NCBI GenBank assembly: GCA_947475465.1
Contig: CANJLK010000001.1
Coordinates: 124,001-188,000 of the forward strand
Origin: Caulobacteraceae bacterium
Lineage (GTDB): Bacteria; Pseudomonadota; Alphaproteobacteria; Caulobacterales; Caulobacteraceae
Direction of reading: 5' to 3'
DNA: 64,000 bases
How positions within the stretch are numbered: position 1 is the first letter of the stretch; each line of letters opens with the position of its first letter. Positions 1 to 64,000 of this stretch are shown here, piece by piece. Made by a program: the position numbers and the translations under genes. The notes beneath the pieces are model-generated. The model searched no databases and was not told where the DNA came from. It saw only the letters and a list, made by a program, of their open reading frames with translations.

Positions 1-1040
1 GCCGTGCACTGTCCCGTCGCCGGGTCGGGGAAGCCGTCCGCGTAGCGGTGGGCTGCGCGATAGACGCCGGCCTGGCTGAATTTCCCGACCGCCGCCGCGG
101 CGCCCTTGCCGTGCATGTTCCACCAGTACTTGAGGTCCTCATAGCCTGCGAAGAAGCCGCTGGCGCCGGTGTCGGTGAGCTTCAGCCGCAGGCGCAGGTC
201 CTTCATCCGGTGTTCCACGGGAACGTTCACCCAGATCCCCGGAAAGTCGGCCACGGGAATGGGATCGGTGATCAGCACGCCGTCGACGATCCGGCCATGA
301 GCCGTGTGGGTGTAGCGGGGAAACCGGTCGTCGATCCTCTGGATGAGGAAGGGGACGTATTTGTCCGGAGCGCTGGCGACGAGTTTGTCGCGGCCCTTGT
401 AGATGTTCACCCCGACATCTGGGTCGTTGGTCTCGCTGTCGACGCCCGTGATCTCGACGAGAACGCGGTTGGTCGCGAGGTTGTGGAATTCCACCGCGAT
501 GAAGCCGGTGTTGAAGCCGTCCGAGCGCCATCCCGCGACACAGCCAAGGACGCGGGCCATCTGGTTGTCGACCGCCTCACCCTCAGGACTGGTGAACTTC
601 TCGTGTTTGCAGCTCTTGGCGGTGGCCCGGCCGTCCGGCGTCCCGTCAAGATTCAGCCCGTAGCCCACCTTGGTCTGGAGCTCCCGGAAGGGGATTGGAT
701 CCTCGACGCGCCAGGCCAGGAACCGGGACGCCTCGCCATTGGGGCCTCGGGCGTCGTAGCTGCCGAACCTGCGCAGCTGCTCGTCGCCGTCCTTGCGGGC
801 CCGCATCTGTTCCTCCTCGCCGGCCTGGAGGCCAGCGGGGCATTCCGCCTTCGAAGGCGTCTCGTAGAGGGCATGGGTCCAGCTGGTGAGCACGAGGCCG
901 ATCGTCCGCCCGGAAGGACGCGGGCTTTCGGGCTGGGACATCGCCGGCGCCGCGAGGCTGAGCGGCGTTGCCATGGCGCCGATGCAGAGTATTCGAATCA
1001 GATTGCGCGCAATGCCGCTCCGCCGCTGACTTTCGCGCAT
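1..1040 (-). CDS. Exported protein of unknown function (3' end outside window)
   Basis: The reading frame is open from an ATG at 1040 to the window edge, so it is absent from the ORF track; at least 346 residues are visible. The start is set by the GGGAGGAA ribosome site 7-10 bases upstream. The first ~35 residues have basic residues, a hydrophobic stretch (LIRILCIGAMATPLSLA) and a likely cleavage site near AMSQ, so export is probable. The rest is soluble, mixed alpha/beta in character, with several Cys and aromatic motifs such as KYWWNMHGKG. I recognise no family. It diverges from a GntR gene with a palindrome between them, which suggests it is controlled by that regulator. Confidence 0.75.
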   Translation of the reverse strand, partial: MRESQRRSGIARNLIRILCIGAMATPLSLAAPAMSQPESPRPSGRTIGLVLTSWTHALYETPSKAECPAGLQAGEEEQMRARKDGDEQLRRFGSYDARGPNGEASRFLAWRVEDPIPFRELQTKVGYGLNLDGTPDGRATAKSCKHEKFTSPEGEAVDNQMARVLGCVAGWRSDGFNTGFIAVEFHNLATNRVLVEITGVDSETNDPDVGVNIYKGRDKLVASAPDKYVPFLIQRIDDRFPRYTHTAHGRIVDGVLITDPIPVADFPGIWVNVPVEHRMKDLRLRLKLTDTGASGFFAGYEDLKYWWNMHGKGAAAAVGKFSQAGVYRAAHRYADGFPDPATGQCT

Positions 1041-1149
1041 CCAGGTTCCTCCCTTTCGTCGCACGGTGTGCCGGCGTGCGGTGTCGCGCAGGGCGTTCCG
1101 CCTCTTGTCGCGATTATCCCTTGCCCTTGGCCCAGGAGCCGTGGCTTAG

Positions 1150-1163
1150 GATTGTGCACAATC
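1150..1163. promoter_or_regulatory. Perfect 14-bp palindrome, candidate GntR operator
   Basis: GATTGTGCACAATC is a perfect inverted repeat in the 206-base gap between the divergent exported-protein and GntR genes. FCD-type GntR proteins usually bind short palindromes with GT and AC half-sites and often control their own promoter. The assignment is inference from sequence and position. Confidence 0.5.
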
Positions 1164-1246
1164 TGCGCGAGCAGTCCTGTCTTGTCACGTTCAAAAGGTT
1201 CCGCGGGCTGCAGCTTGGGACCTGCCGGAAGGAGGGCCCTATCCGC

Positions 1247-1993
1247 ATGACCCGGGCTCAGCAGTCGCTTCGCGAGGTCGCGGGCGCCGGACCGCAGACG
1301 TTCGATACGGCCATCCTTTCAGGCGCGCTGGCTGCGGACCCGGAAACCAGCCCGATCGAACGGGTCTTCGCCGGAATCCTGAGCGATCTCAGTGAAGGGC
1401 GCAGCGTCCCGGGCCAACGCCTGGTTGAGGCCGATCTGTCGGCGCGTTTCGGGGTCACGCGGGGCGCCGCGCGGGAGGCTCTGAAGGGGCTGGCCGCCGA
1501 GCGGGTTGTCGAGCTGATCCCCAACAGGGGCGCGCACATCCGCATCCTGTCTCGCCGCGATGTTCTCAACATCCTGCTGGTCATGGAGATGATCACAGGG
1601 CTCGCAGCCCGCCAGGCGGCCGAGAACTGCGACGCCGACGGGGTGGTCTTCATTCGCGCGCGGCTGGCGGCGCTGCTGCGGTTTCGAGATGATCCCGACG
1701 CCGCGGGCTTCATCCAGGCCCGCAACGAATTCCTGCGGGCGATCACCGTCCTGGCCCGCAACAACGAACTCCTGCCGGCCATGCGCGGCGCGCACGTCAA
1801 CCTCGTCCGCGCCCAGCTGCGGGACTACGCGTGGGAAGGCGGCAGGCCCCGGTTCGAAGATTTCCAGGACCTGGCGGACGCGATCGTCGCCGGCGACAGC
1901 GCCTGGGCGGAGGGCGCCGCGCGGCGGCGGATGCGCGAAGCGACGCGGGCGGTGGAGAAGCTGCCAGACGCGGCTTTTCCGCTGGCGGACTGA
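1247..1993 (+). CDS. GntR-family transcriptional regulator, FCD (FadR) subfamily
   Basis: This 248-residue protein has an N-terminal winged helix-turn-helix (ERVFAGILSDLSEG, PGQRLVEADLSARFGV, REALKGLAAERVVELIPNRG) and a C-terminal all-helical FCD ligand domain from about residue 105. The ORF track extends it upstream to 968, but AAGGAGG ten bases before the ATG at 1247 decides this start. FCD regulators typically respond to carboxylate metabolites and repress nearby catabolic or transport genes. It resembles the second GntR at 51499-52266 in layout (both share PGQRLIEADL-like and VxEALKxL motifs). It probably regulates itself and the divergent exported-protein gene through the palindrome at 1150. 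Confidence 0.9.
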   Translation: MTRAQQSLREVAGAGPQTFDTAILSGALAADPETSPIERVFAGILSDLSEGRSVPGQRLVEADLSARFGVTRGAAREALKGLAAERVVELIPNRGAHIRILSRRDVLNILLVMEMITGLAARQAAENCDADGVVFIRARLAALLRFRDDPDAAGFIQARNEFLRAITVLARNNELLPAMRGAHVNLVRAQLRDYAWEGGRPRFEDFQDLADAIVAGDSAWAEGAARRRMREATRAVEKLPDAAFPLAD

Positions 1994-2059
1994 CATTGCG
2001 GGCGCGGGCGACGGAGGCCGGCGTCAGGGGGCACGAGCATCAAGGAGGGGGAGGCTGAA

Positions 2060-2569
2060 ATGAGAGCTGAAATCAGGATCATGGCCTTGGCGGCTGCCCT
2101 GGCGCTGCCCGGCGCGGCCCTCGGCCAGGCGGCGGCGCCCAGTCCTTCCGGCCTGGGAAGTCATGCCGCTCAGGTGCTGTTCGCCAAGATCGTGGTGTCA
2201 GACATCGACCGGTCCGTGGCGTTCTACAGCCGTTTCCTGGGGCTGCAGCCGGCCGGGCCCGGCAAGGGCAGGTTCGATCGGGCGGCGGCCCATATCGAGG
2301 CGCCGATGAATGTCTCCGGGAATCTCGCCGAACCCTTTGTTGTCCTGGTCAGACAGGCCGGCGTCTCGCCCACGAAGGAGACGGCGAAGCTGACGACGAT
2401 CGGTATCAAGGTCGCCGACATTCACGCCACCGTCCAATCCCTGAAGCAGGCGGGTTACGCGCTCGACATGGAGCCGGGCGCGCCACGCGAGGGGAGGCTG
2501 TTCGCCGTGGTTCATGACCCCGACGGCTATGTCGTGGAGATCGCCCAGACGCCCAGCGGCGCCTATTGA
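2060..2569 (+). CDS. Exported VOC (glyoxalase/bleomycin-resistance fold) protein
   Basis: The 169-residue product starts with a clear signal peptide (IMALAAALALPGAALGQA) and continues as a single vicinal-oxygen-chelate domain: VVSDIDRSVAFYSRFLGL at the first beta-alpha unit and HDPDGYVVEIAQ at the last. The first metal-ligand His usual just before the first strand appears replaced (VLFAKIVV), while the final Glu is present, so metal binding may be altered. AAGGAGGGGGAGG precedes the start. VOC proteins act as lyases, isomerases, dioxygenases or ligand binders; the substrate here is unknown. It lies 67 bases after the GntR gene and may be co-transcribed with it. Confidence 0.8.
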   Translation: MRAEIRIMALAAALALPGAALGQAAAPSPSGLGSHAAQVLFAKIVVSDIDRSVAFYSRFLGLQPAGPGKGRFDRAAAHIEAPMNVSGNLAEPFVVLVRQAGVSPTKETAKLTTIGIKVADIHATVQSLKQAGYALDMEPGAPREGRLFAVVHDPDGYVVEIAQTPSGAY

Positions 2570-2680
2570 GAGCACGGGTTCCGCAATCGGACCGCGGAGC
2601 TATGCTCGCGCTCTGATCGCGCCTAGTCACCGCAAGCGTCCCGGCCTGGACGGGACCATCGTGTACGGACGGAAAGACTG

Positions 2681-4384
2681 TTGAACGAGCCGCATACCTA
2701 CAGCGACCAGGAGCGTCGCCTGACGCTGCTGTCGATCCTGATCGTCTTCCTGCTGTCGTCGATCAGCCAGACGGTGGTCGGCACGGCCATGCCGAAGATC
2801 ATCGCCGAGCTTTCCGGACTGCACCTCTACGCCTGGGCCACCACCGCCTACCTGCTGTCGTCGACCGTCATGGTGCCGATCTGGGGCCGGCTGGGCGACA
2901 TCTATGGCCGCAAGCCGATCCTGCTGATCGGGATCGCGGTCTTCATGGCGGGGTCGTGGCTGGCCGGCCTGGCGGGCTGGTTCGGCGACCTGCCCTTGCT
3001 GGGCGGCGGCATGACCCAGCTGATTTACTTCAGGGCGCTGCAGGGCCTGGGCGGCGGGGCGCTCTTCACCACCACCTTTTCGATCCTGGCCGAGCTTTAC
3101 CCGCCTCGGCAGCGGGCGAAGTTCAACAGCGTGTTCGGCTCGGTCTTCGCGCTCGCCAGCATCGTTGGCCCGGTGATCGGCGGTTTCTTCGCGGACCACG
3201 GCACGATGACGCTGTTCGGCCGGGTCGTGGCCGGCTGGCGCTGGCTGTTCTACATCAACGTCCCGTTCGCCCTGGCGGCGGTAGCCATGATCCTGACCAA
3301 GATGCCGACGGTGCCGCCGGGCGGCGTCGGGCGGGTGGACTGGGCGGGCGCGGTCCTCACCATTCTGACCTCCGTGCCCCTGCTGCTGGCGGTGACATGG
3401 GGCGGCCGGGAACACGGCTGGGGATCGCCCCTGATCGTCGGACTGTTCCTGCTGTCGGCCATATCCCTGGCGGGCTTCCTGTTCGTGGAGGCGCGGGTGC
3501 GCCACCCTATCCTGCCGCTGGAGCTGTTCCGGATAAGGTCCTTTTCGACGGCGATCTCGGCCTCGTTCGTCTATTCGATCGCCTTCATGGGGACGACGGC
3601 GTTCCTGCCGCTGTTCATGCAGGTGGGCCAGGGCGTGCCGGCGACCACCAGCGGTCTCACCATGCTTTTCCTGATGATGGGCATGATCCTGTCATCGTCG
3701 ATCTGCGGCTGGCTGGTTTCCCTGACCGGCCAGTTCAAGCCGTTCATGATCGGCGGCGGGGTGATCCTGGTCGCGGGCCTGGCCTCGCTGTGCTTCATCA
3801 GTCTCGACACCTCGACGCACGACCTGGCGTGGCGGCTGTTCCTGGTCGGCTTCGGCTTCGGGCCCGGCACCAGCCTCTTCAATGTCGCCGTCCAGAACGC
3901 GGTCCCCATCTCGCAGATCGGCATCGCCACGGCGGCCAGCCAGTTCGTCCGGCAGATCGGCCAGACCATGGGGGTCGCCATCTTCGGCGCGCTCCTGACC
4001 GCGGGCCTTTCGTCGGAGCTGGCCAAGCACCAGCCGGCGACCCCGGGCGCGGTCGTGCGCCACCTGGATATTTCGGATCTCCAGAGGATGGCCTTCAACC
4101 ATGGTCAGAATCCGTCCCCGGCGACGGCCGACCCCGGCGAGCGGCTGGTGCGCCAGAGCTTCTCGGTGGCCATCGTCCACGGGATGATCTTCAGCCTGAT
4201 CGTGCTCAGCGCGGGCCTGGTCCTGATGCTGATGGTCCCGGTCACCGACCTGCGCGACCGGATCAGCGAAACCGACCCCGCCGAGGCCAGCATGGACGTC
4301 GAGGAGGAAGCGGCCCTTGAGGCGGAGGCCTTCGGCGAGCGGCTGGAGCACCGGATGCATCGGTCAGGACGTCGGCGCAAGTAA
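2681..4384 (+). CDS. MFS exporter, DHA2 (14-TM, EmrB/QacA-like) family
   Basis: The 567-residue integral membrane protein begins on TTG; an upstream GTG frame stops at once, and GGACGGA lies about ten bases before the TTG. The N-terminal half has the motif-A loop (GRLGDIYGRKP) and the DHA2 signature region (TAYLLSSTVMVPIWG, LQGLGGGALFTTTFSI). About 14 hydrophobic segments are visible, and the tail of ~45 residues is acidic then basic. Such proteins are proton-driven exporters of hydrophobic drugs, often with broad specificity. It precedes an ABC exporter pair by 88 bases, so this end of the window is an efflux block, perhaps protecting the cell from the compound degraded by the island. Confidence 0.9.
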   Translation: MNEPHTYSDQERRLTLLSILIVFLLSSISQTVVGTAMPKIIAELSGLHLYAWATTAYLLSSTVMVPIWGRLGDIYGRKPILLIGIAVFMAGSWLAGLAGWFGDLPLLGGGMTQLIYFRALQGLGGGALFTTTFSILAELYPPRQRAKFNSVFGSVFALASIVGPVIGGFFADHGTMTLFGRVVAGWRWLFYINVPFALAAVAMILTKMPTVPPGGVGRVDWAGAVLTILTSVPLLLAVTWGGREHGWGSPLIVGLFLLSAISLAGFLFVEARVRHPILPLELFRIRSFSTAISASFVYSIAFMGTTAFLPLFMQVGQGVPATTSGLTMLFLMMGMILSSSICGWLVSLTGQFKPFMIGGGVILVAGLASLCFISLDTSTHDLAWRLFLVGFGFGPGTSLFNVAVQNAVPISQIGIATAASQFVRQIGQTMGVAIFGALLTAGLSSELAKHQPATPGAVVRHLDISDLQRMAFNHGQNPSPATADPGERLVRQSFSVAIVHGMIFSLIVLSAGLVLMLMVPVTDLRDRISETDPAEASMDVEEEAALEAEAFGERLEHRMHRSGRRRK

Positions 4385-4472
4385 GGACGCCGGCCCTAGT
4401 AACATGACTGAAATGGGTTGGCGGGCCGGGGCGGGCGCCTCAGAGTAAGCGTCACAGCCATGGACACTCCGG

Positions 4473-6320
4473 ATGCATGATTCGCCCGCCCCCAGGCTGG
4501 GCGCGGGAACCTCGTCGCCTCCACGGGTTGACGTCGCGGCGATGCCTGCGGTGCTGTCCCGGATCACGGGATTGGCCCTGCGCTATCCTTGGCGGGTGGC
4601 GCTGACGGTCGTCACGTCGCTGTTCGCCACGATCGCGAACCTGGCGCTGCCCAGGCTGTTCGGCCGCTCGATCGACGAGGCCCACCATCTGCTTGCCAAG
4701 GGCTCGGCCGGGTCGGCGGCGGCCACGCACACCCTGCTGATCATCGCGCTCACCGTGATCGTCGCCACCGGGGCGCGGGGGTTCCTGACCATGGCCGCCG
4801 GCTTCCAGGGCGAATATCTCAGCCAGAAGGTGGGGCTGGACCTGCGCCTGCGGTTTTTCCAGCAGCTTCAGAGGCTCTCCTTCGGGTTCCACGACAGGGT
4901 CCATTCGGGCGACCTCATCACCCGCGGCATGCTCGACCTGGAGGGTGCGCGCTCGTTCATCCAGCAGGCGCTGGCGCCCTCGCTGTCGCTGGTCCTGCAG
5001 CTTGGCTTCTCGGCCTATATGATGATCGCCATCGATCCCTGGATGGCGCTGATCGGTCTGAGCTTCGTGCCCGTGGCGTCGTTCGCCCTTGGCCGGATGG
5101 GCTTCCTGCTGCGCGTCGCCTGGCTGCGGGTCCAGCAGTTCCAGTCGCAGCTGACCCTGATCATGGAGGAGAATCTCCAAGGCATCCGAGTGGTGCGCGC
5201 CTTCGCCGGGCGGGCCTTCGAGATGGCCAAGTTCGACGCGGCCGCCAAGTCGGTGCTGGCGGTGCAGTACGAGCGACTGACTCTGCGGTTCAAGGGTCTG
5301 GCCGGCATGCAGCTCAGCTACTACGCCGCCTTGGGCGCACTGCTCTGGTATGGCGGCGACCAGGTGCTGGCGGGCCGCATGAGCGTCGGCAAGCTGACGG
5401 AATTCAGCATCTACATGACCTTCCTGCAGGCCCCGATCCGGCAGATCGCCATGATCTTTTCGACCGCCGCGCGGGCGACGTCATCGGGGGCGCGTCTGTT
5501 CGAAGTGCTCGACCTGGAGCCGGAGGTCGCCGATGCGCCAAACGCCGGCGCGCTTTCGGCGGGCGACGGGGTGTTGCGCTTCGAGGGCGTCGGCTTCGCC
5601 TACGATCCGATCAAGCCCGTCCTGCACGACATCACCTTCGAGGTGGGCCCCGGGCGGACGCTGGGTATCGTCGGCCCGCCCGGGTCGGGCAAGTCGACCA
5701 TCGCCAACCTGATCCCGCGCTTCTACGACGTGACGCAGGGCCGCATCACCATCGGCGGGACGGATATCCGCACGGTGACGCTTTCCTCCCTGCGCGAGCA
5801 CGTCGGACTGGTTCAGCAGGAATCCTTCCTCTTCGACGCCACCGTCGGACACAACGTCGCCTATGCCGATCCCTGGGCGGACGATGAGCGCATCGAGGCC
5901 GCGGCGCGCACGGCTCAGATCCACGACCACGTCAGCCGCCTGCCTCAGCGCTACGAGACCCGAGTCGGCGAGCGCGGGGTGGCGTTTTCCGGCGGCCAGC
6001 GCCAGCGGATGAGCATCGCGCGCGGCGTGGTGCCGGGTCCCGGCATCGTGATCTTCGATGATTCCACCGCCGCCATCGACGCGGTGACCGAGCGCAAGGT
6101 GCGCGAAGGCCTGGCCGCCGCCACCCGGGCCAAGACGACGGTGATCATCGCCCACCGGCTGTCGTCGCTCATGCACGCCGACGAGATCATCGTGCTGAGT
6201 CACGGCAGGATCGCGGAGCGAGGCGACCATGCTTCCCTGCTGGCGGCCGGCGGCGCCTATGCGGAGCTCTTCGAACTACAGAGCCGCGCGGCTTCCGGCG
6301 CCCTGGAGCCCGCGGCGTGA
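4473..6320 (+). CDS. ABC exporter half-transporter with degenerate catalytic site
   Basis: This 615-residue protein has an N-terminal six-helix type I exporter membrane domain (about residues 30-330) and a C-terminal ATPase domain: Walker A GPPGSGKS near 401, signature FSGGQRQRM near 505, Walker B IVIFDD near 527 and H-loop AHRLSS. The residue after Walker B, normally the catalytic Glu, is Asp. This is typical of the inactive-site subunit of heterodimeric exporters such as TM287/288 and BmrCD. Its stop overlaps the next gene's GTG start by four bases (GTGA), so the two subunits are translationally coupled. Substrate unknown; export of a lipophilic compound is likely. Confidence 0.9.
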   Translation: MHDSPAPRLGAGTSSPPRVDVAAMPAVLSRITGLALRYPWRVALTVVTSLFATIANLALPRLFGRSIDEAHHLLAKGSAGSAAATHTLLIIALTVIVATGARGFLTMAAGFQGEYLSQKVGLDLRLRFFQQLQRLSFGFHDRVHSGDLITRGMLDLEGARSFIQQALAPSLSLVLQLGFSAYMMIAIDPWMALIGLSFVPVASFALGRMGFLLRVAWLRVQQFQSQLTLIMEENLQGIRVVRAFAGRAFEMAKFDAAAKSVLAVQYERLTLRFKGLAGMQLSYYAALGALLWYGGDQVLAGRMSVGKLTEFSIYMTFLQAPIRQIAMIFSTAARATSSGARLFEVLDLEPEVADAPNAGALSAGDGVLRFEGVGFAYDPIKPVLHDITFEVGPGRTLGIVGPPGSGKSTIANLIPRFYDVTQGRITIGGTDIRTVTLSSLREHVGLVQQESFLFDATVGHNVAYADPWADDERIEAAARTAQIHDHVSRLPQRYETRVGERGVAFSGGQRQRMSIARGVVPGPGIVIFDDSTAAIDAVTERKVREGLAAATRAKTTVIIAHRLSSLMHADEIIVLSHGRIAERGDHASLLAAGGAYAELFELQSRAASGALEPAA

Positions 6321-8188
6321 GCGCGCCTGCCGATCCCATAAACCCGGCCGCCGCCCCGACGAGGCGCGCCTCGCTTGGCACGCCCGAGGGCGACGACGTC
6401 TTCGGCGTCTTCGATCCCAACACCGCGCGGCGGTTCTTCGCCTACCTCGGGCCGCACAAGAAGGACTTCATCGGCTCCCAGGTGGCGGTGCTGTTCTCGG
6501 CCGGTGCTCAGCTCAGCCTGCCGCTGCTGATCGGCCGGGTGCTGGATTCGGCGGTCAAGGGCGAGGTCCACCGTTTCCACCAGTCGCTTATCGTCTTCGC
6601 CTGCGCGGCCTGCGCCTTCGCCGGCATGTTCTTCGTGGAGCAGTGGCTGTCGCTGCGGCTGGCAAACCGGGTGATCTTCGATGTCCGGCGGCACATGTTC
6701 GCCCACCTGCAGGACATCAGCCTGTCGTTCATGGACAAGACCCACGTGGGCCGGATGATGAGCCGGCTGCAGGGCGATGTGGGGTCCCTGCAGGACTTCC
6801 TGGAAAGCACGACTGGGGCGGTGGGCGATTTCGTCATGCTGATCGGCATCGCCGTCGTGCTGGTTTCCCTGAACCTGCGGCTGGGGCTCCTGACGCTCAC
6901 CGTCTTGCCGGCCCTGATCGCCATCCGGGCCATCTGGCTGCCGTTCTCCAAGAAGGCGTTCCGCGCCGCCCGCGACGCCTCGTCGACCGCCAACTCGGCC
7001 CTGGCCGAGAACATCAACGGGGTCCGTACCGTCCAGGAGACCCGCCGCGAACAGGTGAACTTCGAGCTCTACGCGGAGAAGGCGCAGGACAACTTCAAGG
7101 CCCAGGTCGGCGCGGCCATGACCAGCCAGATCATGGTGCCCACGGTCGATATCCTGACGGGCCTGGCCATGGCTGTGGTCATCGTGCTGGGGGGCGAGGC
7201 GGCGATCGGCGGCGGCATCGAGGTTGGGGTGATGGTGTCCTTCATCCTCTACGTCCAGCGGTTCTTCGATCCCGTGCGGATGCTCTCCATGCAGTACACG
7301 GTGATGCAACGGGCCATGGCCGCGGCCCGCCGTATCTTTGAAATCCTCGATGTGCCCCTCGCCATCACCGACAAGGCCGACGCCCCGCCGCTCACCGCGG
7401 CCGCGGAGCCCACGGTGGAATTCGACCAGGTGACCTTCGGCTACGACCCGGCGCGGCCGATCCTGCACGACGTCAGTTTCAAGGTGAAGCCGCATGAGGT
7501 GGTGGCGCTGGTGGGGCCGACGGGGTCGGGCAAGACCTCCATCATCGCGCTGGCCCACCGCTTCTATGACGCCGACCGGGGCCGTGTCCTGGTGGGCGGC
7601 CGCGACGTACGCGACGTGACCCTCGACAGCCTGGGACGGACCATCGGCATGGTGCTGCAGGAACCCTTCCTGTTCACCGGCACCATCGAGGAGAACATCC
7701 GCTACAACACCCCGGGCGCGACCCGCGAACAGGTGGTGGCGGCGGCCAAGGCGGTCTCGGCCCACGATTTCATTATGCGCCTGCCGGACGGCTATGGGAC
7801 GCGGCTGGGCCAGCGGGGCCGCAACATCTCGGTGGGTCAGCGGCAGCTGGTGTCCTTCGCCCGCGCCCTGGTGGCCGACCCGAAGATCCTGATCCTCGAC
7901 GAGGCGACGGCCAACATCGACAGCTTCACCGAGCAGGCTATCCAGAGGGCGCTGAAGGTCCTGTTCGAGGGCCGCACCTGCATCGTCATCGCCCACCGGC
8001 TGGGGACCATCCGCGACGCCGACCGGATCATCGTGCTGAACCAGGGCCGCATCCTGGAGCAGGGCAGCCACGACGAACTGATGGCCCGCGACGGCCTCTA
8101 TCGTCACCTCTACACCTCGGCCCACGCCAGTTTCGACGACCAGGTGGTGGCGGTGACCGGCGACGCGGAGTTCGCCTCGCGCACCTGA
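6317..8188 (+). CDS. ABC exporter half-transporter, catalytic partner
   Basis: The 623-residue partner subunit starts on GTG within the previous stop. It has a six-helix membrane domain (about 40-340) and an ATPase domain with Walker A GPTGSGKT near 400, Walker B ILILDEATAN with the catalytic Glu intact, and H-loop AHRLGT. Its signature motif is ISVGQ rather than LSGGQ. In an asymmetric dimer this defective signature faces the partner's Walker motifs, the same site that lacks the catalytic Glu, so exactly one of the two ATP sites is degenerate. This strongly supports a heterodimer rather than two homodimers. Confidence 0.92.
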   Translation: MSAPADPINPAAAPTRRASLGTPEGDDVFGVFDPNTARRFFAYLGPHKKDFIGSQVAVLFSAGAQLSLPLLIGRVLDSAVKGEVHRFHQSLIVFACAACAFAGMFFVEQWLSLRLANRVIFDVRRHMFAHLQDISLSFMDKTHVGRMMSRLQGDVGSLQDFLESTTGAVGDFVMLIGIAVVLVSLNLRLGLLTLTVLPALIAIRAIWLPFSKKAFRAARDASSTANSALAENINGVRTVQETRREQVNFELYAEKAQDNFKAQVGAAMTSQIMVPTVDILTGLAMAVVIVLGGEAAIGGGIEVGVMVSFILYVQRFFDPVRMLSMQYTVMQRAMAAARRIFEILDVPLAITDKADAPPLTAAAEPTVEFDQVTFGYDPARPILHDVSFKVKPHEVVALVGPTGSGKTSIIALAHRFYDADRGRVLVGGRDVRDVTLDSLGRTIGMVLQEPFLFTGTIEENIRYNTPGATREQVVAAAKAVSAHDFIMRLPDGYGTRLGQRGRNISVGQRQLVSFARALVADPKILILDEATANIDSFTEQAIQRALKVLFEGRTCIVIAHRLGTIRDADRIIVLNQGRILEQGSHDELMARDGLYRHLYTSAHASFDDQVVAVTGDAEFASRT

Positions 8189-8258
8189 CGGTCCAGGCGG
8201 CGGCGTGAATTCCCGCTGGCCTTCTCAGACTTCCTGACGTTTGATTGAGGCCGGAAAT

Positions 8259-8296
8259 AGAGGCGCGCAGGCGCCCGTCTGAAAAGGGAAGAAACG
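8259..8296 (+). promoter_or_regulatory. Conserved leader before CocE-like gene 1
   Basis: AGAGGCGCGCAGGCGCCC followed by GAAAAGGGAAGAAACG leads into the start codon. Very similar leaders stand before CocE-like genes 3 and 4. The GGGAAG element is the ribosome site. The GC-rich block upstream contains GGCGCC and could form a small hairpin. Confidence 0.45.
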
Positions 8297-10231
8297 ATGA
8301 CCCACAATGCCTCCGTGCGCGGCGGACGCCGCACCATGCACCGCCGCACAGCTCTCAAGGCCGGCGCCTGCGGCGCCTTCGCAGCCATCGCCGGCGGCCT
8401 GGCGTCGGAAGCCGAGGCCGAACAGAAGGCATCCAACTTCGGGGTCTACAAGGGCTATGCGAAGGAGACCTACGACGGCTGGGTGCGTAGGTCGGTCTAT
8501 GTGCCGGTGCGCGACGGCACGAAGATCGCGGTCGACATCTACCGTCCGACCAAGGGCGGCATGCCGCACACCGAGCGCCTGCCGGTGGCCTTCCAGTTCA
8601 AGCGCTATCAGCGCGCCATCGTCCAGCCCAACGGCGCCGTGGTCACCGTCCTGACCGGCAAGGGCGAATACGAGACGATGAACTATATCCAGAAGAGCGT
8701 GGGCCACCTCCTGAAGTGCGGCTACGTCATCGTCTCGGCCGACCGCCGCGGCACGGGCGCCTCGTTCGGCGTCCAGACCGACCTCTCGAACCCCAAGGAT
8801 TCCCTGGACGGCTACGACATCGTCGAGTGGCTGGCCAAGCAGCCCTGGAGCACCGGCAAAATCGGAATGTTCGGCGGCTCCTACGAGGGCGAGATTCAGT
8901 TGCGGGTCGCGGGCTCGGCGCCGCCGCACCTGCGCTGCATCACTCCGGAGGTTTCGCCCTTCGACTGGTACTGGACGGTCTCGCCCGGCGGGATCGCGCG
9001 GACTTCTCAGGCCAATTTCGCGACCATGACCCACGCCATCGACGTCGACCCCAACAATGGCCCGGTGGACGCCGACAAGGACCGCGCCTTGCTGAAGGCG
9101 GCGTTGGCCGAACACGCTGCGCACAACGATTATTCGGCGCCGGCCGGCAAGATGCCCTACTGGGACTCGAAGAATCCGGTGACCGGCGAGCAGAGCTGGA
9201 TGAAGCGGCACGGTGGCCACTACGCCCCGACGCTCGCGAAGTCGGGCATCGCCGCCTATCACATGACCGGCTGGTTCTCGAACGTATCGATCCACCAGCT
9301 GACCTGGTACGCCAACCAGAAGGCCGGGCCCAAGAAGCTGCTGATCGGGCCCTGGGCCACCGGCGGGGCGCGGACGGCCGAGGAGCGCGCCCTGTGGGGC
9401 GTCGAGACCCACCGCTTCTTCGACTACTGGCTGAAGGGCGTCCAGAACGGGATCATGGCTGAGCCCGCGATCCATTCGTCGATTCCCAGCGACCATACCC
9501 GTAACGGGGCCCCCTGGAGGGGCATGTCGGCGGCCTGGCCCAGGCCCGACGAGAAGCGCATCGAGTTCTTCTTCGGGGCTGGTGGCTCGGGCACGGCAAG
9601 GTCCGTGAACGACGGCGTTCTCAACCACGACCGGCCCACGGCCGCGGAGGGCAAGGACGACCTGCAGGTGCGCTACGACTGCTGGTACAAGGGCGGCTGC
9701 GAGCCGGCGGAGGCCGGCAAGGCGCCGGTCAATCACGCCGACTTCGACGCTCAGGGCCTGACCTACACCACCAAACCGATGCCCCACGATGTCGAGATCA
9801 CCGGCCACGGCCAGGCCAGGCTCTGGGTGACGTCGACGGCGGACGACGGCGATTTCTTCCTCAAAGTCCAGGACGTCGATCCGGCGGGCGCCTCCACCTA
9901 CATCGCCAATGGCGCGATCCGCGCCTCCCACCGCAAGCTGGGCAAGGCCCCCTATGACGTCATGGGGCTTCCCTGGCAGACCAACCTGGAAGCCGACGCC
10001 GCGCCGATCCCCAAGGGCGAGCCGATCGAACTGCAGTTCGGGATATTCCCGACCTCATACAATCTGAAGACGGGCCATCGGCTCCGGGTGACGATCACGG
10101 GGTCGGACCTGGACACCGGCCCCTCGCCGCAGGCCAGTCCCGCGCCGGTGATCGCCGTTTATCGTTCCGCGACCCATCCTTCCTCGGTGACGCTGCCGAT
10201 CATCCCGGGGAAACGGGCCCAGAAGGCCTAG
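8297..10231 (+). CDS. Tat-exported CocE/NonD-family alpha/beta hydrolase, paralogue 1
   Basis: A 644-residue protein with a twin-arginine leader (HRRTALKAGACGAF, Ala-rich core, cleavage near EAEAEQ). It has the CocE-type alpha/beta hydrolase domain (VPVRDGTKIAVDIYRP; DRRGTGASFG; nucleophile GGSYEGE, Ser about 195) and the C-terminal jelly-roll domain (DVEITGHGQARLWVTS, GHRLRVTITGSDLD, HPSSVTLPII) of X-Pro dipeptidyl-peptidase S15 relatives. Family members hydrolyse esters, beta-lactams or amides. The usual catalytic Asp (GWYD) and His (GPWxH) positions read GWFS (about 328) and GPWAT (about 355), so both canonical triad partners are missing. First of three tandem copies; 108 bases after the ABC exporter. 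Substrate unknown. Confidence 0.9.
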   Translation: MTHNASVRGGRRTMHRRTALKAGACGAFAAIAGGLASEAEAEQKASNFGVYKGYAKETYDGWVRRSVYVPVRDGTKIAVDIYRPTKGGMPHTERLPVAFQFKRYQRAIVQPNGAVVTVLTGKGEYETMNYIQKSVGHLLKCGYVIVSADRRGTGASFGVQTDLSNPKDSLDGYDIVEWLAKQPWSTGKIGMFGGSYEGEIQLRVAGSAPPHLRCITPEVSPFDWYWTVSPGGIARTSQANFATMTHAIDVDPNNGPVDADKDRALLKAALAEHAAHNDYSAPAGKMPYWDSKNPVTGEQSWMKRHGGHYAPTLAKSGIAAYHMTGWFSNVSIHQLTWYANQKAGPKKLLIGPWATGGARTAEERALWGVETHRFFDYWLKGVQNGIMAEPAIHSSIPSDHTRNGAPWRGMSAAWPRPDEKRIEFFFGAGGSGTARSVNDGVLNHDRPTAAEGKDDLQVRYDCWYKGGCEPAEAGKAPVNHADFDAQGLTYTTKPMPHDVEITGHGQARLWVTSTADDGDFFLKVQDVDPAGASTYIANGAIRASHRKLGKAPYDVMGLPWQTNLEADAAPIPKGEPIELQFGIFPTSYNLKTGHRLRVTITGSDLDTGPSPQASPAPVIAVYRSATHPSSVTLPIIPGKRAQKA

Positions 10232-10275
10232 GCCGCCAAGAGCGCGGATCGAAAGAGGTCGAACGGAGGAAGGCC

Positions 10276-12186
10276 ATGGCAAAGCAATCGAAAGATCGTC
10301 TGCTGTCGGCGGGTCGCCGCGCGGCGCTGAAGGCGGGCGCGGCCGGTGTGCTCTTGGCGACAGCCGGCGACATCTTGCCGGCTGCCACCGCTGAACGGCG
10401 CTCGGAATTCGGCATCTACGAGGGCTATTCGGCGGGGGTCTACGACGGTTGGGTCCGCACCTCCGTTTATGTCTCAGTGCGCGACGGGGTGAAGCTCGCT
10501 GTCGACGTCTACCGACCGACCAGGAACGGCAAGCTGCACACCGGGCGCCTGCCGGTGGTGTGGCAACCGAAGCGGTTCCAGCGCGCCATTGTGCGGCCGG
10601 ACGGGTCTCTGTCGGACGCCATGGGCGGGACCAGCATGGATTCAAACACCGTGCCCACCGCCCAACTGTTGGTGAAGCACGGCTACGTCGTGGTCTCCAT
10701 CGACCGGCGCGGTACGGGCGCCTCCTTCGGCACGCGCAGCGAATTCAGCGATCCGAAGGACGCCACCGATGGCTACGACATCACCGAATGGCTGGCGAGG
10801 CAGCCTTGGTCGGACGGCAAGATCGGCATGTTCGGCTGCTCCTACGAAGGCGAAATGCAGCTGCGCACGGCGGGCACGGCCCCGCCGCACCTGAAGGCGA
10901 TCATGCCTGAGGTATCGCCCTTCGACTGGTATTGGGTGGTCAACCCTAATGGGCTCTATAAGGGCGTGTACTTTATTCCCTACACTGCCTCGATCGTCTC
11001 CCAGGACACCAATCCCAACAATGGTCCGGTCGATGCGGACGCGGATCGGTCTCTGCTGAAGGCGGCGCTGGCCGAGCACAAGGCGGGCAACGACTATGGC
11101 GCGCCACTGGGCAAGCTGCCGTTCCGCGACAGCAGGAATCCGCTCTCCGGCGAGCAGAACTGGCTGAACCGGCAGGGCGGCCACTACGCCCCGATGCTCG
11201 TGAAGTCCGGCATCGCCGTCTACCACATCACCGGCTGGTTCGCGACGGTCAGCGTCCACCAGATGACCTGGTTCGCCAACCTCAAAGGCGCTCCCCAGAA
11301 GATGCTGATCGGGCCGTGGGCGGCCGGCGGCGCCGTCACCCCGCAGGAACGCGCGCTGTGCGCCGTCGAGGCCCACCGGTTCTTCGACTACTGGCTCAAG
11401 GGCGTCCAGAACGGGATCATGGCAGAGCCCGCCATCCACTCCTCGGTCCCAAGCACCCACACCCGCGAAGGTGGACCATGGATCGGCCTGCCGGCCGTCT
11501 GGCCGCTGCCGAACGAGCAGCGCACGGAATTCTTCTTTGAGGCCGGCCCCGCCGGCGCAGTCAGGTCGGTCAACGACGGAAAGTTGACACGTATTCGGCC
11601 GGCCGGCGCGGACGGCCGCGACGACCTTACGGTGCGCTACGACCTCAACTATGAGGGTGGCGTTGAGCCCGCGAAGCTCGGCAAGCCGCCGGTCAACCAC
11701 GCCGATTTCGACGCTCAGGGCCTGACCTATACCACCGAGCCGGTGGATCAGGACATGGAGGTCACCGGGCATGGCGAGGCCCGCCTTTGGGTCACCTCGA
11801 CCGCCGATGACGGGGATTTTTTCGTCAAGGTGCAAGACGTTGATCCGGCGGGCGCCTCGACCTATGTCGCCAACGGGATATTGCGGGCCTCCCACCGCAA
11901 GCTGGCCACGCCGCCCTATGATTACATGGGCCTGCCGTGGAACAGCAGCCTACAGGCTGACGTCCAGCCGATGCTCAAGGACGAGCCCACCGAATTGAGG
12001 TTCGCCCTCTTCCCGACCTCCTACCTCTTCAGGCGCGGACATCGGATCCGGGTGACGGTGACCGGCAGCGACCTCAACCTCGGCGTTTCTCCGAAGGTCA
12101 GCCCGGCCCCGGTGATCAGCCTCCATCGTTCGGCCGCCCACCCGTCCTCGGTGATCTTGCCGATCATTCCCGCTCGGGCGATCTAA
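10276..12186 (+). CDS. Tat-exported CocE/NonD-family alpha/beta hydrolase, paralogue 2
   Basis: The 636-residue second tandem copy starts after a strong GGAGGAAGG site. It has a Tat-like leader (GRRAALKAGAAGVLLA), nucleophile motif GCSYEGE (Ser about 189) and the C-terminal jelly-roll. As in its siblings, the Asp position reads GWFATV and the His position GPWAAGG. It also differs at the residue corresponding to CocE's oxyanion-hole Tyr: KRF here, KRY in the other four. It may therefore be the most divergent in activity, or a binding protein. It is 44 bases downstream of paralogue 1, so co-transcription is likely. Confidence 0.88.
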   Translation: MAKQSKDRLLSAGRRAALKAGAAGVLLATAGDILPAATAERRSEFGIYEGYSAGVYDGWVRTSVYVSVRDGVKLAVDVYRPTRNGKLHTGRLPVVWQPKRFQRAIVRPDGSLSDAMGGTSMDSNTVPTAQLLVKHGYVVVSIDRRGTGASFGTRSEFSDPKDATDGYDITEWLARQPWSDGKIGMFGCSYEGEMQLRTAGTAPPHLKAIMPEVSPFDWYWVVNPNGLYKGVYFIPYTASIVSQDTNPNNGPVDADADRSLLKAALAEHKAGNDYGAPLGKLPFRDSRNPLSGEQNWLNRQGGHYAPMLVKSGIAVYHITGWFATVSVHQMTWFANLKGAPQKMLIGPWAAGGAVTPQERALCAVEAHRFFDYWLKGVQNGIMAEPAIHSSVPSTHTREGGPWIGLPAVWPLPNEQRTEFFFEAGPAGAVRSVNDGKLTRIRPAGADGRDDLTVRYDLNYEGGVEPAKLGKPPVNHADFDAQGLTYTTEPVDQDMEVTGHGEARLWVTSTADDGDFFVKVQDVDPAGASTYVANGILRASHRKLATPPYDYMGLPWNSSLQADVQPMLKDEPTELRFALFPTSYLFRRGHRIRVTVTGSDLNLGVSPKVSPAPVISLHRSAAHPSSVILPIIPARAI

Positions 12187-12433
12187 CCCCCTGGACGAGC
12201 GGCCCGAGCTGTTGCTCGGAATGGCTTGATTTTTCAAACTTCCGGTAGGAAGATTAAGAGGCTGGGGGGCAGTTCAATCGTTCGCTCTCCGACCCGCGGG
12301 TTCGTCGCTTTTTGGTTGTGCCGCACATCTGGCGGTCGCCGACAATCGCTGGGCTGCGCGGCCTTGCGACCCAAGTTGCGGCATAGAGCTTCAGAGGCGC
12401 GCAAAGCGTCCGCAAGAACAGGGAAGAACGCCA
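12187..12433 (+). promoter_or_regulatory. Gap between CocE-like genes 2 and 3: hairpin, then conserved leader
   Basis: At 12204-12219, CCGAGC-TGTT-GCTCGG forms a 6-bp stem; a run of five T lies about ten bases further on, so it could be a weak terminator after paralogue 2. From 12393 the leader AGAGGCGCGC followed by GAACAGGGAAG matches the leaders of genes 1 and 4. This suggests gene 3 has its own promoter in the gap. No clear -35/-10 pair could be fixed. Confidence 0.4.
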
Positions 12434-14356
12434 ATGAGCCAGGAAGACAGCGCGGACGTGGCTGTCCGCCGCGGCGTGGGCCGCCGCACCGCACTGAGGA
12501 TTGCTGCCGGGGGTGTGGCCCTGGGCGCCGTCAACAGCGGCCTTTCCGCAAACGCTCAGGCCAAGGGTCGCGTCTCGAAGTTCGGCGCCTACGAAGGCTA
12601 TGCCACCGACACTTATGACGGCTGGGTGCGCACCGCCGTCTACATCCCGGTGCGCGACGGGACCCGGCTGGCCGCGGACATCTACCGCCCGACCCGGGCC
12701 AAGGCGTTGCACAAGGGCCGGCTGCCCGCTGCCTTCCAGTTCAAGCGCTACCAGCGGGCCATCGTCCAGCCGGATGGTTCGTTGGTCGACGCCCTGGGCG
12801 GCCAGAGCATGGACTCGCTCGACCTGAAGACCGCCTTGCGGTTGATCCGGCACGGCTATGTGATCGTTTCCGTCGACCGGCGAGGGTCCGGCGCATCGTT
12901 CGGGGTGCGTAGCGAGCAAAGCGACCCGATCGACGCCCTCGACGGCTACGACGTCGTCGAGTGGCTGGCCAGGCAGCCCTGGTGCACCGGCAAGGTCGGC
13001 ATGTACGGGGCCTCCTACGAAGGCGAGGTGCAGCTTCGTGTCGCCGGCACGGCGCCGCCCCACCTGCGGGCGATCATTCCGGAAGTCGCGCCCTTCGACT
13101 GGTACTGGACGGTTTCGCCGGGCGGCATCGCCAGGACCTCCCAGGCCAAGTTCGGCGAGACCCTCTTCAAGCTCGACACCGATCCGAACAACGGACCCGT
13201 GGACGCCGACAAGGACCGCGCGCTCCTGAAGGCGGCTTTGGACGAGCACCGCAAGGGCAACGACTATTCGGGGCCGGCCGGCAAGATACCCTTCTGGGAC
13301 TCGAAGAACCCGGTCACCGGCAAGCCGCACTGGACGGTCCGGCACGGCGGCAATTTCGCCCCCGGTCTCGCGAAGTCGGGGATCGCCGTCTACCACATCA
13401 CCGGCTGGTTCTCGAACGTCACCGTCCACCAGCTGGCGTGGTGGGTGAACATCAGGGGGACCCCGCAGAAGCTGCTGATCGGGCCGTGGGGCGGGGGTGG
13501 CGCGCGCACTGACGACGAGCGCGACCTGGCCGCGCTCGAGGCGCATCGCTTCTTCGATTTCTGGCTCAAGGGGGTCCCCAACGGGATCATGGCCGAGCCG
13601 GCGATCCATTCCTCGATCCCGAGCTCCCACACCCGCGACGGTGCGCCCTGGAAAGCCATGTCCGGCGTCTGGCCGCGCCCGGACGAACAGCGTGTGCAGT
13701 TCTACTTCGACGCCGGTCCGACCGGTTCGGCCAAGTCGGTCAACGACGGCAAGCTCACCCGCGCGAAGCCCGCGGCCGCCGAGGGTCGGGACGACCTGCA
13801 GGTGCGTTACGACTGCTGGTACAAGGGCGGCTGCGAGCCTGCGGAGCCGGGCCGTCCGCCCGTCAACCACGCCGATTTCGACGCCCAGGGCCTGACCTAC
13901 ACCACCAAGCCGCTGTCGCACGATGTCGAGATCACCGGCCACGGGCAGGCCAGGCTTTGGATCACATCGACCGCCGACGATGGGGATTTCTTCCTGAAGG
14001 TGCAGGACGTCGACCCCTCGGGCGCGTCCGGCTTCGTGGCCTCCGGCGCTCTGCGCGCCTCCCACCGCAAGCTGGGCAAGGCCCCCTACGGCTATTTCGG
14101 CCTGCCCTACAACACCAGCCTCGAGGCCGACGCCGCGCCGATCCCGAAGGGCGCGCCTATCGCGCTCGAATTCGGAATCTTCCCGACGTCCTACATCGTC
14201 CGGAAGGGTCACCGCATCCGGATCACCATCACTGGGTCGGATCTCGACACTGGCCCGTCACCGCAGGTCAGTCCGGCGCCGGTGATCAGCCTCTTCCGGT
14301 CGGCCAGCCACCCGTCTTCGGTGACCTTGCCGATCATTCCGGCCCGCAAGGCCTGA
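12434..14356 (+). CDS. Tat-exported CocE/NonD-family alpha/beta hydrolase, paralogue 3
   Basis: The 640-residue third tandem copy has a Tat-type leader (GRRTALRIAAGGVALG), hydrolase core with nucleophile GASYEGE (Ser about 194), and the C-terminal jelly-roll ending HPSSVTLPIIP. Canonical Asp and His positions read GWFSNV and GPWGGGG. Its closest-looking sibling is paralogue 1: both share the stretch KGGCEPAE and the ending TKP(M/L)xHDVEITGHGQARLW. A TonB receptor gene follows 84 bases downstream, which suggests that the periplasmic hydrolase and outer-membrane uptake serve the same substrate. Confidence 0.9.
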   Translation: MSQEDSADVAVRRGVGRRTALRIAAGGVALGAVNSGLSANAQAKGRVSKFGAYEGYATDTYDGWVRTAVYIPVRDGTRLAADIYRPTRAKALHKGRLPAAFQFKRYQRAIVQPDGSLVDALGGQSMDSLDLKTALRLIRHGYVIVSVDRRGSGASFGVRSEQSDPIDALDGYDVVEWLARQPWCTGKVGMYGASYEGEVQLRVAGTAPPHLRAIIPEVAPFDWYWTVSPGGIARTSQAKFGETLFKLDTDPNNGPVDADKDRALLKAALDEHRKGNDYSGPAGKIPFWDSKNPVTGKPHWTVRHGGNFAPGLAKSGIAVYHITGWFSNVTVHQLAWWVNIRGTPQKLLIGPWGGGGARTDDERDLAALEAHRFFDFWLKGVPNGIMAEPAIHSSIPSSHTRDGAPWKAMSGVWPRPDEQRVQFYFDAGPTGSAKSVNDGKLTRAKPAAAEGRDDLQVRYDCWYKGGCEPAEPGRPPVNHADFDAQGLTYTTKPLSHDVEITGHGQARLWITSTADDGDFFLKVQDVDPSGASGFVASGALRASHRKLGKAPYGYFGLPYNTSLEADAAPIPKGAPIALEFGIFPTSYIVRKGHRIRITITGSDLDTGPSPQVSPAPVISLFRSASHPSSVTLPIIPARKA

Positions 14357-14388
14357 GTGAGGGTAGCGCCGACTCCACACCGACTGCC

Positions 14389-14406
14389 AACAACAACAAC
14401 AACAAC
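14389..14406 (+). repeat. (AAC)6 trinucleotide repeat in TonB-receptor 5' region
   Basis: Six perfect AAC units lie 34 bases before the receptor start, between the stop of CocE paralogue 3 and the ribosome site. Such a tract is unusual in this GC-rich context. It may be an unstructured translation enhancer or a slippage-prone spacer. Confidence 0.8.
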
Positions 14407-14440
14407 GCCCAGACATGGGCAACCAAGGGGAAGAAACGAA

Positions 14441-17215
14441 ATGACCATCGATCAGGACGGGAACCGGGGTCCCGCGAATTCCAGATCGCCGAGGGCCAGA
14501 TGGTTCCGTGGTGCGGGCCTGGTTCTGGCCGCGAGCCTGGTGGGCATGGGCGCCCCGGCGGTGGCCCAGACCAAGGGCGATACGGCGGCGCGAAACGCCG
14601 TCGACCTGGGTGAGGTCACCGTCACCGCCCGCCGGGTCGAGGAGAATATCCAAAGCGTGCCGCTCGCCGTCACCGCGCTCAGCCAGACCAAGCTCGACAC
14701 CCTGGTGGTCGACAATATCGCCGACCTCAACAAGCTGTCGCCGGGCCTGCAGGTCAACGCCTGCGTCAGCGGCGGCCTGACCGGCGGGGCCGCCTGCCGC
14801 ACCACGATCCGCGGCTTCACCTCGGGCCAGAACGCCGACTTCGGCGCCGTCGCCAGCTACTTCGCCGACGCGCCCGGCATGTTCACCTCCAACTACGACC
14901 TGCAGAATATCCAGGTGCTCAAGGGACCCCAGGGCACGCTGTTCGGCGATACGGTCACGGGCGGGGCGGTGCTCTACGTGCCGCGCAAGCCCAACGGGGC
15001 CAAGGGCGGGTTCCTCACCGCCGAACTGGGCAATTTCAACTACCGCAAGATCACGGGCGCCTACGAGAACTCCCTGGCGGACGGCAAGATCCTGTTTCGG
15101 GTGGCCGGCCAGTATCGCCACCGCGACGGCTTTGCGACCGTCCACTATTCGAACGGCACGACCGACAAGGTCGGGGACTACGACCAGGAATATATGCGCG
15201 CGTCGCTGGTCCTGAAGCCGTTCGACCGCCTGGAGAACTACACCGTCGCGCTCCTCCAGCGCGACGCTTCGCACGGCGGCGTGCAGCCGGCGCTCTACAC
15301 CGATCCGCGCTTCTTCTCGGCGGCGATCCGCAACGTCATCCCATCGGCCGATCCGGTGCGGGCGGCGACCTACCAGTTCTACACCGGCGCCCTGCCGGCG
15401 GCGGGCCTGAGCTGGTCGCAGATCGCCCTGGCCGCCGTGGCCCGGCAGGCGGCGGCGGGCCCCGATGAGGTCTGGTCGGACATCAACGCCAAGACCACCC
15501 GGCTCTACGCCGGCATCGTCAACCAGACGAAGGTGACGCTCACCGACCACCTCTATGTCCGCAACATCTACCAGCTGCGCTGGATTCCCTACCAGAAGGG
15601 CGGCAGCGGCAACTATGACGGCACCGACGAGCCGGCGCTCCAGCAGTCAGGATACCGTTCGCCGACATCGACGAATGGCTACGACGGCAACTACGGAACC
15701 TCCAAGAACGGCTTCAAGAACCGCCAGTGGACCGACGAGGTCCAGGCCGTCGGCGACCTGTGGGACAACAAGATCCAGTACCAGGGCGGCTATTTCCACC
15801 GCGAGGACCGGCCCGGCGACCGGATCGGCTACTACCCCTATGCGACGCCCTCGCCGGGCGCGGGCGGGGTCATCCTGTCGGGCAACAACAGTTCGTTCCT
15901 GACACCCGCGGCTTGCGCCGCGCTCGGCACGCCGGGAAATTCATTCTGCGTGCGCCTGAGCGGCTTCGCCCGCCATTCCGACGCGGTCTACGCCCAGGTG
16001 AACTACAAGCTGACCGATTCCCTGACCATCACGGGGGGCGTTAGGCGATCGGTCATCAGCCCCGGCGTGACCACCACGGGGCTCTATGCGGCGCCCAGCA
16101 TCAGCTTCACCGCCAGCAATGGGACGACCATCGTCGTGCCGGTGATGAACCCGAGTCTCGTCAAATACAGCAACATCCCCGACACCACGTCCTCGGCGCC
16201 CGGATACAAGTCGACCACCTACAACATCAGCGCCGACTGGAAGATCAACGACGACAACCTCGTCTACATCGCCCACCGCAAGGGCTTCAAAGGCGGCGGC
16301 GTCAATGCCGCCCTGCCGGTCACCGACCCCAACTATGTGTTCCAGCCGGAGAGCCTGAAGGACGTCGAAATCGGGCTGAAGTCTGACTGGTCGATCGGCG
16401 GCGTTCGCGGGCGGACCAACGTGGCCTTCTACAAGGACTGGTACAGCAACATCCAGACCGGCACGCGCGGGTCGGGCAATGCGCAGCTGTTCACCATCAA
16501 CGGCGGGACGGCGGATTTCCACGGGGTCGAGCTCGAAGCCAGCATCATCCCCAGCCCCTGGTTCACGATCAGCGGCAACATCTCCTACGAGAGCAACAAA
16601 TATACCCAGTTCATCGAAAACACCTTCTGCTCGGTCCAGGCCTGGCGGCAGGCGCCGGGCGGCAACTGCGACCTGGCGGCGGGCATCCCGGCCAACACCC
16701 CGATCACCATCGACCACGCCAACGGGGTCCTGACCATCGCCGCCGTAGCGCCCAGCGCCGCCTTGCCCGCAGGTCGCGCGGCGCAGGTCTTCAACTTCAA
16801 GCCGGACGGCTTCAACGTGCCCCTGACCTGGTCGCTCCAGCCGGAGATCCACCTCGAGCCGCTGCTGGGCGAGGACGTGACCATCGAGATGAATATCTAC
16901 CATAGCGCCGGCAAGACGGGTTACGGGGTGGGACCGTCGGACTACGCCGGTGTGTCGCCCTTCGTCGTGCAGTCGTGGACGGGGGCGATCTCGGGTCTCG
17001 ATGCCTTCAGCTACCCGAAGTACACCAGCTACGACCTCAGCATCGACTGGCGGAAGATAAAGGGAACGCAGGCCAACGCCTTCCTGCGCATCACCAATCT
17101 TCAGAACAAGCGCCGCCGGGTGGGCGGCGGCGACACCTTCGTCAGCGGCGGGTCCAGCGGCCCGATCGCCAATGAGCCGCGTATGGTCCTGGCCGGTCTG
17201 ACCTACAACTTCTGA
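14441..17215 (+). CDS. TonB-dependent outer-membrane receptor 1
   Basis: The 924-residue receptor starts at ATG 14441 with AAGGGGAAG upstream; the ORF track start at 14357 lies in the leader. It has a signal peptide (LVLAASLVGMGAPAVAQ), a TonB-box-like segment followed by the plug (EVTVTARRVEENIQSVPLAVTALS; LKGPQGTLFGDTVTGGAV) and a long beta-barrel ending in aromatic LTYNF. Such receptors import large or scarce substrates using TonB/ExbBD energy; in sphingomonads and Caulobacterales many take up plant-derived or hydrophobic compounds rather than siderophores. It lies directly after three Tat-exported hydrolases and before cytoplasmic catabolic genes. Confidence 0.95.
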   Translation: MTIDQDGNRGPANSRSPRARWFRGAGLVLAASLVGMGAPAVAQTKGDTAARNAVDLGEVTVTARRVEENIQSVPLAVTALSQTKLDTLVVDNIADLNKLSPGLQVNACVSGGLTGGAACRTTIRGFTSGQNADFGAVASYFADAPGMFTSNYDLQNIQVLKGPQGTLFGDTVTGGAVLYVPRKPNGAKGGFLTAELGNFNYRKITGAYENSLADGKILFRVAGQYRHRDGFATVHYSNGTTDKVGDYDQEYMRASLVLKPFDRLENYTVALLQRDASHGGVQPALYTDPRFFSAAIRNVIPSADPVRAATYQFYTGALPAAGLSWSQIALAAVARQAAAGPDEVWSDINAKTTRLYAGIVNQTKVTLTDHLYVRNIYQLRWIPYQKGGSGNYDGTDEPALQQSGYRSPTSTNGYDGNYGTSKNGFKNRQWTDEVQAVGDLWDNKIQYQGGYFHREDRPGDRIGYYPYATPSPGAGGVILSGNNSSFLTPAACAALGTPGNSFCVRLSGFARHSDAVYAQVNYKLTDSLTITGGVRRSVISPGVTTTGLYAAPSISFTASNGTTIVVPVMNPSLVKYSNIPDTTSSAPGYKSTTYNISADWKINDDNLVYIAHRKGFKGGGVNAALPVTDPNYVFQPESLKDVEIGLKSDWSIGGVRGRTNVAFYKDWYSNIQTGTRGSGNAQLFTINGGTADFHGVELEASIIPSPWFTISGNISYESNKYTQFIENTFCSVQAWRQAPGGNCDLAAGIPANTPITIDHANGVLTIAAVAPSAALPAGRAAQVFNFKPDGFNVPLTWSLQPEIHLEPLLGEDVTIEMNIYHSAGKTGYGVGPSDYAGVSPFVVQSWTGAISGLDAFSYPKYTSYDLSIDWRKIKGTQANAFLRITNLQNKRRRVGGGDTFVSGGSSGPIANEPRMVLAGLTYNF

Positions 17216-17222
17216 CGGCAAG

Positions 17223-17251
17223 GATCGCGCCGGGGCGACCCCGGCGCGATC
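17223..17251 (+). terminator. Strong hairpin after TonB receptor 1
   Basis: A perfect 13-bp stem, GATCGCGCCGGGG paired with CCCCGGCGCGATC around a CGA loop, begins eight bases after the stop. It is followed by C rather than T, so it may act as an RNA 3' stabiliser or a partial terminator. Confidence 0.55.
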
Positions 17252-17353
17252 CCCCCCGCCGACGGCCACGGGCGCCCTGTTGACGGGCGCGCGCCTTTGC
17301 TAAGATCAACGCGACACGCCGTGCGTCAGGCTGGCGAAGTTGGGAGAGCCGCC

Positions 17354-18154
17354 ATGAAGAAGATCGCCATCACCGAGCGGGCGCCAGACGCAATCTCGCG
17401 CGAGGACACGACCGGCGTCGCTTTCACCGGCGACATCGCCAGTCGCAAGATCGTCGACAAGGACGATTTCCGCCTGTCCCTGTGGCGACACGAACTCGCG
17501 CCCGGGGCCGCGATCCATCTGGATCGTCCGGCGGAAGATCACATCTTCTACGTCGTCGACGGCGAATTGCTGGTCGGAGGCACCCCGGTTCCGCCAAGGG
17601 GCGCAGCCTCCATCGGGGCCGGGGCGATTTCCGAGGTCAGCGGCGGCGCCCAGGGCGCGACGGTGCTGGAGTATGTTGGTGACGCCGAGACCCGGCCGGA
17701 CAAGCCGGGCGGCTGCGTGCACATCCTCTCCCAACCCTGGATGGAGCACACGACGGTTTCGTCCCACGCGCTCTATTTCGATTCCAGTTGCCCCAATTGC
17801 TCGGTCTGGCTGCACATGACCCGCGTCGACAAGGGGGGGGCCACGCCGCCCCACTACCACACCGAGGACGAGATCATCTGCGTGGTGCAAGGCGACATGA
17901 ACCTCGGCACCCGGTCGATCGCCACCGGCGGCGCCGTGGGCGTCGCAAAGCAGGTCGTCTATAGCTTCGAGGCGGGCGACGAGGGCCTCGGCTTTGTCAA
18001 TTTCCGTCAGGCCGACCCCTTCTTCCTGCTCAAGGGCAAGAAGCTTGAGGAGGCCAAGAGTGAACGCGAACTGGTGCGCGCACTGCTGGGTCGGCTGAGC
18101 CGGGAACGCATGGCCGGCGCCGTGTCCCTGCCGAGGCCGATCGGGACGGGCTGA
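17354..18154 (+). CDS. Two-domain cupin protein
   Basis: A 266-residue bicupin starting at ATG 17354 after GGGAGAG; the track start at 17297 lacks a ribosome site. The N-terminal cupin includes HLDRPAEDHIFYVVDGEL and the C-terminal cupin the metal-binding pattern PPHYHTEDEIICVVQG (HxH...E). Only the second domain has a full metal site. Bicupins of this kind include dioxygenases and isomerases of aromatic or sugar-acid breakdown. It lies between the receptor and a fumarylacetoacetase-family gene, which fits a ring-cleavage or hydratase-type step, but the reaction is not identifiable. Confidence 0.75.
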   Translation: MKKIAITERAPDAISREDTTGVAFTGDIASRKIVDKDDFRLSLWRHELAPGAAIHLDRPAEDHIFYVVDGELLVGGTPVPPRGAASIGAGAISEVSGGAQGATVLEYVGDAETRPDKPGGCVHILSQPWMEHTTVSSHALYFDSSCPNCSVWLHMTRVDKGGATPPHYHTEDEIICVVQGDMNLGTRSIATGGAVGVAKQVVYSFEAGDEGLGFVNFRQADPFFLLKGKKLEEAKSERELVRALLGRLSRERMAGAVSLPRPIGTG

Positions 18155-18228
18155 GCCATTCCGACGCCTTAGGCCATGCGGCTATTCACGCGCGGCGACT
18201 TACGGGCTGCGCTTATTAGGGACGAAAT

Positions 18229-19071
18229 ATGAAACTGCTCTCCTATCGCGTCGGCGGCGCGGATCACTTCGGCATCGCGACAGATGCGGGCGTCATCGAA
18301 CTCGACAAGCGCACCGGCGTGGCCAGCCTGCGCGCCCTGCTGCTCGACGGCGGCGTGGCCAAGGCGACCCAGTTCAAAGGTGAGAAGCCGGACCACCAGT
18401 TAGCCGACATCGAATTTCTTCCGGTCATTCCCGACGCCAACAAGATCGTCTGTATCGGCGTCAACTATAAGGACCATGCCGAGGAGATGCGGCCGGGCGC
18501 GCCGCTGCCCAAGTACCCGACCGTCTTCGCGCGCTTCCCCGACAGCCAGGTCGGCCACGGCCACCCGATCGCGCGGCCCAGGCACTCGCAGAACATGGAC
18601 TATGAGTGCGAGCTGGCGCTGGTGATCGGCAAGGGCGGCCGCGACATCTCCGAGGCCGCCGCCTACGATCATGTCGCGGGCTATGCCTGCTACAACGACG
18701 TCAGCCTGCGGGACTATCAAAACCACACGACCCAGTTCACGCCGGGCAAGAACTTCACCGGCTGCGGCGCCTTTGGGCCCTGGATGGTGACGCCCGACGA
18801 GTTCGGCCCGATCGGCAAGCAGAACATCGTCACGCGGATCAACGGCGAGGTGCGGCAGAACGCGCCGCTCGACACCATGATCTTCTCCGTCCCCACGCTG
18901 ATCGCCTACGTTTCGCAGTGGAGCGAGCTGAAGCCCGGCGACGTGATCATCACCGGCACGCCGGCCGGCGTGGCGGCGGGCATGAAGCCCGAGCCTGTCT
19001 GGATGAAGCCGGGCGACACGGTGGAGGTCGAGATCGACGGCATCGGCATCCTGAGGAACGCCATCACCTGA
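18229..19071 (+). CDS. Fumarylacetoacetate hydrolase (FAH) family protein
   Basis: The 280-residue protein has the FAH-superfamily signature: MDYECELALVIGK (metal-binding acidic residues), TGCGAFGPWMVTPDE, VTRINGEVRQ and GDVIITGTPAGVAAG. Members hydrolyse C-C bonds of acylpyruvates or fumarylacetoacetate, decarboxylate oxaloacetate-like acids, or hydrate 2-hydroxypentadienoates in aromatic meta-cleavage pathways. Substrate cannot be assigned. It is 74 bases after the bicupin and 61 before the SDR, on the same strand. Confidence 0.9.
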   Translation: MKLLSYRVGGADHFGIATDAGVIELDKRTGVASLRALLLDGGVAKATQFKGEKPDHQLADIEFLPVIPDANKIVCIGVNYKDHAEEMRPGAPLPKYPTVFARFPDSQVGHGHPIARPRHSQNMDYECELALVIGKGGRDISEAAAYDHVAGYACYNDVSLRDYQNHTTQFTPGKNFTGCGAFGPWMVTPDEFGPIGKQNIVTRINGEVRQNAPLDTMIFSVPTLIAYVSQWSELKPGDVIITGTPAGVAAGMKPEPVWMKPGDTVEVEIDGIGILRNAIT

Positions 19072-19079
19072 CCGGCGCG

Positions 19080-19104
19080 GCGCGCGGGCAGGGCGCCCGC
19101 GCGC
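19080..19104 (+). terminator. Intergenic GC hairpin between FAH and SDR genes
   Basis: GCGCGCGGGC and GCCCGCGCGC form a perfect 10-bp stem with a five-base loop, then GCCTTT. It is eight bases after the FAH stop. It is a plausible terminator or attenuator reducing transcription into the SDR gene. Confidence 0.45.
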
Positions 19105-19132
19105 GCCTTTCAGACCAGACGGGAAGCAGCGC

Positions 19133-19903
19133 ATGCGGTTCAAGGACAAGGTCGTCGTCGTCACCGGCAGCAGCCGCAACATCGGTTTCGCGGTGGCGCG
19201 GCGGTTCGGCGAGGAGGGCGCCAAGGTCGTCATCAACGCGGCCCATTCCACGGACGAACTGAAGGAGGCCGAATCCCAGCTGAAGGCGGCCGGCATCGAC
19301 GTCTGCGCTGTCCTGGCCAATACCGCCCATCAGGAGGAGGCCGAGCGGCTGATCGCCACGGCGGTGGAGACGTGGGGCCGATTGGACAGCCTGTGCCTGA
19401 TCCACTCAACGCGGCCGCTGATAGACTTCATGGATATCACCCCGGAGCTTTGGCACGAGGTGATCGGCACGAACCTCCACTCCCACTTCTATCTGTGCAA
19501 GGCCGCGGTGCCGCACCTTGTGGCGACAGGCAATGCCTCGATCATCGCTATCGGCGGCGGCGGCCACAGCGGGCCGATCTCCGCGCGCCGCGCCCACGCC
19601 TTCGCGGGCGGGGCCGGCAAGACCGCCATGCTGCAGACCCTGGCCCACGAGATCGCGCCCCTGGGCGTGCGAGTGAACTTCGTATCGCCGGGCGTCATGG
19701 ACACCTTCCGCAAGAATCCCGAATGGTATCCTGGCTCGCCCCCGGAAGGGGTGCAGTGGACCCCCTCGACCCTGGCGCGGATTCCCATGGGCCGGCCGGG
19801 CACGGTGGACGAACTGGCCAGCGCCGTGCTGTTCCTGGCCTCGGACGAGGCGTCCTACAGCGTCGGCACGACGATCACGGTCGCCGGCGGCTGGAGCGCC
19901 TGA
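19133..19903 (+). CDS. Short-chain dehydrogenase/reductase-family protein lacking the usual catalytic Tyr
   Basis: The 256-residue Rossmann protein has the cofactor motif TGSSRNIG, the GxRVN-PG region (LGVRVNFVSPGVMDT) and the C-terminal SDR ending YSVGTTITVAGG. The NNAG segment is replaced by IHSTRP. Where YxxxK is expected before the helix that leads into HEIAPLG, the sequence is HAFAGGAGK, with no Tyr at the right spacing. It may be a non-canonical reductase, an enoyl-reductase-like enzyme or inactive. It is the last + gene of its group and converges on the MFS gene. Confidence 0.82.
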   Translation: MRFKDKVVVVTGSSRNIGFAVARRFGEEGAKVVINAAHSTDELKEAESQLKAAGIDVCAVLANTAHQEEAERLIATAVETWGRLDSLCLIHSTRPLIDFMDITPELWHEVIGTNLHSHFYLCKAAVPHLVATGNASIIAIGGGGHSGPISARRAHAFAGGAGKTAMLQTLAHEIAPLGVRVNFVSPGVMDTFRKNPEWYPGSPPEGVQWTPSTLARIPMGRPGTVDELASAVLFLASDEASYSVGTTITVAGGWSA

Positions 19904-19918
19904 CGCGCGCTGGCGTCA
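19901..19918. terminator. Short inverted repeat spanning both convergent stop codons
   Basis: TGACGC and GCGTCA flank a six-base loop. The first arm contains the SDR stop and the second the MFS stop (TCA read as TGA on minus). It may serve both genes as a weak terminator. Confidence 0.35.
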
Positions 19919-21190
19919 GACGGCCCGCTCGATGTCCTTGTCGATCAGGCCCGCGAACAGGAGGGCCGCGAGGCCGGCCAGCAGGGCGGGCAGGGCGACG
20001 GTCGCCATGGAAATCCGGATGGCCTCGGCGCCGTACTGGGGCGTCAGACGGTCGTTCATCATCCCAACATAGAGCGGTCCGATGGCCGCCCCGATGGTCG
20101 TGAAGAGCGTGGCGATGGCCTGGGCGAGCGCCCGCGAACGGGGTGGGGCGACCGACATGGCGGCGGCTGAATTGCAGGGCGTGTAGGTCGCGGCCACGAA
20201 CATGAAGGCGCCCAGCGCGCCCAGCACGACTGCGACGCTTGGGTTGAAGACGATCACCATGACGAGCGGCGGGGCCAGCAGTATGCCGCCGCCGCTGACG
20301 TAGAGGAGCCACCGCGGGCTACGCTTTTGCAGGTGGTCGCCCACGAAGCCCGAGAAAAGGTTGCCGAGCACCGAGCCGAAGATGATGGCCAGCGCCATGA
20401 ACAGACCGACCTGACGGCCCGTCAGGTGGTGGACCCGCATCAGGAAGGCTGGCGTCCACGAGAGCGTCGCAAAGCCGGTGATGGGCGCCATGAGGTTGAA
20501 GAACAGCAGGAGCCGGTAGGTCGGGATCTTCCAGAAGGTCGCGAGCGACCTGAAGACCGAGGGCCTGGCGCCCACATGCGGCGCGCCAAGGCGGGCCGGC
20601 TCCTTGATGGTCAGGAAATAGAGCAGGGCGAAGGCCACGCCCGGCGCGCCCACCACCAGGAACACGTGGCGCCAGCCCAGCAGGTCGTTGAGCGTGCCGC
20701 CCAGGAAGACGCCGAAGGCGATCCCCGCCGCGCCGCCGGACGCCAGAAGGCCGAAAACCCGGGTGCGGGTCTTGGGCGGGAAGATGTCGGTGATCAGCGA
20801 GGCCCCGGCCGGTCCGCTGCCGGCCTCGCCGATGGCGACCAGACAGATGGCGATGGCGATCTGGGTGTAGTTCTGCGCCAGGCCGCAGAGCATGGTCGCC
20901 AGGCTCCAGGCGCCGATGGTGAGCGCGATCAGGTTCTTGCGGTTTCCGTAGTCGGCGATGCGCGCCAGCGGAAAGATGGCGATCACCTGGAAGAGCGAGA
21001 AATAGGTCCCGGTCAGCAGGCCCATCTGGGTGTCGGAGGCATGCAGGTCGGTCTTGATCGACTGCAGCAGCACGCCCACCAGCTGGCGGTCGATGGCGGC
21101 GAAGATGCCGGTGGTGAAGGCCATGGCCAGGAAATAGCCGCGCATCCGCTGAGACCACGGCGCGGGCCCGCCGACCGTTGGCGCGTTCAT
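19916..21190 (-). CDS. MFS transporter (spinster/anion-symporter-like)
   Basis: A 12-helix permease of 424 residues. I chose the ATG at 21190 because it overlaps the GMC stop as ATGA, typical of coupled genes; the track's Met is four codons upstream. Features are FAAIDRQLVGVLLQSIKTDL at helix 1, LARIADYGNRKNLIAL (motif A-like) and GEAGSGPAGASLITDIFPP near helix 4, the pattern of spinster-like and organic-anion MFS permeases in degradation clusters. It probably moves a carboxylate or related intermediate made or used by this operon. Confidence 0.88.
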   Translation of the reverse strand: MNAPTVGGPAPWSQRMRGYFLAMAFTTGIFAAIDRQLVGVLLQSIKTDLHASDTQMGLLTGTYFSLFQVIAIFPLARIADYGNRKNLIALTIGAWSLATMLCGLAQNYTQIAIAICLVAIGEAGSGPAGASLITDIFPPKTRTRVFGLLASGGAAGIAFGVFLGGTLNDLLGWRHVFLVVGAPGVAFALLYFLTIKEPARLGAPHVGARPSVFRSLATFWKIPTYRLLLFFNLMAPITGFATLSWTPAFLMRVHHLTGRQVGLFMALAIIFGSVLGNLFSGFVGDHLQKRSPRWLLYVSGGGILLAPPLVMVIVFNPSVAVVLGALGAFMFVAATYTPCNSAAAMSVAPPRSRALAQAIATLFTTIGAAIGPLYVGMMNDRLTPQYGAEAIRISMATVALPALLAGLAALLFAGLIDKDIERAV

Positions 21191-22794
21191 GCTCGACCCC
21201 ATGCGGTCTGGTCCTCGATGAAGAGATCCGCCGCGCGCAGCGCCACGGCCATGACCGGCGCATTGGTGTTGCCGGAGACCATCTCTGGGAAGATCGACAG
21301 GTCGCAGACCCGCAAGCCCTCGACGCCCCGCACTCGCAGCCGTTCGTCGACCACCGAGAGAGGACCCTGGCCCATGGCGCAGGTGCCGCAGGCGTGGGCC
21401 CCGGCGTTGCCCTGATCGAGGATCGCCTTGGCGATCTCATCGTCGGTCTGGGCCCAGGCGGTCTTGTCTGTCTCGCCGTCCACCATGGCCTTGAGGCGCG
21501 GGCTTTCCATGATCCTGCGCAGCAGGCGGATCAGGGCCGCGGCGTGTTTGCGGTCATAGTCGGTGGACAGGTAGTTGGGGGTGATCGCCAACGGCGCGTC
21601 CGGATCGGCGCCGCCCAGCCGGATGGTCCCCTGGCTCTCGGGCCGCAGCAGGTAGGTGAAGGCGTCCATGCTGGCGTCGGTGTGCAGGGTCGTGGGGCCG
21701 CCGCTGCGGGCCCAGGGCGCAAACATCAGTTGGCCGTCGGGACGATTGAGGTCGGGAGACGAGCGCACGAAGGCCGCCGCATCGAAGGCGCCCAGGCTCA
21801 TCGGGCCGGTGCGGAACAGAATGTATTTGAGCATGGAAATCATCAGGCCCACGCCCTGGTAGTCGAGGTTCTGGCTGTCCTGGCGGAACTTGAGGCGGTA
21901 GCGCAGGTGCAACAGCCGATGCTCGCGCATGTTGCCGCCGACGCCCGGCCGGTCAGCGACCAGCGGCACGCCCACGGCCCTGAGGTGGTCTGCAGGGCCG
22001 ACGCCCGAGAGCAGCAGGAGCTTCGGGCTGATCACGGCGCCGGCGCTGAGGATCACCTCGCGGTGGCTGAGGTAGCGCACCGGCGCGCCGTCACGCCGCC
22101 CGACCACGCCGCTGGCCTTGCCGTCCTCGATCAGCACCTTGTCGATCCGCACGCCGGTCAGGACCGTCAGGTTGCGGCGTCCGCGCACCGGCTTCAGGAA
22201 CCCGCGCGCGGCGCTGAACCGCTCCCGGCGCTTGCTGATGTTGTGCATCAGGTAGCCCACGCCTTCCTGCTCGACCACATTGAGGTCGTCCTTGCGCGGA
22301 ATGCCCATGTCCTCGGCGGCGGCGATGAAGGCATCGGCCAGGCGGGTCCGGTTGGGGTGCGGTGTGATCTTGATCGGGCCGCCGCGGCCGCGGCTCTCGC
22401 CTTCGCCAAGCGCGTGATCCTCAAGCTGCTTGAAGCGCGGCGCCATCTCGGCCCAGCCCCAGCCCCGGTTTCCCTGCGCCTCCCAGTCGTCGTAGTCCTC
22501 GGGCTGGCCGTGCATCCAGACCATGCCGTTGACCGCGCTGGACCCGCCAAGCGTCTTGCCCCGGGCCCAGGTCTCCGGCTGTCCGCCCTGGACGTGGGTG
22601 GTCTGGTAGCGGTGGACGTAGGTGGTCTGCTGGAAGACCTTGCCGATGCCCTTGGGCATGCGTAGCAGCCAGCTATCGTCCGGCGGCCCCTCTTCCAGCA
22701 GCAGCACGCGCACGGCGGGGTTTTCCGAAAGCCGGTTGGCGAGCACGCAGCCGGCGGAGCCGGCGCCGACGATGATGTAGTCCCAGGTTTCCAT
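21187..22794 (-). CDS. GMC-family FAD-dependent alcohol oxidoreductase
   Basis: The 535-residue protein shows the FAD site GAGSAGCVLANRLSE at the N-terminus, both GMC signatures (ARGKTLGGSSAVNGMVW; the second around SAGAVISPKLLLLSGVGP), and the C-terminal catalytic region AGAHACGTCAMG and SGNTNAPVMA with the conserved His and Asn. Relatives include choline and other alcohol dehydrogenases oxidising primary or secondary alcohols or sugars. There is no signal peptide, so it is probably cytoplasmic. It lies nine bases after the serine hydrolase stop and is coupled to the downstream permease. Confidence 0.93.
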   Translation of the reverse strand: METWDYIIVGAGSAGCVLANRLSENPAVRVLLLEEGPPDDSWLLRMPKGIGKVFQQTTYVHRYQTTHVQGGQPETWARGKTLGGSSAVNGMVWMHGQPEDYDDWEAQGNRGWGWAEMAPRFKQLEDHALGEGESRGRGGPIKITPHPNRTRLADAFIAAAEDMGIPRKDDLNVVEQEGVGYLMHNISKRRERFSAARGFLKPVRGRRNLTVLTGVRIDKVLIEDGKASGVVGRRDGAPVRYLSHREVILSAGAVISPKLLLLSGVGPADHLRAVGVPLVADRPGVGGNMREHRLLHLRYRLKFRQDSQNLDYQGVGLMISMLKYILFRTGPMSLGAFDAAAFVRSSPDLNRPDGQLMFAPWARSGGPTTLHTDASMDAFTYLLRPESQGTIRLGGADPDAPLAITPNYLSTDYDRKHAAALIRLLRRIMESPRLKAMVDGETDKTAWAQTDDEIAKAILDQGNAGAHACGTCAMGQGPLSVVDERLRVRGVEGLRVCDLSIFPEMVSGNTNAPVMAVALRAADLFIEDQTAWGRA

Positions 22795-22803
22795 GTGTCT
22801 CGT

Positions 22804-23931
22804 TCAGCCCAGCAGGGTGTCGCGTAGGGCGGCCGCGATGGCCCCGATCGGACTCTTTCCGCCGCTGCCCATGTTGTTGTGGCAGAAGGCTACCGCCATC
22901 TTGCTGTCGAGATCGGCCCAGCCGAAACTGCCGCCCGCGCCAGGATGGTAGATCGCCTCGGGATTGCCGCTCGGCCCGCCCAGCCAGTATCCGGCTTCGC
23001 TGATCGCCACGGTGCGGCCCATCAGGACTGTGTCGCTGAGACCTGGGGTCTTGCGCGGCTGGTTGAAGGCGGCCACCCGGTCGGCGGACAGCAGGCGAAC
23101 CCCATCGAGCTCGCCGCCATTGGCCAGCATGGCCCAGACGCGGGCGCAGCTCGTGGCGGTGAAGATGCCGCCCACCGAGGCGACTTCGGCGGCGCGCACG
23201 TCGGGACGCTCGAAGACCTCCGGGATCAGGGACAGGTTCATGGGCATGGCGGCCGCATGGCCGCCGGCCCGCTGTTCGAGGGGATTGTTGTTGGTCAGCC
23301 GGGCGATGCGCGGCACGGCGGAGGCCGGCACGCCGATCCACAGGTCGGGGGCCTTCAGGGGCTCGCCCAGGTCTTCGCGGATGAATTGGCCGAAGGATCG
23401 CTTCGAGCCATCGGTGCGGCGCACGATCTCGCCCACCAGCCAGCCGTGGCTGATCGCCTGGTAGGTCGCCTGGGTCCCGGGCTCCGCCACCGGCGCCAGG
23501 GCGGCGAGACGCGAGACCATCAGGTCCCAGTCGCACATCTCTTCGACGGTCGTGCCTTCAGGCATCTGCGGCGCACCGGACGAGTGGGTGATGATGTGCC
23601 GGACAGTGGTCTTGTCCTTGCCGTTCTGGCCGTACTCGGGCCAGTAGCGTGTCACCGGCGCGTCATAGTCGACCAGGCCGCGCTCCGCCTGCAGGTGAAG
23701 CGCGGTGACCGAGATCGCCTTGGCCACCGAATAGACGTTGAACAGGGTGTCCTGGGCGACCGGGCGCCCCGTCACTCTGTCCGCCAGTCCGGCCGAAATG
23801 TTGACCAACTCCTCGCCTGCCAGGTAGGCGGCGACCTGGACCCCGATTTCCGCGCCGGCGTCGATGGATTGCTGGACGGCGTCGCGCACACGCGCCGTAG
23901 CCGTCGCCTTGCGGGCTGGGTCAATGGTCAC
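22804..23931 (-). CDS. Class C beta-lactamase-fold serine hydrolase (EstB-like)
   Basis: I place the start at GTG 23931 (VTIDPARK), preceded by GGGAGGA at good spacing; the track's Met is 26 residues upstream with a disordered-looking extension. The 375-residue product has the SxxK motif SVAK (Ser about 68), a Tyr motif (TYQAISHGW) and a C-terminal HPGAGGSFGW that replaces the KTG loop. This is the pattern of family VIII carboxylesterases and beta-lactamase-like hydrolases. It probably hydrolyses an ester or lactone in the cytoplasm. Fourth-from-last gene of a five-gene minus operon. Confidence 0.85.
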   Translation of the reverse strand: MTIDPARKATATARVRDAVQQSIDAGAEIGVQVAAYLAGEELVNISAGLADRVTGRPVAQDTLFNVYSVAKAISVTALHLQAERGLVDYDAPVTRYWPEYGQNGKDKTTVRHIITHSSGAPQMPEGTTVEEMCDWDLMVSRLAALAPVAEPGTQATYQAISHGWLVGEIVRRTDGSKRSFGQFIREDLGEPLKAPDLWIGVPASAVPRIARLTNNNPLEQRAGGHAAAMPMNLSLIPEVFERPDVRAAEVASVGGIFTATSCARVWAMLANGGELDGVRLLSADRVAAFNQPRKTPGLSDTVLMGRTVAISEAGYWLGGPSGNPEAIYHPGAGGSFGWADLDSKMAVAFCHNNMGSGGKSPIGAIAAALRDTLLG

Positions 23932-24039
23932 TGCAGCGTCCTCCCTGGTCCTGTTATTGTCGTTGGGGGTCTTGGCTGGACTCGCGTTGCCGGCCCCTCT
24001 TGGTCGCATCCTGCCACGGGCCTGGACGCGATGGTGCGT

Positions 24040-24870
24040 TTATTCGACGCCGGCCACGCCCGGAAAGGCCGCCAGCGCGACCTTGGCGGCGGCCAGGTCG
24101 AGACCCAGTTCCTCCCCCAGCGCCAGGGCCGCGCCGAGGTCCTTCTGGGCGAAGGCTGCGGTCCCAGGACGGCTTGTGGCGGGAGCGCCGGGCGGCAGGC
24201 CGACGCCGGCGGCGACAAGGCCCATGCGCGGATGCACCCACTTCTCGCCCGCCGTGACGGCCTCGACGAAATTCTCCAGCGGGACCCCTGCCGCCAGGGC
24301 CAGGCGCGCGCCCTCCCAGGCGCTCATCCAGCCGGTGAAGAACACGAGGTTGCAGGCGAGTTTGGTGCGCATGCCATTGCCGAGCTGGCCACAATAGACC
24401 GCCGGCTTGGAGAAGGCCTCGATCACTGGCCGCGCGATGGCATAGGCCGTCTCGTCGCCGCCGATCATCGTGACCATGGCGTTTTCCGCCAGGCCGCGGG
24501 GCCCCGACACGCCGCAGTCGATCAGCATCACCCCGCGCCGCGCCGCTTCCTCGGCGGCCCAATAGACCGTCGGAATAGTGATGGTGCTGAGAAGTGCTAT
24601 GACCTTGGGCGGTGTCCCGGCGCTGAGCACGCCGTCTTCTCCGCTGAGCACGGTGCGTACCTGGGCGTCATTGACCACTGCTACGAACACCACCTCGGCG
24701 CTGTCGCTCGCCGCGGCCGGCGAGGCCTCGGCCCGCATCACGCCCGCGACGCGTTCGAAGGCCTCGGGCCTGAGGTCATAGCCCGCCAGCGAAAATCGTT
24801 TGTCGCGCCCCAGGGCTTCGGCGACCCCCGCCCCGATCGAGCCCAAGCCAATGATAGCGACCTTCGTCAT
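24040..24870 (-). CDS. NAD(P)-dependent beta-hydroxyacid dehydrogenase-family oxidoreductase
   Basis: The 276-residue protein has an N-terminal Rossmann motif (AIIGLGSIGAGVAEAL) and the family's catalytic Lys/Asn helix (GNGMRTKLACNLVFF). It belongs to the 3-hydroxyisobutyrate/6-phosphogluconate dehydrogenase superfamily, which oxidises beta-hydroxy acids. It is strikingly similar in plan and wording to the + gene at 31570-32403 (shared VAVVNDAQVR, LIDCGV, WAAEEAA), so the two are paralogues within the window. GAGGA precedes its start. It is the second gene of the minus operon. Confidence 0.85.
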   Translation of the reverse strand: MTKVAIIGLGSIGAGVAEALGRDKRFSLAGYDLRPEAFERVAGVMRAEASPAAASDSAEVVFVAVVNDAQVRTVLSGEDGVLSAGTPPKVIALLSTITIPTVYWAAEEAARRGVMLIDCGVSGPRGLAENAMVTMIGGDETAYAIARPVIEAFSKPAVYCGQLGNGMRTKLACNLVFFTGWMSAWEGARLALAAGVPLENFVEAVTAGEKWVHPRMGLVAAGVGLPPGAPATSRPGTAAFAQKDLGAALALGEELGLDLAAAKVALAAFPGVAGVE

Positions 24871-24948
24871 GGATCTTCCTCTGGGTTCCGTTCTTGGGCG
24901 ACGGACAGGCGAACTTAGCGGCCGGCGCCGCCATCGCGAAGGCGGATT

Positions 24949-25962
24949 TCAGTCTTTCAGTCGGTAGAAGCTCCGCGCGGAATCGCGGAACAGCCAGGAC
25001 CGCTCCTCAGCCGAGGCTCCCGCGGCCAGCCGTTTGAACGCGTTCCACAAGGTTCGGTAGTCGCAGGTGATCTTGTCGACCGGGAAGTTGCTCTCGAACA
25101 TGCAACGACGGACGCCGAAGGCCTCGATGCAGGTCTCGACGTAGGGCCGCCACGCCGCCGCCAGCACCTCGGACGACGCGGGCGTGGCCTGGTTCTCGAA
25201 GCCGAACCCGAAGACCCCCATGCCAAGCCCACCCAGCTTGACGCTGACGTTCGAGCGCGCCGCCAGATCTCGCACCGCGGCCCGCCAGATTCTGAACACC
25301 TCTTCCCGGCGCCCGGCATAGGGGCCTATCCCCAACGGGCCGCCGACATGGTCGAGGACGATCGCGGTTCCGGGGAAGGCGTCCGCCAGACGGGCGAGCA
25401 TGTCCAGTTGGGTGTGGTAGATCCAGGCGTCGAAGCTCAGGCCCAGGGGCGCTAGCCGCGCGAAGCCCTCGCGGAACTCCGGGCGGTCGTAGAGGTCGGG
25501 CCACCGGCCGGGGCGGTTCTGGGGGATCGCCGGATCGCTGGCGGCGGCGTTGCGCACCCCGCGGAACCGGTCGCCGCCGGCCCGGATTTCGGCCACAAGC
25601 ACCTCTTCCACGACGCCGCCCGCGGCGAGGTCGGCGAAGCCGACGATCCCGGCGCACAGCGCTGTCGGCCCATAGCGTCGGTTGGCGGCCATGGCGGCGA
25701 CTCCATTGGCGAACTCGACCTCGCCCACCGGGCGTAGCGCCGGCGGGCCGTCCGCGCGGTAGAAGGCGTTGGCGTCGACGAAGACCGTGCTTTCCACGGC
25801 GTGCCCGCTGCCCACGTCCGCCAGAAACTCGTCGGCCAGATAGCGCTGCGCGCCGAACGACACGGGATGGGGCCAGTGCCAGAGGTGATGGTGCGGATCG
25901 CAGATCGGCAAGTCCGGATCGAGGATCGGCTCCGGCGCGCGGTGCGCCGCGTCGGTCGGCAT
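24949..25962 (-). CDS. Amidohydrolase-family TIM-barrel hydrolase (pyrone-dicarboxylate lactonase-like)
   Basis: The 337-residue protein opens with the metal-binding segment ICDPHHHLWHWP (HxH), has VLDHVGGPLG in the barrel and ends with FESNFPVDK, where the catalytic Asp of the family is usually found as GSDyP. It fits amidohydrolase-2 enzymes such as 2-pyrone-4,6-dicarboxylate hydrolase or sugar/aromatic lactonases. GAGGGA lies before the ATG. It is the probable first gene of the operon running down to 19916, since the next gene begins 78 bases later on the same strand. Confidence 0.85.
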   Translation of the reverse strand: MPTDAAHRAPEPILDPDLPICDPHHHLWHWPHPVSFGAQRYLADEFLADVGSGHAVESTVFVDANAFYRADGPPALRPVGEVEFANGVAAMAANRRYGPTALCAGIVGFADLAAGGVVEEVLVAEIRAGGDRFRGVRNAAASDPAIPQNRPGRWPDLYDRPEFREGFARLAPLGLSFDAWIYHTQLDMLARLADAFPGTAIVLDHVGGPLGIGPYAGRREEVFRIWRAAVRDLAARSNVSVKLGGLGMGVFGFGFENQATPASSEVLAAAWRPYVETCIEAFGVRRCMFESNFPVDKITCDYRTLWNAFKRLAAGASAEERSWLFRDSARSFYRLKD

Positions 25963-26175
25963 GATGGTCTCCCTCGCCTGACAGGCGTCAATCCGGTCCT
26001 ATTGCGCATTGCGTTCCAGATATAGCCTCTTCCCTGAGGGCTTGAGCCGCGGGATGATCGGGGGCCATCTCTCAATCGTTGTTTCCGTATCGATGGCGCG
26101 CCAGCGTGTTTCCGCCATCGGTTCGGCAGTCGGGCAGGCTGGCACCAAGGCGTTCGGCGACGACCAATCCAGAAC

Positions 26176-26215
26176 AGAGGCGCGACGGCGCCCATTGGAA
26201 ACAGGGAAGGAAACC
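26176..26215 (+). promoter_or_regulatory. Conserved leader before CocE-like gene 4
   Basis: AGAGGCGCGACGGCGCCC followed by GAAACAGGGAAGGAAACC precedes the start and matches the leader of gene 1 closely and that of gene 3 partly. The rest of the 25963-26175 gap between divergent genes holds no convincing promoter or operator that I could fix. Confidence 0.45.
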
Positions 26216-28159
26216 ATGGATCAGACCTACGAGACGGGCCGCGCGCCCGGAACTCTCCATCGCCGCATGGCGATCAAGGCGGCGGCCAGCGGCGTCCTTG
26301 CCGCGGTGAGCGGGATAACGGCCCAACCCGCGATGGCGGCCGGCGTGCGGGTTTCGAAATTCGGCGTCTACGAGGGGTATTCCGAGGCTTCGTATGATGG
26401 CTGGGTGCGCACGTCGCTATACGTCCCGGTGCGCGACGGGACGAAGTTGGCGGTGGATGTCTACCGGCCCACAAAGGACAAGGCGCTGCATGCCGGGCGT
26501 CTTCCGGTCGCCTTCCAGTTCAAGCGCTACCAGCGCGCCATCGTCCAGCCGGATGGATCCGTGGCCGACATCCTTGAGGGCCACAATGACGGCGAACAGG
26601 GCCAGACAGCGCAGCGGCTGGTGAGGCACGGATATGTCATCGTCTCCGTCGACCGGCGCGGCACCGGCGCCTCCTTCGGCGTCTCCACCGACCTTTCAAC
26701 GCCGCAGGACGCCACAGATGGCTACGACATCGTCGAATGGCTGGCCAAGCAGCCCTGGTGCTCGGGCAAGGTCGGCATGTTCGGCGCGTCATACGAAGGC
26801 GAGATTCAGCCGCGAGTGGCCTCCACCGCACCGCCCCATCTGAAGTGCATCATGCCGGAGGTTTCTCCCTTCGACTGGTACTGGACCGTCCACGCCGGCG
26901 GCATCCACCGGACCACCCAGGGCGCGTTCGCGGAACATATCCACAAGGACGACACAGATCCGAACAATGGTCCGGTGGACGCCGACAAGGACCGCTCAAT
27001 GCTGAAGGCGGCGCTTGCCGAGCACGAAGCGCACAACGATTATTCCGCGCCGGCCGGGAAGATGCCCTATCGCGACAGCAAGAATCCGGTGACCGGCGAA
27101 CAGAGCTGGCTGAACCGCCACGGCGGCCACTACGCCCCGAGCCTGGCGAAATCGGGGATCGCTATCTACCACATTACCGGCTGGTTCTCGAACGTCAGCG
27201 TCCACCAGCTGACCTGGATGGCGAATGCCCGGGGGACGCCGCAGAAGCTGTTGATCGGCCCCTGGGGAGCAGGCGGTGCGCGGATGGCCGACGAGCGCGC
27301 GCTGTGCGCCGTGGAGGCCCATCGGTTCTTCGATTACTGGCTGAAGGATGTGAAGAACGGGATCATGGACGAGCCGGCGATCCACTCGTCGATCCCAAGC
27401 TCGCACAGCCGCGCGGGCGCGCCCTATGTCGGCCTTCCCGGAGGCTGGCCCCCGGCCAACCAGCAGCGCACCGAGTTCTTCCTCGATGCCGGCCGCAGCG
27501 GTTCCGCCAAGTCGGTGAATGACGGCCGTCTGACGCGGACCAAGCCGTCCGGCGCCGACGGCAAGGACGATCTGACGGTGCGCTACGATCTCCTCTACCG
27601 GGGCGGCGGCGAGAACGGCTTTGGCTTCGGCTGCGAACCCGTACCGGCCGGCAAGGCGCCGATAGATCATTCCGAGGACTTCGACGCCCACGGCCTGACC
27701 TACACGACCGAGGCCCTGGAGCACGATATCGAGGTGACGGGTCACGGCCAGGCGCGGCTTTGGGTCTCGTCCACGGCCGACGATGGGGATTTTTTCCTGA
27801 AGATCGAAGACGTCGATCCATCCGGGGCTTCCGGCTTCGTGGGCACGGGCTCGCTGCGCGCGTCCTACCGGGTTCTGGGCACGCCGCCCTACGACTACAT
27901 GGGCCTGCCCTGGCAGCGGAACTACGAGGCCGATCTGCGGCCCTTGGAAAAGGACGGGCCGACCGAACTGGTCTTCGCTCTTTTCCCGACCTCCTATCTC
28001 TTCAGGCGCGGCCACCGCATGCGGGTGACGATCACCTGCAGCGACCTGGATGTCGGACCTTCGCCGCAGGTCAGCCCGGCTCCGGTGGTCAGCCTGCACC
28101 GCTCCGCGCAACACACCTCGTCGGTGATCCTGCCGATCAATCCGGCGGTCGGTCGCTAA
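26216..28159 (+). CDS. Tat-exported CocE/NonD-family alpha/beta hydrolase, paralogue 4
   Basis: The ORF track starts at 26009, but AGGGAAGGA before ATG 26216 and the conserved leader fix a 647-residue product. It has a Tat-like leader (HRRMAIKAAASGVLAAV, AMAAG cleavage), nucleophile GASYEGE (Ser about 192) and the jelly-roll domain. Asp and His positions read GWFSNV and GPWGAGG. It carries a small insertion (GGGENGFGFG) in the linker before the jelly-roll that the others lack. It stands alone at 26 kb, divergent from the amidohydrolase operon, and its stop overlaps that of a convergent small exported-protein gene by four bases. Confidence 0.9.
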   Translation: MDQTYETGRAPGTLHRRMAIKAAASGVLAAVSGITAQPAMAAGVRVSKFGVYEGYSEASYDGWVRTSLYVPVRDGTKLAVDVYRPTKDKALHAGRLPVAFQFKRYQRAIVQPDGSVADILEGHNDGEQGQTAQRLVRHGYVIVSVDRRGTGASFGVSTDLSTPQDATDGYDIVEWLAKQPWCSGKVGMFGASYEGEIQPRVASTAPPHLKCIMPEVSPFDWYWTVHAGGIHRTTQGAFAEHIHKDDTDPNNGPVDADKDRSMLKAALAEHEAHNDYSAPAGKMPYRDSKNPVTGEQSWLNRHGGHYAPSLAKSGIAIYHITGWFSNVSVHQLTWMANARGTPQKLLIGPWGAGGARMADERALCAVEAHRFFDYWLKDVKNGIMDEPAIHSSIPSSHSRAGAPYVGLPGGWPPANQQRTEFFLDAGRSGSAKSVNDGRLTRTKPSGADGKDDLTVRYDLLYRGGGENGFGFGCEPVPAGKAPIDHSEDFDAHGLTYTTEALEHDIEVTGHGQARLWVSSTADDGDFFLKIEDVDPSGASGFVGTGSLRASYRVLGTPPYDYMGLPWQRNYEADLRPLEKDGPTELVFALFPTSYLFRRGHRMRVTITCSDLDVGPSPQVSPAPVVSLHRSAQHTSSVILPINPAVGR

Positions 28160-28593
28160 CCGCCCAGCGCGGGCGCTGACTTCGGGAGGAGGGTCAGGGG
28201 ACCCGTCACGCAGGTCCCCTGGCGCTCTTCGCTGGAGAGATTCGTGGAGACGACGACCTGGTGATAGGCGCCATTGCGCCGGCTGACCTCAAGGTGCTTG
28301 CTCCAGTAGGCTGCGTCATAGTTCGGCCGGTCGAGGCTGAAGAACACGATGACTTCGGGATCGACGCGTTGGATCGGGCTGCTCGTGGCGCAGCTGTCCT
28401 CGCAGAACAGAAGTCGCGCCAGATCGATGTGGAGGGCGGCGCGCCAGTCACTCACCACGGCTGGCCCGCCGCCGGTCGGCGGGCGGTCGGCAACCTGACC
28501 TGAACAGACAAGATCGAACTGCGCGGCGGTCTGCGCCCGAACGCCATTTGCGCAGGACGCGATCAGGGCGGCGGTGAAGGCGAGCGACCTCAT
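28156..28593 (-). CDS. Small exported protein of unknown function
   Basis: The track gives 203 residues from 28767, but the first 58 are low-complexity and Arg/Pro-rich. The Met at 28593 is directly followed by a signal peptide (SLAFTAALIASCANGVRAQ), giving 145 residues. The mature part contains Cys residues (LVCSGQ, CEDSCAT, GTCVTG) that could form disulfides, and patterns such as DPEVIVFFSLDRPNYDAAYWSKHLEVSRR are not low complexity. I recognise no family. The ribosome site is weak, which lowers confidence in the exact start. It converges on CocE paralogue 4. Confidence 0.6.
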   Translation of the reverse strand: MRSLAFTAALIASCANGVRAQTAAQFDLVCSGQVADRPPTGGGPAVVSDWRAALHIDLARLLFCEDSCATSSPIQRVDPEVIVFFSLDRPNYDAAYWSKHLEVSRRNGAYHQVVVSTNLSSEERQGTCVTGPLTLLPKSAPALGG

Positions 28594-28753
28594 CTTGGCC
28601 TCGGCGGCAGTGAGCACCGCCCAGCTTAGCGGCGCGCGTGGCGCCCAGGCGACCCCCCATTTGCCGCTGGCGCAACCCTTTGCGCGGCCGAGCTGGCGCG
28701 GTAGGTGGGCTGGCGGACGCCGAGGGCGTTCGTCAGGCCGGGGGGCTACGACC

Positions 28754-30139
28754 ATGAACACCATCATGACGTCGCAGGACGTCGCCGCGCGGATCGACCG
28801 GTTGCCGGCGACGCGGTCGGTCTGGGTCCTCGTGGCCCTGGTGTCGTTCGGCGCCTTCTTCGAGATCTACGACCTGTCGCTGACCGCGCCCCTCAGTCTC
28901 GGACTCAGGGCGGCGGGGATATTCCAGAAGGGCTCCGCAGGCCTGTTCGGCCTGAGCGACCAGGCGACCTTCGTCGCGGCCACGTTCGCGGGGCTGTACG
29001 CCGGGACCCTGGGCTTCTCGGTCGCCGCGGACCGGTTTGGCCGCCGCCCGGTCTTCACCTTCGCCCTCCTGTGGTACGCCCTGGCGACCGCCGTTATGGG
29101 CTGCCAGGGCACCGCCCTGGGGCTCGACCTTTGGCGGTTCATCGCCAGCATCGGCGTCGGTCTCGAACTGGTCGCAGTGGACTGCTACCTGGCGGAACTC
29201 ATGCCCAAGACCATGCGTGCGCGGGCGTTTGCGGTCAGCAACGCCATCCAGTTCCTGTCCGTGCCGGTGGTGGCCATCCTGGCCTGGCGGCTGATCCCTG
29301 GCGACCACCTGGGCCTGGCGGGGTGGCGCTGGCTGACCTTCGTGCCGGTGGTCGGCGCCGTGCTGGTCTGGCAGGTGCGCAGGCGCCTCCCGGAATCGCC
29401 GCGCTGGCTGGAGGCCCATGGCCGAGGGGCGGAGGCCGACGCGGTGATGTCGCGTATCGAGGCCGGGGTGGAAGCCGACCTGGGCGCAGCCCTGCCGCCC
29501 GTCCGTCCGCAGGAAGCGGTCCCGGCGTCCACCAGGACGGATTCGCTGTGGCGGCCGCCCTATCGCCGCCGGACCCTGACCCTGATCGTCTTTCACATCT
29601 TTCAGACCGTCGGCTACTACGGCTTCAACAACTGGCTTCCGACGCTGCTGGTCGCCCAGGGGGTCACCATCGGCAAATCCCTGGGCTACACCGCCGTCCT
29701 GGCCGTCATCCCGCCGCTGGCGCCGCTGGTGTTCGGCCGCCTCGCCGACCGGGCGGAGCGCAAGTGGCTGGTCGTGGCGGGCGCCCTTGTCGCTGGCGGG
29801 GCCGGGCTGCTGCTCGGCCAGATGACCCAGGATTCCAACATCGCGATCTTCACGGTGATCGGCGCCAGCGTGGCGGCGGGCAATTCCCTGATGTCGCTGG
29901 CCTATCACACCTATCAGAGCGAGCTCTTCCCGACCGCCATGCGCGCAAGAGGGGTGGGCTTCGTCTATTCCTTCAGCCGGCTATCGGCGATCTTCTCGGG
30001 CTATCTGATCGCCTTCACCCTGGACCGGGCGGGCGGCGCCGGCGTCTTCGTGCTGATCTCGGGCGCCATGGCTGTCGTCGCCCTGACTATCGGGCTGTTC
30101 GGGCCGCGCACCCGGGGACTGGCGCTCGAGGAGATCTGA
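28754..30139 (+). CDS. MFS transporter, metabolite:H+ symporter / sugar-transporter-like
   Basis: A 461-residue 12-helix permease starting at ATG 28754 (a second Met lies four codons on). It shows FEIYDLSLTAPLSLGL at helix 1, ADRFGRRPVFTFALLWYAL as motif A, RRRLPESPRWLEAHGR after helix 6 and YQSELFPTAMRARGVGF in the C-half. The PESPRW and ELFPT motifs are typical of the sugar/aromatic-acid MFS branch. It is the likely uptake system for a substrate of the adjacent P450 and dehydrogenase. Confidence 0.88.
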   Translation: MNTIMTSQDVAARIDRLPATRSVWVLVALVSFGAFFEIYDLSLTAPLSLGLRAAGIFQKGSAGLFGLSDQATFVAATFAGLYAGTLGFSVAADRFGRRPVFTFALLWYALATAVMGCQGTALGLDLWRFIASIGVGLELVAVDCYLAELMPKTMRARAFAVSNAIQFLSVPVVAILAWRLIPGDHLGLAGWRWLTFVPVVGAVLVWQVRRRLPESPRWLEAHGRGAEADAVMSRIEAGVEADLGAALPPVRPQEAVPASTRTDSLWRPPYRRRTLTLIVFHIFQTVGYYGFNNWLPTLLVAQGVTIGKSLGYTAVLAVIPPLAPLVFGRLADRAERKWLVVAGALVAGGAGLLLGQMTQDSNIAIFTVIGASVAAGNSLMSLAYHTYQSELFPTAMRARGVGFVYSFSRLSAIFSGYLIAFTLDRAGGAGVFVLISGAMAVVALTIGLFGPRTRGLALEEI

Positions 30140-30280
30140 GCCTCCCATCGACCACCCCTCGGCGGGGACTGCTCGCCCGTGAGCGCGTCTGCTATTGTCC
30201 GGGAGCCGCCAGGCCTATGCCCGCGCGGCGGCCCGCAAGACCGTCCTTCGAACGGTCAGGGCCCAGGGAGGAAGACAGCG

Positions 30281-31567
30281 ATGGCCAGCGAAGCGACACA
30301 AGCCGATCCGGTCGCCGGCGGCGCCCCGCGCCTGGCGGACTTCAGCTTTCCCTCACCGGAGATCGCAGCCTGCCCCTATCCGTTCTACCAGGCCCTGCGC
30401 AACGAGGCGCCGGTCTATCAGTATCCGGGACGCAACGACTTTCTGATATCGCGGCGGGAAGACATCCTGCAGGTGATGCGCCAGCCGGAAATCTTCTCCA
30501 ACCGGCTCTACCTGGTCGATCCCCTGTCGCCCGGCGCCGACCGGCGCGAGGTGCTGGAAGCGCCGCCGCCCGGCGGGATCATCTCCACTTCCTTCACCCT
30601 CAGCCATTCGGACCTGCCCGAGCACAGCATCAAGCGCCAGGCCCTGAGGAGCCTCATCAACCCCAGGCACATCCACAGCTGCGAGGCGGCGATGCGGCGG
30701 ATCGCCAACGAACTGATCGACGGATTCGCCCATCGCGGCGAGGTGGAGCTGCGCAGCGAATTCGCCAATCCGCTCGCCATCCTCACCATCTGCGAGGTGG
30801 CGGGATTTCCGGCTGAGGACAAGGACACCTTCCTGAGCTGGCGGCGCGGCACGATCAACCAGGGGCGCAGGTTCCTGACTCCGGAACAGCTTGCCGCGCA
30901 GCCTCGCGAGATGGAGGGCCGGGTGCAGTACGTCGAGGCGATGATCCTCGACCGCGCCGCCCACCCACGCGACGACTTCCTCAGCGAGGCCATCCAGGCC
31001 CAGATCGCCCGCGACGGTGAGATCAACCTGCCCTATCTGACCGGCGAAATGGGGCTGGTCCTGGGGGCCGGCAGCGAATCCACCGGCCAGCTGATCGCCA
31101 ACATGATGCGCCTTTTGATCGAACATCCCGACCAGCTGGCCAAGGTGGTCGCCGATCGGAGCCTGGTTCCGGGCGCGGTGGACGAGGTGCTGCGTTACGA
31201 GACCCCGGTCCAGTGCACCTCGCGCCTGGTTATGGAAGACACCGAGGTCGGCGGCGTGGCGGTGCCCAAGGGCGCCTTCGTGCTGATGATGTATGGCGCA
31301 GCCAACCGCGACCAGACCTGGTCCTCGCCCGAAGAGTTCAACATCGAGCGGCCGGCCGTGCGCGAGCTCAGCATGGCGTTCGGGGCGGGAATCCACCGCT
31401 GCCTGGGGTCCCCGATCGCCCTGGCTGAAGGTCGGATCGCCCTGGAAGTCATGCTGGAGCGGCTGAAGAACCCGCGCTTTGCGCCTGGTCACGAGGCCGA
31501 TCGGGAGAACATCGAGAACTTCGAAAAGCGGGCGCCCAAGGCGCTGCACATCCAGTTCGACGCCTGA
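30281..31567 (+). CDS. Cytochrome P450, paralogue 1
   Basis: A 428-residue soluble bacterial P450 (start at 30281 after GGGAGGAAG; the track start at 30179 is upstream). It has the heme loop FGAGIHRCLG (Cys about 374), the ExxR helix (DEVLRYE) and the I-helix motif GAGSES, where the usual acid-Thr pair is Glu-Ser. It would need a ferredoxin and reductase, and none is encoded in the window. Its first 60 residues are nearly phrase-for-phrase like the second P450 at 44932-46227 (CPYPFYxALRxEAPVYxYPxRND). It probably hydroxylates a hydrophobic substrate. Confidence 0.95.
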   Translation: MASEATQADPVAGGAPRLADFSFPSPEIAACPYPFYQALRNEAPVYQYPGRNDFLISRREDILQVMRQPEIFSNRLYLVDPLSPGADRREVLEAPPPGGIISTSFTLSHSDLPEHSIKRQALRSLINPRHIHSCEAAMRRIANELIDGFAHRGEVELRSEFANPLAILTICEVAGFPAEDKDTFLSWRRGTINQGRRFLTPEQLAAQPREMEGRVQYVEAMILDRAAHPRDDFLSEAIQAQIARDGEINLPYLTGEMGLVLGAGSESTGQLIANMMRLLIEHPDQLAKVVADRSLVPGAVDEVLRYETPVQCTSRLVMEDTEVGGVAVPKGAFVLMMYGAANRDQTWSSPEEFNIERPAVRELSMAFGAGIHRCLGSPIALAEGRIALEVMLERLKNPRFAPGHEADRENIENFEKRAPKALHIQFDA

Positions 31568-31569
31568 GC

Positions 31570-32403
31570 ATGAGCAAGGTCTCGATCATCGGCCTGGGCG
31601 CGATCGGCGGCGGGGTCGGCCAGGCGCTGGCCCGCGTCGGCACGTTCGAACTCTCCGGCTACGACCCGCGGCCCGAGGCGTTCGCGCCGCTGGGCGGGGC
31701 CATGCGGACGGGCGTCTCGCCGGCCGACGCCAGCGAGGGCGTCGATGTCGCCTTCGTGGCCGTGGTCAACGACGCCCAGGTCCGCGCGGTGATGACCGGG
31801 GAGGGTGGCGTCCTCAGCGCCAAGACCCTGCCCGGGATGATCGTCATTCTCAGCACCATCTCGATCCCAGTCGTGTTCTGGGCCGCCGAGGAAGCCGCCA
31901 AACGTGGCGTCAAGCTGATCGACTGCGGGGTCTGCGGCACACGCGGCCTGCAGGAGAACGCCATGCCCACCATGGTCGGCGGCGACGTCGAGGCCATCGC
32001 TCAGGCGCGGCCGGTAATCGAGGCGTTTTCCAGCCCGATGGTCCACTGCGGCGAGCTGGGCAACGGCATGCGCGCCAAGCTCGCCTGCAACATGATCCTC
32101 TTCACCGACTGGGCGGTAGCCTGGCAGGGCGCCCAGCTGGCTACCGCGGCCGGCGTGCCGCTCGATCGCTTCGTCGAGGCCGTCAACGCCGCCGGCAAGT
32201 GGGTCCGGCCGCACATGGGCCTGGTGGAGGACGGAGTCGGGGTCTCGATGCCCGGCATGCCAACCCTGAGCCGGCCCAGCACGGCGGCCTTTGCGGACAA
32301 GGACCTGCGGGCCGCGCTGGCGCTGGCCGCCGACCTGGGCGTCGAGCTGCCTTCAGCCGAGGTGGCGCTGCGGATCTTCCCGCGGGTGGCGGGTCTGGCC
32401 TAG
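31570..32403 (+). CDS. NAD(P)-dependent beta-hydroxyacid dehydrogenase-family oxidoreductase, paralogue 2
   Basis: The 277-residue enzyme begins two bases after the P450 stop, so it is co-transcribed with it. Motifs are IIGLGAIGGGVGQAL for NAD(P) and GNGMRAKLACNMILF with catalytic Lys and Asn. It is a paralogue of the gene at 24040. It ends in a four-base CTAG overlap with the convergent permease, where both stop codons share the palindrome. A plausible role is oxidation of the hydroxyl made by the P450, but that is inference. Confidence 0.85.
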   Translation: MSKVSIIGLGAIGGGVGQALARVGTFELSGYDPRPEAFAPLGGAMRTGVSPADASEGVDVAFVAVVNDAQVRAVMTGEGGVLSAKTLPGMIVILSTISIPVVFWAAEEAAKRGVKLIDCGVCGTRGLQENAMPTMVGGDVEAIAQARPVIEAFSSPMVHCGELGNGMRAKLACNMILFTDWAVAWQGAQLATAAGVPLDRFVEAVNAAGKWVRPHMGLVEDGVGVSMPGMPTLSRPSTAAFADKDLRAALALAADLGVELPSAEVALRIFPRVAGLA

Positions 32404-33860
32404 GCGCTGGGTGGCAGATTGCTCGCGGCGCGCTGGGCCTCGATCTCGGCGCGCAGCTCGCCGTGCCGCTTGGACCCGAGCGGGAAGGTCCACAGCAGAT
32501 AGGCTGAGAACAGGATGGGCACAGCCGGGCCGACCGACACCATGACCCGCATCCAGACCAGCGATTCCGGCGTGGTGTGCTTGCCGGTCGGATCGAAGCC
32601 GACCGCCTGGAGCACGGGGAACAACGCGAGGGTCGCGAGCGCGGGCGCCAGTTTTGTCGCGGTTTCCATGACGGCGAAGAAGGCCCCGGTCTGCTGCCTG
32701 CCGCTCTTGGCGGTGTCGGAATCGACCACGTCGGCCATCATCGACTGCAGCAGGAAGCTGGAGCCGCCGTCCGTGGCGCCGATCAGGCACACGCAGATCA
32801 CGAACAGCGGCATCAGGCTCGGGCCCCAGAACAGCCAGCTGATTTGCAGGCAGCCATAGAACAGGATGGCGACCGCCAGGATGCGATGCTTCTCGCGGCT
32901 CCGGGCCAGGCGCATCCACAGGGGCGTCGCCAGGGTCGCGGCGGCCGAGATCCCCAGCAGCAGGGTGGCCGTCACGGCCTTCGCGTGCATCACATAGGCG
33001 ATGTAGAAGACGAACAGGGCCTGCTTGATGGCCATGGGCGCCGCCTGCAGGATCTGGATCGCCACCACCTTGCGGAAATAGGAATTGGTGACCATCGCCT
33101 TGAGGGTCGAGGCGATCTCGCCGGCCGTGATCTTGGGCTTGCCGGCGCCGGAAAGGTCTTCCTCGACCGCCCTTTCGGGAACCGAGATTACCGAGATCAG
33201 CACCGCGACCGGGGTGGCGATCACCGCGAACCACATCAGGGCTTCGAGCCTCTGACCGATGGAGGCGTCGGGTGTCAGCCATTCGACGGCGGTCGGGATG
33301 CCGTAGGCGGCCAGTTTGGCGATATTGGCCAGCAGCCCGCGCCAGCCCATGATCCGCGTGCGTTCCGCGTAGCCGTTGGCCAGTTCCCCGCCCCAGGCGG
33401 TGGAATTCAGCGTCTTGGCCGTCTGCGCCAGGGTGAACATGATGTAGGCGAACAGCAGATAGGCGAAGGTCACGTGGCGGGTGAAGTAGCCCGGAGTGAA
33501 TAGCAGCGCGCAGCCCAGCATCAGCGGTGCGCTGCAGATCACGATCCAGTGCCGTCGCCGGCCCCAGCGGCTGGGCAGGCGGTCGCAGACGATCCCCACC
33601 AGCGGGTCGGTGACGATGTCGAGCACCCGAGTGACACCCAGGAGCAGCGCCCACTGGGTGAGCGTGATGCCCATTTCGCCGGTGTAGAATGGCCCCAGGA
33701 ACATCAGCATCGGGGTCATCATCGCGGCCAGAGGCACCGCGGGCAGGCCGAAAGCGAACAGCTGCCAGGAAGAGAGGCGGTCGTTGTCGCCGTGCGCCCT
33801 GCGGACGCGTCCCCCTGCCTTGGCGGCGCGGCCCGGCTTGTCGAGCGCGGCGTCGACCAT
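32400..33860 (-). CDS. MFS permease of the GPH (glycoside-pentoside-hexuronide) type, paralogue 1
   Basis: The 486-residue permease shows GPH hallmarks: VLDIVTDPLVGIVCDRLPSRWGRRRHWIV in the first cytoplasmic loop, and STAWGGELANGYAERTRIMGWRG in the middle. The C-half has the MMADVVDSDTAKSGRQQTGAFFAV loop. GPH permeases are cation symporters for sugars and, in degraders, for steroid or terpenoid acids. It is clearly similar to the second copy at 43218. GGAGGG precedes its start. Confidence 0.9.
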   Translation of the reverse strand: MVDAALDKPGRAAKAGGRVRRAHGDNDRLSSWQLFAFGLPAVPLAAMMTPMLMFLGPFYTGEMGITLTQWALLLGVTRVLDIVTDPLVGIVCDRLPSRWGRRRHWIVICSAPLMLGCALLFTPGYFTRHVTFAYLLFAYIMFTLAQTAKTLNSTAWGGELANGYAERTRIMGWRGLLANIAKLAAYGIPTAVEWLTPDASIGQRLEALMWFAVIATPVAVLISVISVPERAVEEDLSGAGKPKITAGEIASTLKAMVTNSYFRKVVAIQILQAAPMAIKQALFVFYIAYVMHAKAVTATLLLGISAAATLATPLWMRLARSREKHRILAVAILFYGCLQISWLFWGPSLMPLFVICVCLIGATDGGSSFLLQSMMADVVDSDTAKSGRQQTGAFFAVMETATKLAPALATLALFPVLQAVGFDPTGKHTTPESLVWMRVMVSVGPAVPILFSAYLLWTFPLGSKRHGELRAEIEAQRAASNLPPSA

Positions 33861-33940
33861 CGTCCCTCCTCGACCTCGGCGCGCCCGGTTATGGCTCCGG
33901 GTCGCGGCCAGCAGGGCTGGCTCCGCGGCTGACGTATTTT

Positions 33941-33957
33941 GTCCCCTGTTTGGGGAC
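33941..33957. promoter_or_regulatory. Inverted repeat in the divergent MFS/kinase promoter region
   Basis: GTCCCC and GGGGAC are separated by TGTTT, in the 212-base gap between the divergent GPH permease and the kinase-like gene. It could be an operator or a small hairpin; no known motif is matched. Confidence 0.35.
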
Positions 33958-34072
33958 CGGCCTCAAGCCCCAAACTGCTGGCCGGTTGAGCGCCCAGGGC
34001 TGTTGCATCCCTCCGCGCGCGTCGTCATTGTCCGGCGGCGCAAGGCGGCCCCGAGGCCGGCGGGAAACGTGG

Positions 34073-35143
34073 ATGAACACGTCGGTTCAGGGAGCAGCGA
34101 CAGGATCCGACGCGGGGATCGCGGGGCCGCTGGGCGCGTGGCTGGGCGAGCGCCTGGATGCGCCGGACCTGACAGTGCGCGGGATCGTGCGTCACACCGA
34201 GGGCTTTTCCTGGCAGACCTATACGCTGGACGCCGACTGGCGCGACGCCGCTGATGGTCGGCGCCACACCCGCGGGTTCGCCGTGCGCGTCGAGCCCCGC
34301 GATGGGCTGTTGGCGCCCTACGACATCGAAGCCCAGTACCGCCTGAACCAGGTGGTCAGCCGCCAGTCGAGCGTCCCGGCACCGGCCCCGCTTTGGCTGG
34401 AGACCGATCCCGGCGTGCTGGGCATGCCCTTCTATGTGATGGAGCGCGCCACCGGCCACGTGCCGGTGCAATGGCGCGCCGAGGACCCCATCGCCTTTCC
34501 GACGCCGCAGGCGCGCCGCGCCATCGGCCTTGAGTTCGTGGATATCCAGGCGGAAATCCACGCCATCGATTGGCGGTCCGACCTGGCCTTCCTGGCGTCG
34601 GACACCGATCCGGCCCGCTCGGCCCAGGCCCAGCTGGACTACTGGGTGGACCGCTATGAGCGCGGGCGGATGGTCGAACTTCCGGTGGTCCGGGAGGCCA
34701 TTGCCTGGCTGCGGGTCAACCTGGAGCCCAGCGACCGGCTGGTCCTCTGTCATGGGGACTACCGGATCGGCAACTTCATGGTCCGCGACGGGCGCGTGGT
34801 CGCGGTGTTTGACTGGGAACTGGCCCATGTGGGCGACCCGGTCGAGGACCTTGCCTACGCGGGCCTGCCGCTCTGGCGGGGCCGGGATCCCAGGCTGTCG
34901 CATCTCCTCGCGCCCGAGGATTTCTTCGCGCGCTACGCCGAGCGCACCGGCTTCGCTGTGTCGCCGCAGGCGTTCCGCGCCTGGACCATCTTCGGCCTGG
35001 TCAAGGCGGCGGCGACCTATGTTCAAGGCTCCCGGGCCTTCGAGGAAGGGCGCACGGGCGACCTGCGCCTGGCGGTAATGGGCCACCAGATCGTCCATGT
35101 GCTGCGCCATCTGGCCCGGGCCCTGGACGGGGAGTCGATCTGA
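34073..35143 (+). CDS. APH-fold phosphotransferase (LvaA/ACAD10-kinase-like)
   Basis: I start the 356-residue product at ATG 34073; the track's 33689 start adds a basic unstructured stretch. It carries the kinase catalytic loop LCHGDYRIGNFMV (HGDxxxxN) and the metal motif VFDWELAHVGDPVEDLAY. Bacterial proteins of this type occur in acyl-CoA clusters. The characterised example LvaA, together with its small partner LvaB, phosphorylates 4-hydroxyacyl-CoA in levulinate breakdown. The next gene encodes a DUF6285-like small protein that overlaps by one base, the same arrangement. Function here is inferred. Confidence 0.82.
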   Translation: MNTSVQGAATGSDAGIAGPLGAWLGERLDAPDLTVRGIVRHTEGFSWQTYTLDADWRDAADGRRHTRGFAVRVEPRDGLLAPYDIEAQYRLNQVVSRQSSVPAPAPLWLETDPGVLGMPFYVMERATGHVPVQWRAEDPIAFPTPQARRAIGLEFVDIQAEIHAIDWRSDLAFLASDTDPARSAQAQLDYWVDRYERGRMVELPVVREAIAWLRVNLEPSDRLVLCHGDYRIGNFMVRDGRVVAVFDWELAHVGDPVEDLAYAGLPLWRGRDPRLSHLLAPEDFFARYAERTGFAVSPQAFRAWTIFGLVKAAATYVQGSRAFEEGRTGDLRLAVMGHQIVHVLRHLARALDGESI

Positions 35144-35571
35144 TGCAGAACTCGCCGCAGCGCCTGCTGGCCGGCGCCGCCCAGGCCCTGCGCGAGGTGG
35201 TGGGGCCGGCGGTGGCCGAGGCCTATCCGCGCGCCCAGCTGGCGGCGGCGGCCGAATTGCTCGACAACCTGGCCCAGCGTGTCGAGTGGCGCCGCGACGA
35301 CGGTGACGAGATCGTGGGCCGCGCCCGTCCATTGCTGGAGGACGCGACCGCCGCGGCCGGTCCTACGGACCTGCAGCGCGCCCGCGCCTGGCTGGTGGCT
35401 GTTCCGGGGCCCGGCGAGCCCGGACCTGTGCTCGAGGCGCTGGCCGAGGCGCAGACCTGGGCCGCCGCGCACGCGCCGGACGGCGAACTGGCGGGCCGGC
35501 TTCGCGCCTTCGCCAGGTGGGATCTCGAATGCGAAGTGCGCCGTCTGCGCAACGGCATGTTCAAGGATTAG
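35143..35571 (+). CDS. DUF6285-like small partner of the kinase
   Basis: The 142-residue, mostly helical, acidic protein overlaps the kinase stop by one base (TGATG), so the two are coupled. Recognisable patterns are the N-terminal LLAGAAQALREVVGPAV and the closing DLECEVRRLRNGM. I identify it as DUF6285-like from this context and motif set; it resembles the accessory LvaB type. No catalytic residues are evident. Confidence 0.7.
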   Translation: MQNSPQRLLAGAAQALREVVGPAVAEAYPRAQLAAAAELLDNLAQRVEWRRDDGDEIVGRARPLLEDATAAAGPTDLQRARAWLVAVPGPGEPGPVLEALAEAQTWAAAHAPDGELAGRLRAFARWDLECEVRRLRNGMFKD

Positions 35572-35583
35572 CAGGAACCCCGG

Positions 35584-36618
35584 ATGATCACCCCGCAGGA
35601 CGACCGTCCCCACCCCGTGCCGCCGCAGGCCTTCATGGTCTGGAAGGAGAACTGGGTGTTCCCGGCTCTGGACCGTCGCAACAGGATCGCGACCCTGTTC
35701 CACATCTCGCTGCGGCCAGGCCAGGGCGAGGGCATCTTCACAGCGAAGTTCACCATCGATGGCGAGGAGCACCGCTACGTTGGCCGAAGCCCCGTGCCGC
35801 GCGACCTGACCCAGTTCCAGCCGGTGGCCAACGAGCGGCTGCGCTTCGACATCGTGATCCCCGGCCAGCGGTTCCGCATCCGCTTCGACGGCGACGACAT
35901 CGCCGCCGATATCACCTACGACGCGCGCTTCCCGGCCTGGGATTTCGCCGACGGCCCCCTGGCGCCGGGCGAGTCCGTGCTGGGGGACATCGGTCGCCAC
36001 GTCTTTCCCTACAACCACTACGAACAGTCCCTGACCCATACCGGGACCATCCGTTTCCTCACCGGGCCCAGGGCCGGCGAGACGGTGGACCTGTCGGGCT
36101 TCGCCTGCCGCGACCACTCCTGGGGATGGCGCGAAGACCTGCGGTTCGACTTCCACCACTGGCTCTGCGCGGCGTTCGAGGACCGCTTCATCGAAGGCTC
36201 GGTCATGCAGGAGGACTTCTATCCGCACGGGCCGAAGGTTGGCGGCTGGATTTCCACGCCCGCGGGCAACGAGGCCATGGCCGCCATCGACACGCGCGAC
36301 GCCTACTGGATGGACCCCACCGGCCCCTTCGGACCCCTGGACCGCGACGTGCGCTACCGGCTGACCACGGTGGGCGGCAGGACCGCGAATATCATCGCCC
36401 ACATCCCGAAGTCCTATGGCCGGCTCTACCTGGACGCCCGTTCGCGCGACCGGGCGACGGTCTATCACGACGTCCAGATCTTCTGCGATTTCACCGACGC
36501 CGACACCGGAGAGCGCGGGGAGGGCGTGCTGGAGATCGGCAAGCGGGTGCAAGGCGCCGGCGTGGCGGACGCCGAGGCCTTCCGGCCGAAGGCCAAGGCC
36601 ATGGTGCAGCCGCGGTGA
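35584..36618 (+). CDS. AttH/CrtC-like (DUF7064/7065-type) two-barrel protein
   Basis: The 344-residue protein has no signal peptide. It contains two beta-rich halves: the first ends about GDDIAADITYDARFPAWD, and the second contains the conserved segment FACRDHSWGWRE followed by HHWLCAAFEDRF. This resembles lipocalin-like AttH/CrtC hydratase-type proteins often found in lipid or terpenoid degradation clusters. Activity is unknown. Its stop overlaps the downstream alcohol dehydrogenase GTG by four bases, implying coupled expression and a shared pathway. Confidence 0.6.
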   Translation: MITPQDDRPHPVPPQAFMVWKENWVFPALDRRNRIATLFHISLRPGQGEGIFTAKFTIDGEEHRYVGRSPVPRDLTQFQPVANERLRFDIVIPGQRFRIRFDGDDIAADITYDARFPAWDFADGPLAPGESVLGDIGRHVFPYNHYEQSLTHTGTIRFLTGPRAGETVDLSGFACRDHSWGWREDLRFDFHHWLCAAFEDRFIEGSVMQEDFYPHGPKVGGWISTPAGNEAMAAIDTRDAYWMDPTGPFGPLDRDVRYRLTTVGGRTANIIAHIPKSYGRLYLDARSRDRATVYHDVQIFCDFTDADTGERGEGVLEIGKRVQGAGVADAEAFRPKAKAMVQPR

Positions 36619-37655
36619 TCCGCGCCGCGGTCCTGGGCGACAAGGCGCGACTGGATCTCCGGTCCGTCGAGCTGCGCCCGCCGGGGGCCGGCGAGGTGAG
36701 GCTGGCCATCGACGCCTGCGGCATCTGCGGGACGACGCTCGACGCCTGGAAGGCGCCGCCGCCCGGGGACTCCACCGGCATCTGGGGCCACGAGGTGGCA
36801 GGCCGCGTCACGGCGCTGGGGCCCGGCGTCGCGGGCCTGGCGCTCGGCGACCGGGTCTGCGTGGAGCCCAACCTGGCGGTGGCTTGCGGCGCCTGCGAGG
36901 ACTGCCTGGCCGGCGCGCCGTTCGCCTGCCGCAACCGGCTTGGCCTGCCCACCTGGGGGTTCGCCGACGAGATGATCGTGCGCCAGGCCGGCGCGCTGCC
37001 GGTGCCGGCGGGCCTGCCGCAGCGGACCGCCACCCTCGCCGAGCCCCTGGCCAGCGTGATCCACGGCATGCGCAACAGCGTCGCGGCGTTGCGGCATGGC
37101 GGCCGGCTGGAGGGCGCGAGGGTGGGCGTCATCGGCGCTGGGGTGCTCGGTTTGCTGTCCGCCGCCGTGGCGCGCCAGATGGGCGCTGCCGCCGTGACGG
37201 TGCTGGCGCGCCACCCGCACCAGCGTGCAGCCGCCGAGGCGCTGGGCGCGGTGGCGCTCGGCGACGACGCGCAGGGCTGGGCGGCCTTGCGGGCCGAGGC
37301 GCCGTCCCTGACCGTCCTGGCGGCCGGGGGCGGAGAGCCCCTGCTGGACCGCGCGCTCTCCGTGACGGCGCGGCGCGGCGAGGTGGTGGTCCTGGCGCTG
37401 CTGGCCGGTGACCAGCCGGTGAACGCCCGGCGCGCGGTCCTGCGCGACCAGCGGATAGGTTTCTCGATCTCCTATGGAGAGCTCGACGGCCTGCGGGACA
37501 TGGATGTGGCGCTGGCGATCCTGGCCGCCGACCCGGAGGGGTTCGCGCCGCTGGTCACCGACGCCTTTTCGCTCGCCGACGTGGAGGCTGCGTTTCATGC
37601 GGCGGCCGACCGGGCCGGTGGACGCCTGCGTGTGGTTGTCGAGCCACGCGGCTGA
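36615..37655 (+). CDS. Zinc-dependent medium-chain alcohol dehydrogenase
   Basis: The start is GTG 36615, within the GTGA overlap; the longer ORF in the track is an artefact of an open frame through the previous gene. The 346-residue protein has catalytic zinc ligands (CGICGT, GHE), a structural zinc loop (CGACEDCLAGAPFAC) and the Rossmann motif GVIGAGVLGLLSAAVA. Such enzymes oxidise secondary alcohols or polyols with NAD(P). Fourth gene of a coupled series with the kinase, DUF6285 and AttH-like genes. Confidence 0.92.
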   Translation: MIRAAVLGDKARLDLRSVELRPPGAGEVRLAIDACGICGTTLDAWKAPPPGDSTGIWGHEVAGRVTALGPGVAGLALGDRVCVEPNLAVACGACEDCLAGAPFACRNRLGLPTWGFADEMIVRQAGALPVPAGLPQRTATLAEPLASVIHGMRNSVAALRHGGRLEGARVGVIGAGVLGLLSAAVARQMGAAAVTVLARHPHQRAAAEALGAVALGDDAQGWAALRAEAPSLTVLAAGGGEPLLDRALSVTARRGEVVVLALLAGDQPVNARRAVLRDQRIGFSISYGELDGLRDMDVALAILAADPEGFAPLVTDAFSLADVEAAFHAAADRAGGRLRVVVEPRG

Positions 37656-37660
37656 CAACC
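37634..37660 (+). terminator. Hairpin at the 3' end of the alcohol dehydrogenase gene
   Basis: GGTTGTC-G-AGCC and GGCT-GACAACC pair around an ACGC loop with a single bulged G. The stem includes the TGA stop. There is no T-run, so termination efficiency is uncertain. Confidence 0.4.
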
Positions 37661-37787
37661 TCGCCTATGGGCAGCCCGGCCGTTTCGGTTGCGGGCGAGG
37701 TCGATCGGTCCCTATAGTTCCATCTGCGTCCCTTGAGCCCGGCGGCCACAATGCCGGGCCGGGGAACCCGTAAGGGGGAGGAAGCGC

Positions 37788-39719
37788 ATGGCTACCAGGG
37801 CTCATGGCACGTCACCGTCCAAGTCTGCCGGCGCGATTGACCGGCGAGATATTCTGACCATCGCCGCCGGCGGCGTGGCCTCAGCGGCGTTCGGAAGCTT
37901 TTCACCCGGCCCAGCCGAGGCCGCCGAGCGAGTCTCGTCCCTCGGCGTCTACAGCGGCTATTCCGGTGAAGCCTACGATGGCTGGGCGCGGACCTCGGTG
38001 TACGTGCCGGTTCGCGACGGGGTTAAGCTCGCGGTCGATATCTTCCGTCCGACCGCCGGCGGCGCGGTGCATGCCGAGCGCCTGCCGATGGTGTGGATTC
38101 CCAAGCGCTATCAGCGCGCCACGATCCGTCCGGATGGGTCCCTGGTCACCACCATCGACACCGTGGCCGGGACGGTAAGCTATGACCTCACCGCCCAGCG
38201 GCTGCTGCGGCACGGCTATGTGGTGGCCGCCGTCGACCGGCGCGGCACCGGCGCGTCGTTCGGCGTGCATTCCGATTTCAGCGATCCGCTCACCGCCCGC
38301 GACGGCTACGACCTGACCGAATGGTTCGCCGCCCAGCCCTGGTGCGACGGCAATGTCGGCATGTTCGGCGCGTCCTATGAGGGCGAGATGCAGTTGCGGG
38401 TGGCGGGCACGGCGCCGCCGCACCTGAAGGCGATCATGCCCGAGGTTTCACCCTTCGACTGGTACCGGCTGGTGCAGGGCGGCGGCATCTATCATGGGAC
38501 CCAATTCACCGGCTTCCAGAAAATGATCGGCGCCCAGGACGTCGATCCGAACAACGCGCCGGTGGACGAGGACAAGGACCGCGCCCTGCTGACCGCCGCG
38601 CTTGCGGAGCACAGGGCGCACAACGACTACTCCGCGACACTCGGCAAGCTGCCCTGGCGCGACAGCGTCAACCCGGTGACGGGCGAGCGCAACTGGCTCA
38701 AGCGGCACGGTGGGACCTATACGCCCGGCCTGTCGGCCTCAGGGATCGCCGTCTATCACCGCGTCGGCTGGTTCGCCCGCGTGGCCTTCGATCAGCTCCT
38801 CTGGTTCGTGAACCACAAGCAGGGGCCGAAGAAGATGCTGATCGGGCCGTGGGGCGGCGGGGTCGCCGAGACGCCCGAAGACCGCGCCATGTGGACGGCC
38901 GAGGCTCACCGCTTCTTCGACCATTTCCTGAAGGGCGTGCCCAACGGGATCATGGACGAGCCGCCGATCCATTCCTCAGTCGCGACGGCGCACAGCTATG
39001 GCGTTGGCGAACCGTGGCGGGGGCTCAGCCAATGGCCGCTGCCCAATGAGCAGAAGGTGCGGTTCTTCTTCGAGGCGGGTCCGACCGGATCGACCAAATC
39101 GGCGAACGATGGGCGGCTTGTCCGGACCCAGCCCGGCAAGTCCGGGGGCCGTGACGACTATCTGGTCAACTACGACATCGCCTATGCAGGCGGCAACGAT
39201 CCGGCCCGGCCAGGCGCGCCCGCCGTAGACCACGCCGCCTATGACGCCCAGGGCCTCACCTACACCACCGATCCGCTGGACCACGACGTGGAGATCACCG
39301 GCCATGGGATCGCGCACCTGTGGGTGACCTCGAGCGCCGACGACGGCGACTTCTGGGTGAAGGTCGAGGATGTCGCGCCGGACGGCCGCTCGACTTACGT
39401 GTCGCGCGGCGCGCAGCGGGCGTCCCGGCGCAAGCTGGGCGCGCCGCCTTACGACTATATCGGCATGCCCTGGGAAACCTGCCTGGAAGCCGACGCCGCG
39501 CCGCTGCCAAAGGGTGTGCCCACCGAACTGGTCTTCGCGCTGACGCCGATCTCCTACATCGCGCGGCGCGGCCATCGCCTGCGGGTGACCGTCACCGGCG
39601 CGGACCGCAATATCGGCGAGACGCCCAGGCTCAGCCCGGCGCCCACCATCAGCCTGCACCGCTCCGCCCGACACGCATCTTCGGTGACCTTGCCGATCAT
39701 TCCGCCGTCCAGGACTTAA
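37788..39719 (+). CDS. Tat-exported CocE/NonD-family alpha/beta hydrolase, paralogue 5
   Basis: The 643-residue protein starts after a strong GGGGGAGGAAG site. It has a twin-Arg leader (DRRDILTIAAGGVASAAFG) cleaved near AEAAE, the nucleophile GASYEGE (Ser about 196) and the jelly-roll domain. It is the most divergent copy: the loop at the Asp position reads VGWFARVAFDQ, the His position GPWGGGV, and the stretch after the nucleophile RLVQGGGIYHG. The leader block of genes 1, 3 and 4 is absent. It lies 132 bases after the alcohol dehydrogenase gene. Confidence 0.9.
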   Translation: MATRAHGTSPSKSAGAIDRRDILTIAAGGVASAAFGSFSPGPAEAAERVSSLGVYSGYSGEAYDGWARTSVYVPVRDGVKLAVDIFRPTAGGAVHAERLPMVWIPKRYQRATIRPDGSLVTTIDTVAGTVSYDLTAQRLLRHGYVVAAVDRRGTGASFGVHSDFSDPLTARDGYDLTEWFAAQPWCDGNVGMFGASYEGEMQLRVAGTAPPHLKAIMPEVSPFDWYRLVQGGGIYHGTQFTGFQKMIGAQDVDPNNAPVDEDKDRALLTAALAEHRAHNDYSATLGKLPWRDSVNPVTGERNWLKRHGGTYTPGLSASGIAVYHRVGWFARVAFDQLLWFVNHKQGPKKMLIGPWGGGVAETPEDRAMWTAEAHRFFDHFLKGVPNGIMDEPPIHSSVATAHSYGVGEPWRGLSQWPLPNEQKVRFFFEAGPTGSTKSANDGRLVRTQPGKSGGRDDYLVNYDIAYAGGNDPARPGAPAVDHAAYDAQGLTYTTDPLDHDVEITGHGIAHLWVTSSADDGDFWVKVEDVAPDGRSTYVSRGAQRASRRKLGAPPYDYIGMPWETCLEADAAPLPKGVPTELVFALTPISYIARRGHRLRVTVTGADRNIGETPRLSPAPTISLHRSARHASSVTLPIIPPSRT

Positions 39720-39750
39720 CGAACCGGCGCGGCTTGCTTACAGACAAGGG

Positions 39751-40383
39751 ATGTCCCGCCTCCCGCCGCTTCCCGACCGCGCTTCCATCCCCGAACACGA
39801 GTGGCCGCTCTATGACGCGGTCAAGGCGCGCCAGGCGTCCCTGTGGAAGGACGCGGAGTACGACTCCAACGCCTATTTCGGAGCCCTGCTGAACAGCCCT
39901 CCGCTGGCCAGCGCCCTGGCCGAGCTCGGCAAGGTGGTGCGCCAGTCGCAGCTGCGGGGCAGCTTCAGCGATGCCGAGCGCGAATTCGTCGACATGCTCT
40001 ACAGCGCTGAGTTCGACTACTGGACCATCGGTCTGCTGCACCTGGCCGATGCGCTCGCCTGCGGGGTGCGGCTGGAGGCGATCGAGGCTTTCGCCAACGG
40101 CCGGGAGGACCAGCTCACCGCCGCGGAGGCGCAACTGGCCGACATGGTCCGCCGGATCATCTCGGGCCGCATGACCGACGAATCCTATGCCGCCCTGCAG
40201 GCCCGCTTTGGTCAGCGCGGCGCGGTGGAGTTCACCGGCTTCGTGGGCTTCCTGCAATGCACTTTCCGCCTATGGCAGGCGCTTGGCGTGCCGGATATCG
40301 GGCGCGAGGCCTTCAAAGCCGGCGTCGCGCGCTACCGGGCCGGCGAGATGGTGCTGCCGCCGGCGGAGGCCCGCCAGGGCTAA
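39751..40383 (+). CDS. Carboxymuconolactone-decarboxylase/AhpD-like protein without redox Cys pair
   Basis: The 210-residue helical protein matches CMD-like enzymes in pattern (LSNPPLA-like segment NSPPLASALAEL, FSDAEREFVDMLYSAEFDYWTIGLLHLADAL). The CxxC of AhpD-type peroxidases is absent (Glu and His remain), so a peroxidase role is unlikely and a lyase or decarboxylase role is possible. The ribosome site is poor (AAGGG directly before ATG), so expression may depend on the upstream CocE gene, whose stop is 31 bases away. Confidence 0.68.
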   Translation: MSRLPPLPDRASIPEHEWPLYDAVKARQASLWKDAEYDSNAYFGALLNSPPLASALAELGKVVRQSQLRGSFSDAEREFVDMLYSAEFDYWTIGLLHLADALACGVRLEAIEAFANGREDQLTAAEAQLADMVRRIISGRMTDESYAALQARFGQRGAVEFTGFVGFLQCTFRLWQALGVPDIGREAFKAGVARYRAGEMVLPPAEARQG

Positions 40384-40474
40384 GCCGCCAGACCGATTTG
40401 CCGTCGCCTCGCCGCGCGGCTATGGCCATGTCAAACGGGCGGACGAACCGCCGCGCAGGGAAGGGACTCTTGCA

Positions 40475-41359
40475 ATGAACATCGAGGTTTTGGATTCGCG
40501 GATGACCGACGTCGTCGGCGCCGACGCGGTCGTCGAGAAGCTGGCGACGGGCTTCGATTTCACCGAAGGGCCGGTCTGGCACCCGACCGGCAAGTTCCTG
40601 ATCTTCAGCGACATGCCGGGCGACCACATGCGCCGCTGGACCCAGGCCGAGGGCATCACCACCTTCCGCAAGCCCTGCTTCATGGCCAACGGCAACGCCT
40701 ATGACCGCACCGGCCGCCTGGTCACCTGCGAGCACGCCTCCAGCCGCGTAACCCGCACCGAGCATGACGGTTCGATCACGGTGCTGGCCTCCCATTGGGA
40801 CGGCAAGGAACTGAACAGCCCCAACGACATCGTCGTGCGCAGCGACGGGACCATCTTCTTCACCGACCCGGACTTCGGACGCCGCGAACGGTTTGGCATC
40901 CCGCGCAAGTCGGAACTGCCGTTCCGGGGCGTCTACCTGATCACGCCGGCCGGCGAGCTGAAGCTCCTGGCCGACGACTTCGACCAGCCCAACGGCCTGT
41001 GCTTCTCTCGCGACGAGAAGACCCTGTTCGTCAACGATTCGCCGCGCCGGCACATCCGCGCCTTTGCCGTGGCTGGCGATACGGTGACGGGGGGCGCGGT
41101 GTGGGCCGAGACCGGCGGTGCGCCGCACGAGCGCAACCCGGACGGCATGAAGGTCGACACGGCCGGCAACGTCTTCTGCGTCGGCCCGGGCGGCATCGTG
41201 GTGTTCGACGACAAGGCGGTTCGCCTGGGAACCATCCTGTTCCCCGAAAACGTCGCAAACTTTGCCTGGGGCGAGGACGGCCTGCAGTCGCTGCTGGTGA
41301 CCGCCACCTCGTCGCTCTATCGCGTGCGGGTCAAGATTCCGGGCCTGCCGGCGTTCTGA
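40475..41359 (+). CDS. SMP-30/gluconolactonase-family beta-propeller, paralogue 1
   Basis: The 294-residue protein starts at ATG 40475 after AGGGAAGGGA. It shows the SMP-30 patterns FTEGPVWHPTGKFLIFSDMPG (metal Glu), ELNSPNDIVVRSDGTIFFTDPDFG (metal Asn), DQPNGLCFSRDEKTLFVNDS (substrate Asn/metal Asp) and NPDGMKVDTAGNVFC. Members hydrolyse sugar or other lactones with a divalent metal. There is no signal peptide. It is close kin to the gene at 42111, with which it shares the motif order exactly. Confidence 0.92.
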   Translation: MNIEVLDSRMTDVVGADAVVEKLATGFDFTEGPVWHPTGKFLIFSDMPGDHMRRWTQAEGITTFRKPCFMANGNAYDRTGRLVTCEHASSRVTRTEHDGSITVLASHWDGKELNSPNDIVVRSDGTIFFTDPDFGRRERFGIPRKSELPFRGVYLITPAGELKLLADDFDQPNGLCFSRDEKTLFVNDSPRRHIRAFAVAGDTVTGGAVWAETGGAPHERNPDGMKVDTAGNVFCVGPGGIVVFDDKAVRLGTILFPENVANFAWGEDGLQSLLVTATSSLYRVRVKIPGLPAF

Positions 41360-41401
41360 CCGGCCTTACAACCCTTCCCCACAGACCGACGGGAGCCTCC
41401 C

Positions 41402-42103
41402 ATGCCGCTCAGCCCCCAGGCCATCGAGACGCTCAAGGGCGTCTCCACCGGCACGATCACCACGGTGCTCCTGAAGAAGGGCCTGCGGAATATCTGGATG
41501 CGGGGCGCAAAGCCTCTGCAGCCGGGTCAGGCGCGGATCGTGGGGCCGGCCTTCACCTTGCGCTTCGTGCCCGCCCGTGAGGATCTGGCGACCCCGGCCT
41601 CCTGGGCCTCGCCGATCTCAACCCGAGCGGCGATCGAGGCCATGGGCGAGGGCGTGATCGCGGTGGTCGATGCGATGGGCGTCACCGACGCCGGCATCTT
41701 CGGCGACATCCTCTGCGCGCGGATGGCCAGGCGTGGCGTGGCGGCCCTGGTGACCGATGGCGTCGTGCGCGATGTGGCGGGGGTGCTGGGGACGGGGCTG
41801 CCGGTGTGGTGCGACGGCGTCGCCGCCCCGCCGTCGGTGGCCGGCCTGACTTTCGTCGGCTGGCAGGAGCCGATCGGCTGCGGCGGGGTGGCGGTGTTCC
41901 CCGATGACATCGTCGTCCTCGATCAGGACGGCGCGGTGCTGATCCCGTCCACACTGCTGGAAGACGTGCTCGCCGAGGGCCCCGAGCAGGAGCGCATGGA
42001 GGCCTGGATCATGGGCGAGGTCGAGGCGGGCGTTCCGCTTCCCGGCCTCTATCCCATGAACGCCGAGACCAAGGCCCGCTACGAAGCGCGGGCCAAGGCC
42101 TGA
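41402..42103 (+). CDS. RraA/HMG-aldolase-family protein
   Basis: The 233-residue protein has the family pattern IVGPAFTLRF, the central GDILCARMARRGVAALVTDGVVRD with the conserved Arg-Asp, and VFPDDIVVLDQDGAVLIP. The family includes metal-dependent aldolases for 4-hydroxy-4-methyl-2-oxoglutarate-type acids as well as the RNase E inhibitor RraA; in a catabolic setting an aldolase or decarboxylase is likelier. It is between two SMP-30 genes and converges on the second with a seven-base gap. Confidence 0.85.
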   Translation: MPLSPQAIETLKGVSTGTITTVLLKKGLRNIWMRGAKPLQPGQARIVGPAFTLRFVPAREDLATPASWASPISTRAAIEAMGEGVIAVVDAMGVTDAGIFGDILCARMARRGVAALVTDGVVRDVAGVLGTGLPVWCDGVAAPPSVAGLTFVGWQEPIGCGGVAVFPDDIVVLDQDGAVLIPSTLLEDVLAEGPEQERMEAWIMGEVEAGVPLPGLYPMNAETKARYEARAKA

Positions 42104-42110
42104 GGCGTCT

Positions 42111-43016
42111 TCAGGCCCGCATGAAGGGCTCGATACGGCCGCCGACCTTGGTCTCCACCCGGTAGACCGACGTAGTCGCCGCGATGAACAGGCTGCGCCA
42201 GTCCGGCCCCCCCCAGTGCAGGTTGGCGGCCATTTCCGGTGTCCGGATCTTGCCGATGCGCTCGCCGTCCGGGGCGAAGACCCAAAGGCCGCCCGGTCCG
42301 GTGCACCAGATGTTGCCCTTGGCGTCGCACTTCATGCCGTCCGGCCGGCCGGCCTCGGAATCCGAGGCGATGCCGTCGGCGAAGACCCGCATGTCGGTCA
42401 GCGTTCCGTCGGCCTTGACGTCGAAGGCGCGGATCAGGGCCTGGGTGGTGTCGTTGACGTAGAGAATGGATTCGTCGGGCGAGAAGCACAGGCCGTTTGG
42501 GCTGTCGAACTGGCGTTTGTCCGCCGCCAGCTGCGGCGGGCCGCCCTCCGGCGCGATGCGGAACAGGCCCTGCCAGCCCAGCTGCCGGGGGCGCTCGACG
42601 CCGAAGCCCGGCATGCGGCCATAGAAGGGATCGGAAAAGTAGATCGAGCCATCGGAGCGGATGCAGACGTCGTTGGGGCTGTTGAGCTCCTGACCCTCGA
42701 AGTGGGACGCCAGGACCTCGCGGCTGCCGTCGGGGCGCTCGCGGACCACCTGCGACGTAGAGTGTTCGCAGACCACCCGGTTGAGGGCGGCGTCATAGGT
42801 CATGCCGTTGCACTTGTTGGACGGGCGCATGGCCTCGGAAACACCCTTGGCGTCCCATCGCCTGCGTGTGTCGCCGGGCATGTCCGAGAAGACCAGATAC
42901 TGTTCCTTGGGATGCCAGACGGGGCCTTCGGTGAAAATGCAGCCCGAGGCGATGGCGGTCAGGGGCGCGTCAAGGTCGATGAGATCCCCGAAAGCCGGAT
43001 TGATCGCGGTGTGCAT
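42111..43016 (-). CDS. SMP-30/gluconolactonase-family beta-propeller, paralogue 2
   Basis: I choose Met at 43016 because GGGGAG stands at proper spacing; the track start is six codons upstream. The 301-residue protein has FTEGPVWHPKEQYLVFSDMPG, ELNSPNDVCIRSDGSIYFSDPFYG, DSPNGLCFSPDESILYVNDT and RPDGMKCDAKGNIWC, all SMP-30 metal and substrate positions. It diverges from the second GPH permease across a region that holds an operator-like site, so a lactonase plus permease pair seems co-regulated. Confidence 0.92.
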   Translation of the reverse strand: MHTAINPAFGDLIDLDAPLTAIASGCIFTEGPVWHPKEQYLVFSDMPGDTRRRWDAKGVSEAMRPSNKCNGMTYDAALNRVVCEHSTSQVVRERPDGSREVLASHFEGQELNSPNDVCIRSDGSIYFSDPFYGRMPGFGVERPRQLGWQGLFRIAPEGGPPQLAADKRQFDSPNGLCFSPDESILYVNDTTQALIRAFDVKADGTLTDMRVFADGIASDSEAGRPDGMKCDAKGNIWCTGPGGLWVFAPDGERIGKIRTPEMAANLHWGGPDWRSLFIAATTSVYRVETKVGGRIEPFMRA

Positions 43017-43106
43017 CTGGTGACGTCTCCCCAAGTCGTTTTTTCAGCTCTTCCGACCGAGCCGGAGAGGTGTGCTGACGCTAGCGCGGAACACGCTTAA
43101 GTCAAA

Positions 43107-43119
43107 ATTGTCCGACATT
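43107..43119. promoter_or_regulatory. TTGTCCGACA-type operator candidate (lactonase/permease promoter)
   Basis: ATTGTCCGACATT is a near-palindrome between divergent SMP-30 and GPH permease genes. It shares TTGTCCGACA with the sites at 46301 and 55223 and fits the GT...AC layout of FCD GntR operators. A TTGACT element for the minus gene lies just beside it. Confidence 0.5.
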
Positions 43120-43217
43120 GCTTGCCGTGCGCCGCGTTTTCCGCAAGGTTCGGCGCCTGAAGGTTGGCCGCGAGAATGGGACCGCCAGTGTCCCGAAGCG
43201 GTGGGGAGGAAACGAGC

Positions 43218-44672
43218 ATGGCCGAAGTTTCGATAGTCGATGGCGCGCCGGTCAAGGCGGGCTTCTTAGGCCGCATATTCCGACGGGGCTCGTCGGACAG
43301 CCTGTCGCTCGGCCAGCTGATGGCCTACGGCGGCCCGGCCATTCCGCTGCAGATGATGATCATGCCCGTGGCGCTGTTCCTGGCGCCGCTGTTCACGGGC
43401 GAGCTCGGCGTCTCCATGTCGACCTGGGCGGCCGTTCTCGGCATGGCGCGGATCATCGATATCGCCACCGACCCCATCGTGGGCATGCTGTGCGACCGGT
43501 TCCCGAGCCGTTGGGGACGCCGCCGGCACTGGGTGGTGATCGCCACGCCGATGGCCATGATCGGCTGCGCGCTGCTGTTCACGCCACACTATTTCGTCAC
43601 CACGCCCACCTTCGCCTATCTGCTGGTGGCGACCCTGCTGTTCAACTTCTCCACGACGCTGCAGAATCTCAACATGTCGGCCTGGGGTGGGGAACTCTCC
43701 ACCGACTACGCCGAGCGCACCCGCATCATGGGCTGGCGCTATGTGATGGTCGCCATCTCCTGCCTGATGACGTTCGGCATTCCCGCGGCGATGGAGTGGT
43801 TCCTGCCGCACCCGAGCATGGGCGACAAGGTCCGCGCCCTCATGTGGACCGCGGTTGTGCTGATGCCGCTGGCGACCTTCCTGGCGGTCGTCTTCGTGCC
43901 CGAGCGCCCCGGCGACGAGGTCGCCCACAAGGACCGCCAGTCCTTCAGCGTGCTCGAGATCTTCGCCACCCTGAAGCGGATGTTCACCAACAAGTACCTG
44001 GGCTGGCTGGTCCTGGTGGCCCTCTTGCAGGCCGGCCCGACGGCGGTGAAGGCCTCGCTGTTCGTCTTCTACGTCTCCTACATCATCAAGGCGCCGGGCA
44101 TGACGGCGACCCTGCTGCTGGCCGTCTATATCGCCAGCATGATCTCCACGCCGATCTGGATGTGGCTGGCCAAGGGGCGCGAGAAACACCGGCTTCTGGC
44201 CGTCTCGGTGCTGATCTACGGCTGTTCGCAGGCGACCATGATGTTCTGGGGACCGAACCAGCTGTTCTTCTTCGTCTGCGCCATCGCCATCAACGGCGCG
44301 ATGAACTCAGGCCCCGCCTTCCTGATGCAGTCGATCATGGCCGACGTGGTCGACTCCGACACGGTGAAGAGCGGCAAGCAGCAGACCGGAGCCTTCTTCG
44401 CCATGCTGGAGACCACGACCAAGCTGGCGCCGACCCTGGTTGTGGTGGCCATCTTCCCGATGCTGCAGGCCTGGGGCTTCGATCCCACGGGCAAGCACAA
44501 CACCCCCGATTCACTGAACACGCTGCGGCTGGCTTTCGCGCTCGCCCCGACGGTGCCGGTGCTGGTGGCGGCGCTGCTGCTGTGGAACTTCCCGCTGGGT
44601 TCGAAGCGCCACGGGGAATTGCGGTCCGAGATCGACGCGGCGCTCGCCGAGCGTGGTTCGTCCCGCGACTGA
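43218..44672 (+). CDS. MFS permease of the GPH type, paralogue 2
   Basis: The 484-residue permease begins at ATG 43218 after GGGGAGGA. It repeats the hallmarks of the copy at 32400: IIDIATDPIVGMLCDRFPSRWGRRRHWVV, MSAWGGELSTDYAERTRIMGWRY and MADVVDSDTVKSGKQQTGAFFAM, and it ends with the same LWNFPLGSKRHGELR motif. The strong similarity implies a duplication. Its likely cargo is related to, but perhaps not the same as, that of the first copy. Confidence 0.92.
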   Translation: MAEVSIVDGAPVKAGFLGRIFRRGSSDSLSLGQLMAYGGPAIPLQMMIMPVALFLAPLFTGELGVSMSTWAAVLGMARIIDIATDPIVGMLCDRFPSRWGRRRHWVVIATPMAMIGCALLFTPHYFVTTPTFAYLLVATLLFNFSTTLQNLNMSAWGGELSTDYAERTRIMGWRYVMVAISCLMTFGIPAAMEWFLPHPSMGDKVRALMWTAVVLMPLATFLAVVFVPERPGDEVAHKDRQSFSVLEIFATLKRMFTNKYLGWLVLVALLQAGPTAVKASLFVFYVSYIIKAPGMTATLLLAVYIASMISTPIWMWLAKGREKHRLLAVSVLIYGCSQATMMFWGPNQLFFFVCAIAINGAMNSGPAFLMQSIMADVVDSDTVKSGKQQTGAFFAMLETTTKLAPTLVVVAIFPMLQAWGFDPTGKHNTPDSLNTLRLAFALAPTVPVLVAALLLWNFPLGSKRHGELRSEIDAALAERGSSRD

Positions 44673-44685
44673 TCGAATGGGGGAC

Positions 44686-44709
44686 CGTCACGGCGATGTC
44701 GTCGTGACG
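44686..44709 (+). terminator. Hairpin with CGTCACGGCG stem after GPH permease
   Basis: CGTCACGGCG and CGTCGTGACG pair (one G-U) around ATGT, 14 bases after the permease stop. The same stem sequence recurs at 44897. There is no T-run. Confidence 0.45.
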
Positions 44710-44896
44710 CCGCGGCCTATCGAATGTCGCCGAACAGTCAGCTTCCCGCCGCCGCGCTCACGCCGGTGGGCGAGGCTGAGGGTCGCCATCTACTTTTGGA
44801 AAGTCCTGCCGCGCCGAAAGCGCTGAGCGCTGGTGGCGCGCCCCTATCGACGCTGCGCTCGCTGAGAGCTGTTCGCCGTCCCACCTAGGGGAAGGC
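44710..44896. other. Non-coding spacer between two matching hairpins
   Basis: The 187 bases between convergent permease and P450 genes hold no ORF with coding character and no promoter that I can identify. AGCGCTGAGCGCT near 44819 is a short internal repeat. Confidence 0.4.
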
Positions 44897-44922
44897 GCGT
44901 CACGGCGTCGCCGCCGTGACGC
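44897..44922. terminator. Perfect 11-bp stem hairpin between convergent genes
   Basis: GCGTCACGGCG and CGCCGTGACGC form a perfect stem with a TCGC loop, nine bases from the P450 stop on the minus strand. It probably terminates the P450 transcript and perhaps readthrough from the permease. The stem repeats the sequence of the hairpin at 44686. Confidence 0.6.
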
Positions 44923-44931
44923 TGATCTTCG

Positions 44932-46227
44932 TTACTGCGCGTCGAATTCGATGTGCAGTTGCTTCGGCACGCGCTTTTGGAAGTTGTCGATGTTCTCGCG
45001 TTCGGCGTCATGGCCGGGCGCGAAGCGCGGGTTCTTCAGGCGGTCGAGCATCACCGCCAGGGCGATGCGGCCCTCGGCGATGGCGATGGCGTTGCCCAGG
45101 CACCGGTGCGGTCCGCCGCCGAACGCCATGTTCAGCTCCGGAATGCCCGGACGGTCGACACGGAAAGCTTCCGGATCGCCCCACGATTCGTCGTGGTTGG
45201 CCGAGCCGTAGAGCATCAGGACATAGGCCCCCTTGGGGATCGGCACACCGCCCACCTCGGTGTCCTGCATGACCAGGCGCGAGGTCCACTGGGTCGGCGC
45301 CTCGAAGCGCAGGGCCTCGTCGATGACGTTGGGGATCAGTTCGCGGTCGTCGAGCACCTTTTTCAGTTCCGAAGGATTCTCGATCAGCAGCTTCCAGACG
45401 TTGGCGACCAGCCGTGAGGTGGTCTCATTGCCCGCCGTCAGCACCAGGCCGATTTCGGAGACCAGGTAGGGCAGGTTGATCTCGCCGTCGCGCTCGACCT
45501 GGGCCTTCACGACGCCGGTGATGAAGTCGTCCTTGGGGTTGGCCAGACGATCTCGGATGATCGCGGCGCAGTAGAGGTCGCGCTCGGGGATGTCCTCGTC
45601 CTGGGCCTTGCGTTGCTCGTCGGTCAGGTAGCGCCGGCCGTGGCCGGTGCCGATGCGGTTCCAGCCCAGGAAGATGGCGCGGTCTTCCGGCGGATAGCCG
45701 GCGAGCTCGCAGATGGTCAGCAGGGCCAGCGGATCTGCGAACTGGGTGCGAAGCTCGCACTTGCCCTCGTGGATGAAGGTGTCGATCAGTTCGTTGGCGA
45801 TGCGCCGCAGGGTGTCTTCCGAGGCCCGGATATAGCGTGGATCGACCAGCGAGCGCAGGGCCCGGCGCTTGATGCTGTGCTCGGGGGGATCGGAGGCCGT
45901 CAGACCAAACGAGGTCTGGATGGCCGTGCCCGGGGTGTGCGGCGGGTTTTCGACCCAGCCCTTTTGCGAGCCCTGCAGCATGCGCGGGTCACCAAGGTAG
46001 GTGCGGTTGGAGAACACCTCGGTGTTGCGCAGCACGGCCATGATGTCGTCGCGGCGCGAGATCAGGTAGTCGTTGCGATCGGGGTATTTGTAGACCGGGG
46101 CCTCGGCCCGCAGCGCCGCGTAGAACGGGTACGGGCAGGCCGTCACCTCAGGCGACGGGAAGGCAAAATCCTTCAGGCAGCGTTGGGCGCCCGTGTCCGG
46201 AGCCGCATCCTTGGTTTCGCTCGCCAT
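44932..46227 (-). CDS. Cytochrome P450, paralogue 2
   Basis: Start at ATG 46227 follows GGAGGA; the track start is 114 residues upstream in the regulatory region. The 431-residue protein has heme loop FGGGPHRCLG (Cys about 376), ExxR (DEALRFE) and I-helix TAGNETT with the canonical Glu-Thr pair, unlike paralogue 1. It ends with the family-like KNPRFAPGHDAERENIDNFQKRVPKQLHIEFDA, echoing the end of paralogue 1. It diverges from a TonB receptor across a region with operator-like sites. Confidence 0.95.
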   Translation of the reverse strand: MASETKDAAPDTGAQRCLKDFAFPSPEVTACPYPFYAALRAEAPVYKYPDRNDYLISRRDDIMAVLRNTEVFSNRTYLGDPRMLQGSQKGWVENPPHTPGTAIQTSFGLTASDPPEHSIKRRALRSLVDPRYIRASEDTLRRIANELIDTFIHEGKCELRTQFADPLALLTICELAGYPPEDRAIFLGWNRIGTGHGRRYLTDEQRKAQDEDIPERDLYCAAIIRDRLANPKDDFITGVVKAQVERDGEINLPYLVSEIGLVLTAGNETTSRLVANVWKLLIENPSELKKVLDDRELIPNVIDEALRFEAPTQWTSRLVMQDTEVGGVPIPKGAYVLMLYGSANHDESWGDPEAFRVDRPGIPELNMAFGGGPHRCLGNAIAIAEGRIALAVMLDRLKNPRFAPGHDAERENIDNFQKRVPKQLHIEFDAQ

Positions 46228-46300
46228 TGTTTCCTCCATTGCTGGGTCGCCTCGCGGGGGCGGTTCCCTTTGCGCGCGACAATAGCCGGACGTCCTGTCC

Positions 46301-46309
46301 TGTCCGACA
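46301..46309. promoter_or_regulatory. TGTCCGACA operator candidate upstream of P450
   Basis: A perfect 9-base odd palindrome, 74 bases before the P450 start, identical to the core of the sites at 43109 and 55224. Confidence 0.45.
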
Positions 46310-46524
46310 AAATCGAGCTCTGGCAATATACTACCGTCCGTTTGATTCAAGAGGGCAGGCGCAGTTGCGCGGCGGATCGGGCCGCCGAATCGTCCCGGGG
46401 CGCCTGGGATGGCAGACCCTCTCGGCGCCCCAGGGGCAGATGTAGATTTGCAACAGATCGCCAACTTAGTGGCGCTCCAAACAAATGTATGTCCGAATTT
46501 CCGGACTTGCGACCCTCCGAGGGA

Positions 46525-46535
46525 TTGACGGACAA
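46525..46535. promoter_or_regulatory. TTGACGGACAA operator-like site upstream of TonB receptor 2
   Basis: It matches TTGTCNGACAA at all but one outer position and overlaps the possible -35 of the receptor promoter, 84 bases before the start. Confidence 0.35.
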
Positions 46536-46618
46536 AATTGCAAACATCATTAGAGCCGCGCTGCGCCATGAGGGCGCTCCGTGTCAGAAATCAATCCGCA
46601 TAAATGCGGGGGGGAAAC

Positions 46619-48961
46619 ATGAGAAATTCGGACAAGCTTCGTTGGCTGAGCGCGTCTTCCGCGGTGATCGCACTGTCCATGGCGATCGCGCCTGCGGCCA
46701 AGGCCGAAGCCGCCGCCGGCGCCGCCGCCGCGTCTGCCGCGCCGGTCGCGGTTGAAGAAGTCATGGTCACCGGCCGTAAGCGGGCCAAGGCCGAAGTGCT
46801 GCAACAGACCCCGATCGCCGCCACCGCGGTGAACGCCCAGCAGATCGAAGCCGCCCACGCGGTCGACCTGATCGACCTGGGCCGCCTGACGCCGGGCGTG
46901 TCCTTCCAGCAGGCCAACAGCGCCTACTACAACGACTTCCAGATGCGCGGCATGGGCAACGCGGGCACCTCGCCCCAGGACGAGCCCCCGGTCGGCATCA
47001 TCTATGACGGCATCTATCTGGGCACCGGCACCGGCGCGAACCTCGACCTGTTCGACGTCCAGGACGTCTCGGTCCTGCGCGGCCCGCAAGGCACCCTGTT
47101 TGGCCGGAACGTCACCGCCGGCGCGGTTGTGATCAACACCAACGGCGCGAGCTTCAACAAGTCGGCCGCCCTGTCGGCCAGCTTCGGCTCCAACAGCGAC
47201 TCCGAAGAAACCGTCGTCCTGAACGCTCCCCTCTGGGGCGACGTGGTCGCCGGCCGCCTGGCGGCCCGCTACCTGCACAACGGCAACTGGGCCAACAACC
47301 CCAACCGCGGCCGCCGGGTCGGCGGCACCGATGACTACATGCTCCGTGGCGCCCTGCTGATCCGCCCGACCGCCGACATCGACATCAACCTGAAGGCCGC
47401 TTATCAGGCCGTCGCTGGCGACGCCCAGCCGGTCCGCGGCCTGTCGCCCAACACGACCCCGGCCTCGACCCTGGTGCCGATCCCGATCTTCTCCTATCCG
47501 CAAGCCAAGGGCTCGGTCACACCGAACGATTGGTGGACGGTGCTCAGCCCCTCCAACAACACCCAGGCGCTGGAAACCCTGAGCTTCATCGGCCAGCTCG
47601 ACTGGCGCCTCCTCGGCGGCGTCCTGACGCTGGTCGAAGGCTACCGCCAGGTCGAAAGCGACAACGCCAACCAGTTTGACGGCTCTTCCGCGCCCTCGTT
47701 CCGGTCCACCGGCCCCTACTACCAATGGCAGGACAGCACCGAAATCCGCTTCGCGCAGGAAGTCGGCCGGCTGAACTACACCGTCGGCGGCTACTACTTC
47801 CTGACCGGCCTGGACTCGGCCCAGCGCCGGACCCTGAACAGCAACATCTTCTCGACCTCGGCGGCGGTGAACCCGATCTGCGCCACAAACCGCAACAACA
47901 CCACGCCGCTCTGCGTGACGGGCTCGAGCTTCAGCGACACGGCGCAGCGCGCCCTGCAAACCACCTGGAGCACGGCGCTGTTCGCGGAAGGCGACTTCGC
48001 CATCACCGACAACCTGACCTTCACGGCCGGTATCCGTCAGACCCGCGAACACAAGCGCGCCGTCGTGGCGGGCTTCGCCGCCATCCCGGTCAGCGGCGCC
48101 GATTGCAGCCGGACCATTCAGGTCTGCAACTTCGGCCCGACCCGCACCTACGCGGCGTCCAACGTGTCGCCCAAGGCCGGCCTGTCCTACAAGTTCGACA
48201 CCAACCACATGGTGTTCGGCTCGGTGACCCGCGGCTTCCGCAGCGGCGGCTACTCGCTCCGCGGCGCGGCCCTGACCTTCGCGCCCTACGGCGCGGAAAA
48301 GGTGACCGCCTATGAACTGGGCACCAAGAACGACTTCCTGGATCACCGCCTGCGCCTGAACGCCACGGTGTTCCTGAGCAAGTATAACAACCTGCAACGG
48401 ACCGTGACCCAGCAGGACCCGGTTCAAGGGATCATCCAGTCGACCTTCAACGCCGCCACCGCGACGATCAAGGGCATCGAACTGGAAGGCATCGCCCAGC
48501 TGAACCAGAACTGGAGCGTCAACGCGGTCTACGGTTACGTCGATGCGAAGTACGACAACTTCGCCGGCCTGACCAACGCCGCCGGCGTCTACACCGCCTT
48601 CGCGCCGGTCTCCGACCTGAAGTTCAACCGCCTGCCGGACACCACCGCCGGCATCAGCCTGAACTACAAGGGTGACCTGGGCGACATGGGGACCCTGTCG
48701 GGCCGCCTGGGCGCCTCCTACTCCAGCCACTACTTCTTCGACGACGTGAACACGCCGACGAACGACCAAAAGGCTTACACCCTGGTCGACAGCACGCTGA
48801 CCTTCGACTCGGCCAGCCGCGACTGGAGCGTCACGATCTACGGCAAGAACCTGACCAAGACCAAGTACGCGCAAGCCGGCGCGAACCTGGGCGGCAACGG
48901 CCAGAACTTCTACATCGGCAAGCCGATCTCCTACGGAGTGAAGGTTGCCCGCAAGTTCTAG
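46619..48961 (+). CDS. TonB-dependent outer-membrane receptor 2
   Basis: The 780-residue receptor starts at ATG 46619 after a GGGGGGG tract. It has a signal peptide (SAVIALSMAIAPAAKAEA), an Ala-rich spacer, a TonB-box/plug segment (VEEVMVTGRKRAKAEVLQQTPIA; LRGPQGTLFGRNVTAGAVV) and a barrel ending GVKVARKF. It is shorter than receptor 1 and clearly not a recent copy. Codon choice is more uniform (many GAC, AAC, CTG, CGC) than in neighbours, consistent with high expression, and it has a strong terminator of its own. Confidence 0.95.
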   Translation: MRNSDKLRWLSASSAVIALSMAIAPAAKAEAAAGAAAASAAPVAVEEVMVTGRKRAKAEVLQQTPIAATAVNAQQIEAAHAVDLIDLGRLTPGVSFQQANSAYYNDFQMRGMGNAGTSPQDEPPVGIIYDGIYLGTGTGANLDLFDVQDVSVLRGPQGTLFGRNVTAGAVVINTNGASFNKSAALSASFGSNSDSEETVVLNAPLWGDVVAGRLAARYLHNGNWANNPNRGRRVGGTDDYMLRGALLIRPTADIDINLKAAYQAVAGDAQPVRGLSPNTTPASTLVPIPIFSYPQAKGSVTPNDWWTVLSPSNNTQALETLSFIGQLDWRLLGGVLTLVEGYRQVESDNANQFDGSSAPSFRSTGPYYQWQDSTEIRFAQEVGRLNYTVGGYYFLTGLDSAQRRTLNSNIFSTSAAVNPICATNRNNTTPLCVTGSSFSDTAQRALQTTWSTALFAEGDFAITDNLTFTAGIRQTREHKRAVVAGFAAIPVSGADCSRTIQVCNFGPTRTYAASNVSPKAGLSYKFDTNHMVFGSVTRGFRSGGYSLRGAALTFAPYGAEKVTAYELGTKNDFLDHRLRLNATVFLSKYNNLQRTVTQQDPVQGIIQSTFNAATATIKGIELEGIAQLNQNWSVNAVYGYVDAKYDNFAGLTNAAGVYTAFAPVSDLKFNRLPDTTAGISLNYKGDLGDMGTLSGRLGASYSSHYFFDDVNTPTNDQKAYTLVDSTLTFDSASRDWSVTIYGKNLTKTKYAQAGANLGGNGQNFYIGKPISYGVKVARKF

Positions 48962-48989
48962 TCTAACGTCTAGAATGTGATCGAAAGTC

Positions 48990-49023
48990 GAGGCGTGGGG
49001 CGTTCCCCACGCCTCTTCTTTTT
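48990..49023 (+). terminator. Rho-independent terminator after TonB receptor 2
   Basis: GAGGCGTGGGG and CCCCACGCCTC form a perfect 11-bp stem around CGTT and are followed by TTCTTTTT. It is the clearest intrinsic terminator in the window and isolates the receptor from the crotonase gene. Confidence 0.93.
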
Positions 49024-49066
49024 GCTCAAATGGTTCGGACCAAGAAAACCAAAAAGGGAGTCAAAC

Positions 49067-49924
49067 ATGGCCCGGGATATGGAAGACGAAAACGGCCTGG
49101 TGGTCGGCGCCTACACCGAGAAGCGCGGTGAGGTGGGCTGGATCATCATGCGCGACTACGACAAAACGTCGAACGCCTCGCTGACCGCCAAGAAGTACAT
49201 CCACATCATGCAGGCGGTCGGCCAGGCCCTGCACGACTTCCGCTACGATCCCGAAGTCCGCTGCATCGTGCTGACCGGCGAGAACGACGGCGAGTTCTAC
49301 CGCGTGGCCCGCGGCGTCTCCTACGACGACCCGGGCAACCGCGCGCGGCTCAATCCCATCAACCGCAAGGGCCCCGTGCTCGGCAACACCTTCCCGAACG
49401 CCTTGGAACTGTTCGCCGTGATTGAAAAGCCGATCATTGCGCGGGTGAACGGCGACACGATCGGTTTGGGTCAGGCCTTCTTCTGGGGATGCGACATCAT
49501 CGTTGCGCGGGAAGACGCGATCATCTCCGACGTCCACACCGGCATGCAGACGGTCATCGATTCCAACGGCGAGGTCCGCGGCTTCCCCTGGGCGGTGACG
49601 CCGGGCGATGGGGCCCAGTCCTTCCTGGCCATGTTCATGCCGCCCACGTTGATGAAGGAATATCTGTTCACCTCTCCAGTGTGGTCGATGAAGCGGCTGG
49701 AGCAGATGAACATCGTCAACTACGCGGTGCCCATGAGCGAATTGGACGCCAAGGTCGACGAGATGGTAGCCAAGATCCTGAAGCGGCCGTCGTCGGTCCT
49801 GGCCCACGCCAAGCGGGTCGCGCAGAAGCGCCTGATCGAGAACTGGAACCTGCACCAGGACCTGGCCATGGCCTACGAGCACCTGGACTTCTTCACCCAC
49901 GCCGCCCAGGGCAATATGGACTGA
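49067..49924 (+). CDS. Enoyl-CoA hydratase/isomerase (crotonase)-family protein, atypical
   Basis: Start ATG 49067 follows AAAAGGGAG; the track start at 48977 lies in the terminator. The 285-residue protein has the crotonase fold pattern (VRCIVLTGENDGEF; NGDTIGLGQAFFWGCDIIVARED). The first oxyanion motif (usually FSAGAD) reads FYRVARGVSY, and the catalytic Glu region reads VHTGMQTVIDSNGEVRG with an insertion. It is probably a diverged hydratase, hydrolase or isomerase acting on a CoA thioester. Adenosine-rich AACCAAAAAGGGAG leader suggests efficient translation. Confidence 0.82.
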   Translation: MARDMEDENGLVVGAYTEKRGEVGWIIMRDYDKTSNASLTAKKYIHIMQAVGQALHDFRYDPEVRCIVLTGENDGEFYRVARGVSYDDPGNRARLNPINRKGPVLGNTFPNALELFAVIEKPIIARVNGDTIGLGQAFFWGCDIIVAREDAIISDVHTGMQTVIDSNGEVRGFPWAVTPGDGAQSFLAMFMPPTLMKEYLFTSPVWSMKRLEQMNIVNYAVPMSELDAKVDEMVAKILKRPSSVLAHAKRVAQKRLIENWNLHQDLAMAYEHLDFFTHAAQGNMD

Positions 49925-49953
49925 TCGCGGCGAGATACTGGCTGCGAATGGTG

Positions 49954-49993
49954 AGGCCGTCGAACCGACCGGTTCGACGGCCTTCGTCATTTT
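49954..49993. terminator. Bidirectional terminator between crotonase and NTF2-like genes
   Basis: A perfect 13-bp stem (AGGCCGTCGAACC / GGTTCGACGGCCT) with loop GACC is followed on + by TCGTCATTTT. It lies between two convergent genes. Confidence 0.8.
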
Positions 49994-50021
49994 GGCCTGA
50001 CTTGTCGTCAGATTGCGAGCC

Positions 50022-50501
50022 TCAGTTGGCGGAACGGCGGCCCCATCGGCCGGCCAGCTGGCGCCAGCGGTCGGCCACGGCGGCGAACTGGCCCTTGCGT
50101 TCGCGCAGCAGAGCTTCGCTTGGCGGCACGATCCAGGTCATGGTCATGGACGAAAACCGCCATGCGCCGTCGTCGCCGCGCACATATTCGTCCTGATAGT
50201 GGCCAAGGGCGCCGCGGTTGTTGAACGACCAGAAGCCCTTCGCCTTGCCGGGTCCGGTGATCTCGAGGATCGGCATCTGTGCGACGTGGACGTGCAGCTC
50301 CCCGGCCAGGTTCTTGCTCAGGGCGGCCACGAAGGCGGGCGCGCCCTCGTAGTCGCCGCTGCCCACCGAGAAGCGACAGTCAGGCGTGAACAGGGTTTCG
50401 AAATCCTCCCAGGCCAGGGCGTCGAGCAGCAGGCAGTAGCGGGCGCGCAACTGCCTGATGGCCTCCAAGTCGATCAGGTCCTGCAAGGTCATCTGGGTCA
50501 C
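50022..50501 (-). CDS. NTF2-like (SnoaL/dehydratase-type) protein
   Basis: Three starts are possible. I prefer GTG 50501, because GGAGG lies five bases upstream; the ATG three codons on is the alternative, and the track's Met at 50561 is unsupported. The ~159-residue product has the SnoaL_4 pattern: LIDLEAIRQLRARYCLLLDALAWEDFETLFTPDC, then HVAQMPILEITGPGKAKGFW and a terminal basic helix. The family includes dehydratases, isomerases and epoxide hydrolases of steroid and terpene pathways. Similar in plan to the gene at 59700. Confidence 0.78.
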   Translation of the reverse strand: MTQMTLQDLIDLEAIRQLRARYCLLLDALAWEDFETLFTPDCRFSVGSGDYEGAPAFVAALSKNLAGELHVHVAQMPILEITGPGKAKGFWSFNNRGALGHYQDEYVRGDDGAWRFSSMTMTWIVPPSEALLRERKGQFAAVADRWRQLAGRWGRRSAN

Positions 50502-50623
50502 GGCGTCCTCCGGCTTTTCTCGCGCACAATCCGCGATCTGCGTCGCGGCGATGCGGCCCAAGGTGCAGTATCCGGCTGGCCGTGGAAAGGCGTCACATCC
50601 GGGCGCAGGCGCAGGGGAACAAT

Positions 50624-51523
50624 ATGGATCTGGGCTTTGTCGGACTGGGCGCCATGGGTCGCGAGATGGCTGGGCGGCTGCTAGACGCCGGCCACGATGT
50701 GGCGGTGTTCAACCGCACGCCGGCCAGGATGGCGCCCTTGACGGCGCGCGGCGCCAGGGGCGCCGAAAGCCTTGCGGACGCCGCCCGCCACGGGGGTCTG
50801 GTGCTGACCATGCTGGCCAATGACGCGGCCCTGCGCGAAGTGGCCCTGGGGCCGGAGGGCCTGATCGCCAGCCTGCCCAGCGGAGGGATTCACGTGGCCA
50901 TGGGCACCCATAGCCTGGACCTGATCAACGCCCTGGCTGAGGCCCATGCGGCGGCCGGGCAGTGGCTGGTCGCCGCCCCCGTCCTGGGACGCCCAGAAGC
51001 GGTTGCGGCGGGACGGCTGGGGATCGTCGTGGCTGGGGCCGACGAAGCATTGCGGCGTTGCCGTCCGGCGCTCGAAGCCATTGGGCCGCGGATCGTCGAG
51101 GCTGGATCGTCGCCCGCCGCCGCGGCTTCTGTGAAGATCGCCAACAACATGCTGCTGGCCTGCGCCATCGAGGCCTTGGGCGAGGCCTTCGCCCTGACCG
51201 ACGCCTGCGGCGTGGACGCGGACCTGTTCCTTTCCGTGATCACCGGCGGGCTGTTCGCCTGTCCGGCCTACGCGACCTACGGCGGACTGATCGCAACCCA
51301 GCGGTTCGAGCCTGCGGGCTTTACCGCCGCCCTGGGCCTGAAGGACGTCAATCTGGCGCTGGCGGCGGGTCTGGGGGTGGGGGTCGCCTTGCCGGCCGCG
51401 GAAGTCTGCCGTGACGGGCTGGCCGACGCGGTCGCCCGGGGCCAGGGGGACCTCGACTGGGCGGTGATGTCGCGGCGCTCGGGCCCGCCCGAGCCGCCCT
51501 ACTCGCCGGCCGCGAAGACGTAG
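50624..51523 (+). CDS. 3-hydroxyisobutyrate-dehydrogenase-family oxidoreductase
   Basis: The 299-residue enzyme (ATG 50624 after CAGGGGAAC) has the classical motifs LGFVGLGAMGREMAGRLL for NAD(P), FNRTPARM, and KIANNMLLACAIEALGEAF with the catalytic Lys. It is closer to textbook 3-hydroxyisobutyrate dehydrogenase than the two paralogues at 24040 and 31570. It overlaps the convergent GntR gene by 25 bases, so the C-terminal end may be less conserved. Confidence 0.9.
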   Translation: MDLGFVGLGAMGREMAGRLLDAGHDVAVFNRTPARMAPLTARGARGAESLADAARHGGLVLTMLANDAALREVALGPEGLIASLPSGGIHVAMGTHSLDLINALAEAHAAAGQWLVAAPVLGRPEAVAAGRLGIVVAGADEALRRCRPALEAIGPRIVEAGSSPAAAASVKIANNMLLACAIEALGEAFALTDACGVDADLFLSVITGGLFACPAYATYGGLIATQRFEPAGFTAALGLKDVNLALAAGLGVGVALPAAEVCRDGLADAVARGQGDLDWAVMSRRSGPPEPPYSPAAKT

Positions 51524-52266
51524 TCGGGCAGGCGGTCCATGCCGCGCTGGATGCGGCGCACGTGGGCCCGCGCCGCGCGCTCGGCCTGGGATCCATCATT
51601 GGCGACGATGGCGGCGGTCATCTTCTGGTAGTCGTTGTAGAGGTCGTTCTGGGTCATGATCACGTAGCGGGGCGAGACCTGGGTGCGCATCAGGTAGACG
51701 TGCATGCTGGGCAGGATGCGGATCAGTTCGTTGTTGCCGCCGACCGTGGCCATCACGCGGTAATAGGCGTTACGGGCGCGCACGAAGCCGGCGAATTCCT
51801 CGGGCCGGTTCTTGTGGGCCATGAGCGCGGCCAGGTTGTCGCGCATCAGCCGCGCGCCGGCCGTGTCGCACTGTTCGGCCGCCAGGCGGGCGGCCAGGCC
51901 CACCATCGACTCCATCACCTGCAGGATGTCGCGGACATCGTTGCGCGACAGGGTGCGGACATAGGCGCCCTTGTGGAAGGTGAGCACGACGACGCCCTCG
52001 ACCTCCAGCTTCTTGAGGGCTTCGCGTACGGAGCCGCGGCCCACTCCGTAGGTGACAATGAGATCGGCTTCGATGAGCCGCTGGCCGGGGACATAGCGGC
52101 CTTCGTAGATGCCATCGAGGATCTCGTTGAACACCCGCTCGGAAGGACTGTTGGCCTCGCCGTCGGCCCGCGGGCTGCGCGCGCTCGCGTCGCGGCCCAC
52201 GACCTTGCGCGTGACGCCTGTCCCCTCGCTTGCCGCGGGGGCCCGCTGTCCGATCGACCTTGCCAT
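51499..52266 (-). CDS. GntR-family transcriptional regulator, FCD subfamily
   Basis: The 255-residue regulator has a ~35-residue basic N-terminal extension and a winged helix (SERVFNEILDGIYEGRYVPGQRLIEADL, VGRGSVREALKKLEVEGVVVLTFHKGAYV). A helical FCD ligand domain follows. It lies among four TTGTCCGACAA-like sites at divergent promoters and is the obvious candidate for binding them. Its own start region is within a 17-base duplicated segment. GGAGGA stands ten bases before the ATG. Confidence 0.92.
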   Translation of the reverse strand: MARSIGQRAPAASEGTGVTRKVVGRDASARSPRADGEANSPSERVFNEILDGIYEGRYVPGQRLIEADLIVTYGVGRGSVREALKKLEVEGVVVLTFHKGAYVRTLSRNDVRDILQVMESMVGLAARLAAEQCDTAGARLMRDNLAALMAHKNRPEEFAGFVRARNAYYRVMATVGGNNELIRILPSMHVYLMRTQVSPRYVIMTQNDLYNDYQKMTAAIVANDGSQAERAARAHVRRIQRGMDRLPDYVFAAGE

Positions 52267-52345
52267 ACAGCCCAGGTCCTCCGACCTCTATCCAATCCGC
52301 GACGTCAGCCGCCGCGACGAGACCCTGAGCCATACAGCCAAGGTC
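52262..52345. repeat. 17-bp direct repeat at the GntR start codon
   Basis: GCCATACAGCCCAGGTC (52262-52278) and GCCATACAGCCAAGGTC (52329-52345) differ at one base. On the minus strand both contain ATGGC, the first being the GntR start, so a second, out-of-frame ATG exists 67 bases upstream. It may be a duplication or a binding element. Confidence 0.7.
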
Positions 52346-52407
52346 GCTCTTCGATTCCCGTCAATCCCGCCTTGCCCGACGCGCGGTCGCCTGATGGAAC
52401 GGCGGCG

Positions 52408-53145
52408 TCAGGTTTTGGCGACCGCGGCTTCGCGTCCGAACAGCGCCTTGAGCGACGCGGCCTTTTCCGCGACCGAGATCTGACTGGTCTGGGCCGCGAA
52501 ATCTGCGCCCGCCGCCCGCCCGCGCTGGACGGCCGGCCGCGCGCCCACCCGATCGAGCCAATGCTTGATGTTGGGAAATTCGCCAATATCCAGCTTCATG
52601 AAGCTGTGGCCGATGACGAAGGGCCAGGTGGCCATGTCGGCGATGGAGTAGTCGCCGGCGATGAAATCGCGGCCTTCCAGCCGTTCGTTCAGCACCCCAT
52701 ACAGCCGCTTTACCTCGCGGTCGTAGCGGTCGCGGGCGTAGGTGAGCTGGTCGGGATTTTCAGCCAGCAGGGGCGCATAGATCAGAAAATGCCCAAGCTG
52801 GCCGGTCATCGGGCCAAGACCCGACAACTGCCACATCAGCCACTGCTCGACCTCGGCGCGCGCGCGCGGGTCCTCCGGATAGAACTGGCCGCTCTTGCGA
52901 CCCAGATAGAGCAGGATGGCGCCGCTCTCGAAGATCGAGATCGGCTTTCCATCCGGACCATCGGGATCGATGATGGCCGGCATCCGATGGTTGGGGCTCA
53001 GCTTGACGAAGTCTGGCCGGTGCTGATCGCCCGCGCGGATGTTCACGCTGGTGAGGGTGTAGGGAAAACCCATCTCCTCCAGCGCGATGGTCACCTTCCA
53101 GCCGTTGACCGTCGGAAAGAAGAAGACCTCTATCGGCGCGCTCAC
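52408..53145 (-). CDS. Glutathione S-transferase (YfcG/YghU-like)
   Basis: The start is GTG 53145 within the GTGA overlap with the upstream gene; the track's longer ORF reads antisense-like residues. The 245-residue protein has a thioredoxin-fold N-domain (FFFPTVNGWKVTIALEEMG, SPNHRMPAIID, ESGAILLYLG) and an all-helical C-domain (FIAGDYSIADMATWPFVIG). The pattern is that of nu-class GSTs with disulfide-reductase or glutathione-conjugate activity. It is the last gene of a coupled operon. Confidence 0.9.
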   Translation of the reverse strand: MSAPIEVFFFPTVNGWKVTIALEEMGFPYTLTSVNIRAGDQHRPDFVKLSPNHRMPAIIDPDGPDGKPISIFESGAILLYLGRKSGQFYPEDPRARAEVEQWLMWQLSGLGPMTGQLGHFLIYAPLLAENPDQLTYARDRYDREVKRLYGVLNERLEGRDFIAGDYSIADMATWPFVIGHSFMKLDIGEFPNIKHWLDRVGARPAVQRGRAAGADFAAQTSQISVAEKAASLKALFGREAAVAKT

Positions 53146-53576
53146 GTCGCCGCGAACCCGACCTTGGCCATGCCCGCCTGGGCGCTTTCGATATCCTGGT
53201 CGGGCATGCCGCCGCTGACGCCCACGCCGCCCACCAGGACGCCGTCGATCACCAAGGGGAAGCCGCCGCCGAAGACGACGACCCGCTCGCCTTGCGGAAT
53301 GCCGGTCATGAGGGGGCCGTTGTCCTTGATCATCGGATACCAGACGTCCGTGGCCAGGCCGAAGCCCGCCGCGGTGTAGGCCTTGTCGTGCGCCCACTTG
53401 ATCGCCAGCAGCGGCGCCCCGTCCATGCGCAGGAAGGCCTTCAGCACCCCGCCCGCGTCGCAGACCGAGATGGCCGCTGCCCGGCCGTTCTCGGCGGCAT
53501 GGGCGGCGATCGCGGCAACCAGGGCGTGGGCGGTGTCAGCGGAAACGGTTCCGCCCGGATAGCTTTTCGCAGTCAT
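53142..53576 (-). CDS. GlcG/HbpS-family heme-binding-like protein
   Basis: The ATG 53576 start (AAGGA upstream, ATGA overlap with the previous stop) gives 144 residues. It shows the family patterns ISVCDAGGVLKAFLRMDGAP, KWAHDKAYTAAGF and GGFPLVIDGVLVGGVGVSGG. Members bind heme or cobalamin in some species, and many are simply linked to catabolic operons. No signal peptide, so cytoplasmic. It sits between a PaaD-like protein and a GST. Confidence 0.88.
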   Translation of the reverse strand: MTAKSYPGGTVSADTAHALVAAIAAHAAENGRAAAISVCDAGGVLKAFLRMDGAPLLAIKWAHDKAYTAAGFGLATDVWYPMIKDNGPLMTGIPQGERVVVFGGGFPLVIDGVLVGGVGVSGGMPDQDIESAQAGMAKVGFAAT

Positions 53577-53974
53577 ACGGTTTCCTTGTTGGTTGCGCAG
53601 GTGGGGCAGGCCTGGGCGCATTTGGCGGCGATATTGGCCAGGCGCTTTTCCCGCCATTCGGCGATCTTGGCCAAGGCCTTTGGCGTCGCGTTGTCCTCGG
53701 TCCAGATGGCGTCGCCGCGAATCTGCACCTGGACATCGGTGACGCCCTCAACCGCGCCGGCGGCGATCTGGATGTCGCGCAGGATGTCGTAGGCGTAGGT
53801 GCAGGTCGGGTCGTCGAGCAGCAGGCGCACATGCGCCTCGCCGCCTTCGCCGACGGTGACGGCGTCGATCATCCCGAGTTCGCCGAAGCTCAGCCGGGTG
53901 CCGTTCAGGCGGCTGCAGGGATCGAGCACGTCGCCGACGGCGTGCTCGACCTGGGTTTGCAGGAGACTGGCCAT
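53573..53974 (-). CDS. MIP18/PaaD-like metal-sulfur cluster assembly protein
   Basis: The 133-residue protein has DUF59-like features (VLDPCSRLNGTRLSFGELGMID, DPTCTYAYDILRDIQIA) and a Cys-rich tail (AAKCAQACPTCATN). PaaD-type proteins help mature Fe-S clusters in oxygenases. The Cys tail is not typical of the basic domain and may bind metal. Coupled to the HbpS-like gene by a four-base overlap and 23 bases after the amidohydrolase. No oxygenase with a Fe-S cluster is adjacent, so the client is unknown. Confidence 0.75.
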   Translation of the reverse strand: MASLLQTQVEHAVGDVLDPCSRLNGTRLSFGELGMIDAVTVGEGGEAHVRLLLDDPTCTYAYDILRDIQIAAGAVEGVTDVQVQIRGDAIWTEDNATPKALAKIAEWREKRLANIAAKCAQACPTCATNKETV

Positions 53975-53997
53975 GGTCGGTTTCCCTCCCGTCCCGA

Positions 53998-55074
53998 TCA
54001 GGCCGCCAGGCCCTTGGCCATGCGGTCGCGGAAGTGGGTCCAGGGCGCGGCGAGACCCGCGGCCTGGCGCTGGGAAACTTCGTCGCCGGCGATCTTGGCC
54101 TTCAGGGCGGCGGAGTCGATGCCGTGCAGGCGCAGGAAGTTCTCGCCCATGATGCCGCGCAGGATTTCCGGCGTCATCTGCGGATAGCCGAAACCTTCGA
54201 CCAGGTCCTGCGGCATCTGGAAGTCGAAGAAGGCGTCGATGATCGGCTGCGGGTGGGTCAGGCAGCAGCCGCTGGCCCAGACGATGCGGTCGCCTGCCCC
54301 GTTCTGCAGCAGCTTGCCCATGAACTCGGCGAAGCGGCGGGGCGCCTTGAAGATCAGGCCGGAAGAGACCTCCAGGTTGAACCAGCAGTTGGGGATGCCG
54401 GCGAGCGCGACGGTCTCGTCCACGAAGGCGAAGCCGGAGTGGACGATCTCGAAGTTCATTTCCGGGAACACGGTGCAGGCTTCCGGCACGTCGGCCACGC
54501 CATAAGGATCGGGACGGACCGGGCCGAACGGGACGGCCTTGTGGACGGCGATGGTCTTGACGCCCAGCTTCAGGGCCTTCTCGATCATGTCGTAGCCGAA
54601 CTTCGGGTCGTCGAGGCGCTGGTCGTAGGTCTTGCCGTTGTGGAAGCGGGCCGCATAGATTTTGAGGCCGTTCACGCCGCGGTCGACCAGCTCTTCCATT
54701 TCATAGACGGCGGTCGCCGGATCGTAGGGGTTGATCGCGCCGTAGATCATGGTGCGTTCCGGGAAGCGCGCCTTCATGGCGAAGCCCTTCTCGGTGTCGC
54801 AGTGGCCGTCCTTGAAGAAGTCCCAGATCGGCGTGCCGTGGTGGCAGGCGATGTCCACCTGGGATTCGTAGAAGATGGATTCCGCGACTTCGTCGCTCGA
54901 CCAGTCGCGCAGGAATTCGTCGCGGGTCAGGGTGGTCGCTTCGTCGCGGCACAGGAAGCCGTGGAAGCCCGCGCCGGCCTCGCAGGCGAGCGCCGATGTC
55001 GGCTGCGCCCAGTTGGACTTGGCCCAATTGTAACCGTGCACAATCGAGTCCACGATGAGCATATCGTTCTTCAT
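53998..55074 (-). CDS. Amidohydrolase-superfamily protein with altered metal-site motifs
   Basis: A 358-residue protein with a strong ribosome site (GCAGGAGGA). It is an amidohydrolase-2-like barrel with GLKIYAARFHNG, AVHKAVPFGP and EIVHSGFAF on successive strands. The N-terminal HxH is reduced to VDSIVHGYN, and the final GSDyP loop reads WASGCCLTHP, so the catalytic Asp position appears lost. It may be a metal-independent decarboxylase or lyase, or use other ligands. First gene of the minus operon with PaaD-like, HbpS-like and GST genes. Confidence 0.78.
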   Translation of the reverse strand: MKNDMLIVDSIVHGYNWAKSNWAQPTSALACEAGAGFHGFLCRDEATTLTRDEFLRDWSSDEVAESIFYESQVDIACHHGTPIWDFFKDGHCDTEKGFAMKARFPERTMIYGAINPYDPATAVYEMEELVDRGVNGLKIYAARFHNGKTYDQRLDDPKFGYDMIEKALKLGVKTIAVHKAVPFGPVRPDPYGVADVPEACTVFPEMNFEIVHSGFAFVDETVALAGIPNCWFNLEVSSGLIFKAPRRFAEFMGKLLQNGAGDRIVWASGCCLTHPQPIIDAFFDFQMPQDLVEGFGYPQMTPEILRGIMGENFLRLHGIDSAALKAKIAGDEVSQRQAAGLAAPWTHFRDRMAKGLAA

Positions 55075-55222
55075 GCCGTCCTCCTGCGGGACCTGCGGAT
55101 GCGCAGGGTCCGTGCGTTGCCTCCGGAGGTGGAACAGGACGGGTCAATCCCTGACCTCGTTTCCCCACCCCGTTCTGTCGTGGACCCGTCTCTTGGCGAT
55201 CCTGCGACCCTGGCACTGTGGT

Positions 55223-55233
55223 TTGTCCGACAA
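55223..55233. promoter_or_regulatory. TTGTCCGACAA operator candidate (amidohydrolase/thiolase promoter)
   Basis: A perfect 11-base odd palindrome in the 248-base gap between divergent operons. On the minus strand a TTGACA (55242-55237) stands just before it, so the site would lie in the promoter spacer and a bound repressor would block transcription of the amidohydrolase operon. It fits the FadR-subfamily layout GT-M-N-K-AC. Confidence 0.55.
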
Positions 55234-55322
55234 CTTTGTCAACTCAACAGTCGTCCAGGCGCTAGCTCTGCGCACAGAAACATGTCTAATCGCGGCAACC
55301 AAAAGACCGCCGGGGAGGTGGA

Positions 55323-56792
55323 ATGACCAAGCTATCGCCGCGCACGCCGGTCCTCGTGGGGATCGGCGCCGTCACCCAGCGCGAGGAGGACCCGGCCCGC
55401 GCGCTGGAGCCGGTCGCCCTTATGATCGAAGCCGCCCGCCAGGCCGGAGCCAGCGCCGGGTCGCCAGACCTGCTCAAATCCGTCGAACGGATCTACGTGC
55501 CCAAGGGACGCTGGGACTATGGCAACCCCGCGGGCCTCATCGCCAACGCGCTGGGCGCCAGCCGCGCAGCCACGGTCCTGGCCAAGGTCGGCGTCCTGCA
55601 GCAGGGCCTGATCGGCGACGCCTGCGCCCGCATCGCCGAGGGCGAGGTTGACGTGGCCCTGGTCGCTGGGGGCGAGGCTGGCTACCGCCTTCTGCGCCAG
55701 AAGATCACCGGCGTGTCCGCGCCAGATCTGACCGACGAAGGGGAGCCCGACGCCCTGATGTCGCCCAAGAGCGAACTGCGTCACCCGGCCGAACTGGCCG
55801 CGGGACTGCAGATGCCGGTCGGCCTCTACGCCATGATCGAGACCGCCTATCGCGCGGTCCAGGGGATGACGCTCCAGGCGCGGATGGACCAGATCGGTCG
55901 GCTCTACAGTCGTTTCAGCGAGATCGCGGCCGACAACCCCGGCGCCTGGGAGCGCAAGGCGTTCGAGCCGCAGGACCTGCAGGTTGGGCCGCGCAATCCC
56001 ATGCAGGCGTTCCCCTACACGAAGCGCCACTGCTCGTCCTGGAGCGTCGACCAGGCCTCGGCCCTGCTGTTCTGCTCGCTGGAGAAGGCGCAGGCGCTAG
56101 GCCTTCCGGAAGCTGGCTGGATCTATCCCCTGGTCAGCTCGGAGTCGAACAGCATGACCCCGGTTTCGGCGCGGGTGCGGGTGGACGAATGCCCCGGCGC
56201 GCGGATCGCCGGCCTGGCGGCTCTGGACCACGCCGGGATCGCGGCCGCCGACCTGGACCTGGTCGAACTCTACAGCTGCTTCCCGATCGCGGTGGACACC
56301 TACGCCACGGCGCTTGGCCTGTCGTCCGAGCGGGACCTGACGGTGACCGGCGGCATGCCGTTTTCCGGCGGGCCGTACAATAACTACGTCCTGCAATCGA
56401 CGGCCCGGATGGCTGAACTTCTGCGGCAGGGCCGGGGACGGACGGGCCTCGTCTCCTCCGTGTCCGGCGTGCTGACCAAACAGGGGTTCGGGGTCTGGTC
56501 GACGCGGCCGGGCGAGCGGCCATATCGGTCCATCGACGTGACGGATCAGGTCGAGGCGCAATGCCGTCGGCTGGACGTGGTCACCGATTACACGGGCGAT
56601 GGGCGGATCGTCAGCTACACCGTCACCTACGACCGCGAGCGACCGCCACGCGGCGTCGTCATCGTCGATACGGCCGGCGGGCAGCGCACTGTGGGCCGGT
56701 CCGATGATGCGGCCGTGGTGGCCCAGCTGGAGGCCGGCGAACTGCACGGCCGTCCGGTGCGCCTGTCGCAGGCGGTCTTCGATTTCCAATAG
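55323..56792 (+). CDS. Thiolase-like protein (TLP1 type) without nucleophilic Cys
   Basis: The 489-residue protein has a thiolase fold: PVLVGIGAVTQREED at the start, DLVELYSCFPIAV and GGMPFSGGPYNNY in the C-half. A ~75-residue additional C-terminal beta domain (VTDYTGDGRIVSYTVTY) is typical of type 1 thiolase-like proteins. The segment expected to carry the nucleophile reads KVGVLQQGLIGDAC, with no Cys at the usual place. GGGGAGGT before the ATG is a near-consensus site. First gene of the + CoA operon. Confidence 0.85.
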   Translation: MTKLSPRTPVLVGIGAVTQREEDPARALEPVALMIEAARQAGASAGSPDLLKSVERIYVPKGRWDYGNPAGLIANALGASRAATVLAKVGVLQQGLIGDACARIAEGEVDVALVAGGEAGYRLLRQKITGVSAPDLTDEGEPDALMSPKSELRHPAELAAGLQMPVGLYAMIETAYRAVQGMTLQARMDQIGRLYSRFSEIAADNPGAWERKAFEPQDLQVGPRNPMQAFPYTKRHCSSWSVDQASALLFCSLEKAQALGLPEAGWIYPLVSSESNSMTPVSARVRVDECPGARIAGLAALDHAGIAAADLDLVELYSCFPIAVDTYATALGLSSERDLTVTGGMPFSGGPYNNYVLQSTARMAELLRQGRGRTGLVSSVSGVLTKQGFGVWSTRPGERPYRSIDVTDQVEAQCRRLDVVTDYTGDGRIVSYTVTYDRERPPRGVVIVDTAGGQRTVGRSDDAAVVAQLEAGELHGRPVRLSQAVFDFQ

Positions 56793-56846
56793 AAGATAGA
56801 GGAAGGGCGACGGGCCCGTGGTCCGCGCCCAGGAGAGGATGTTCGA

Positions 56847-57695
56847 ATGAGCCTTGGCGAAACCGCGCACGCGTCCGATCAGGTCCAGCGCATGGACGAT
56901 GTCTGCGCCCTGTCGATGGTCCACAGGATCGCGGCCATGCTCGACCTCGACACCGGCAAGTATGCGGAGGGCGATGCCCTGCCGCACGGCTGGCACGTGG
57001 GCCTGTTCGGCATCCACACCCGCGATTCCGAGCTGCGGCCGGACGGTGTGGCCGGCTTCGGCGTGCAGCTGCCGGACGTCGGTCTGCCGCGGGTGGTGAT
57101 GGGCGGACGGCGCACCCAGTTCCTGGGCGAAATCCCCATCGGGGCGCCGGTGACGCGGTTCACGCGCGTTGAATCGGTGACGCCCAAGGAGGGCCGGACC
57201 GGCCGCATCGCCATCGCCTCGGTTGTGCACCACATCTTCGCGAGCGACCCGGCCAACCCGGTGATCATCGAGCACCAGGACTATGTGTTCCGCGAAGCCG
57301 CCGACAAGGCCGCGTCGGCCTCTGCCGCCCCGACCGCCGCGCCGCAGCCGACGGAGGCGCCCATTGTCCATGAGCGGACACCCAACGAAATCATGCTGTT
57401 CCGCTATTGCGCCATCCAGGCCAATCCCCATCGCATCCACTACGACTATCCCTATGCGACGGGGGTGGAAGGCTACCGCGCGCTGATCGTCAACGGCGGC
57501 CTGGCGGCGCTGCTTCTCACCGAGACCTTCCGCGCCGAGGCCGGCCGCGAGCCCGCCGTGGTCAGCAGCCGCAACAACGGCCTGCTTTACTGCAACGAGG
57601 TGATCCGCCTGAAGGCCCAGCCGGGCGACCCGGCCTGGCGCCTTTGGGCCGAAGACGAAACCGGCCGCCGCGCCGTTGAGGCGACCATCGAATGA
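56847..57695 (+). CDS. HTD2-like (FAS1-type dehydratase / MaoC-fold) hydratase
   Basis: A 282-residue two-hot-dog protein: an N-terminal FAS1-like half (GRRTQFLGEIPIGAPVTR), an Ala/Pro linker near 160, and a C-terminal half with ANPHRIHYDYPYATGVEGYRALIVNGGL, the catalytic Asp/His-region pattern of mesaconyl-CoA hydratase and HTD2 enzymes. It hydrates or dehydrates enoyl-CoA thioesters. Its stop overlaps the CoA-transferase ATG as ATGA. Confidence 0.88.
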   Translation: MSLGETAHASDQVQRMDDVCALSMVHRIAAMLDLDTGKYAEGDALPHGWHVGLFGIHTRDSELRPDGVAGFGVQLPDVGLPRVVMGGRRTQFLGEIPIGAPVTRFTRVESVTPKEGRTGRIAIASVVHHIFASDPANPVIIEHQDYVFREAADKAASASAAPTAAPQPTEAPIVHERTPNEIMLFRYCAIQANPHRIHYDYPYATGVEGYRALIVNGGLAALLLTETFRAEAGREPAVVSSRNNGLLYCNEVIRLKAQPGDPAWRLWAEDETGRRAVEATIE

Positions 57696-58909
57696 CCGCC
57701 CAGATGCTTGCCGGGTTGCGGGTGCTCGACCTCACCACCATCGTGGTTGGGCCGGCCGCGACTCTGCGCCTGGCCGACTACGGCGCCGAGGTGATCAAGA
57801 TCGAGGCCATCGAGGGCGATCTCTACCGCGTGCTGGGCGGTCCCTCGCCGACCGGGGCGCATTCCGGCGGCTACCTGCACTTCAACCGCGGCAAGCGGAC
57901 CGTGGGCCTCGACCTCAAGCGCCCGGAAGCGCGCGAGGCGCTCTCCAAGATCATCGAAGGTTGCGACGTGGTCGTGGCCAACATGCGGCTGAAGGCGCTT
58001 GAGCGGCTTGGCCTCGACGCGGCGACCCTGCTGGCGCGTCACCCCACCTTGATCCACTGCACCATCACCGGCTTCGGACCGGGCGGGCCCTACCGGGGCG
58101 CGCCGGGCTACGACAGCGTCTTTCAGGGCGTTTCCGGCATCGCGGCGACCTTCACCGCCCGTGACGGGGCGCCGGCCTATGTGCCGCTGGTGCTGTGCGA
58201 CCATCTCGTCGGTGAGATCACCGCGGGCGCCATCATGGCTGCCCTATTGAGCCGGCACCGCACCGGCAAGGGCTCGACCATCGAGGTGCCGATGCACGAG
58301 ACGGTCGCGGCGTTCGTGCTGAATCAGCACCTGGGTCCCTCGACCTTTGAACCGCCGCTCGGACCGCCGGGGGACCGGCGGACACTTAGTCCGCAGAGCC
58401 GTCCGGCCCAGACCGCCGACGGCTGGATTTCGCTGACCCTGAACACGGATGCCCAGATGAAGGGCTTTCTGACCGCCATCGGACGCCAGGACATCGGCGA
58501 GGATCCGCGCTTCCGCACCGTGGCCGACCGGTTCCGCAACGCCGACCAATGGCTGGCCGTCCGCAACAACCATCTGATGGCCCACACAACAGCCGAGTGG
58601 CTGGAGCTGTTCGCCGAAAACGATGTCCCGGCCATGCCCTGCCACACCCTGGAGAGCCTGCTGGAGGACCCGCACCTCACGGCGGCGGGGCTTTTCGGAA
58701 ACCAGGAGCATCCCACGGAGGGGCCCATCCGCTCGATGCGCTCGACGGTCGCGGTGGACGGCGCCTTCGCCGAGCCGGGGCGGCCCGCCCCGCCGGTGGG
58801 CTGGGACACCCGCGACGTTCTCCTGGAAGCGGGCCTCAGTCCGGCCCAGGTCGAAGCCCTGCTGGCCAGCGGGGCCGGTGTCGGCCGCGCGGCGGCCGCC
58901 AACACTTAG
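57692..58909 (+). CDS. Class III CoA-transferase (CaiB/BaiF), paralogue 1
   Basis: The 405-residue enzyme begins within the previous stop. Patterns LAGLRVLDLTTIVVGPAATLRLADYGAEVIKIE, FNRGKRTVGLDLK, GFGPGGPY and PLVLCDHLVGEITAG (with the catalytic Asp) define the family, which moves CoA between acyl-CoA and a free acid. It activates or recycles CoA for the substrate of this operon. A second member follows at 60823. Confidence 0.95.
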   Translation: MTAQMLAGLRVLDLTTIVVGPAATLRLADYGAEVIKIEAIEGDLYRVLGGPSPTGAHSGGYLHFNRGKRTVGLDLKRPEAREALSKIIEGCDVVVANMRLKALERLGLDAATLLARHPTLIHCTITGFGPGGPYRGAPGYDSVFQGVSGIAATFTARDGAPAYVPLVLCDHLVGEITAGAIMAALLSRHRTGKGSTIEVPMHETVAAFVLNQHLGPSTFEPPLGPPGDRRTLSPQSRPAQTADGWISLTLNTDAQMKGFLTAIGRQDIGEDPRFRTVADRFRNADQWLAVRNNHLMAHTTAEWLELFAENDVPAMPCHTLESLLEDPHLTAAGLFGNQEHPTEGPIRSMRSTVAVDGAFAEPGRPAPPVGWDTRDVLLEAGLSPAQVEALLASGAGVGRAAAANT

Positions 58910-58931
58910 ATTTCATCGGAGGAAGTTCGCC

Positions 58932-59657
58932 ATGCTGCGACTCTACTACATTCCCGGCGCCTGCTCGATCGCCCCGCACATCGCCCTTGAGGAATCCGGC
59001 GCGGACTTCGAGACCGTGGCCATCGACTTCGCGGCCGGCGACCACCGCAAGCCCGAGTTCCTGAAGCTCAATCCCAAGGCCTTCGTCGCCGTCCTGGTCA
59101 CCGACCGCGGCGCCATCAGCGAGAATGCGGCGATCCTCTCTTACGTCGCCCAGGCCTATCCGGAGGCCAAGCTGGCGCCCACCGATCCGTTCGAGTTCGC
59201 CCAGATGCAGGCCTTCAACATCTTCCTGGCCTCGGCGGTCCACGTCACCTACCGGCACCTTTCGCGCCCCACCCTGTTCTGCGACGGCGAGGAGGGCGCG
59301 CGCCTCCTTGCGGCCAAGGTCCCGGAGATGGTGCACCGCTACTTCGGCCTGATCGAGGATCAGCTTTCGGACGGCCGCGAGTGGATCCACGGCGACAAGT
59401 ACACGGTCTCCGATCCGTACCTCTTCATCTACACGAGCTACCTGCAGCGCGGCGATCGCGGGGACGCCGACCGCTTCCCCCTGGCGCGGGCGCACCGCGA
59501 ACGGGTGCTGGCCAGGCCCGCCGTGCAGCGGGTGATCGAACGGGAGGGCAAGGGCGATCCGGCCAAGCCGCGGCAGATGATCGTCGCCGACTGGGACGCA
59601 GGCCAGACCCCGGCCGACGGGGCGGTGGCTGCGTCCGCTCCGATGTCCGAGTGCTAG
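58932..59657 (+). CDS. Glutathione S-transferase, beta-class-like
   Basis: Start ATG 58932 follows GGAGGAAG at the end of the CoA-transferase. The 241-residue protein has the beta-class N-terminus LYYIPGACSIAPHIALEE with the Cys used in bacterial beta GSTs, then NPKAFVAVLV and SENAAILSYVAQ, and a C-terminal helical domain with KYTVSDPYLFIY. It could act as an etherase, isomerase or dehalogenase. It is not closely related to the GST at 52408. Confidence 0.9.
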   Translation: MLRLYYIPGACSIAPHIALEESGADFETVAIDFAAGDHRKPEFLKLNPKAFVAVLVTDRGAISENAAILSYVAQAYPEAKLAPTDPFEFAQMQAFNIFLASAVHVTYRHLSRPTLFCDGEEGARLLAAKVPEMVHRYFGLIEDQLSDGREWIHGDKYTVSDPYLFIYTSYLQRGDRGDADRFPLARAHRERVLARPAVQRVIEREGKGDPAKPRQMIVADWDAGQTPADGAVAASAPMSEC

Positions 59658-59699
59658 GCTAGCCCGGCGCGGCGCGCGCCGCGCAGACTGGAGCCTTCC

Positions 59700-60257
59700 A
59701 TGGCGGACCAGGATATCCTGAAGCGTCTGAGCGACCTGGAAGACATCAGGCAGCTGAAGGCGCGCTACTGCCGCTATCTGGACCTGCGGCAGTGGGCGGA
59801 ATGGCGCGCCCTGTTCACCGATGACGCCGATTGTTCCTCACCGGGCGTTCGCGCCGCGCTGGGCGAGGGCTTTGGCGGCGGCGTCGACGACTTCGTGACC
59901 TACGTCAAGGAAACACAGGATGCGCGCGACCAGGCCTATGGCAGGGCCGCCGCGAGTGGCGCCTCGGCGCCGGTCCTGACCGGCATCCATCATGTGCATG
60001 CGCCCGAGATCGAATTCACCGGTCCGGACAAGGCCCGCGCCATCTGGCGGCTATCGACGCTGCATCCCCCGTCCGTTGCGCGACCGGGCGCGGGCTCGGT
60101 GGTGTTCGGCTATGGGCTCTATTACGACGAATGCCGCCGCGAGGCGCAGGGCTGGAAATTCACCAGCGTGAAGCTCGTGCTCCTGCGCGAGGACGAGGTT
60201 CCCAGCGAGGTGCATTTCCGTCTGCGCGACGAATTGCAGATCCCGTGGACGTTCTAG
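59700..60257 (+). CDS. NTF2-like (SnoaL-type) protein
   Basis: The 185-residue protein has the same opening as the gene at 50022 (LSDLEDIRQLKARYCRYLDLRQWAEWRALFTDDA) and the HHVHAPEIEFTGPDKARAIW strand set, ending with a short acidic tail. The NTF2 pocket residues are consistent with a dehydratase, isomerase or epoxide-hydrolase role. GGAGCC precedes the ATG. Likely co-transcribed with the GST 42 bases upstream. Confidence 0.82.
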   Translation: MADQDILKRLSDLEDIRQLKARYCRYLDLRQWAEWRALFTDDADCSSPGVRAALGEGFGGGVDDFVTYVKETQDARDQAYGRAAASGASAPVLTGIHHVHAPEIEFTGPDKARAIWRLSTLHPPSVARPGAGSVVFGYGLYYDECRREAQGWKFTSVKLVLLREDEVPSEVHFRLRDELQIPWTF

Positions 60258-60274
60258 GGAAACCGGCCGCCCCG

Positions 60275-60742
60275 TCAGGGGCGCAGCCGGATCAGCCGCA
60301 GCGGCGCATAGGACAGAACGACTTCGCCATTCTGGTTTTTGACGTCGTTGCGGGTGCGCACCAGACCGCGGTTCCCGGCCGAGGTGAGCCGCGCCTCGAT
60401 GACCTCGCAATGGACCTTGATGGTGTCGCCCACGAACATCGGCCGCTTCACGTCATAGGTCATGCTGAGGAACGCCTGGCCGGTCACCTCCATGGACGGA
60501 TGGATCAGGCCCTCGGCGAAGCAGAACACCATGCCGGCGGGAACGGGCCGGCCGGGAATCGCCCGGTGCTCGGTGTCGTGAGTGTTCACGAACAGCTCCT
60601 CGGTGAACCAGGTGAGGTTCACGAAGGCGTTGAGATCGGCTTCCGACAAGGTGCGGCCCTTGGTGTGGAAGCGGAAACCCAGCGGCATCTCCTCGAAGTA
60701 GAAGCCATGGCCCAGCATCTGGCTTTCGGCGGTGTCGGTCAT
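60275..60742 (-). CDS. MaoC-family (hot-dog) dehydratase/hydratase
   Basis: I start at ATG 60742 (GGGGGAGAG upstream); the 155-residue product has the MaoC pattern: FYFEEMPLGFRFHTKGRTLSEADLNAFVNLT, IPGRPVPAGMVFCFAEGL and FVGDTIKVHCEVIEARLT. It is on the opposite strand to the operon and diverges from the second CoA-transferase. It probably hydrates or dehydrates an enoyl-CoA in the same degradation. Confidence 0.9.
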   Translation of the reverse strand: MTDTAESQMLGHGFYFEEMPLGFRFHTKGRTLSEADLNAFVNLTWFTEELFVNTHDTEHRAIPGRPVPAGMVFCFAEGLIHPSMEVTGQAFLSMTYDVKRPMFVGDTIKVHCEVIEARLTSAGNRGLVRTRNDVKNQNGEVVLSYAPLRLIRLRP

Positions 60743-60822
60743 GGTCTCTCCCCCGTTCCTGGAATTTGTCATCCCGCGAGCGACTACCTACAACGCAGGC
60801 CCCACGCCATGGAAACCCGTTC

Positions 60823-62055
60823 ATGACCGACCCCGCCGAATCCCCGACCGTCGCGCACGGCGCGCTGCATGGCCTGCGGATCGTCGACTTCACCACGGTG
60901 GTCCTGGGGCCGCTGGCGACCCGCATGCTGGGCGATCACGGCGCCGACGTGATCAAGGTCGAGCCGATCGACGGCGACCTGACGCGGGCGAACGGCACGG
61001 TGCGCGATGGCGGCGGCTTGAGCTCCAACTTCCTGGCCATGAACCGCAACAAGCGCTCCATCGCCATCGACCTGAAGACGCCGCAGGGGGTCGAGGTGGC
61101 GCGCCGGCTGATCGCGACGGCCGATGTCATGGTGCACAATATCCGGGTCGCGGGTATCGAGCGCCTGGGGCTTGGCTACGCGGCGGCCAGCGCCATAAAC
61201 CCGCGCCTGATCTATTGCGCGGCCACGGGCTTCGGTCAGAACGGCCCCTACCGCAACAAGCCGGCGTTTGACGATATCGTCCAGGCCGCCAGCGGCATGA
61301 CCAGCTTCGTCCAGCAACAGCACGGCCAGCCGGATTTCGCCCCGACACTCATCGCCGACAAGACCGCGGCGCTGGCGGTCGTCAACGCGGTTCTGGCCGC
61401 CATCGTCCACCGTGAACGCACCGGCCGGGGCCAGTATGTCGAGGTTCCGATGTTCGAGACCCTCGTGGATTTCATGATGGCCGAACACATGGGGGGCCTG
61501 GCCTTCGAACCCACCAAGGAGCCGGCCGGCTATCGGCGACTGCTGGCGGGCGGACGGCGGTTGCTGCCGACCAGCGACGGCTATGTGGTGGCGCTTCCCT
61601 ACACCGTCGCCCAGTGGCGGGCGGTCTTCGCCCGCGTCGGCCGCGACGAGGTGATGACCGACGTCGGCGTATCGAACCGGGCCGAACTCAACGCCAAGAG
61701 CGGCCGGCTCTATGCGGCCCTGGCGGAGATCACGCCCCAGCGCACCACGGCCGAATGGATGGCGATGTTCGAGGAAATGGACATTGCCTCGACGCCCATG
61801 GTCGACGCCGACAAGCTGACCGAGCATCCGCACCTCAAGGCGGTCGATCTTTTCCATAGCGAACAGCATCCGACCCAGGGCGCTATCCGCACCGTGCGGC
61901 CGACCAGCCGGTTCAGCGATTCCCCCATGCGGGTGGAACGTCTGGCTCCCGAACTGGGCCAGCACAGCGACGAGGTTCTGGCCGAACTGGGCTATTCCGA
62001 TGAAGAGATCGGCGGCCTCTACGCCCAGGGCGCCGCCATCCGTTTCCAGGGCTGA
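60823..62055 (+). CDS. Class III CoA-transferase (CaiB/BaiF), paralogue 2
   Basis: The 410-residue enzyme (ATG 60823; the ribosome site is weak) repeats the family landmarks: LHGLRIVDFTTVVLGPLATRMLGDHGADVIKVE, MNRNKRSIAIDLK, GFGQNGPY and PTLIADKTAALAVV with the catalytic Asp. It is clearly a different enzyme from paralogue 1, perhaps for another acid or for the reverse transfer. Confidence 0.95.
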   Translation: MTDPAESPTVAHGALHGLRIVDFTTVVLGPLATRMLGDHGADVIKVEPIDGDLTRANGTVRDGGGLSSNFLAMNRNKRSIAIDLKTPQGVEVARRLIATADVMVHNIRVAGIERLGLGYAAASAINPRLIYCAATGFGQNGPYRNKPAFDDIVQAASGMTSFVQQQHGQPDFAPTLIADKTAALAVVNAVLAAIVHRERTGRGQYVEVPMFETLVDFMMAEHMGGLAFEPTKEPAGYRRLLAGGRRLLPTSDGYVVALPYTVAQWRAVFARVGRDEVMTDVGVSNRAELNAKSGRLYAALAEITPQRTTAEWMAMFEEMDIASTPMVDADKLTEHPHLKAVDLFHSEQHPTQGAIRTVRPTSRFSDSPMRVERLAPELGQHSDEVLAELGYSDEEIGGLYAQGAAIRFQG

Positions 62056-62067
62056 GGGGGCCTTCCG

Positions 62068-62943
62068 ATGTTCCAGGACGGCTTGTTGGACGGCGAGACG
62101 ATCCTGGTCACCGGGGGCGGCACGGGCCTGGGCTATGCGCTCGCCGAAAAGCTGCTCACCCTAGGCGCCACGGTCCATATCTGCGGCCGTCGCCCAGGCG
62201 TGCTCGACGAGGCCGTAGGAAAGCTGAGAGGGGTGACCGGCGGCGAGGTCTTCGCCCACACGGCGGACATCCGCGACGCCGCGGCGGTCAATGCGCTTTG
62301 CGATGCGATCTGGGCGACGGGGCCGCTGACGGGCCTCGTAAACAACGCCGCCGCCAACTTCATCTCGCCCACCGAGCGGCTGAGCTCGCGCGGCTTCGAC
62401 GCCATCGCCAATACGGTGTTCCACGGGACGTTCTACGTGACACACGCGGTCGGCAGCCGCTGGATCGCGGACGGCGCGCCGGGTTCGGTGCTTTCAATCG
62501 TCAGCACCGGCACCGTCAATGGCGCACCTTTTGTCGTGCCCTCGGTGATGTCCAAAGCGGCCATCGAGGCCATGACGAGGTCGCTCGCCATCGAATGGGG
62601 CCGGCACGGCATCCGGCTCAACGCCATCGGCCCGGGCCTCATCCCCACCGAAGGGGCGAGCGCGCGCCTGATGCCCGGCGCCAGCATCGAGAACCTGCGC
62701 GACGCCAATCCGATGAAGCGTCTGGGGACCATGTCGGAACTGCAGAACCTGGCGGTCTTCATGCTGGCCAGGGGCTGCGACTGGCTGACCGGCCAGGTCG
62801 TCATGCTGGACGGCGCTCACCACCTGGCCCACGGCAGCGTCTACACGCCGCTGCTCGAACTGGACGGCGAGGCGTGGACGCAGATCAGCGCCCGTGTCCG
62901 CGCCCAGGACGCGGTCGACAAGGCCAAGCGCGCCGACGGCTGA
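62068..62943 (+). CDS. SDR of the 2,4-dienoyl-CoA reductase (DECR) type
   Basis: The 291-residue Rossmann enzyme has TGGGTGLGYALAEKL, NNAAANFISPTERLS, and GAPFVVPSVMSKAAIEAMTR. The usual YxxxK is replaced by the Ser-x-x-x-Lys arrangement seen in mitochondrial/peroxisomal 2,4-dienoyl-CoA reductases, and the GPGLIPTEGASARL loop matches them too. It reduces a dienoyl-CoA with NADPH to allow beta-oxidation of unsaturated chains. It follows the CoA-transferase by 12 bases. Confidence 0.88.
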   Translation: MFQDGLLDGETILVTGGGTGLGYALAEKLLTLGATVHICGRRPGVLDEAVGKLRGVTGGEVFAHTADIRDAAAVNALCDAIWATGPLTGLVNNAAANFISPTERLSSRGFDAIANTVFHGTFYVTHAVGSRWIADGAPGSVLSIVSTGTVNGAPFVVPSVMSKAAIEAMTRSLAIEWGRHGIRLNAIGPGLIPTEGASARLMPGASIENLRDANPMKRLGTMSELQNLAVFMLARGCDWLTGQVVMLDGAHHLAHGSVYTPLLELDGEAWTQISARVRAQDAVDKAKRADG

Positions 62944-62945
62944 GG

Positions 62946-62961
62946 GCCCTATTCGTAGGGC
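62946..62961. terminator. Short hairpin between convergent DECR and ThDP-enzyme genes
   Basis: GCCCTA and TAGGGC pair around TTCG, three bases after the DECR stop; the minus gene's stop (CTA on +) is in the first arm. A weak shared terminator. Confidence 0.4.
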
Positions 62962-64000
62962 ACGTGGTTGAGGTCGAGCTTCACGTCGATGAGCAGCGGC
63001 CGGTCGCGATCGCGGATCGCCTCGGCGGCGAGATCCAGGTCCGCCTCGGTGCGCACAGTGACGCCGGCCCCGCCCAGGGCCACGGCCAGCGGGGCCAGTT
63101 CGGGCCACTCCAGGATAGAGATGTCGCCCGGCAGATCGCGGTTCCTGAACTGGATGTGCTCGGCCCCATAGCAGCCGTCGTTGCAGACGATCACGATCAG
63201 GTCGCGCCGGGCGCGGACGGCGCTGTTGAACTCCGCCAGGCCCCCATGCATGAAACCGCCGTCGCCGGTGACCAGCAGGGTCGGCCGGCCGGGCGCCGCA
63301 TACGAGGCGCCGATGGCCTCGGGCAGGCCCAGGCCGATCGACCCGAAATTCACCGACAGCAGAAACGACTGAGGCCCGTCCACTTCGAAGATCTTCCAGG
63401 CCTGGCGCACGAAGCGCCCGCCGTCCGTCACCATCATCCGGTTGGCGGGCACGTGCCGGTTGAGGACGGTGAGCGCCTTGATGACGTCGATGGTCCGCTC
63501 GGTGCTGGTGTCGGTCCAGCCGTCCGCCATCCGCGAATAGGCCGCGAGCGTCCGGGCCATTTCTTCGCCGAAGAAACCTGAAGGCGCGATCTCGGCCTCG
63601 TCCAGAAGGCCGGCCACCATGTCGGCCACCTGGGCCGGGTCGCCGATCATGGCGGCGGTGGGCGCGTAGAACCGGCCGATGTCGCCCTGCTGCTGGTTCA
63701 CCTGGACGACGCGCTTGCCGTCGATGAAGGCGCCGTTGGACGCCGTCAGGTTGGTGATCGTGGCGCCGAAGGCGATCAGGCAGTCGCTCTGCATGATCAC
63801 GTCCACCGCGGGAGGTGTGCTGAGCGTCCCGAAGACGCCCAGGTTGTTGGGCTCGCCCCGAAACAGGTCCTTGGCCTTCAGGGTGGTCGCGACCGGCGCG
63901 CCGATCCGCGCGGCCAGGCGCAGGAGGGCCGCGCGAGCCTCCGGCGCCGCGGCGCCGCGACCGGCCAGGATCACAGGGCGTCTGGCCGCGGCGATGATGC
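62949..64000 (-). CDS. Thiamine-diphosphate-dependent enzyme, acetolactate-synthase-like (5' end outside window)
   Basis: About 350 C-terminal residues are visible, in frame to the window edge. The central domain begins ARRPVILAGRG. The ThDP site is GDGGFMHGGLAEFNSAV...VCNDGCYGAEHIQF, the GDG...N pattern of the family. The family includes acetolactate synthase, oxalyl-CoA decarboxylase, 2-hydroxyacyl-CoA lyase and benzoylformate decarboxylase. With two CoA-transferases beside it, a role on a 2-hydroxyacyl- or oxalyl-CoA is attractive but unproven. The N-terminal domain is missing from the window. Confidence 0.88.
   Translation of the reverse strand, partial: IIAAARRPVILAGRGAAAPEARAALLRLAARIGAPVATTLKAKDLFRGEPNNLGVFGTLSTPPAVDVIMQSDCLIAFGATITNLTASNGAFIDGKRVVQVNQQQGDIGRFYAPTAAMIGDPAQVADMVAGLLDEAEIAPSGFFGEEMARTLAAYSRMADGWTDTSTERTIDVIKALTVLNRHVPANRMMVTDGGRFVRQAWKIFEVDGPQSFLLSVNFGSIGLGLPEAIGASYAAPGRPTLLVTGDGGFMHGGLAEFNSAVRARRDLIVIVCNDGCYGAEHIQFRNRDLPGDISILEWPELAPLAVALGGAGVTVRTEADLDLAAEAIRDRDRPLLIDVKLDLNHVPYE

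Follow-up and report, generated by a model that had tools for sequence, protein, structure and literature searches.

A hindered hydroxyl group is chemically hard to remove. The strategy of converting it into a phosphate ester, from which the phosphate is then expelled, has so far been characterised in an anaerobic cholesterol-degrading bacterium, Sterolibacterium denitrificans, in which a 40-kDa kinase of the phosphotransferase family (25-HSK) acts first and a separate lyase second (PMC8449060, PMC7411048, PMC11061730). The hydroxyl that the kinase phosphorylates is the tertiary one at C25 of steroids, and the elimination of the phosphate results in an alkene (PMC8449060, PMC7411048). As late as 2024 the lyase was termed putative (PMC11061730), and our survey of the literature found no description of it beyond this putative step; solved structures of the 25-phosphosteroid lyase (25-PSL) were released in January 2026. 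Since 25-HSK was reported to be active on its own, with no lyase candidate near its gene (PMC8449060), neither a partner protein nor genetic linkage is required in this bacterium. A related chemistry is found in LvaA/LvaB/LvaC of Pseudomonas putida and in the kinase-dehydrogenases ACAD10 and ACAD11, where an acyl-CoA dehydrogenase eliminates the phosphate from a CoA ester (PMC6692424, PMC11342911, PMC12440821).

The locus described here lies in a stretch of 64,000 nucleotides, which we call the window, and consists of four genes that follow one another closely on the + strand (window 34073-37655) and form an operon. An earlier note on this DNA had drawn attention to the first two genes, a kinase and a small protein, as a pair resembling LvaA/LvaB; a lyase-like gene adjoins them as the third. 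The features used below are the following.

34073..35143, + strand: APH-fold small-molecule kinase, 356 aa, with catalytic Asp229, Asn234 and Asp247 (from Pfam APH, motifs, PDB relatives and a clade of its own)
35143..35571, + strand: small all-helical putative kinase partner (P0002), 142 aa (from the TGATG overlap and the co-occurrence with the kinase)
35584..36618, + strand: putative phosphate-eliminating lyase, a DUF7065/Rv3169-like two-domain beta protein, 344 aa, with RDHSWG at 176-181 (from the AF2 model, PDB fold matches and profile)
36615..37655, + strand: zinc-type alcohol dehydrogenase, fourth gene of the operon, whose role is proposed below (from Pfam ADH_N at 1e-18, the junction sequence and the reading frame)
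30179..31567, + strand: cytochrome P450 (Pfam p450, 1.7e-23), about 2.5 kb upstream of the kinase, with other genes between

We propose that the genes at 34073-36618 probably constitute a module for the ATP-dependent dehydration of an alcohol, made of a kinase, a helical partner and a phosphate-eliminating lyase. The small gene and the kinase overlap by one base (TGATG, where the ATG of the former lies over the stop codon of the latter), and the GTG start of the alcohol dehydrogenase overlaps the stop of the lyase-like gene in a GTGA junction. A promoter scan gave no signal above chance. With a G+C content of 72.0%, against 67.6% for the window, the operon is at or near the maximum of the window; less than 1% of the equal-sized stretches reach its value. 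The closest relatives of the kinase that we found are 46-53% identical to it and come from Acidimicrobiia and an unclassified MAG, which, together with the composition, makes a horizontal acquisition of the operon plausible. Kinases of the same genus are at most 35% identical to that of the window, and no kinase of the genus type was found in its own genome, which is 87.6% complete.

The kinase is a clear member of the APH family, as the earlier note had read it: it matches Pfam APH (PF01636) with an E of 5e-32 and 111.9 bits, for a cut-off of 23.2, and its catalytic motifs are intact (HGDYRIGN, i.e., HGDxxxxN, at 227-234 and DWE at 247-249). Its relatives in the PDB include 9o56, 9fsg, 3dxp, ACAD11 and 3ats, the last of which we take to be Rv3168 of Mycobacterium tuberculosis. 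From the entry name, the size and the neighbouring entry codes, we infer that 9fsg is 25-HSK. In a tree of 75 rows, whose groups were sampled by different searches and which shows their separation and not their full diversity, the window kinase falls in a separate clade (clade b, 10 rows, support 99/89), while the kinases associated with DUF6285 (30 rows, support 100/99) and those of the genus type (clade c, 29 rows, support 100/99), which is its sister clade, each form their own. The solved kinases 3dxp, ACAD11, 9o56 and 9fsg are nearer to the window clade than the DUF6285 kinases are. Modelling of ACAD11 led to the proposal that two arginines contact CoA (PMC12440821). The corresponding positions are alanines in the window kinase, a weak and non-decisive discriminator because the DUF6285 kinases also lack arginines of the ACAD11 type.

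The small protein is modelled by AF2 with six helices, all helical (mean pLDDT 83.7), in agreement with the small helical protein that the earlier note had placed at 35143-35571. Its assignment to DUF6285 did not hold. Even at an E of 10 the protein did not match this Pfam family (PF19802), and the family model, which gave matches in control genomes, gave none in the genome of the window. A fold search with the model revealed no significant solved relative, and tblastn of plasmids found no relatives of P0002. The relation visible between profiles is remote: the DUF6285 group and the P0002 group align with an hhalign probability of 43% and an E of 2.4e-4 (best of 25 column shuffles, 0.033), and DUF6285 aligns with the partner group of the genus type, to which three additional members were added, with an E of 2.2e-6 and 89% (best shuffles about 0.03). 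These weak relations among the three partner groups share one N-terminal register, and bridging partners at two loci (L164 and L168) each match two of the profiles, that of L168 matching weakly both DUF6285 and P0002. The sequence similarities suggest that the small protein is probably at most a remote relative of DUF6285 and that the kinase partners are likely to form one ancient, fast-evolving family. Across 399 genomes of the phylum, close relatives of the kinase and matches to the P0002 profile were found in the same 3 genomes, adjacent every time. Hence, the pairing of the two genes is not a chance arrangement. Five DUF6285 loci (L012, L015, L016, L020 and L028) have APH and DUF6285 in one open reading frame, followed in L020 by an SDR in the same frame, which suggests natural fusions of kinase and partner. 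We found no mention of DUF6285 in the literature.

Which genes accompany the kinase elsewhere? All 9 clade-b loci have a lyase-like gene (DUF7064/7065-like, with the motif RDHSWG) within 5 kb of the kinase. A lyase-like gene is equally close in 23 of the 25 clade-c loci, and the other two are on stretches of 7-8 kb that end with their contigs. For the DUF6285 loci the figure is 2 of 23. Acyl-CoA dehydrogenases show another distribution at the same distance: 13 of 23 DUF6285 loci, 4 of 9 clade-b loci and 1 of 25 clade-c loci. These counts are of related loci within clades and not of independent events, and the stronger point is that the association of kinase and lyase recurs in different lineages and gene orders. 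The converse search, with the lyase as the starting point, gave 13 strong matches among the other genomes of the class, and for 9 of these a kinase is no more than 1.5 kb away. The trio of kinase, helical partner and lyase-like gene is conserved across phyla: it is present in three loci of Acidimicrobiia or unclassified MAGs, on plasmids of Sulfitobacter, Rhodobacteraceae QY30 and Variovorax, and in two further genomes (G462 and G635). In clade c, a P450 directly adjoins the kinase in 19 of 25 loci. Most of the sampled loci of the genus type, which come from relatives within the genus (L135-L153), have the P450, the kinase and the partner with a lyase-like gene nearby. The order at L153 is partner, kinase and P450, with the lyase-like gene divergent and, after it, TetR, a hydrolase and a TonB receptor. 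The three annotated DUF6285 plasmid pairs (Massilia, Azoarcus and Paroceanicella) are all beside acyl-CoA dehydrogenase and SDR genes. Three loci (L174, L115 and L118) have kinases of the DUF6285 type with an adjoining lyase-like gene of the DUF7065 type, and could be intermediate between the two systems.

These neighbourhoods bear directly on the reading of the earlier note, in which the kinase and its partner, like LvaAB, would add a phosphate to a 4-hydroxyacyl-CoA so that beta-oxidation continues; the elimination would then fall to an acyl-CoA dehydrogenase whose gene lies elsewhere. The shared fold and the small partner in the same position agree with it, as do the acyl-CoA dehydrogenases of the four clade-b loci, the CoA ligase in one cluster (L036), and the CoA-transferases, thiolase-like and enoyl-CoA hydratase-like proteins encoded at 48977-62055 of the window. 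Yet the partner is not a DUF6285 protein, the kinase is outside the DUF6285 clade, the constant neighbour is the lyase-like gene and not an acyl-CoA dehydrogenase, and, more weakly, the proposed CoA-contact arginines are absent. The earlier note had already remarked that no acyl-CoA dehydrogenase is adjacent, and our Pfam scans of window genes revealed none. We consider this reading unlikely. The likeness to LvaA/LvaB, which we assessed through DUF6285 loci, ACAD11-type kinases and published papers on the assumption that LvaB is a DUF6285 protein, stands for a kinase with a small helical partner and fails for the kinase clade and the neighbouring gene. Likewise, the principle of removing a hydroxyl through its phosphorylation can probably be kept, while the assignment to the family and the identity of the eliminating enzyme have to be replaced, and probably also the acyl-CoA as substrate. 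Given the partner, the clade, the neighbourhood, the lyase and, weakly, the arginines, the 4-hydroxyacyl-CoA is left without specific support.

The preferred reading as a dehydration module depends largely on the third gene (35584-36618), whose product, judging from its modelled fold, is most likely the eliminating enzyme, in place of an acyl-CoA dehydrogenase. The protein matches the Rv3169 family with an E of 5e-7 and DUF7065 with an E of 5e-4, in both cases below the cut-off of the model. Its AF2 model, built from an alignment of nine rows with both subfamilies mixed, is a two-domain beta protein (pLDDT 78, pTM 0.80), and the top five fold matches in the PDB are all 25-PSL (9g4c/9fzn/9g2i; probability 1.00, E about 1e-11, TM 0.61-0.64). 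The wider profile of the nine-member family retrieved only 25-PSL from the PDB (E 3e-62); a narrow profile of the window protein and its three closest relatives retrieved no 25-PSL match, and phmmer with the protein alone gave nothing useful. When profiles were compared, the window subfamily matched the 25-PSL-like group at 95.5% and an E of 1.4e-8 over the N-terminal 200 residues, with shuffles no better than 0.08. By sequence, the window subfamily is thus distant from 25-PSL, and the link runs through intermediates. Eight residues (His10, Gln148, Arg176, Asp177, Ser179, Trp180, Gly181 and Arg183) do not vary among the fourteen sequences compared, of which 9fzn is one. The entry 9g4c, whose title names phosphate and an alkene product, has the motif RNRSWG, with Asn in place of the family-invariant Asp; this suggests a trapping mutant and, hence, an important role for this Asp (Asp177 here). 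All of the AttH/CrtC superfamily may, however, share the D-x-S-W-G motif. Sphingobium sp. Tom strains carry a distant homologue of the lyase-like protein on ten plasmids (e.g., at 10004-10963 of the plasmid of Sphingobium sp. TomTYG64, L037), where its neighbours are choline-dehydrogenase-like and FAD-binding proteins, an acyl-CoA dehydrogenase and a TonB receptor.

The fold has other occupants. The next matches of the model, kievitone hydratase and AttH, are nearly as good and are followed by [4+2] pericyclases, so that the protein could also be a hydratase, catalyse some other reaction or simply bind a ligand. The locus could then belong to the biosynthesis or modification of natural products or lipids, with the AttH-fold protein as a hydratase, a cyclase or a carrier and the kinase as a modifying or resistance-type phosphotransferase. 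This would suit the kievitone hydratase and the pericyclases, the fact that APH kinases are often detoxifying, and the weak match to the Rv3169 family, for which, as for Rv3168, we know of no function. We nevertheless think it improbable, since 25-PSL is the best match, the kinase and the lyase are tightly coupled over several lineages, and the surroundings (esterases, transporters, TonB receptors and P450s) are catabolic. Finally, the phosphate could be the leaving group of an isomerase, a hydratase or a substitution ending in a rearrangement or a ring closure and not in a simple alkene, but even though the fold hosts hydratases and pericyclases and the final product cannot be predicted from sequence, this is very improbable, as the closest characterised relative, 25-PSL, makes an alkene according to the title of 9g4c.

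The genes around the operon encode CocE/NonD hydrolases, esterases, two P450s, TonB receptors, transporters of the sugar and aromatic-acid types, lactonases and CoA-transferases. They fit a catabolic island, without naming its substrate. Five hydrolases of the CocE/NonD type (Peptidase_S15 + PepX_C) are encoded in the window (8297-14356, 26201-28159 and 37788-39719), three of which form a tandem array in front of a TonB-receptor-like gene, and the two P450s (30179-31567 and 44932-46569) are 59% identical to each other.

We infer the two reactions, the role of the partner and the kind of substrate of the dehydration module as follows. The APH-fold kinase would transfer a phosphate from ATP to the hydroxyl of a hydrophobic metabolite. 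The alcohol is likely to be hindered, secondary or tertiary, free rather than bound to CoA, and possibly steroid- or terpene-like. The 142-aa helical protein may bind and support the kinase, as LvaB does for LvaA, and the DUF7065-type protein would eliminate the phosphate and so create a carbon-carbon double bond, in the manner of 25-PSL. The zinc alcohol dehydrogenase could have a different alcohol of this pathway as its substrate. In clade c, the P450 beside the kinase may supply the hydroxyl; by analogy, the P450 upstream of the operon (30179..31567), which is not part of it, is a possible source here.

If this is true, a compact dehydration system paid for with ATP is present in many bacteria, among them aerobic ones. 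It would provide a testable role for DUF7064/7065 and for the small kinase partners, families without a known function, suggest an assay for Rv3168-Rv3169, and offer linked kinase-lyase pairs for the biocatalytic conversion of alcohols into alkenes. We also put forward, as a tentative generalisation that may well prove too broad, that there is a widespread and genetically linked desaturation system in aerobic bacteria of the type "hydroxylate - phosphorylate - eliminate." It would comprise a P450, a kinase with an obligate helical partner and an AttH-fold phospho-lyase, and would turn unactivated carbons into alkenes in the catabolism of lipids and terpenoids, the anaerobic sterol pathway being a special case.

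How does the locus compare with the known systems? It shares with 25-HSK/25-PSL a phosphotransferase-family kinase, here of the APH type and intact, and an AttH-fold lyase with the RDxSWG motif, here a protein resembling 25-PSL; both are predicted here from sequence or model. It differs in that the genes adjoin and are packed with a helical partner and an alcohol dehydrogenase, and in that the lyase is of a distant subfamily, whose narrow profile does not reach 25-PSL. The hydroxylases of S. denitrificans are Mo enzymes, whereas a P450 lies beside the kinase in the clade-c relatives. With Lva, ACAD10 and ACAD11 it has in common an APH-type kinase, the removal of a hydroxyl through a phosphate ester and, for P. 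putida, an interacting partner of 12 kDa, but the constant neighbour here is a lyase-like protein of the DUF7065 type, and the Pfam scans of window genes gave no acyl-CoA dehydrogenase. The pairs of DUF6285 (PF19802) and phosphotransferase also have a small helical protein overlapping the stop codon of the kinase, to which the partner found here is only remotely related in sequence. Lastly, Rv3168 is an APH-fold relative of the kinase and the lyase-like gene weakly matches the Rv3169 family (E 5e-7, below the cut-off), so that Rv3168-Rv3169 of M. tuberculosis may be a related system of kinase and lyase-like protein.

Follow-up and report, generated by a model that had tools for sequence, protein, structure and literature searches.

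A predicted regulon of a FadR-subfamily regulator in a candidate catabolic island of a Caulobacteraceae bacterium

We wanted to establish whether the short palindromes that recur between divergent genes in a 64,000-nucleotide stretch of a Caulobacteraceae genome (the window) are operators and, if so, which regulator would bind them. A sequence-only reading had placed four such sites in three divergent promoter regions. When we allowed at most one mismatch to TTGTCNGACAA, the motif was found at 43108, 46300, 46525, and 55223 and nowhere else in the window; the sites are thus located as claimed, 55223 being exact and the other three carrying one mismatch each. In shuffled sequences, the mean number of such places was 0.64, and four were reached in 2 of 100 shuffles. 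In the whole genome (2.98 Mb, 88% complete), TTGTCNGACAA occurs four times exactly and at 45 places with at most one mismatch; because TTGTCNGACAA read backwards, which served as the control, gave 60 places, the motif is not over-represented overall. The presence of 4 of the 45 places within 12.1 kb was matched in 3% of random placements and is, taken alone, moderately unlikely. The rarity of the sites, their geometry, and their link to a clade of GntR genes across genomes, as described below, were all computed here.

Predicted operator 1 (43108..43118; TTGTCCGACAT, extended AATTGTCCGACATT) is situated at about the middle of a 201-bp gap, with a minus-strand gene for an SMP-30/gluconolactonase-like lactonase (42111..43016; PF08450, 6e-53) as its left predicted target and a plus-strand gene for a GPH-type MFS_2 permease (43218..44672; PF13347, 1.6e-74) as its right one. 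Operator 2 (46300..46310; CTGTCCGACAA) is 78 bp from the start of its predicted target, a minus-strand cytochrome P450 gene (44932..46227; PF00067, 4e-22), and operator 3 (46525..46535; TTGACGGACAA), the left half of which doubles as a TTGAC −35-like string, is 89 bp from the start of a plus-strand TonB-dependent receptor gene (46619..48961; PF00593/PF07715), its own predicted target, after which comes an enoyl-CoA hydratase-like gene (48977-49924). Operator 4 (55223..55233), the perfect copy TTGTCCGACAA, is in the gap between a minus-strand Amidohydrolase_2 gene (53998..55074; PF04909) and a plus-strand gene for an SCP2/thiolase-like protein (55323..56792; PF18313, NF006103). The latter is the first gene of a putative CoA operon that also contains two CoA-transferases (57692-58909 and 60766-62055; PF02515) and an SDR (62068-62943). 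An additional TTGTC half-box is found at 55236-55240, 10 bp from the centre of operator 4; further half-boxes 7-12 nt from FadR-subfamily sites are described in passages of PMC4494728.

With Shine-Dalgarno-preceded ATGs taken as start codons (43016, 43218, 46227, 46619, 55074, and 55323), all four sites are non-coding and lie between divergent genes, as had been proposed. The sites at 46300 and 46525 lie within a mechanically called P450 open reading frame (44932-46569), but this frame runs too far upstream, past the probable start at 46227. A scan of the three gaps for σ70-like promoters detected only CCGACA-17-TATACT at 46304-46332, overlapping operator 2. The distances of the single sites to their two starts are 97/105 bp and 154/95 bp, and those of the double pair are 78 and 89 bp. 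This geometry agrees, at single and double sites alike, with the GntR divergon rules set out in passages of PMC4494728, by which a single site lies near the middle of the gap and double sites each lie near their own gene. We also note a near-palindrome, GTCCGAATTTCCGGAC, at 46491-46506 in the P450/TonB receptor gap, between operators 2 and 3.

The gene proposed to encode the DNA-binding protein is located on the minus strand at 51499..52266. Its product contains an N-terminal GntR winged helix (PF00392, 2e-13) and a C-terminal all-helical FCD/FadR effector domain (PF07729, 4.9e-12), both above cut-off, and thus has the architecture of the FadR subfamily. The PDB chain closest by sequence is 3ihu (6.9e-38, aligned over residues 34-247), which shares the GntR+FCD architecture; it was matched by sequence only, and its entry names no function. 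We do not file the 51499 product under a named orthologue because it reached none of the NCBIfam equivalog cut-offs for named groups (PhnR, NanR, CsiR, PdhR, LldR, and others), the best being phnR_burk (score, 72.8 bits; cut-off, 271.5).

The sites have the layout that would be expected for a regulator of this subfamily, the operator consensus of which is given in passages of PMC4494728 as GT-M-N-K-AC (N-GTM-N0-1-KAC-N). In line with the sequence-only reading, 55223, 43108, and 46300 read GT-C-C-G-AC; 46525, with one half altered (GA-C-G-G-AC), was counted within the consensus. The FadR-subfamily regulons described by comparative genomics in the same passages resemble the window in their T-K-GT/AC-M-A boxes with a GT-AC distance of 3 nt, in their divergon geometry, and in their extra half-boxes 7-12 nt away, whereas the content of the window's predicted regulon and its orthologous group match none of the groups named in those passages. 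Compared by operator, the sites are also like those of LhgR, a GntR-family regulator of Pseudomonas putida W619 that protects TTGTCTGACAA in its own promoter and TAGTCTGACAA in the lhgO promoter from DNase I (PMC8206213): arms, 3-nt spacing, and C-N-G centre are alike. However, LhgR controls L-2-hydroxyglutarate oxidation beside lhgO, whereas the predicted targets in the window are P450, TonB receptor, lactonase, permease, and CoA genes, and the named domains in the neighborhood of the 51499 gene give no hint of an L-2-hydroxyglutarate oxidase (lhgO).

To see whether the palindrome accompanies related regulators, GntR homologues from GTDB genomes were fetched with 10-kb flanks. The palindrome ATYGTCNGACRAT was found around GntR genes of other genomes with products 35-44% identical to the 51499 product. 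At 27 loci of close relatives, with identities of about 33-44% (at least 35% in almost every case), TTGT-N3-ACAA occurred 10 times against 0-3 times at other spacings, with TCGTCNGACGA, e.g. acaagaTCGTCTGACGAt, as a recurring variant; at 51 loci of distant relatives, TTGT-N2-ACAA occurred 62 times against 3-8 times at other spacings. In 30 close relatives (at least 35% identity), the DNA next to the GntR gene was searched blindly with all 4-base palindrome arms and spacers, and TTGT-N3-ACAA came first (5 loci versus 0.23 expected; p = 3e-6, uncorrected for some 600-2300 patterns). The closest same-genus homologue (41-43%; on a contig of a Phenylobacterium MAG) has an exact TTGTCGGACAA between the GntR gene and an acyl-CoA dehydrogenase gene, and in the relative with the most similar HTH (62%), TTGTCCTACAA lies between the GntR gene and a TonB receptor gene in divergent orientation. 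The naming of the 51499 product as the regulator is thus supported: it is a GntR+FCD protein, and in other genomes the same palindrome goes along with its nearest relatives. The relatives' loci show no close synteny with the window. The amidohydrolase has no close relative among 149 genomes of the family. As a point against the sites being operators of this regulator, no matching operator was seen upstream of thiolase relatives (46-48% identity) in four other Alphaproteobacteria genomes, where the best-scoring place, TTGGAAAGACAAA at 13.9 bits, is without the GT half. As a separate observation, the Thiodictyon/Lamprocystis GntR relatives (L087, L089, L090, and L081) have in common the perfect palindrome AAGTGTCGACACTT, which precedes the GntR match by 20-47 bp.

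The predicted operators are most strongly supported by weight matrices for which other genomes alone supplied the training sites: these put the four sites at ranks 1-4. With a matrix of 21 sites, 43108, 46525, 55223, and 46300 came first to fourth of about 64,000 positions, scoring 17.3, 15.9, 15.5, and 10.2 bits, respectively; the next place scored 8.6, and 0.15 places would be expected at 15.5 bits or more. A matrix of nine TTGT-type sites again put the four on top (14.7-18.5 bits; next, 8.1), with 46525 at rank 1 and 46300 at rank 3. A caveat is that the training sites were chosen by TTGT/TCGT patterns that the motif of the sequence-only reading had suggested, although the central triplet was unfixed in most of these patterns. 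When training was limited to nine TCGT-type sites, the window's sites fell to ranks 6, 16, 19, and 232; the motif therefore belongs to the TTGT-type variant. It could be argued that the four sites are unrelated palindromes that arose by chance in GC-rich intergenic sequence, given that the window holds 30 TGTCCGACA-like places at one mismatch to the 9-mer and that the clustering p value is only 0.03. We consider this extremely unlikely, since the other-genome matrices put exactly these four sites on top and all four fall within the roughly 5% of the window that is non-coding by this annotation. Nor is it at all probable that a regulator of another type (e.g. TetR or MarR) uses the same palindrome by coincidence: inverted repeats do serve many regulator families, and the list of regulators is partial for a genome that is 88% complete, but in other genomes the palindrome goes with this clade's GntR genes, and it is an exact fit to the FadR-subfamily consensus.

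When the genome was searched with an FCD profile, only two genes were detected, both inside the window: 51499 and a plus-strand gene at 1247..1993, the product of which is 43% identical to the 51499 product. The sites could therefore belong to the 1247 product, which is the only other FCD protein of the genome and falls, like the 51499 product, in the clade with spacer-3 sites, or both paralogues could bind them. We regard this as unlikely. The 1247 gene is 42-54 kb away from the sites, its recognition-helix region (TRGAAREAL) is less typical, and its own promoter has no spacer-3 site but a perfect spacer-2 palindrome, ATTGTGCACAAT (1151..1162), which a spacer-2 matrix scored highest (19.4 bits versus 12.0 for the next place) and which is likely the operator of the 1247 regulator itself. 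The spacer-2 palindrome at the 1247 promoter therefore speaks for the 51499 product as the protein that would bind the N3 sites; with a 43% identical paralogue in the same clade, this assignment is favored rather than proven. A precedent for two FadR-subfamily regulators in one genome is GntR1/GntR2 of Corynebacterium glutamicum, with the consensus TNGTNNNACNA (PMC2230225); these two are functionally equivalent, whereas the window's paralogues appear to differ in operator spacing. Overall, the four sites are likely to be operators of a FadR-subfamily (GntR + FCD) regulator, most likely the 51499 product.

We next considered how far the predicted regulon extends. Among the genome sites examined, eight score at least 15 bits, and seven of these are intergenic, three of them in the window; the motif is therefore not equally common in coding DNA, as it might have been had the sites been spurious. 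The genome-wide scan, which had been suggested as a check, gave the window its 4 of 45 places and also revealed predicted targets outside it. Predicted sites are located on contig C31 ahead of hydrolase-like and SnoaL genes (position 12425) and ahead of a TonB receptor gene with dienelactone-hydrolase and MFS genes (position 10641), on C17 ahead of a pair of glyoxalase-fold (VOC) genes (position 18826), and on C4 ahead of an enoyl-CoA hydratase gene (position 13350). The eighth site, on C29, is one of the four exact matches in the genome; it lies in coding sequence and was discounted as a probable chance occurrence. Thus, the predicted regulon appears to reach beyond the window's island and to include a TonB-receptor/hydrolase island. 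This second island (C31, 6000-16000) contains three candidate sites, the hydrolase-like/SnoaL genes and then the TonB receptor, dienelactone hydrolase, and MFS genes; its TonB receptor is 36% identical to another receptor of the window (14357-17215). A more tentative proposal, which we rate as possible but doubtful, is that the paralogous regulators at the two ends of the window's island diverged in spacing (N3 for 51499, N2 for 1247) to give two insulated regulons, with the N3 regulon extending in trans to the second TonB-receptor/hydrolase island on the other contig.

Within the window, the distribution of sites is best explained by a single predicted regulon that spans lactonase/permease, P450/TonB receptor, and amidohydrolase/thiolase. 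We infer both binding and the operon organization. A dimer of the 51499 product would bind TTGTC-N-GACAA with one half per subunit; one central site would govern each of the pairs SMP-30/permease and amidohydrolase/thiolase, and the P450 and TonB receptor genes would each be under a separate site of their own. Judging from its family, the 51499 product is probably a ligand-responsive repressor, which would most likely repress its targets until the FCD domain takes up a pathway intermediate, either an acid or a CoA ester, and the protein is released from the DNA. The regulator gene follows, on the same strand, the genes for the amidohydrolase, a MIP18-like protein (53573-53974; PF01883), an HbpS-like protein (53142-53576; PF03928), and a GST (52408-53145; GST families), and the perfect site at 55223 thus precedes this entire minus-strand set, of which the regulator gene is the last member. 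Because of this gene order, the 51499 product probably regulates its own expression. A point against the overall explanation is that the 141-bp gap directly before its gene contains no site.

The predicted regulon is new, and the kind of gene control is already familiar. For an uncharacterized clade of FCD regulators, it supplies an operator and a regulon that can be put to the test, and it joins TonB receptor, P450, lactonase, permease, and CoA genes in one candidate degradation pathway, the inducer of which could then be found. Further, close and distant relatives divide cleanly by spacer (N3 versus N2), which offers a natural data set on how GntR dimers set the distance between half-sites. 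The window's genes form a candidate catabolic island for the breakdown of some compound. We also note that the island has five S15/CocE-type hydrolase genes (8297-14356, 26009-28159, and 37788-39719), three of them in tandem, and that two adjoining ABC transporter genes (membrane plus ATPase; 4473-8188) are located beside the tandem. A further S15/CocE-type copy on contig C2, which is 67-70% identical to four of the window copies and 57% identical to the fifth, precedes another TonB receptor gene.
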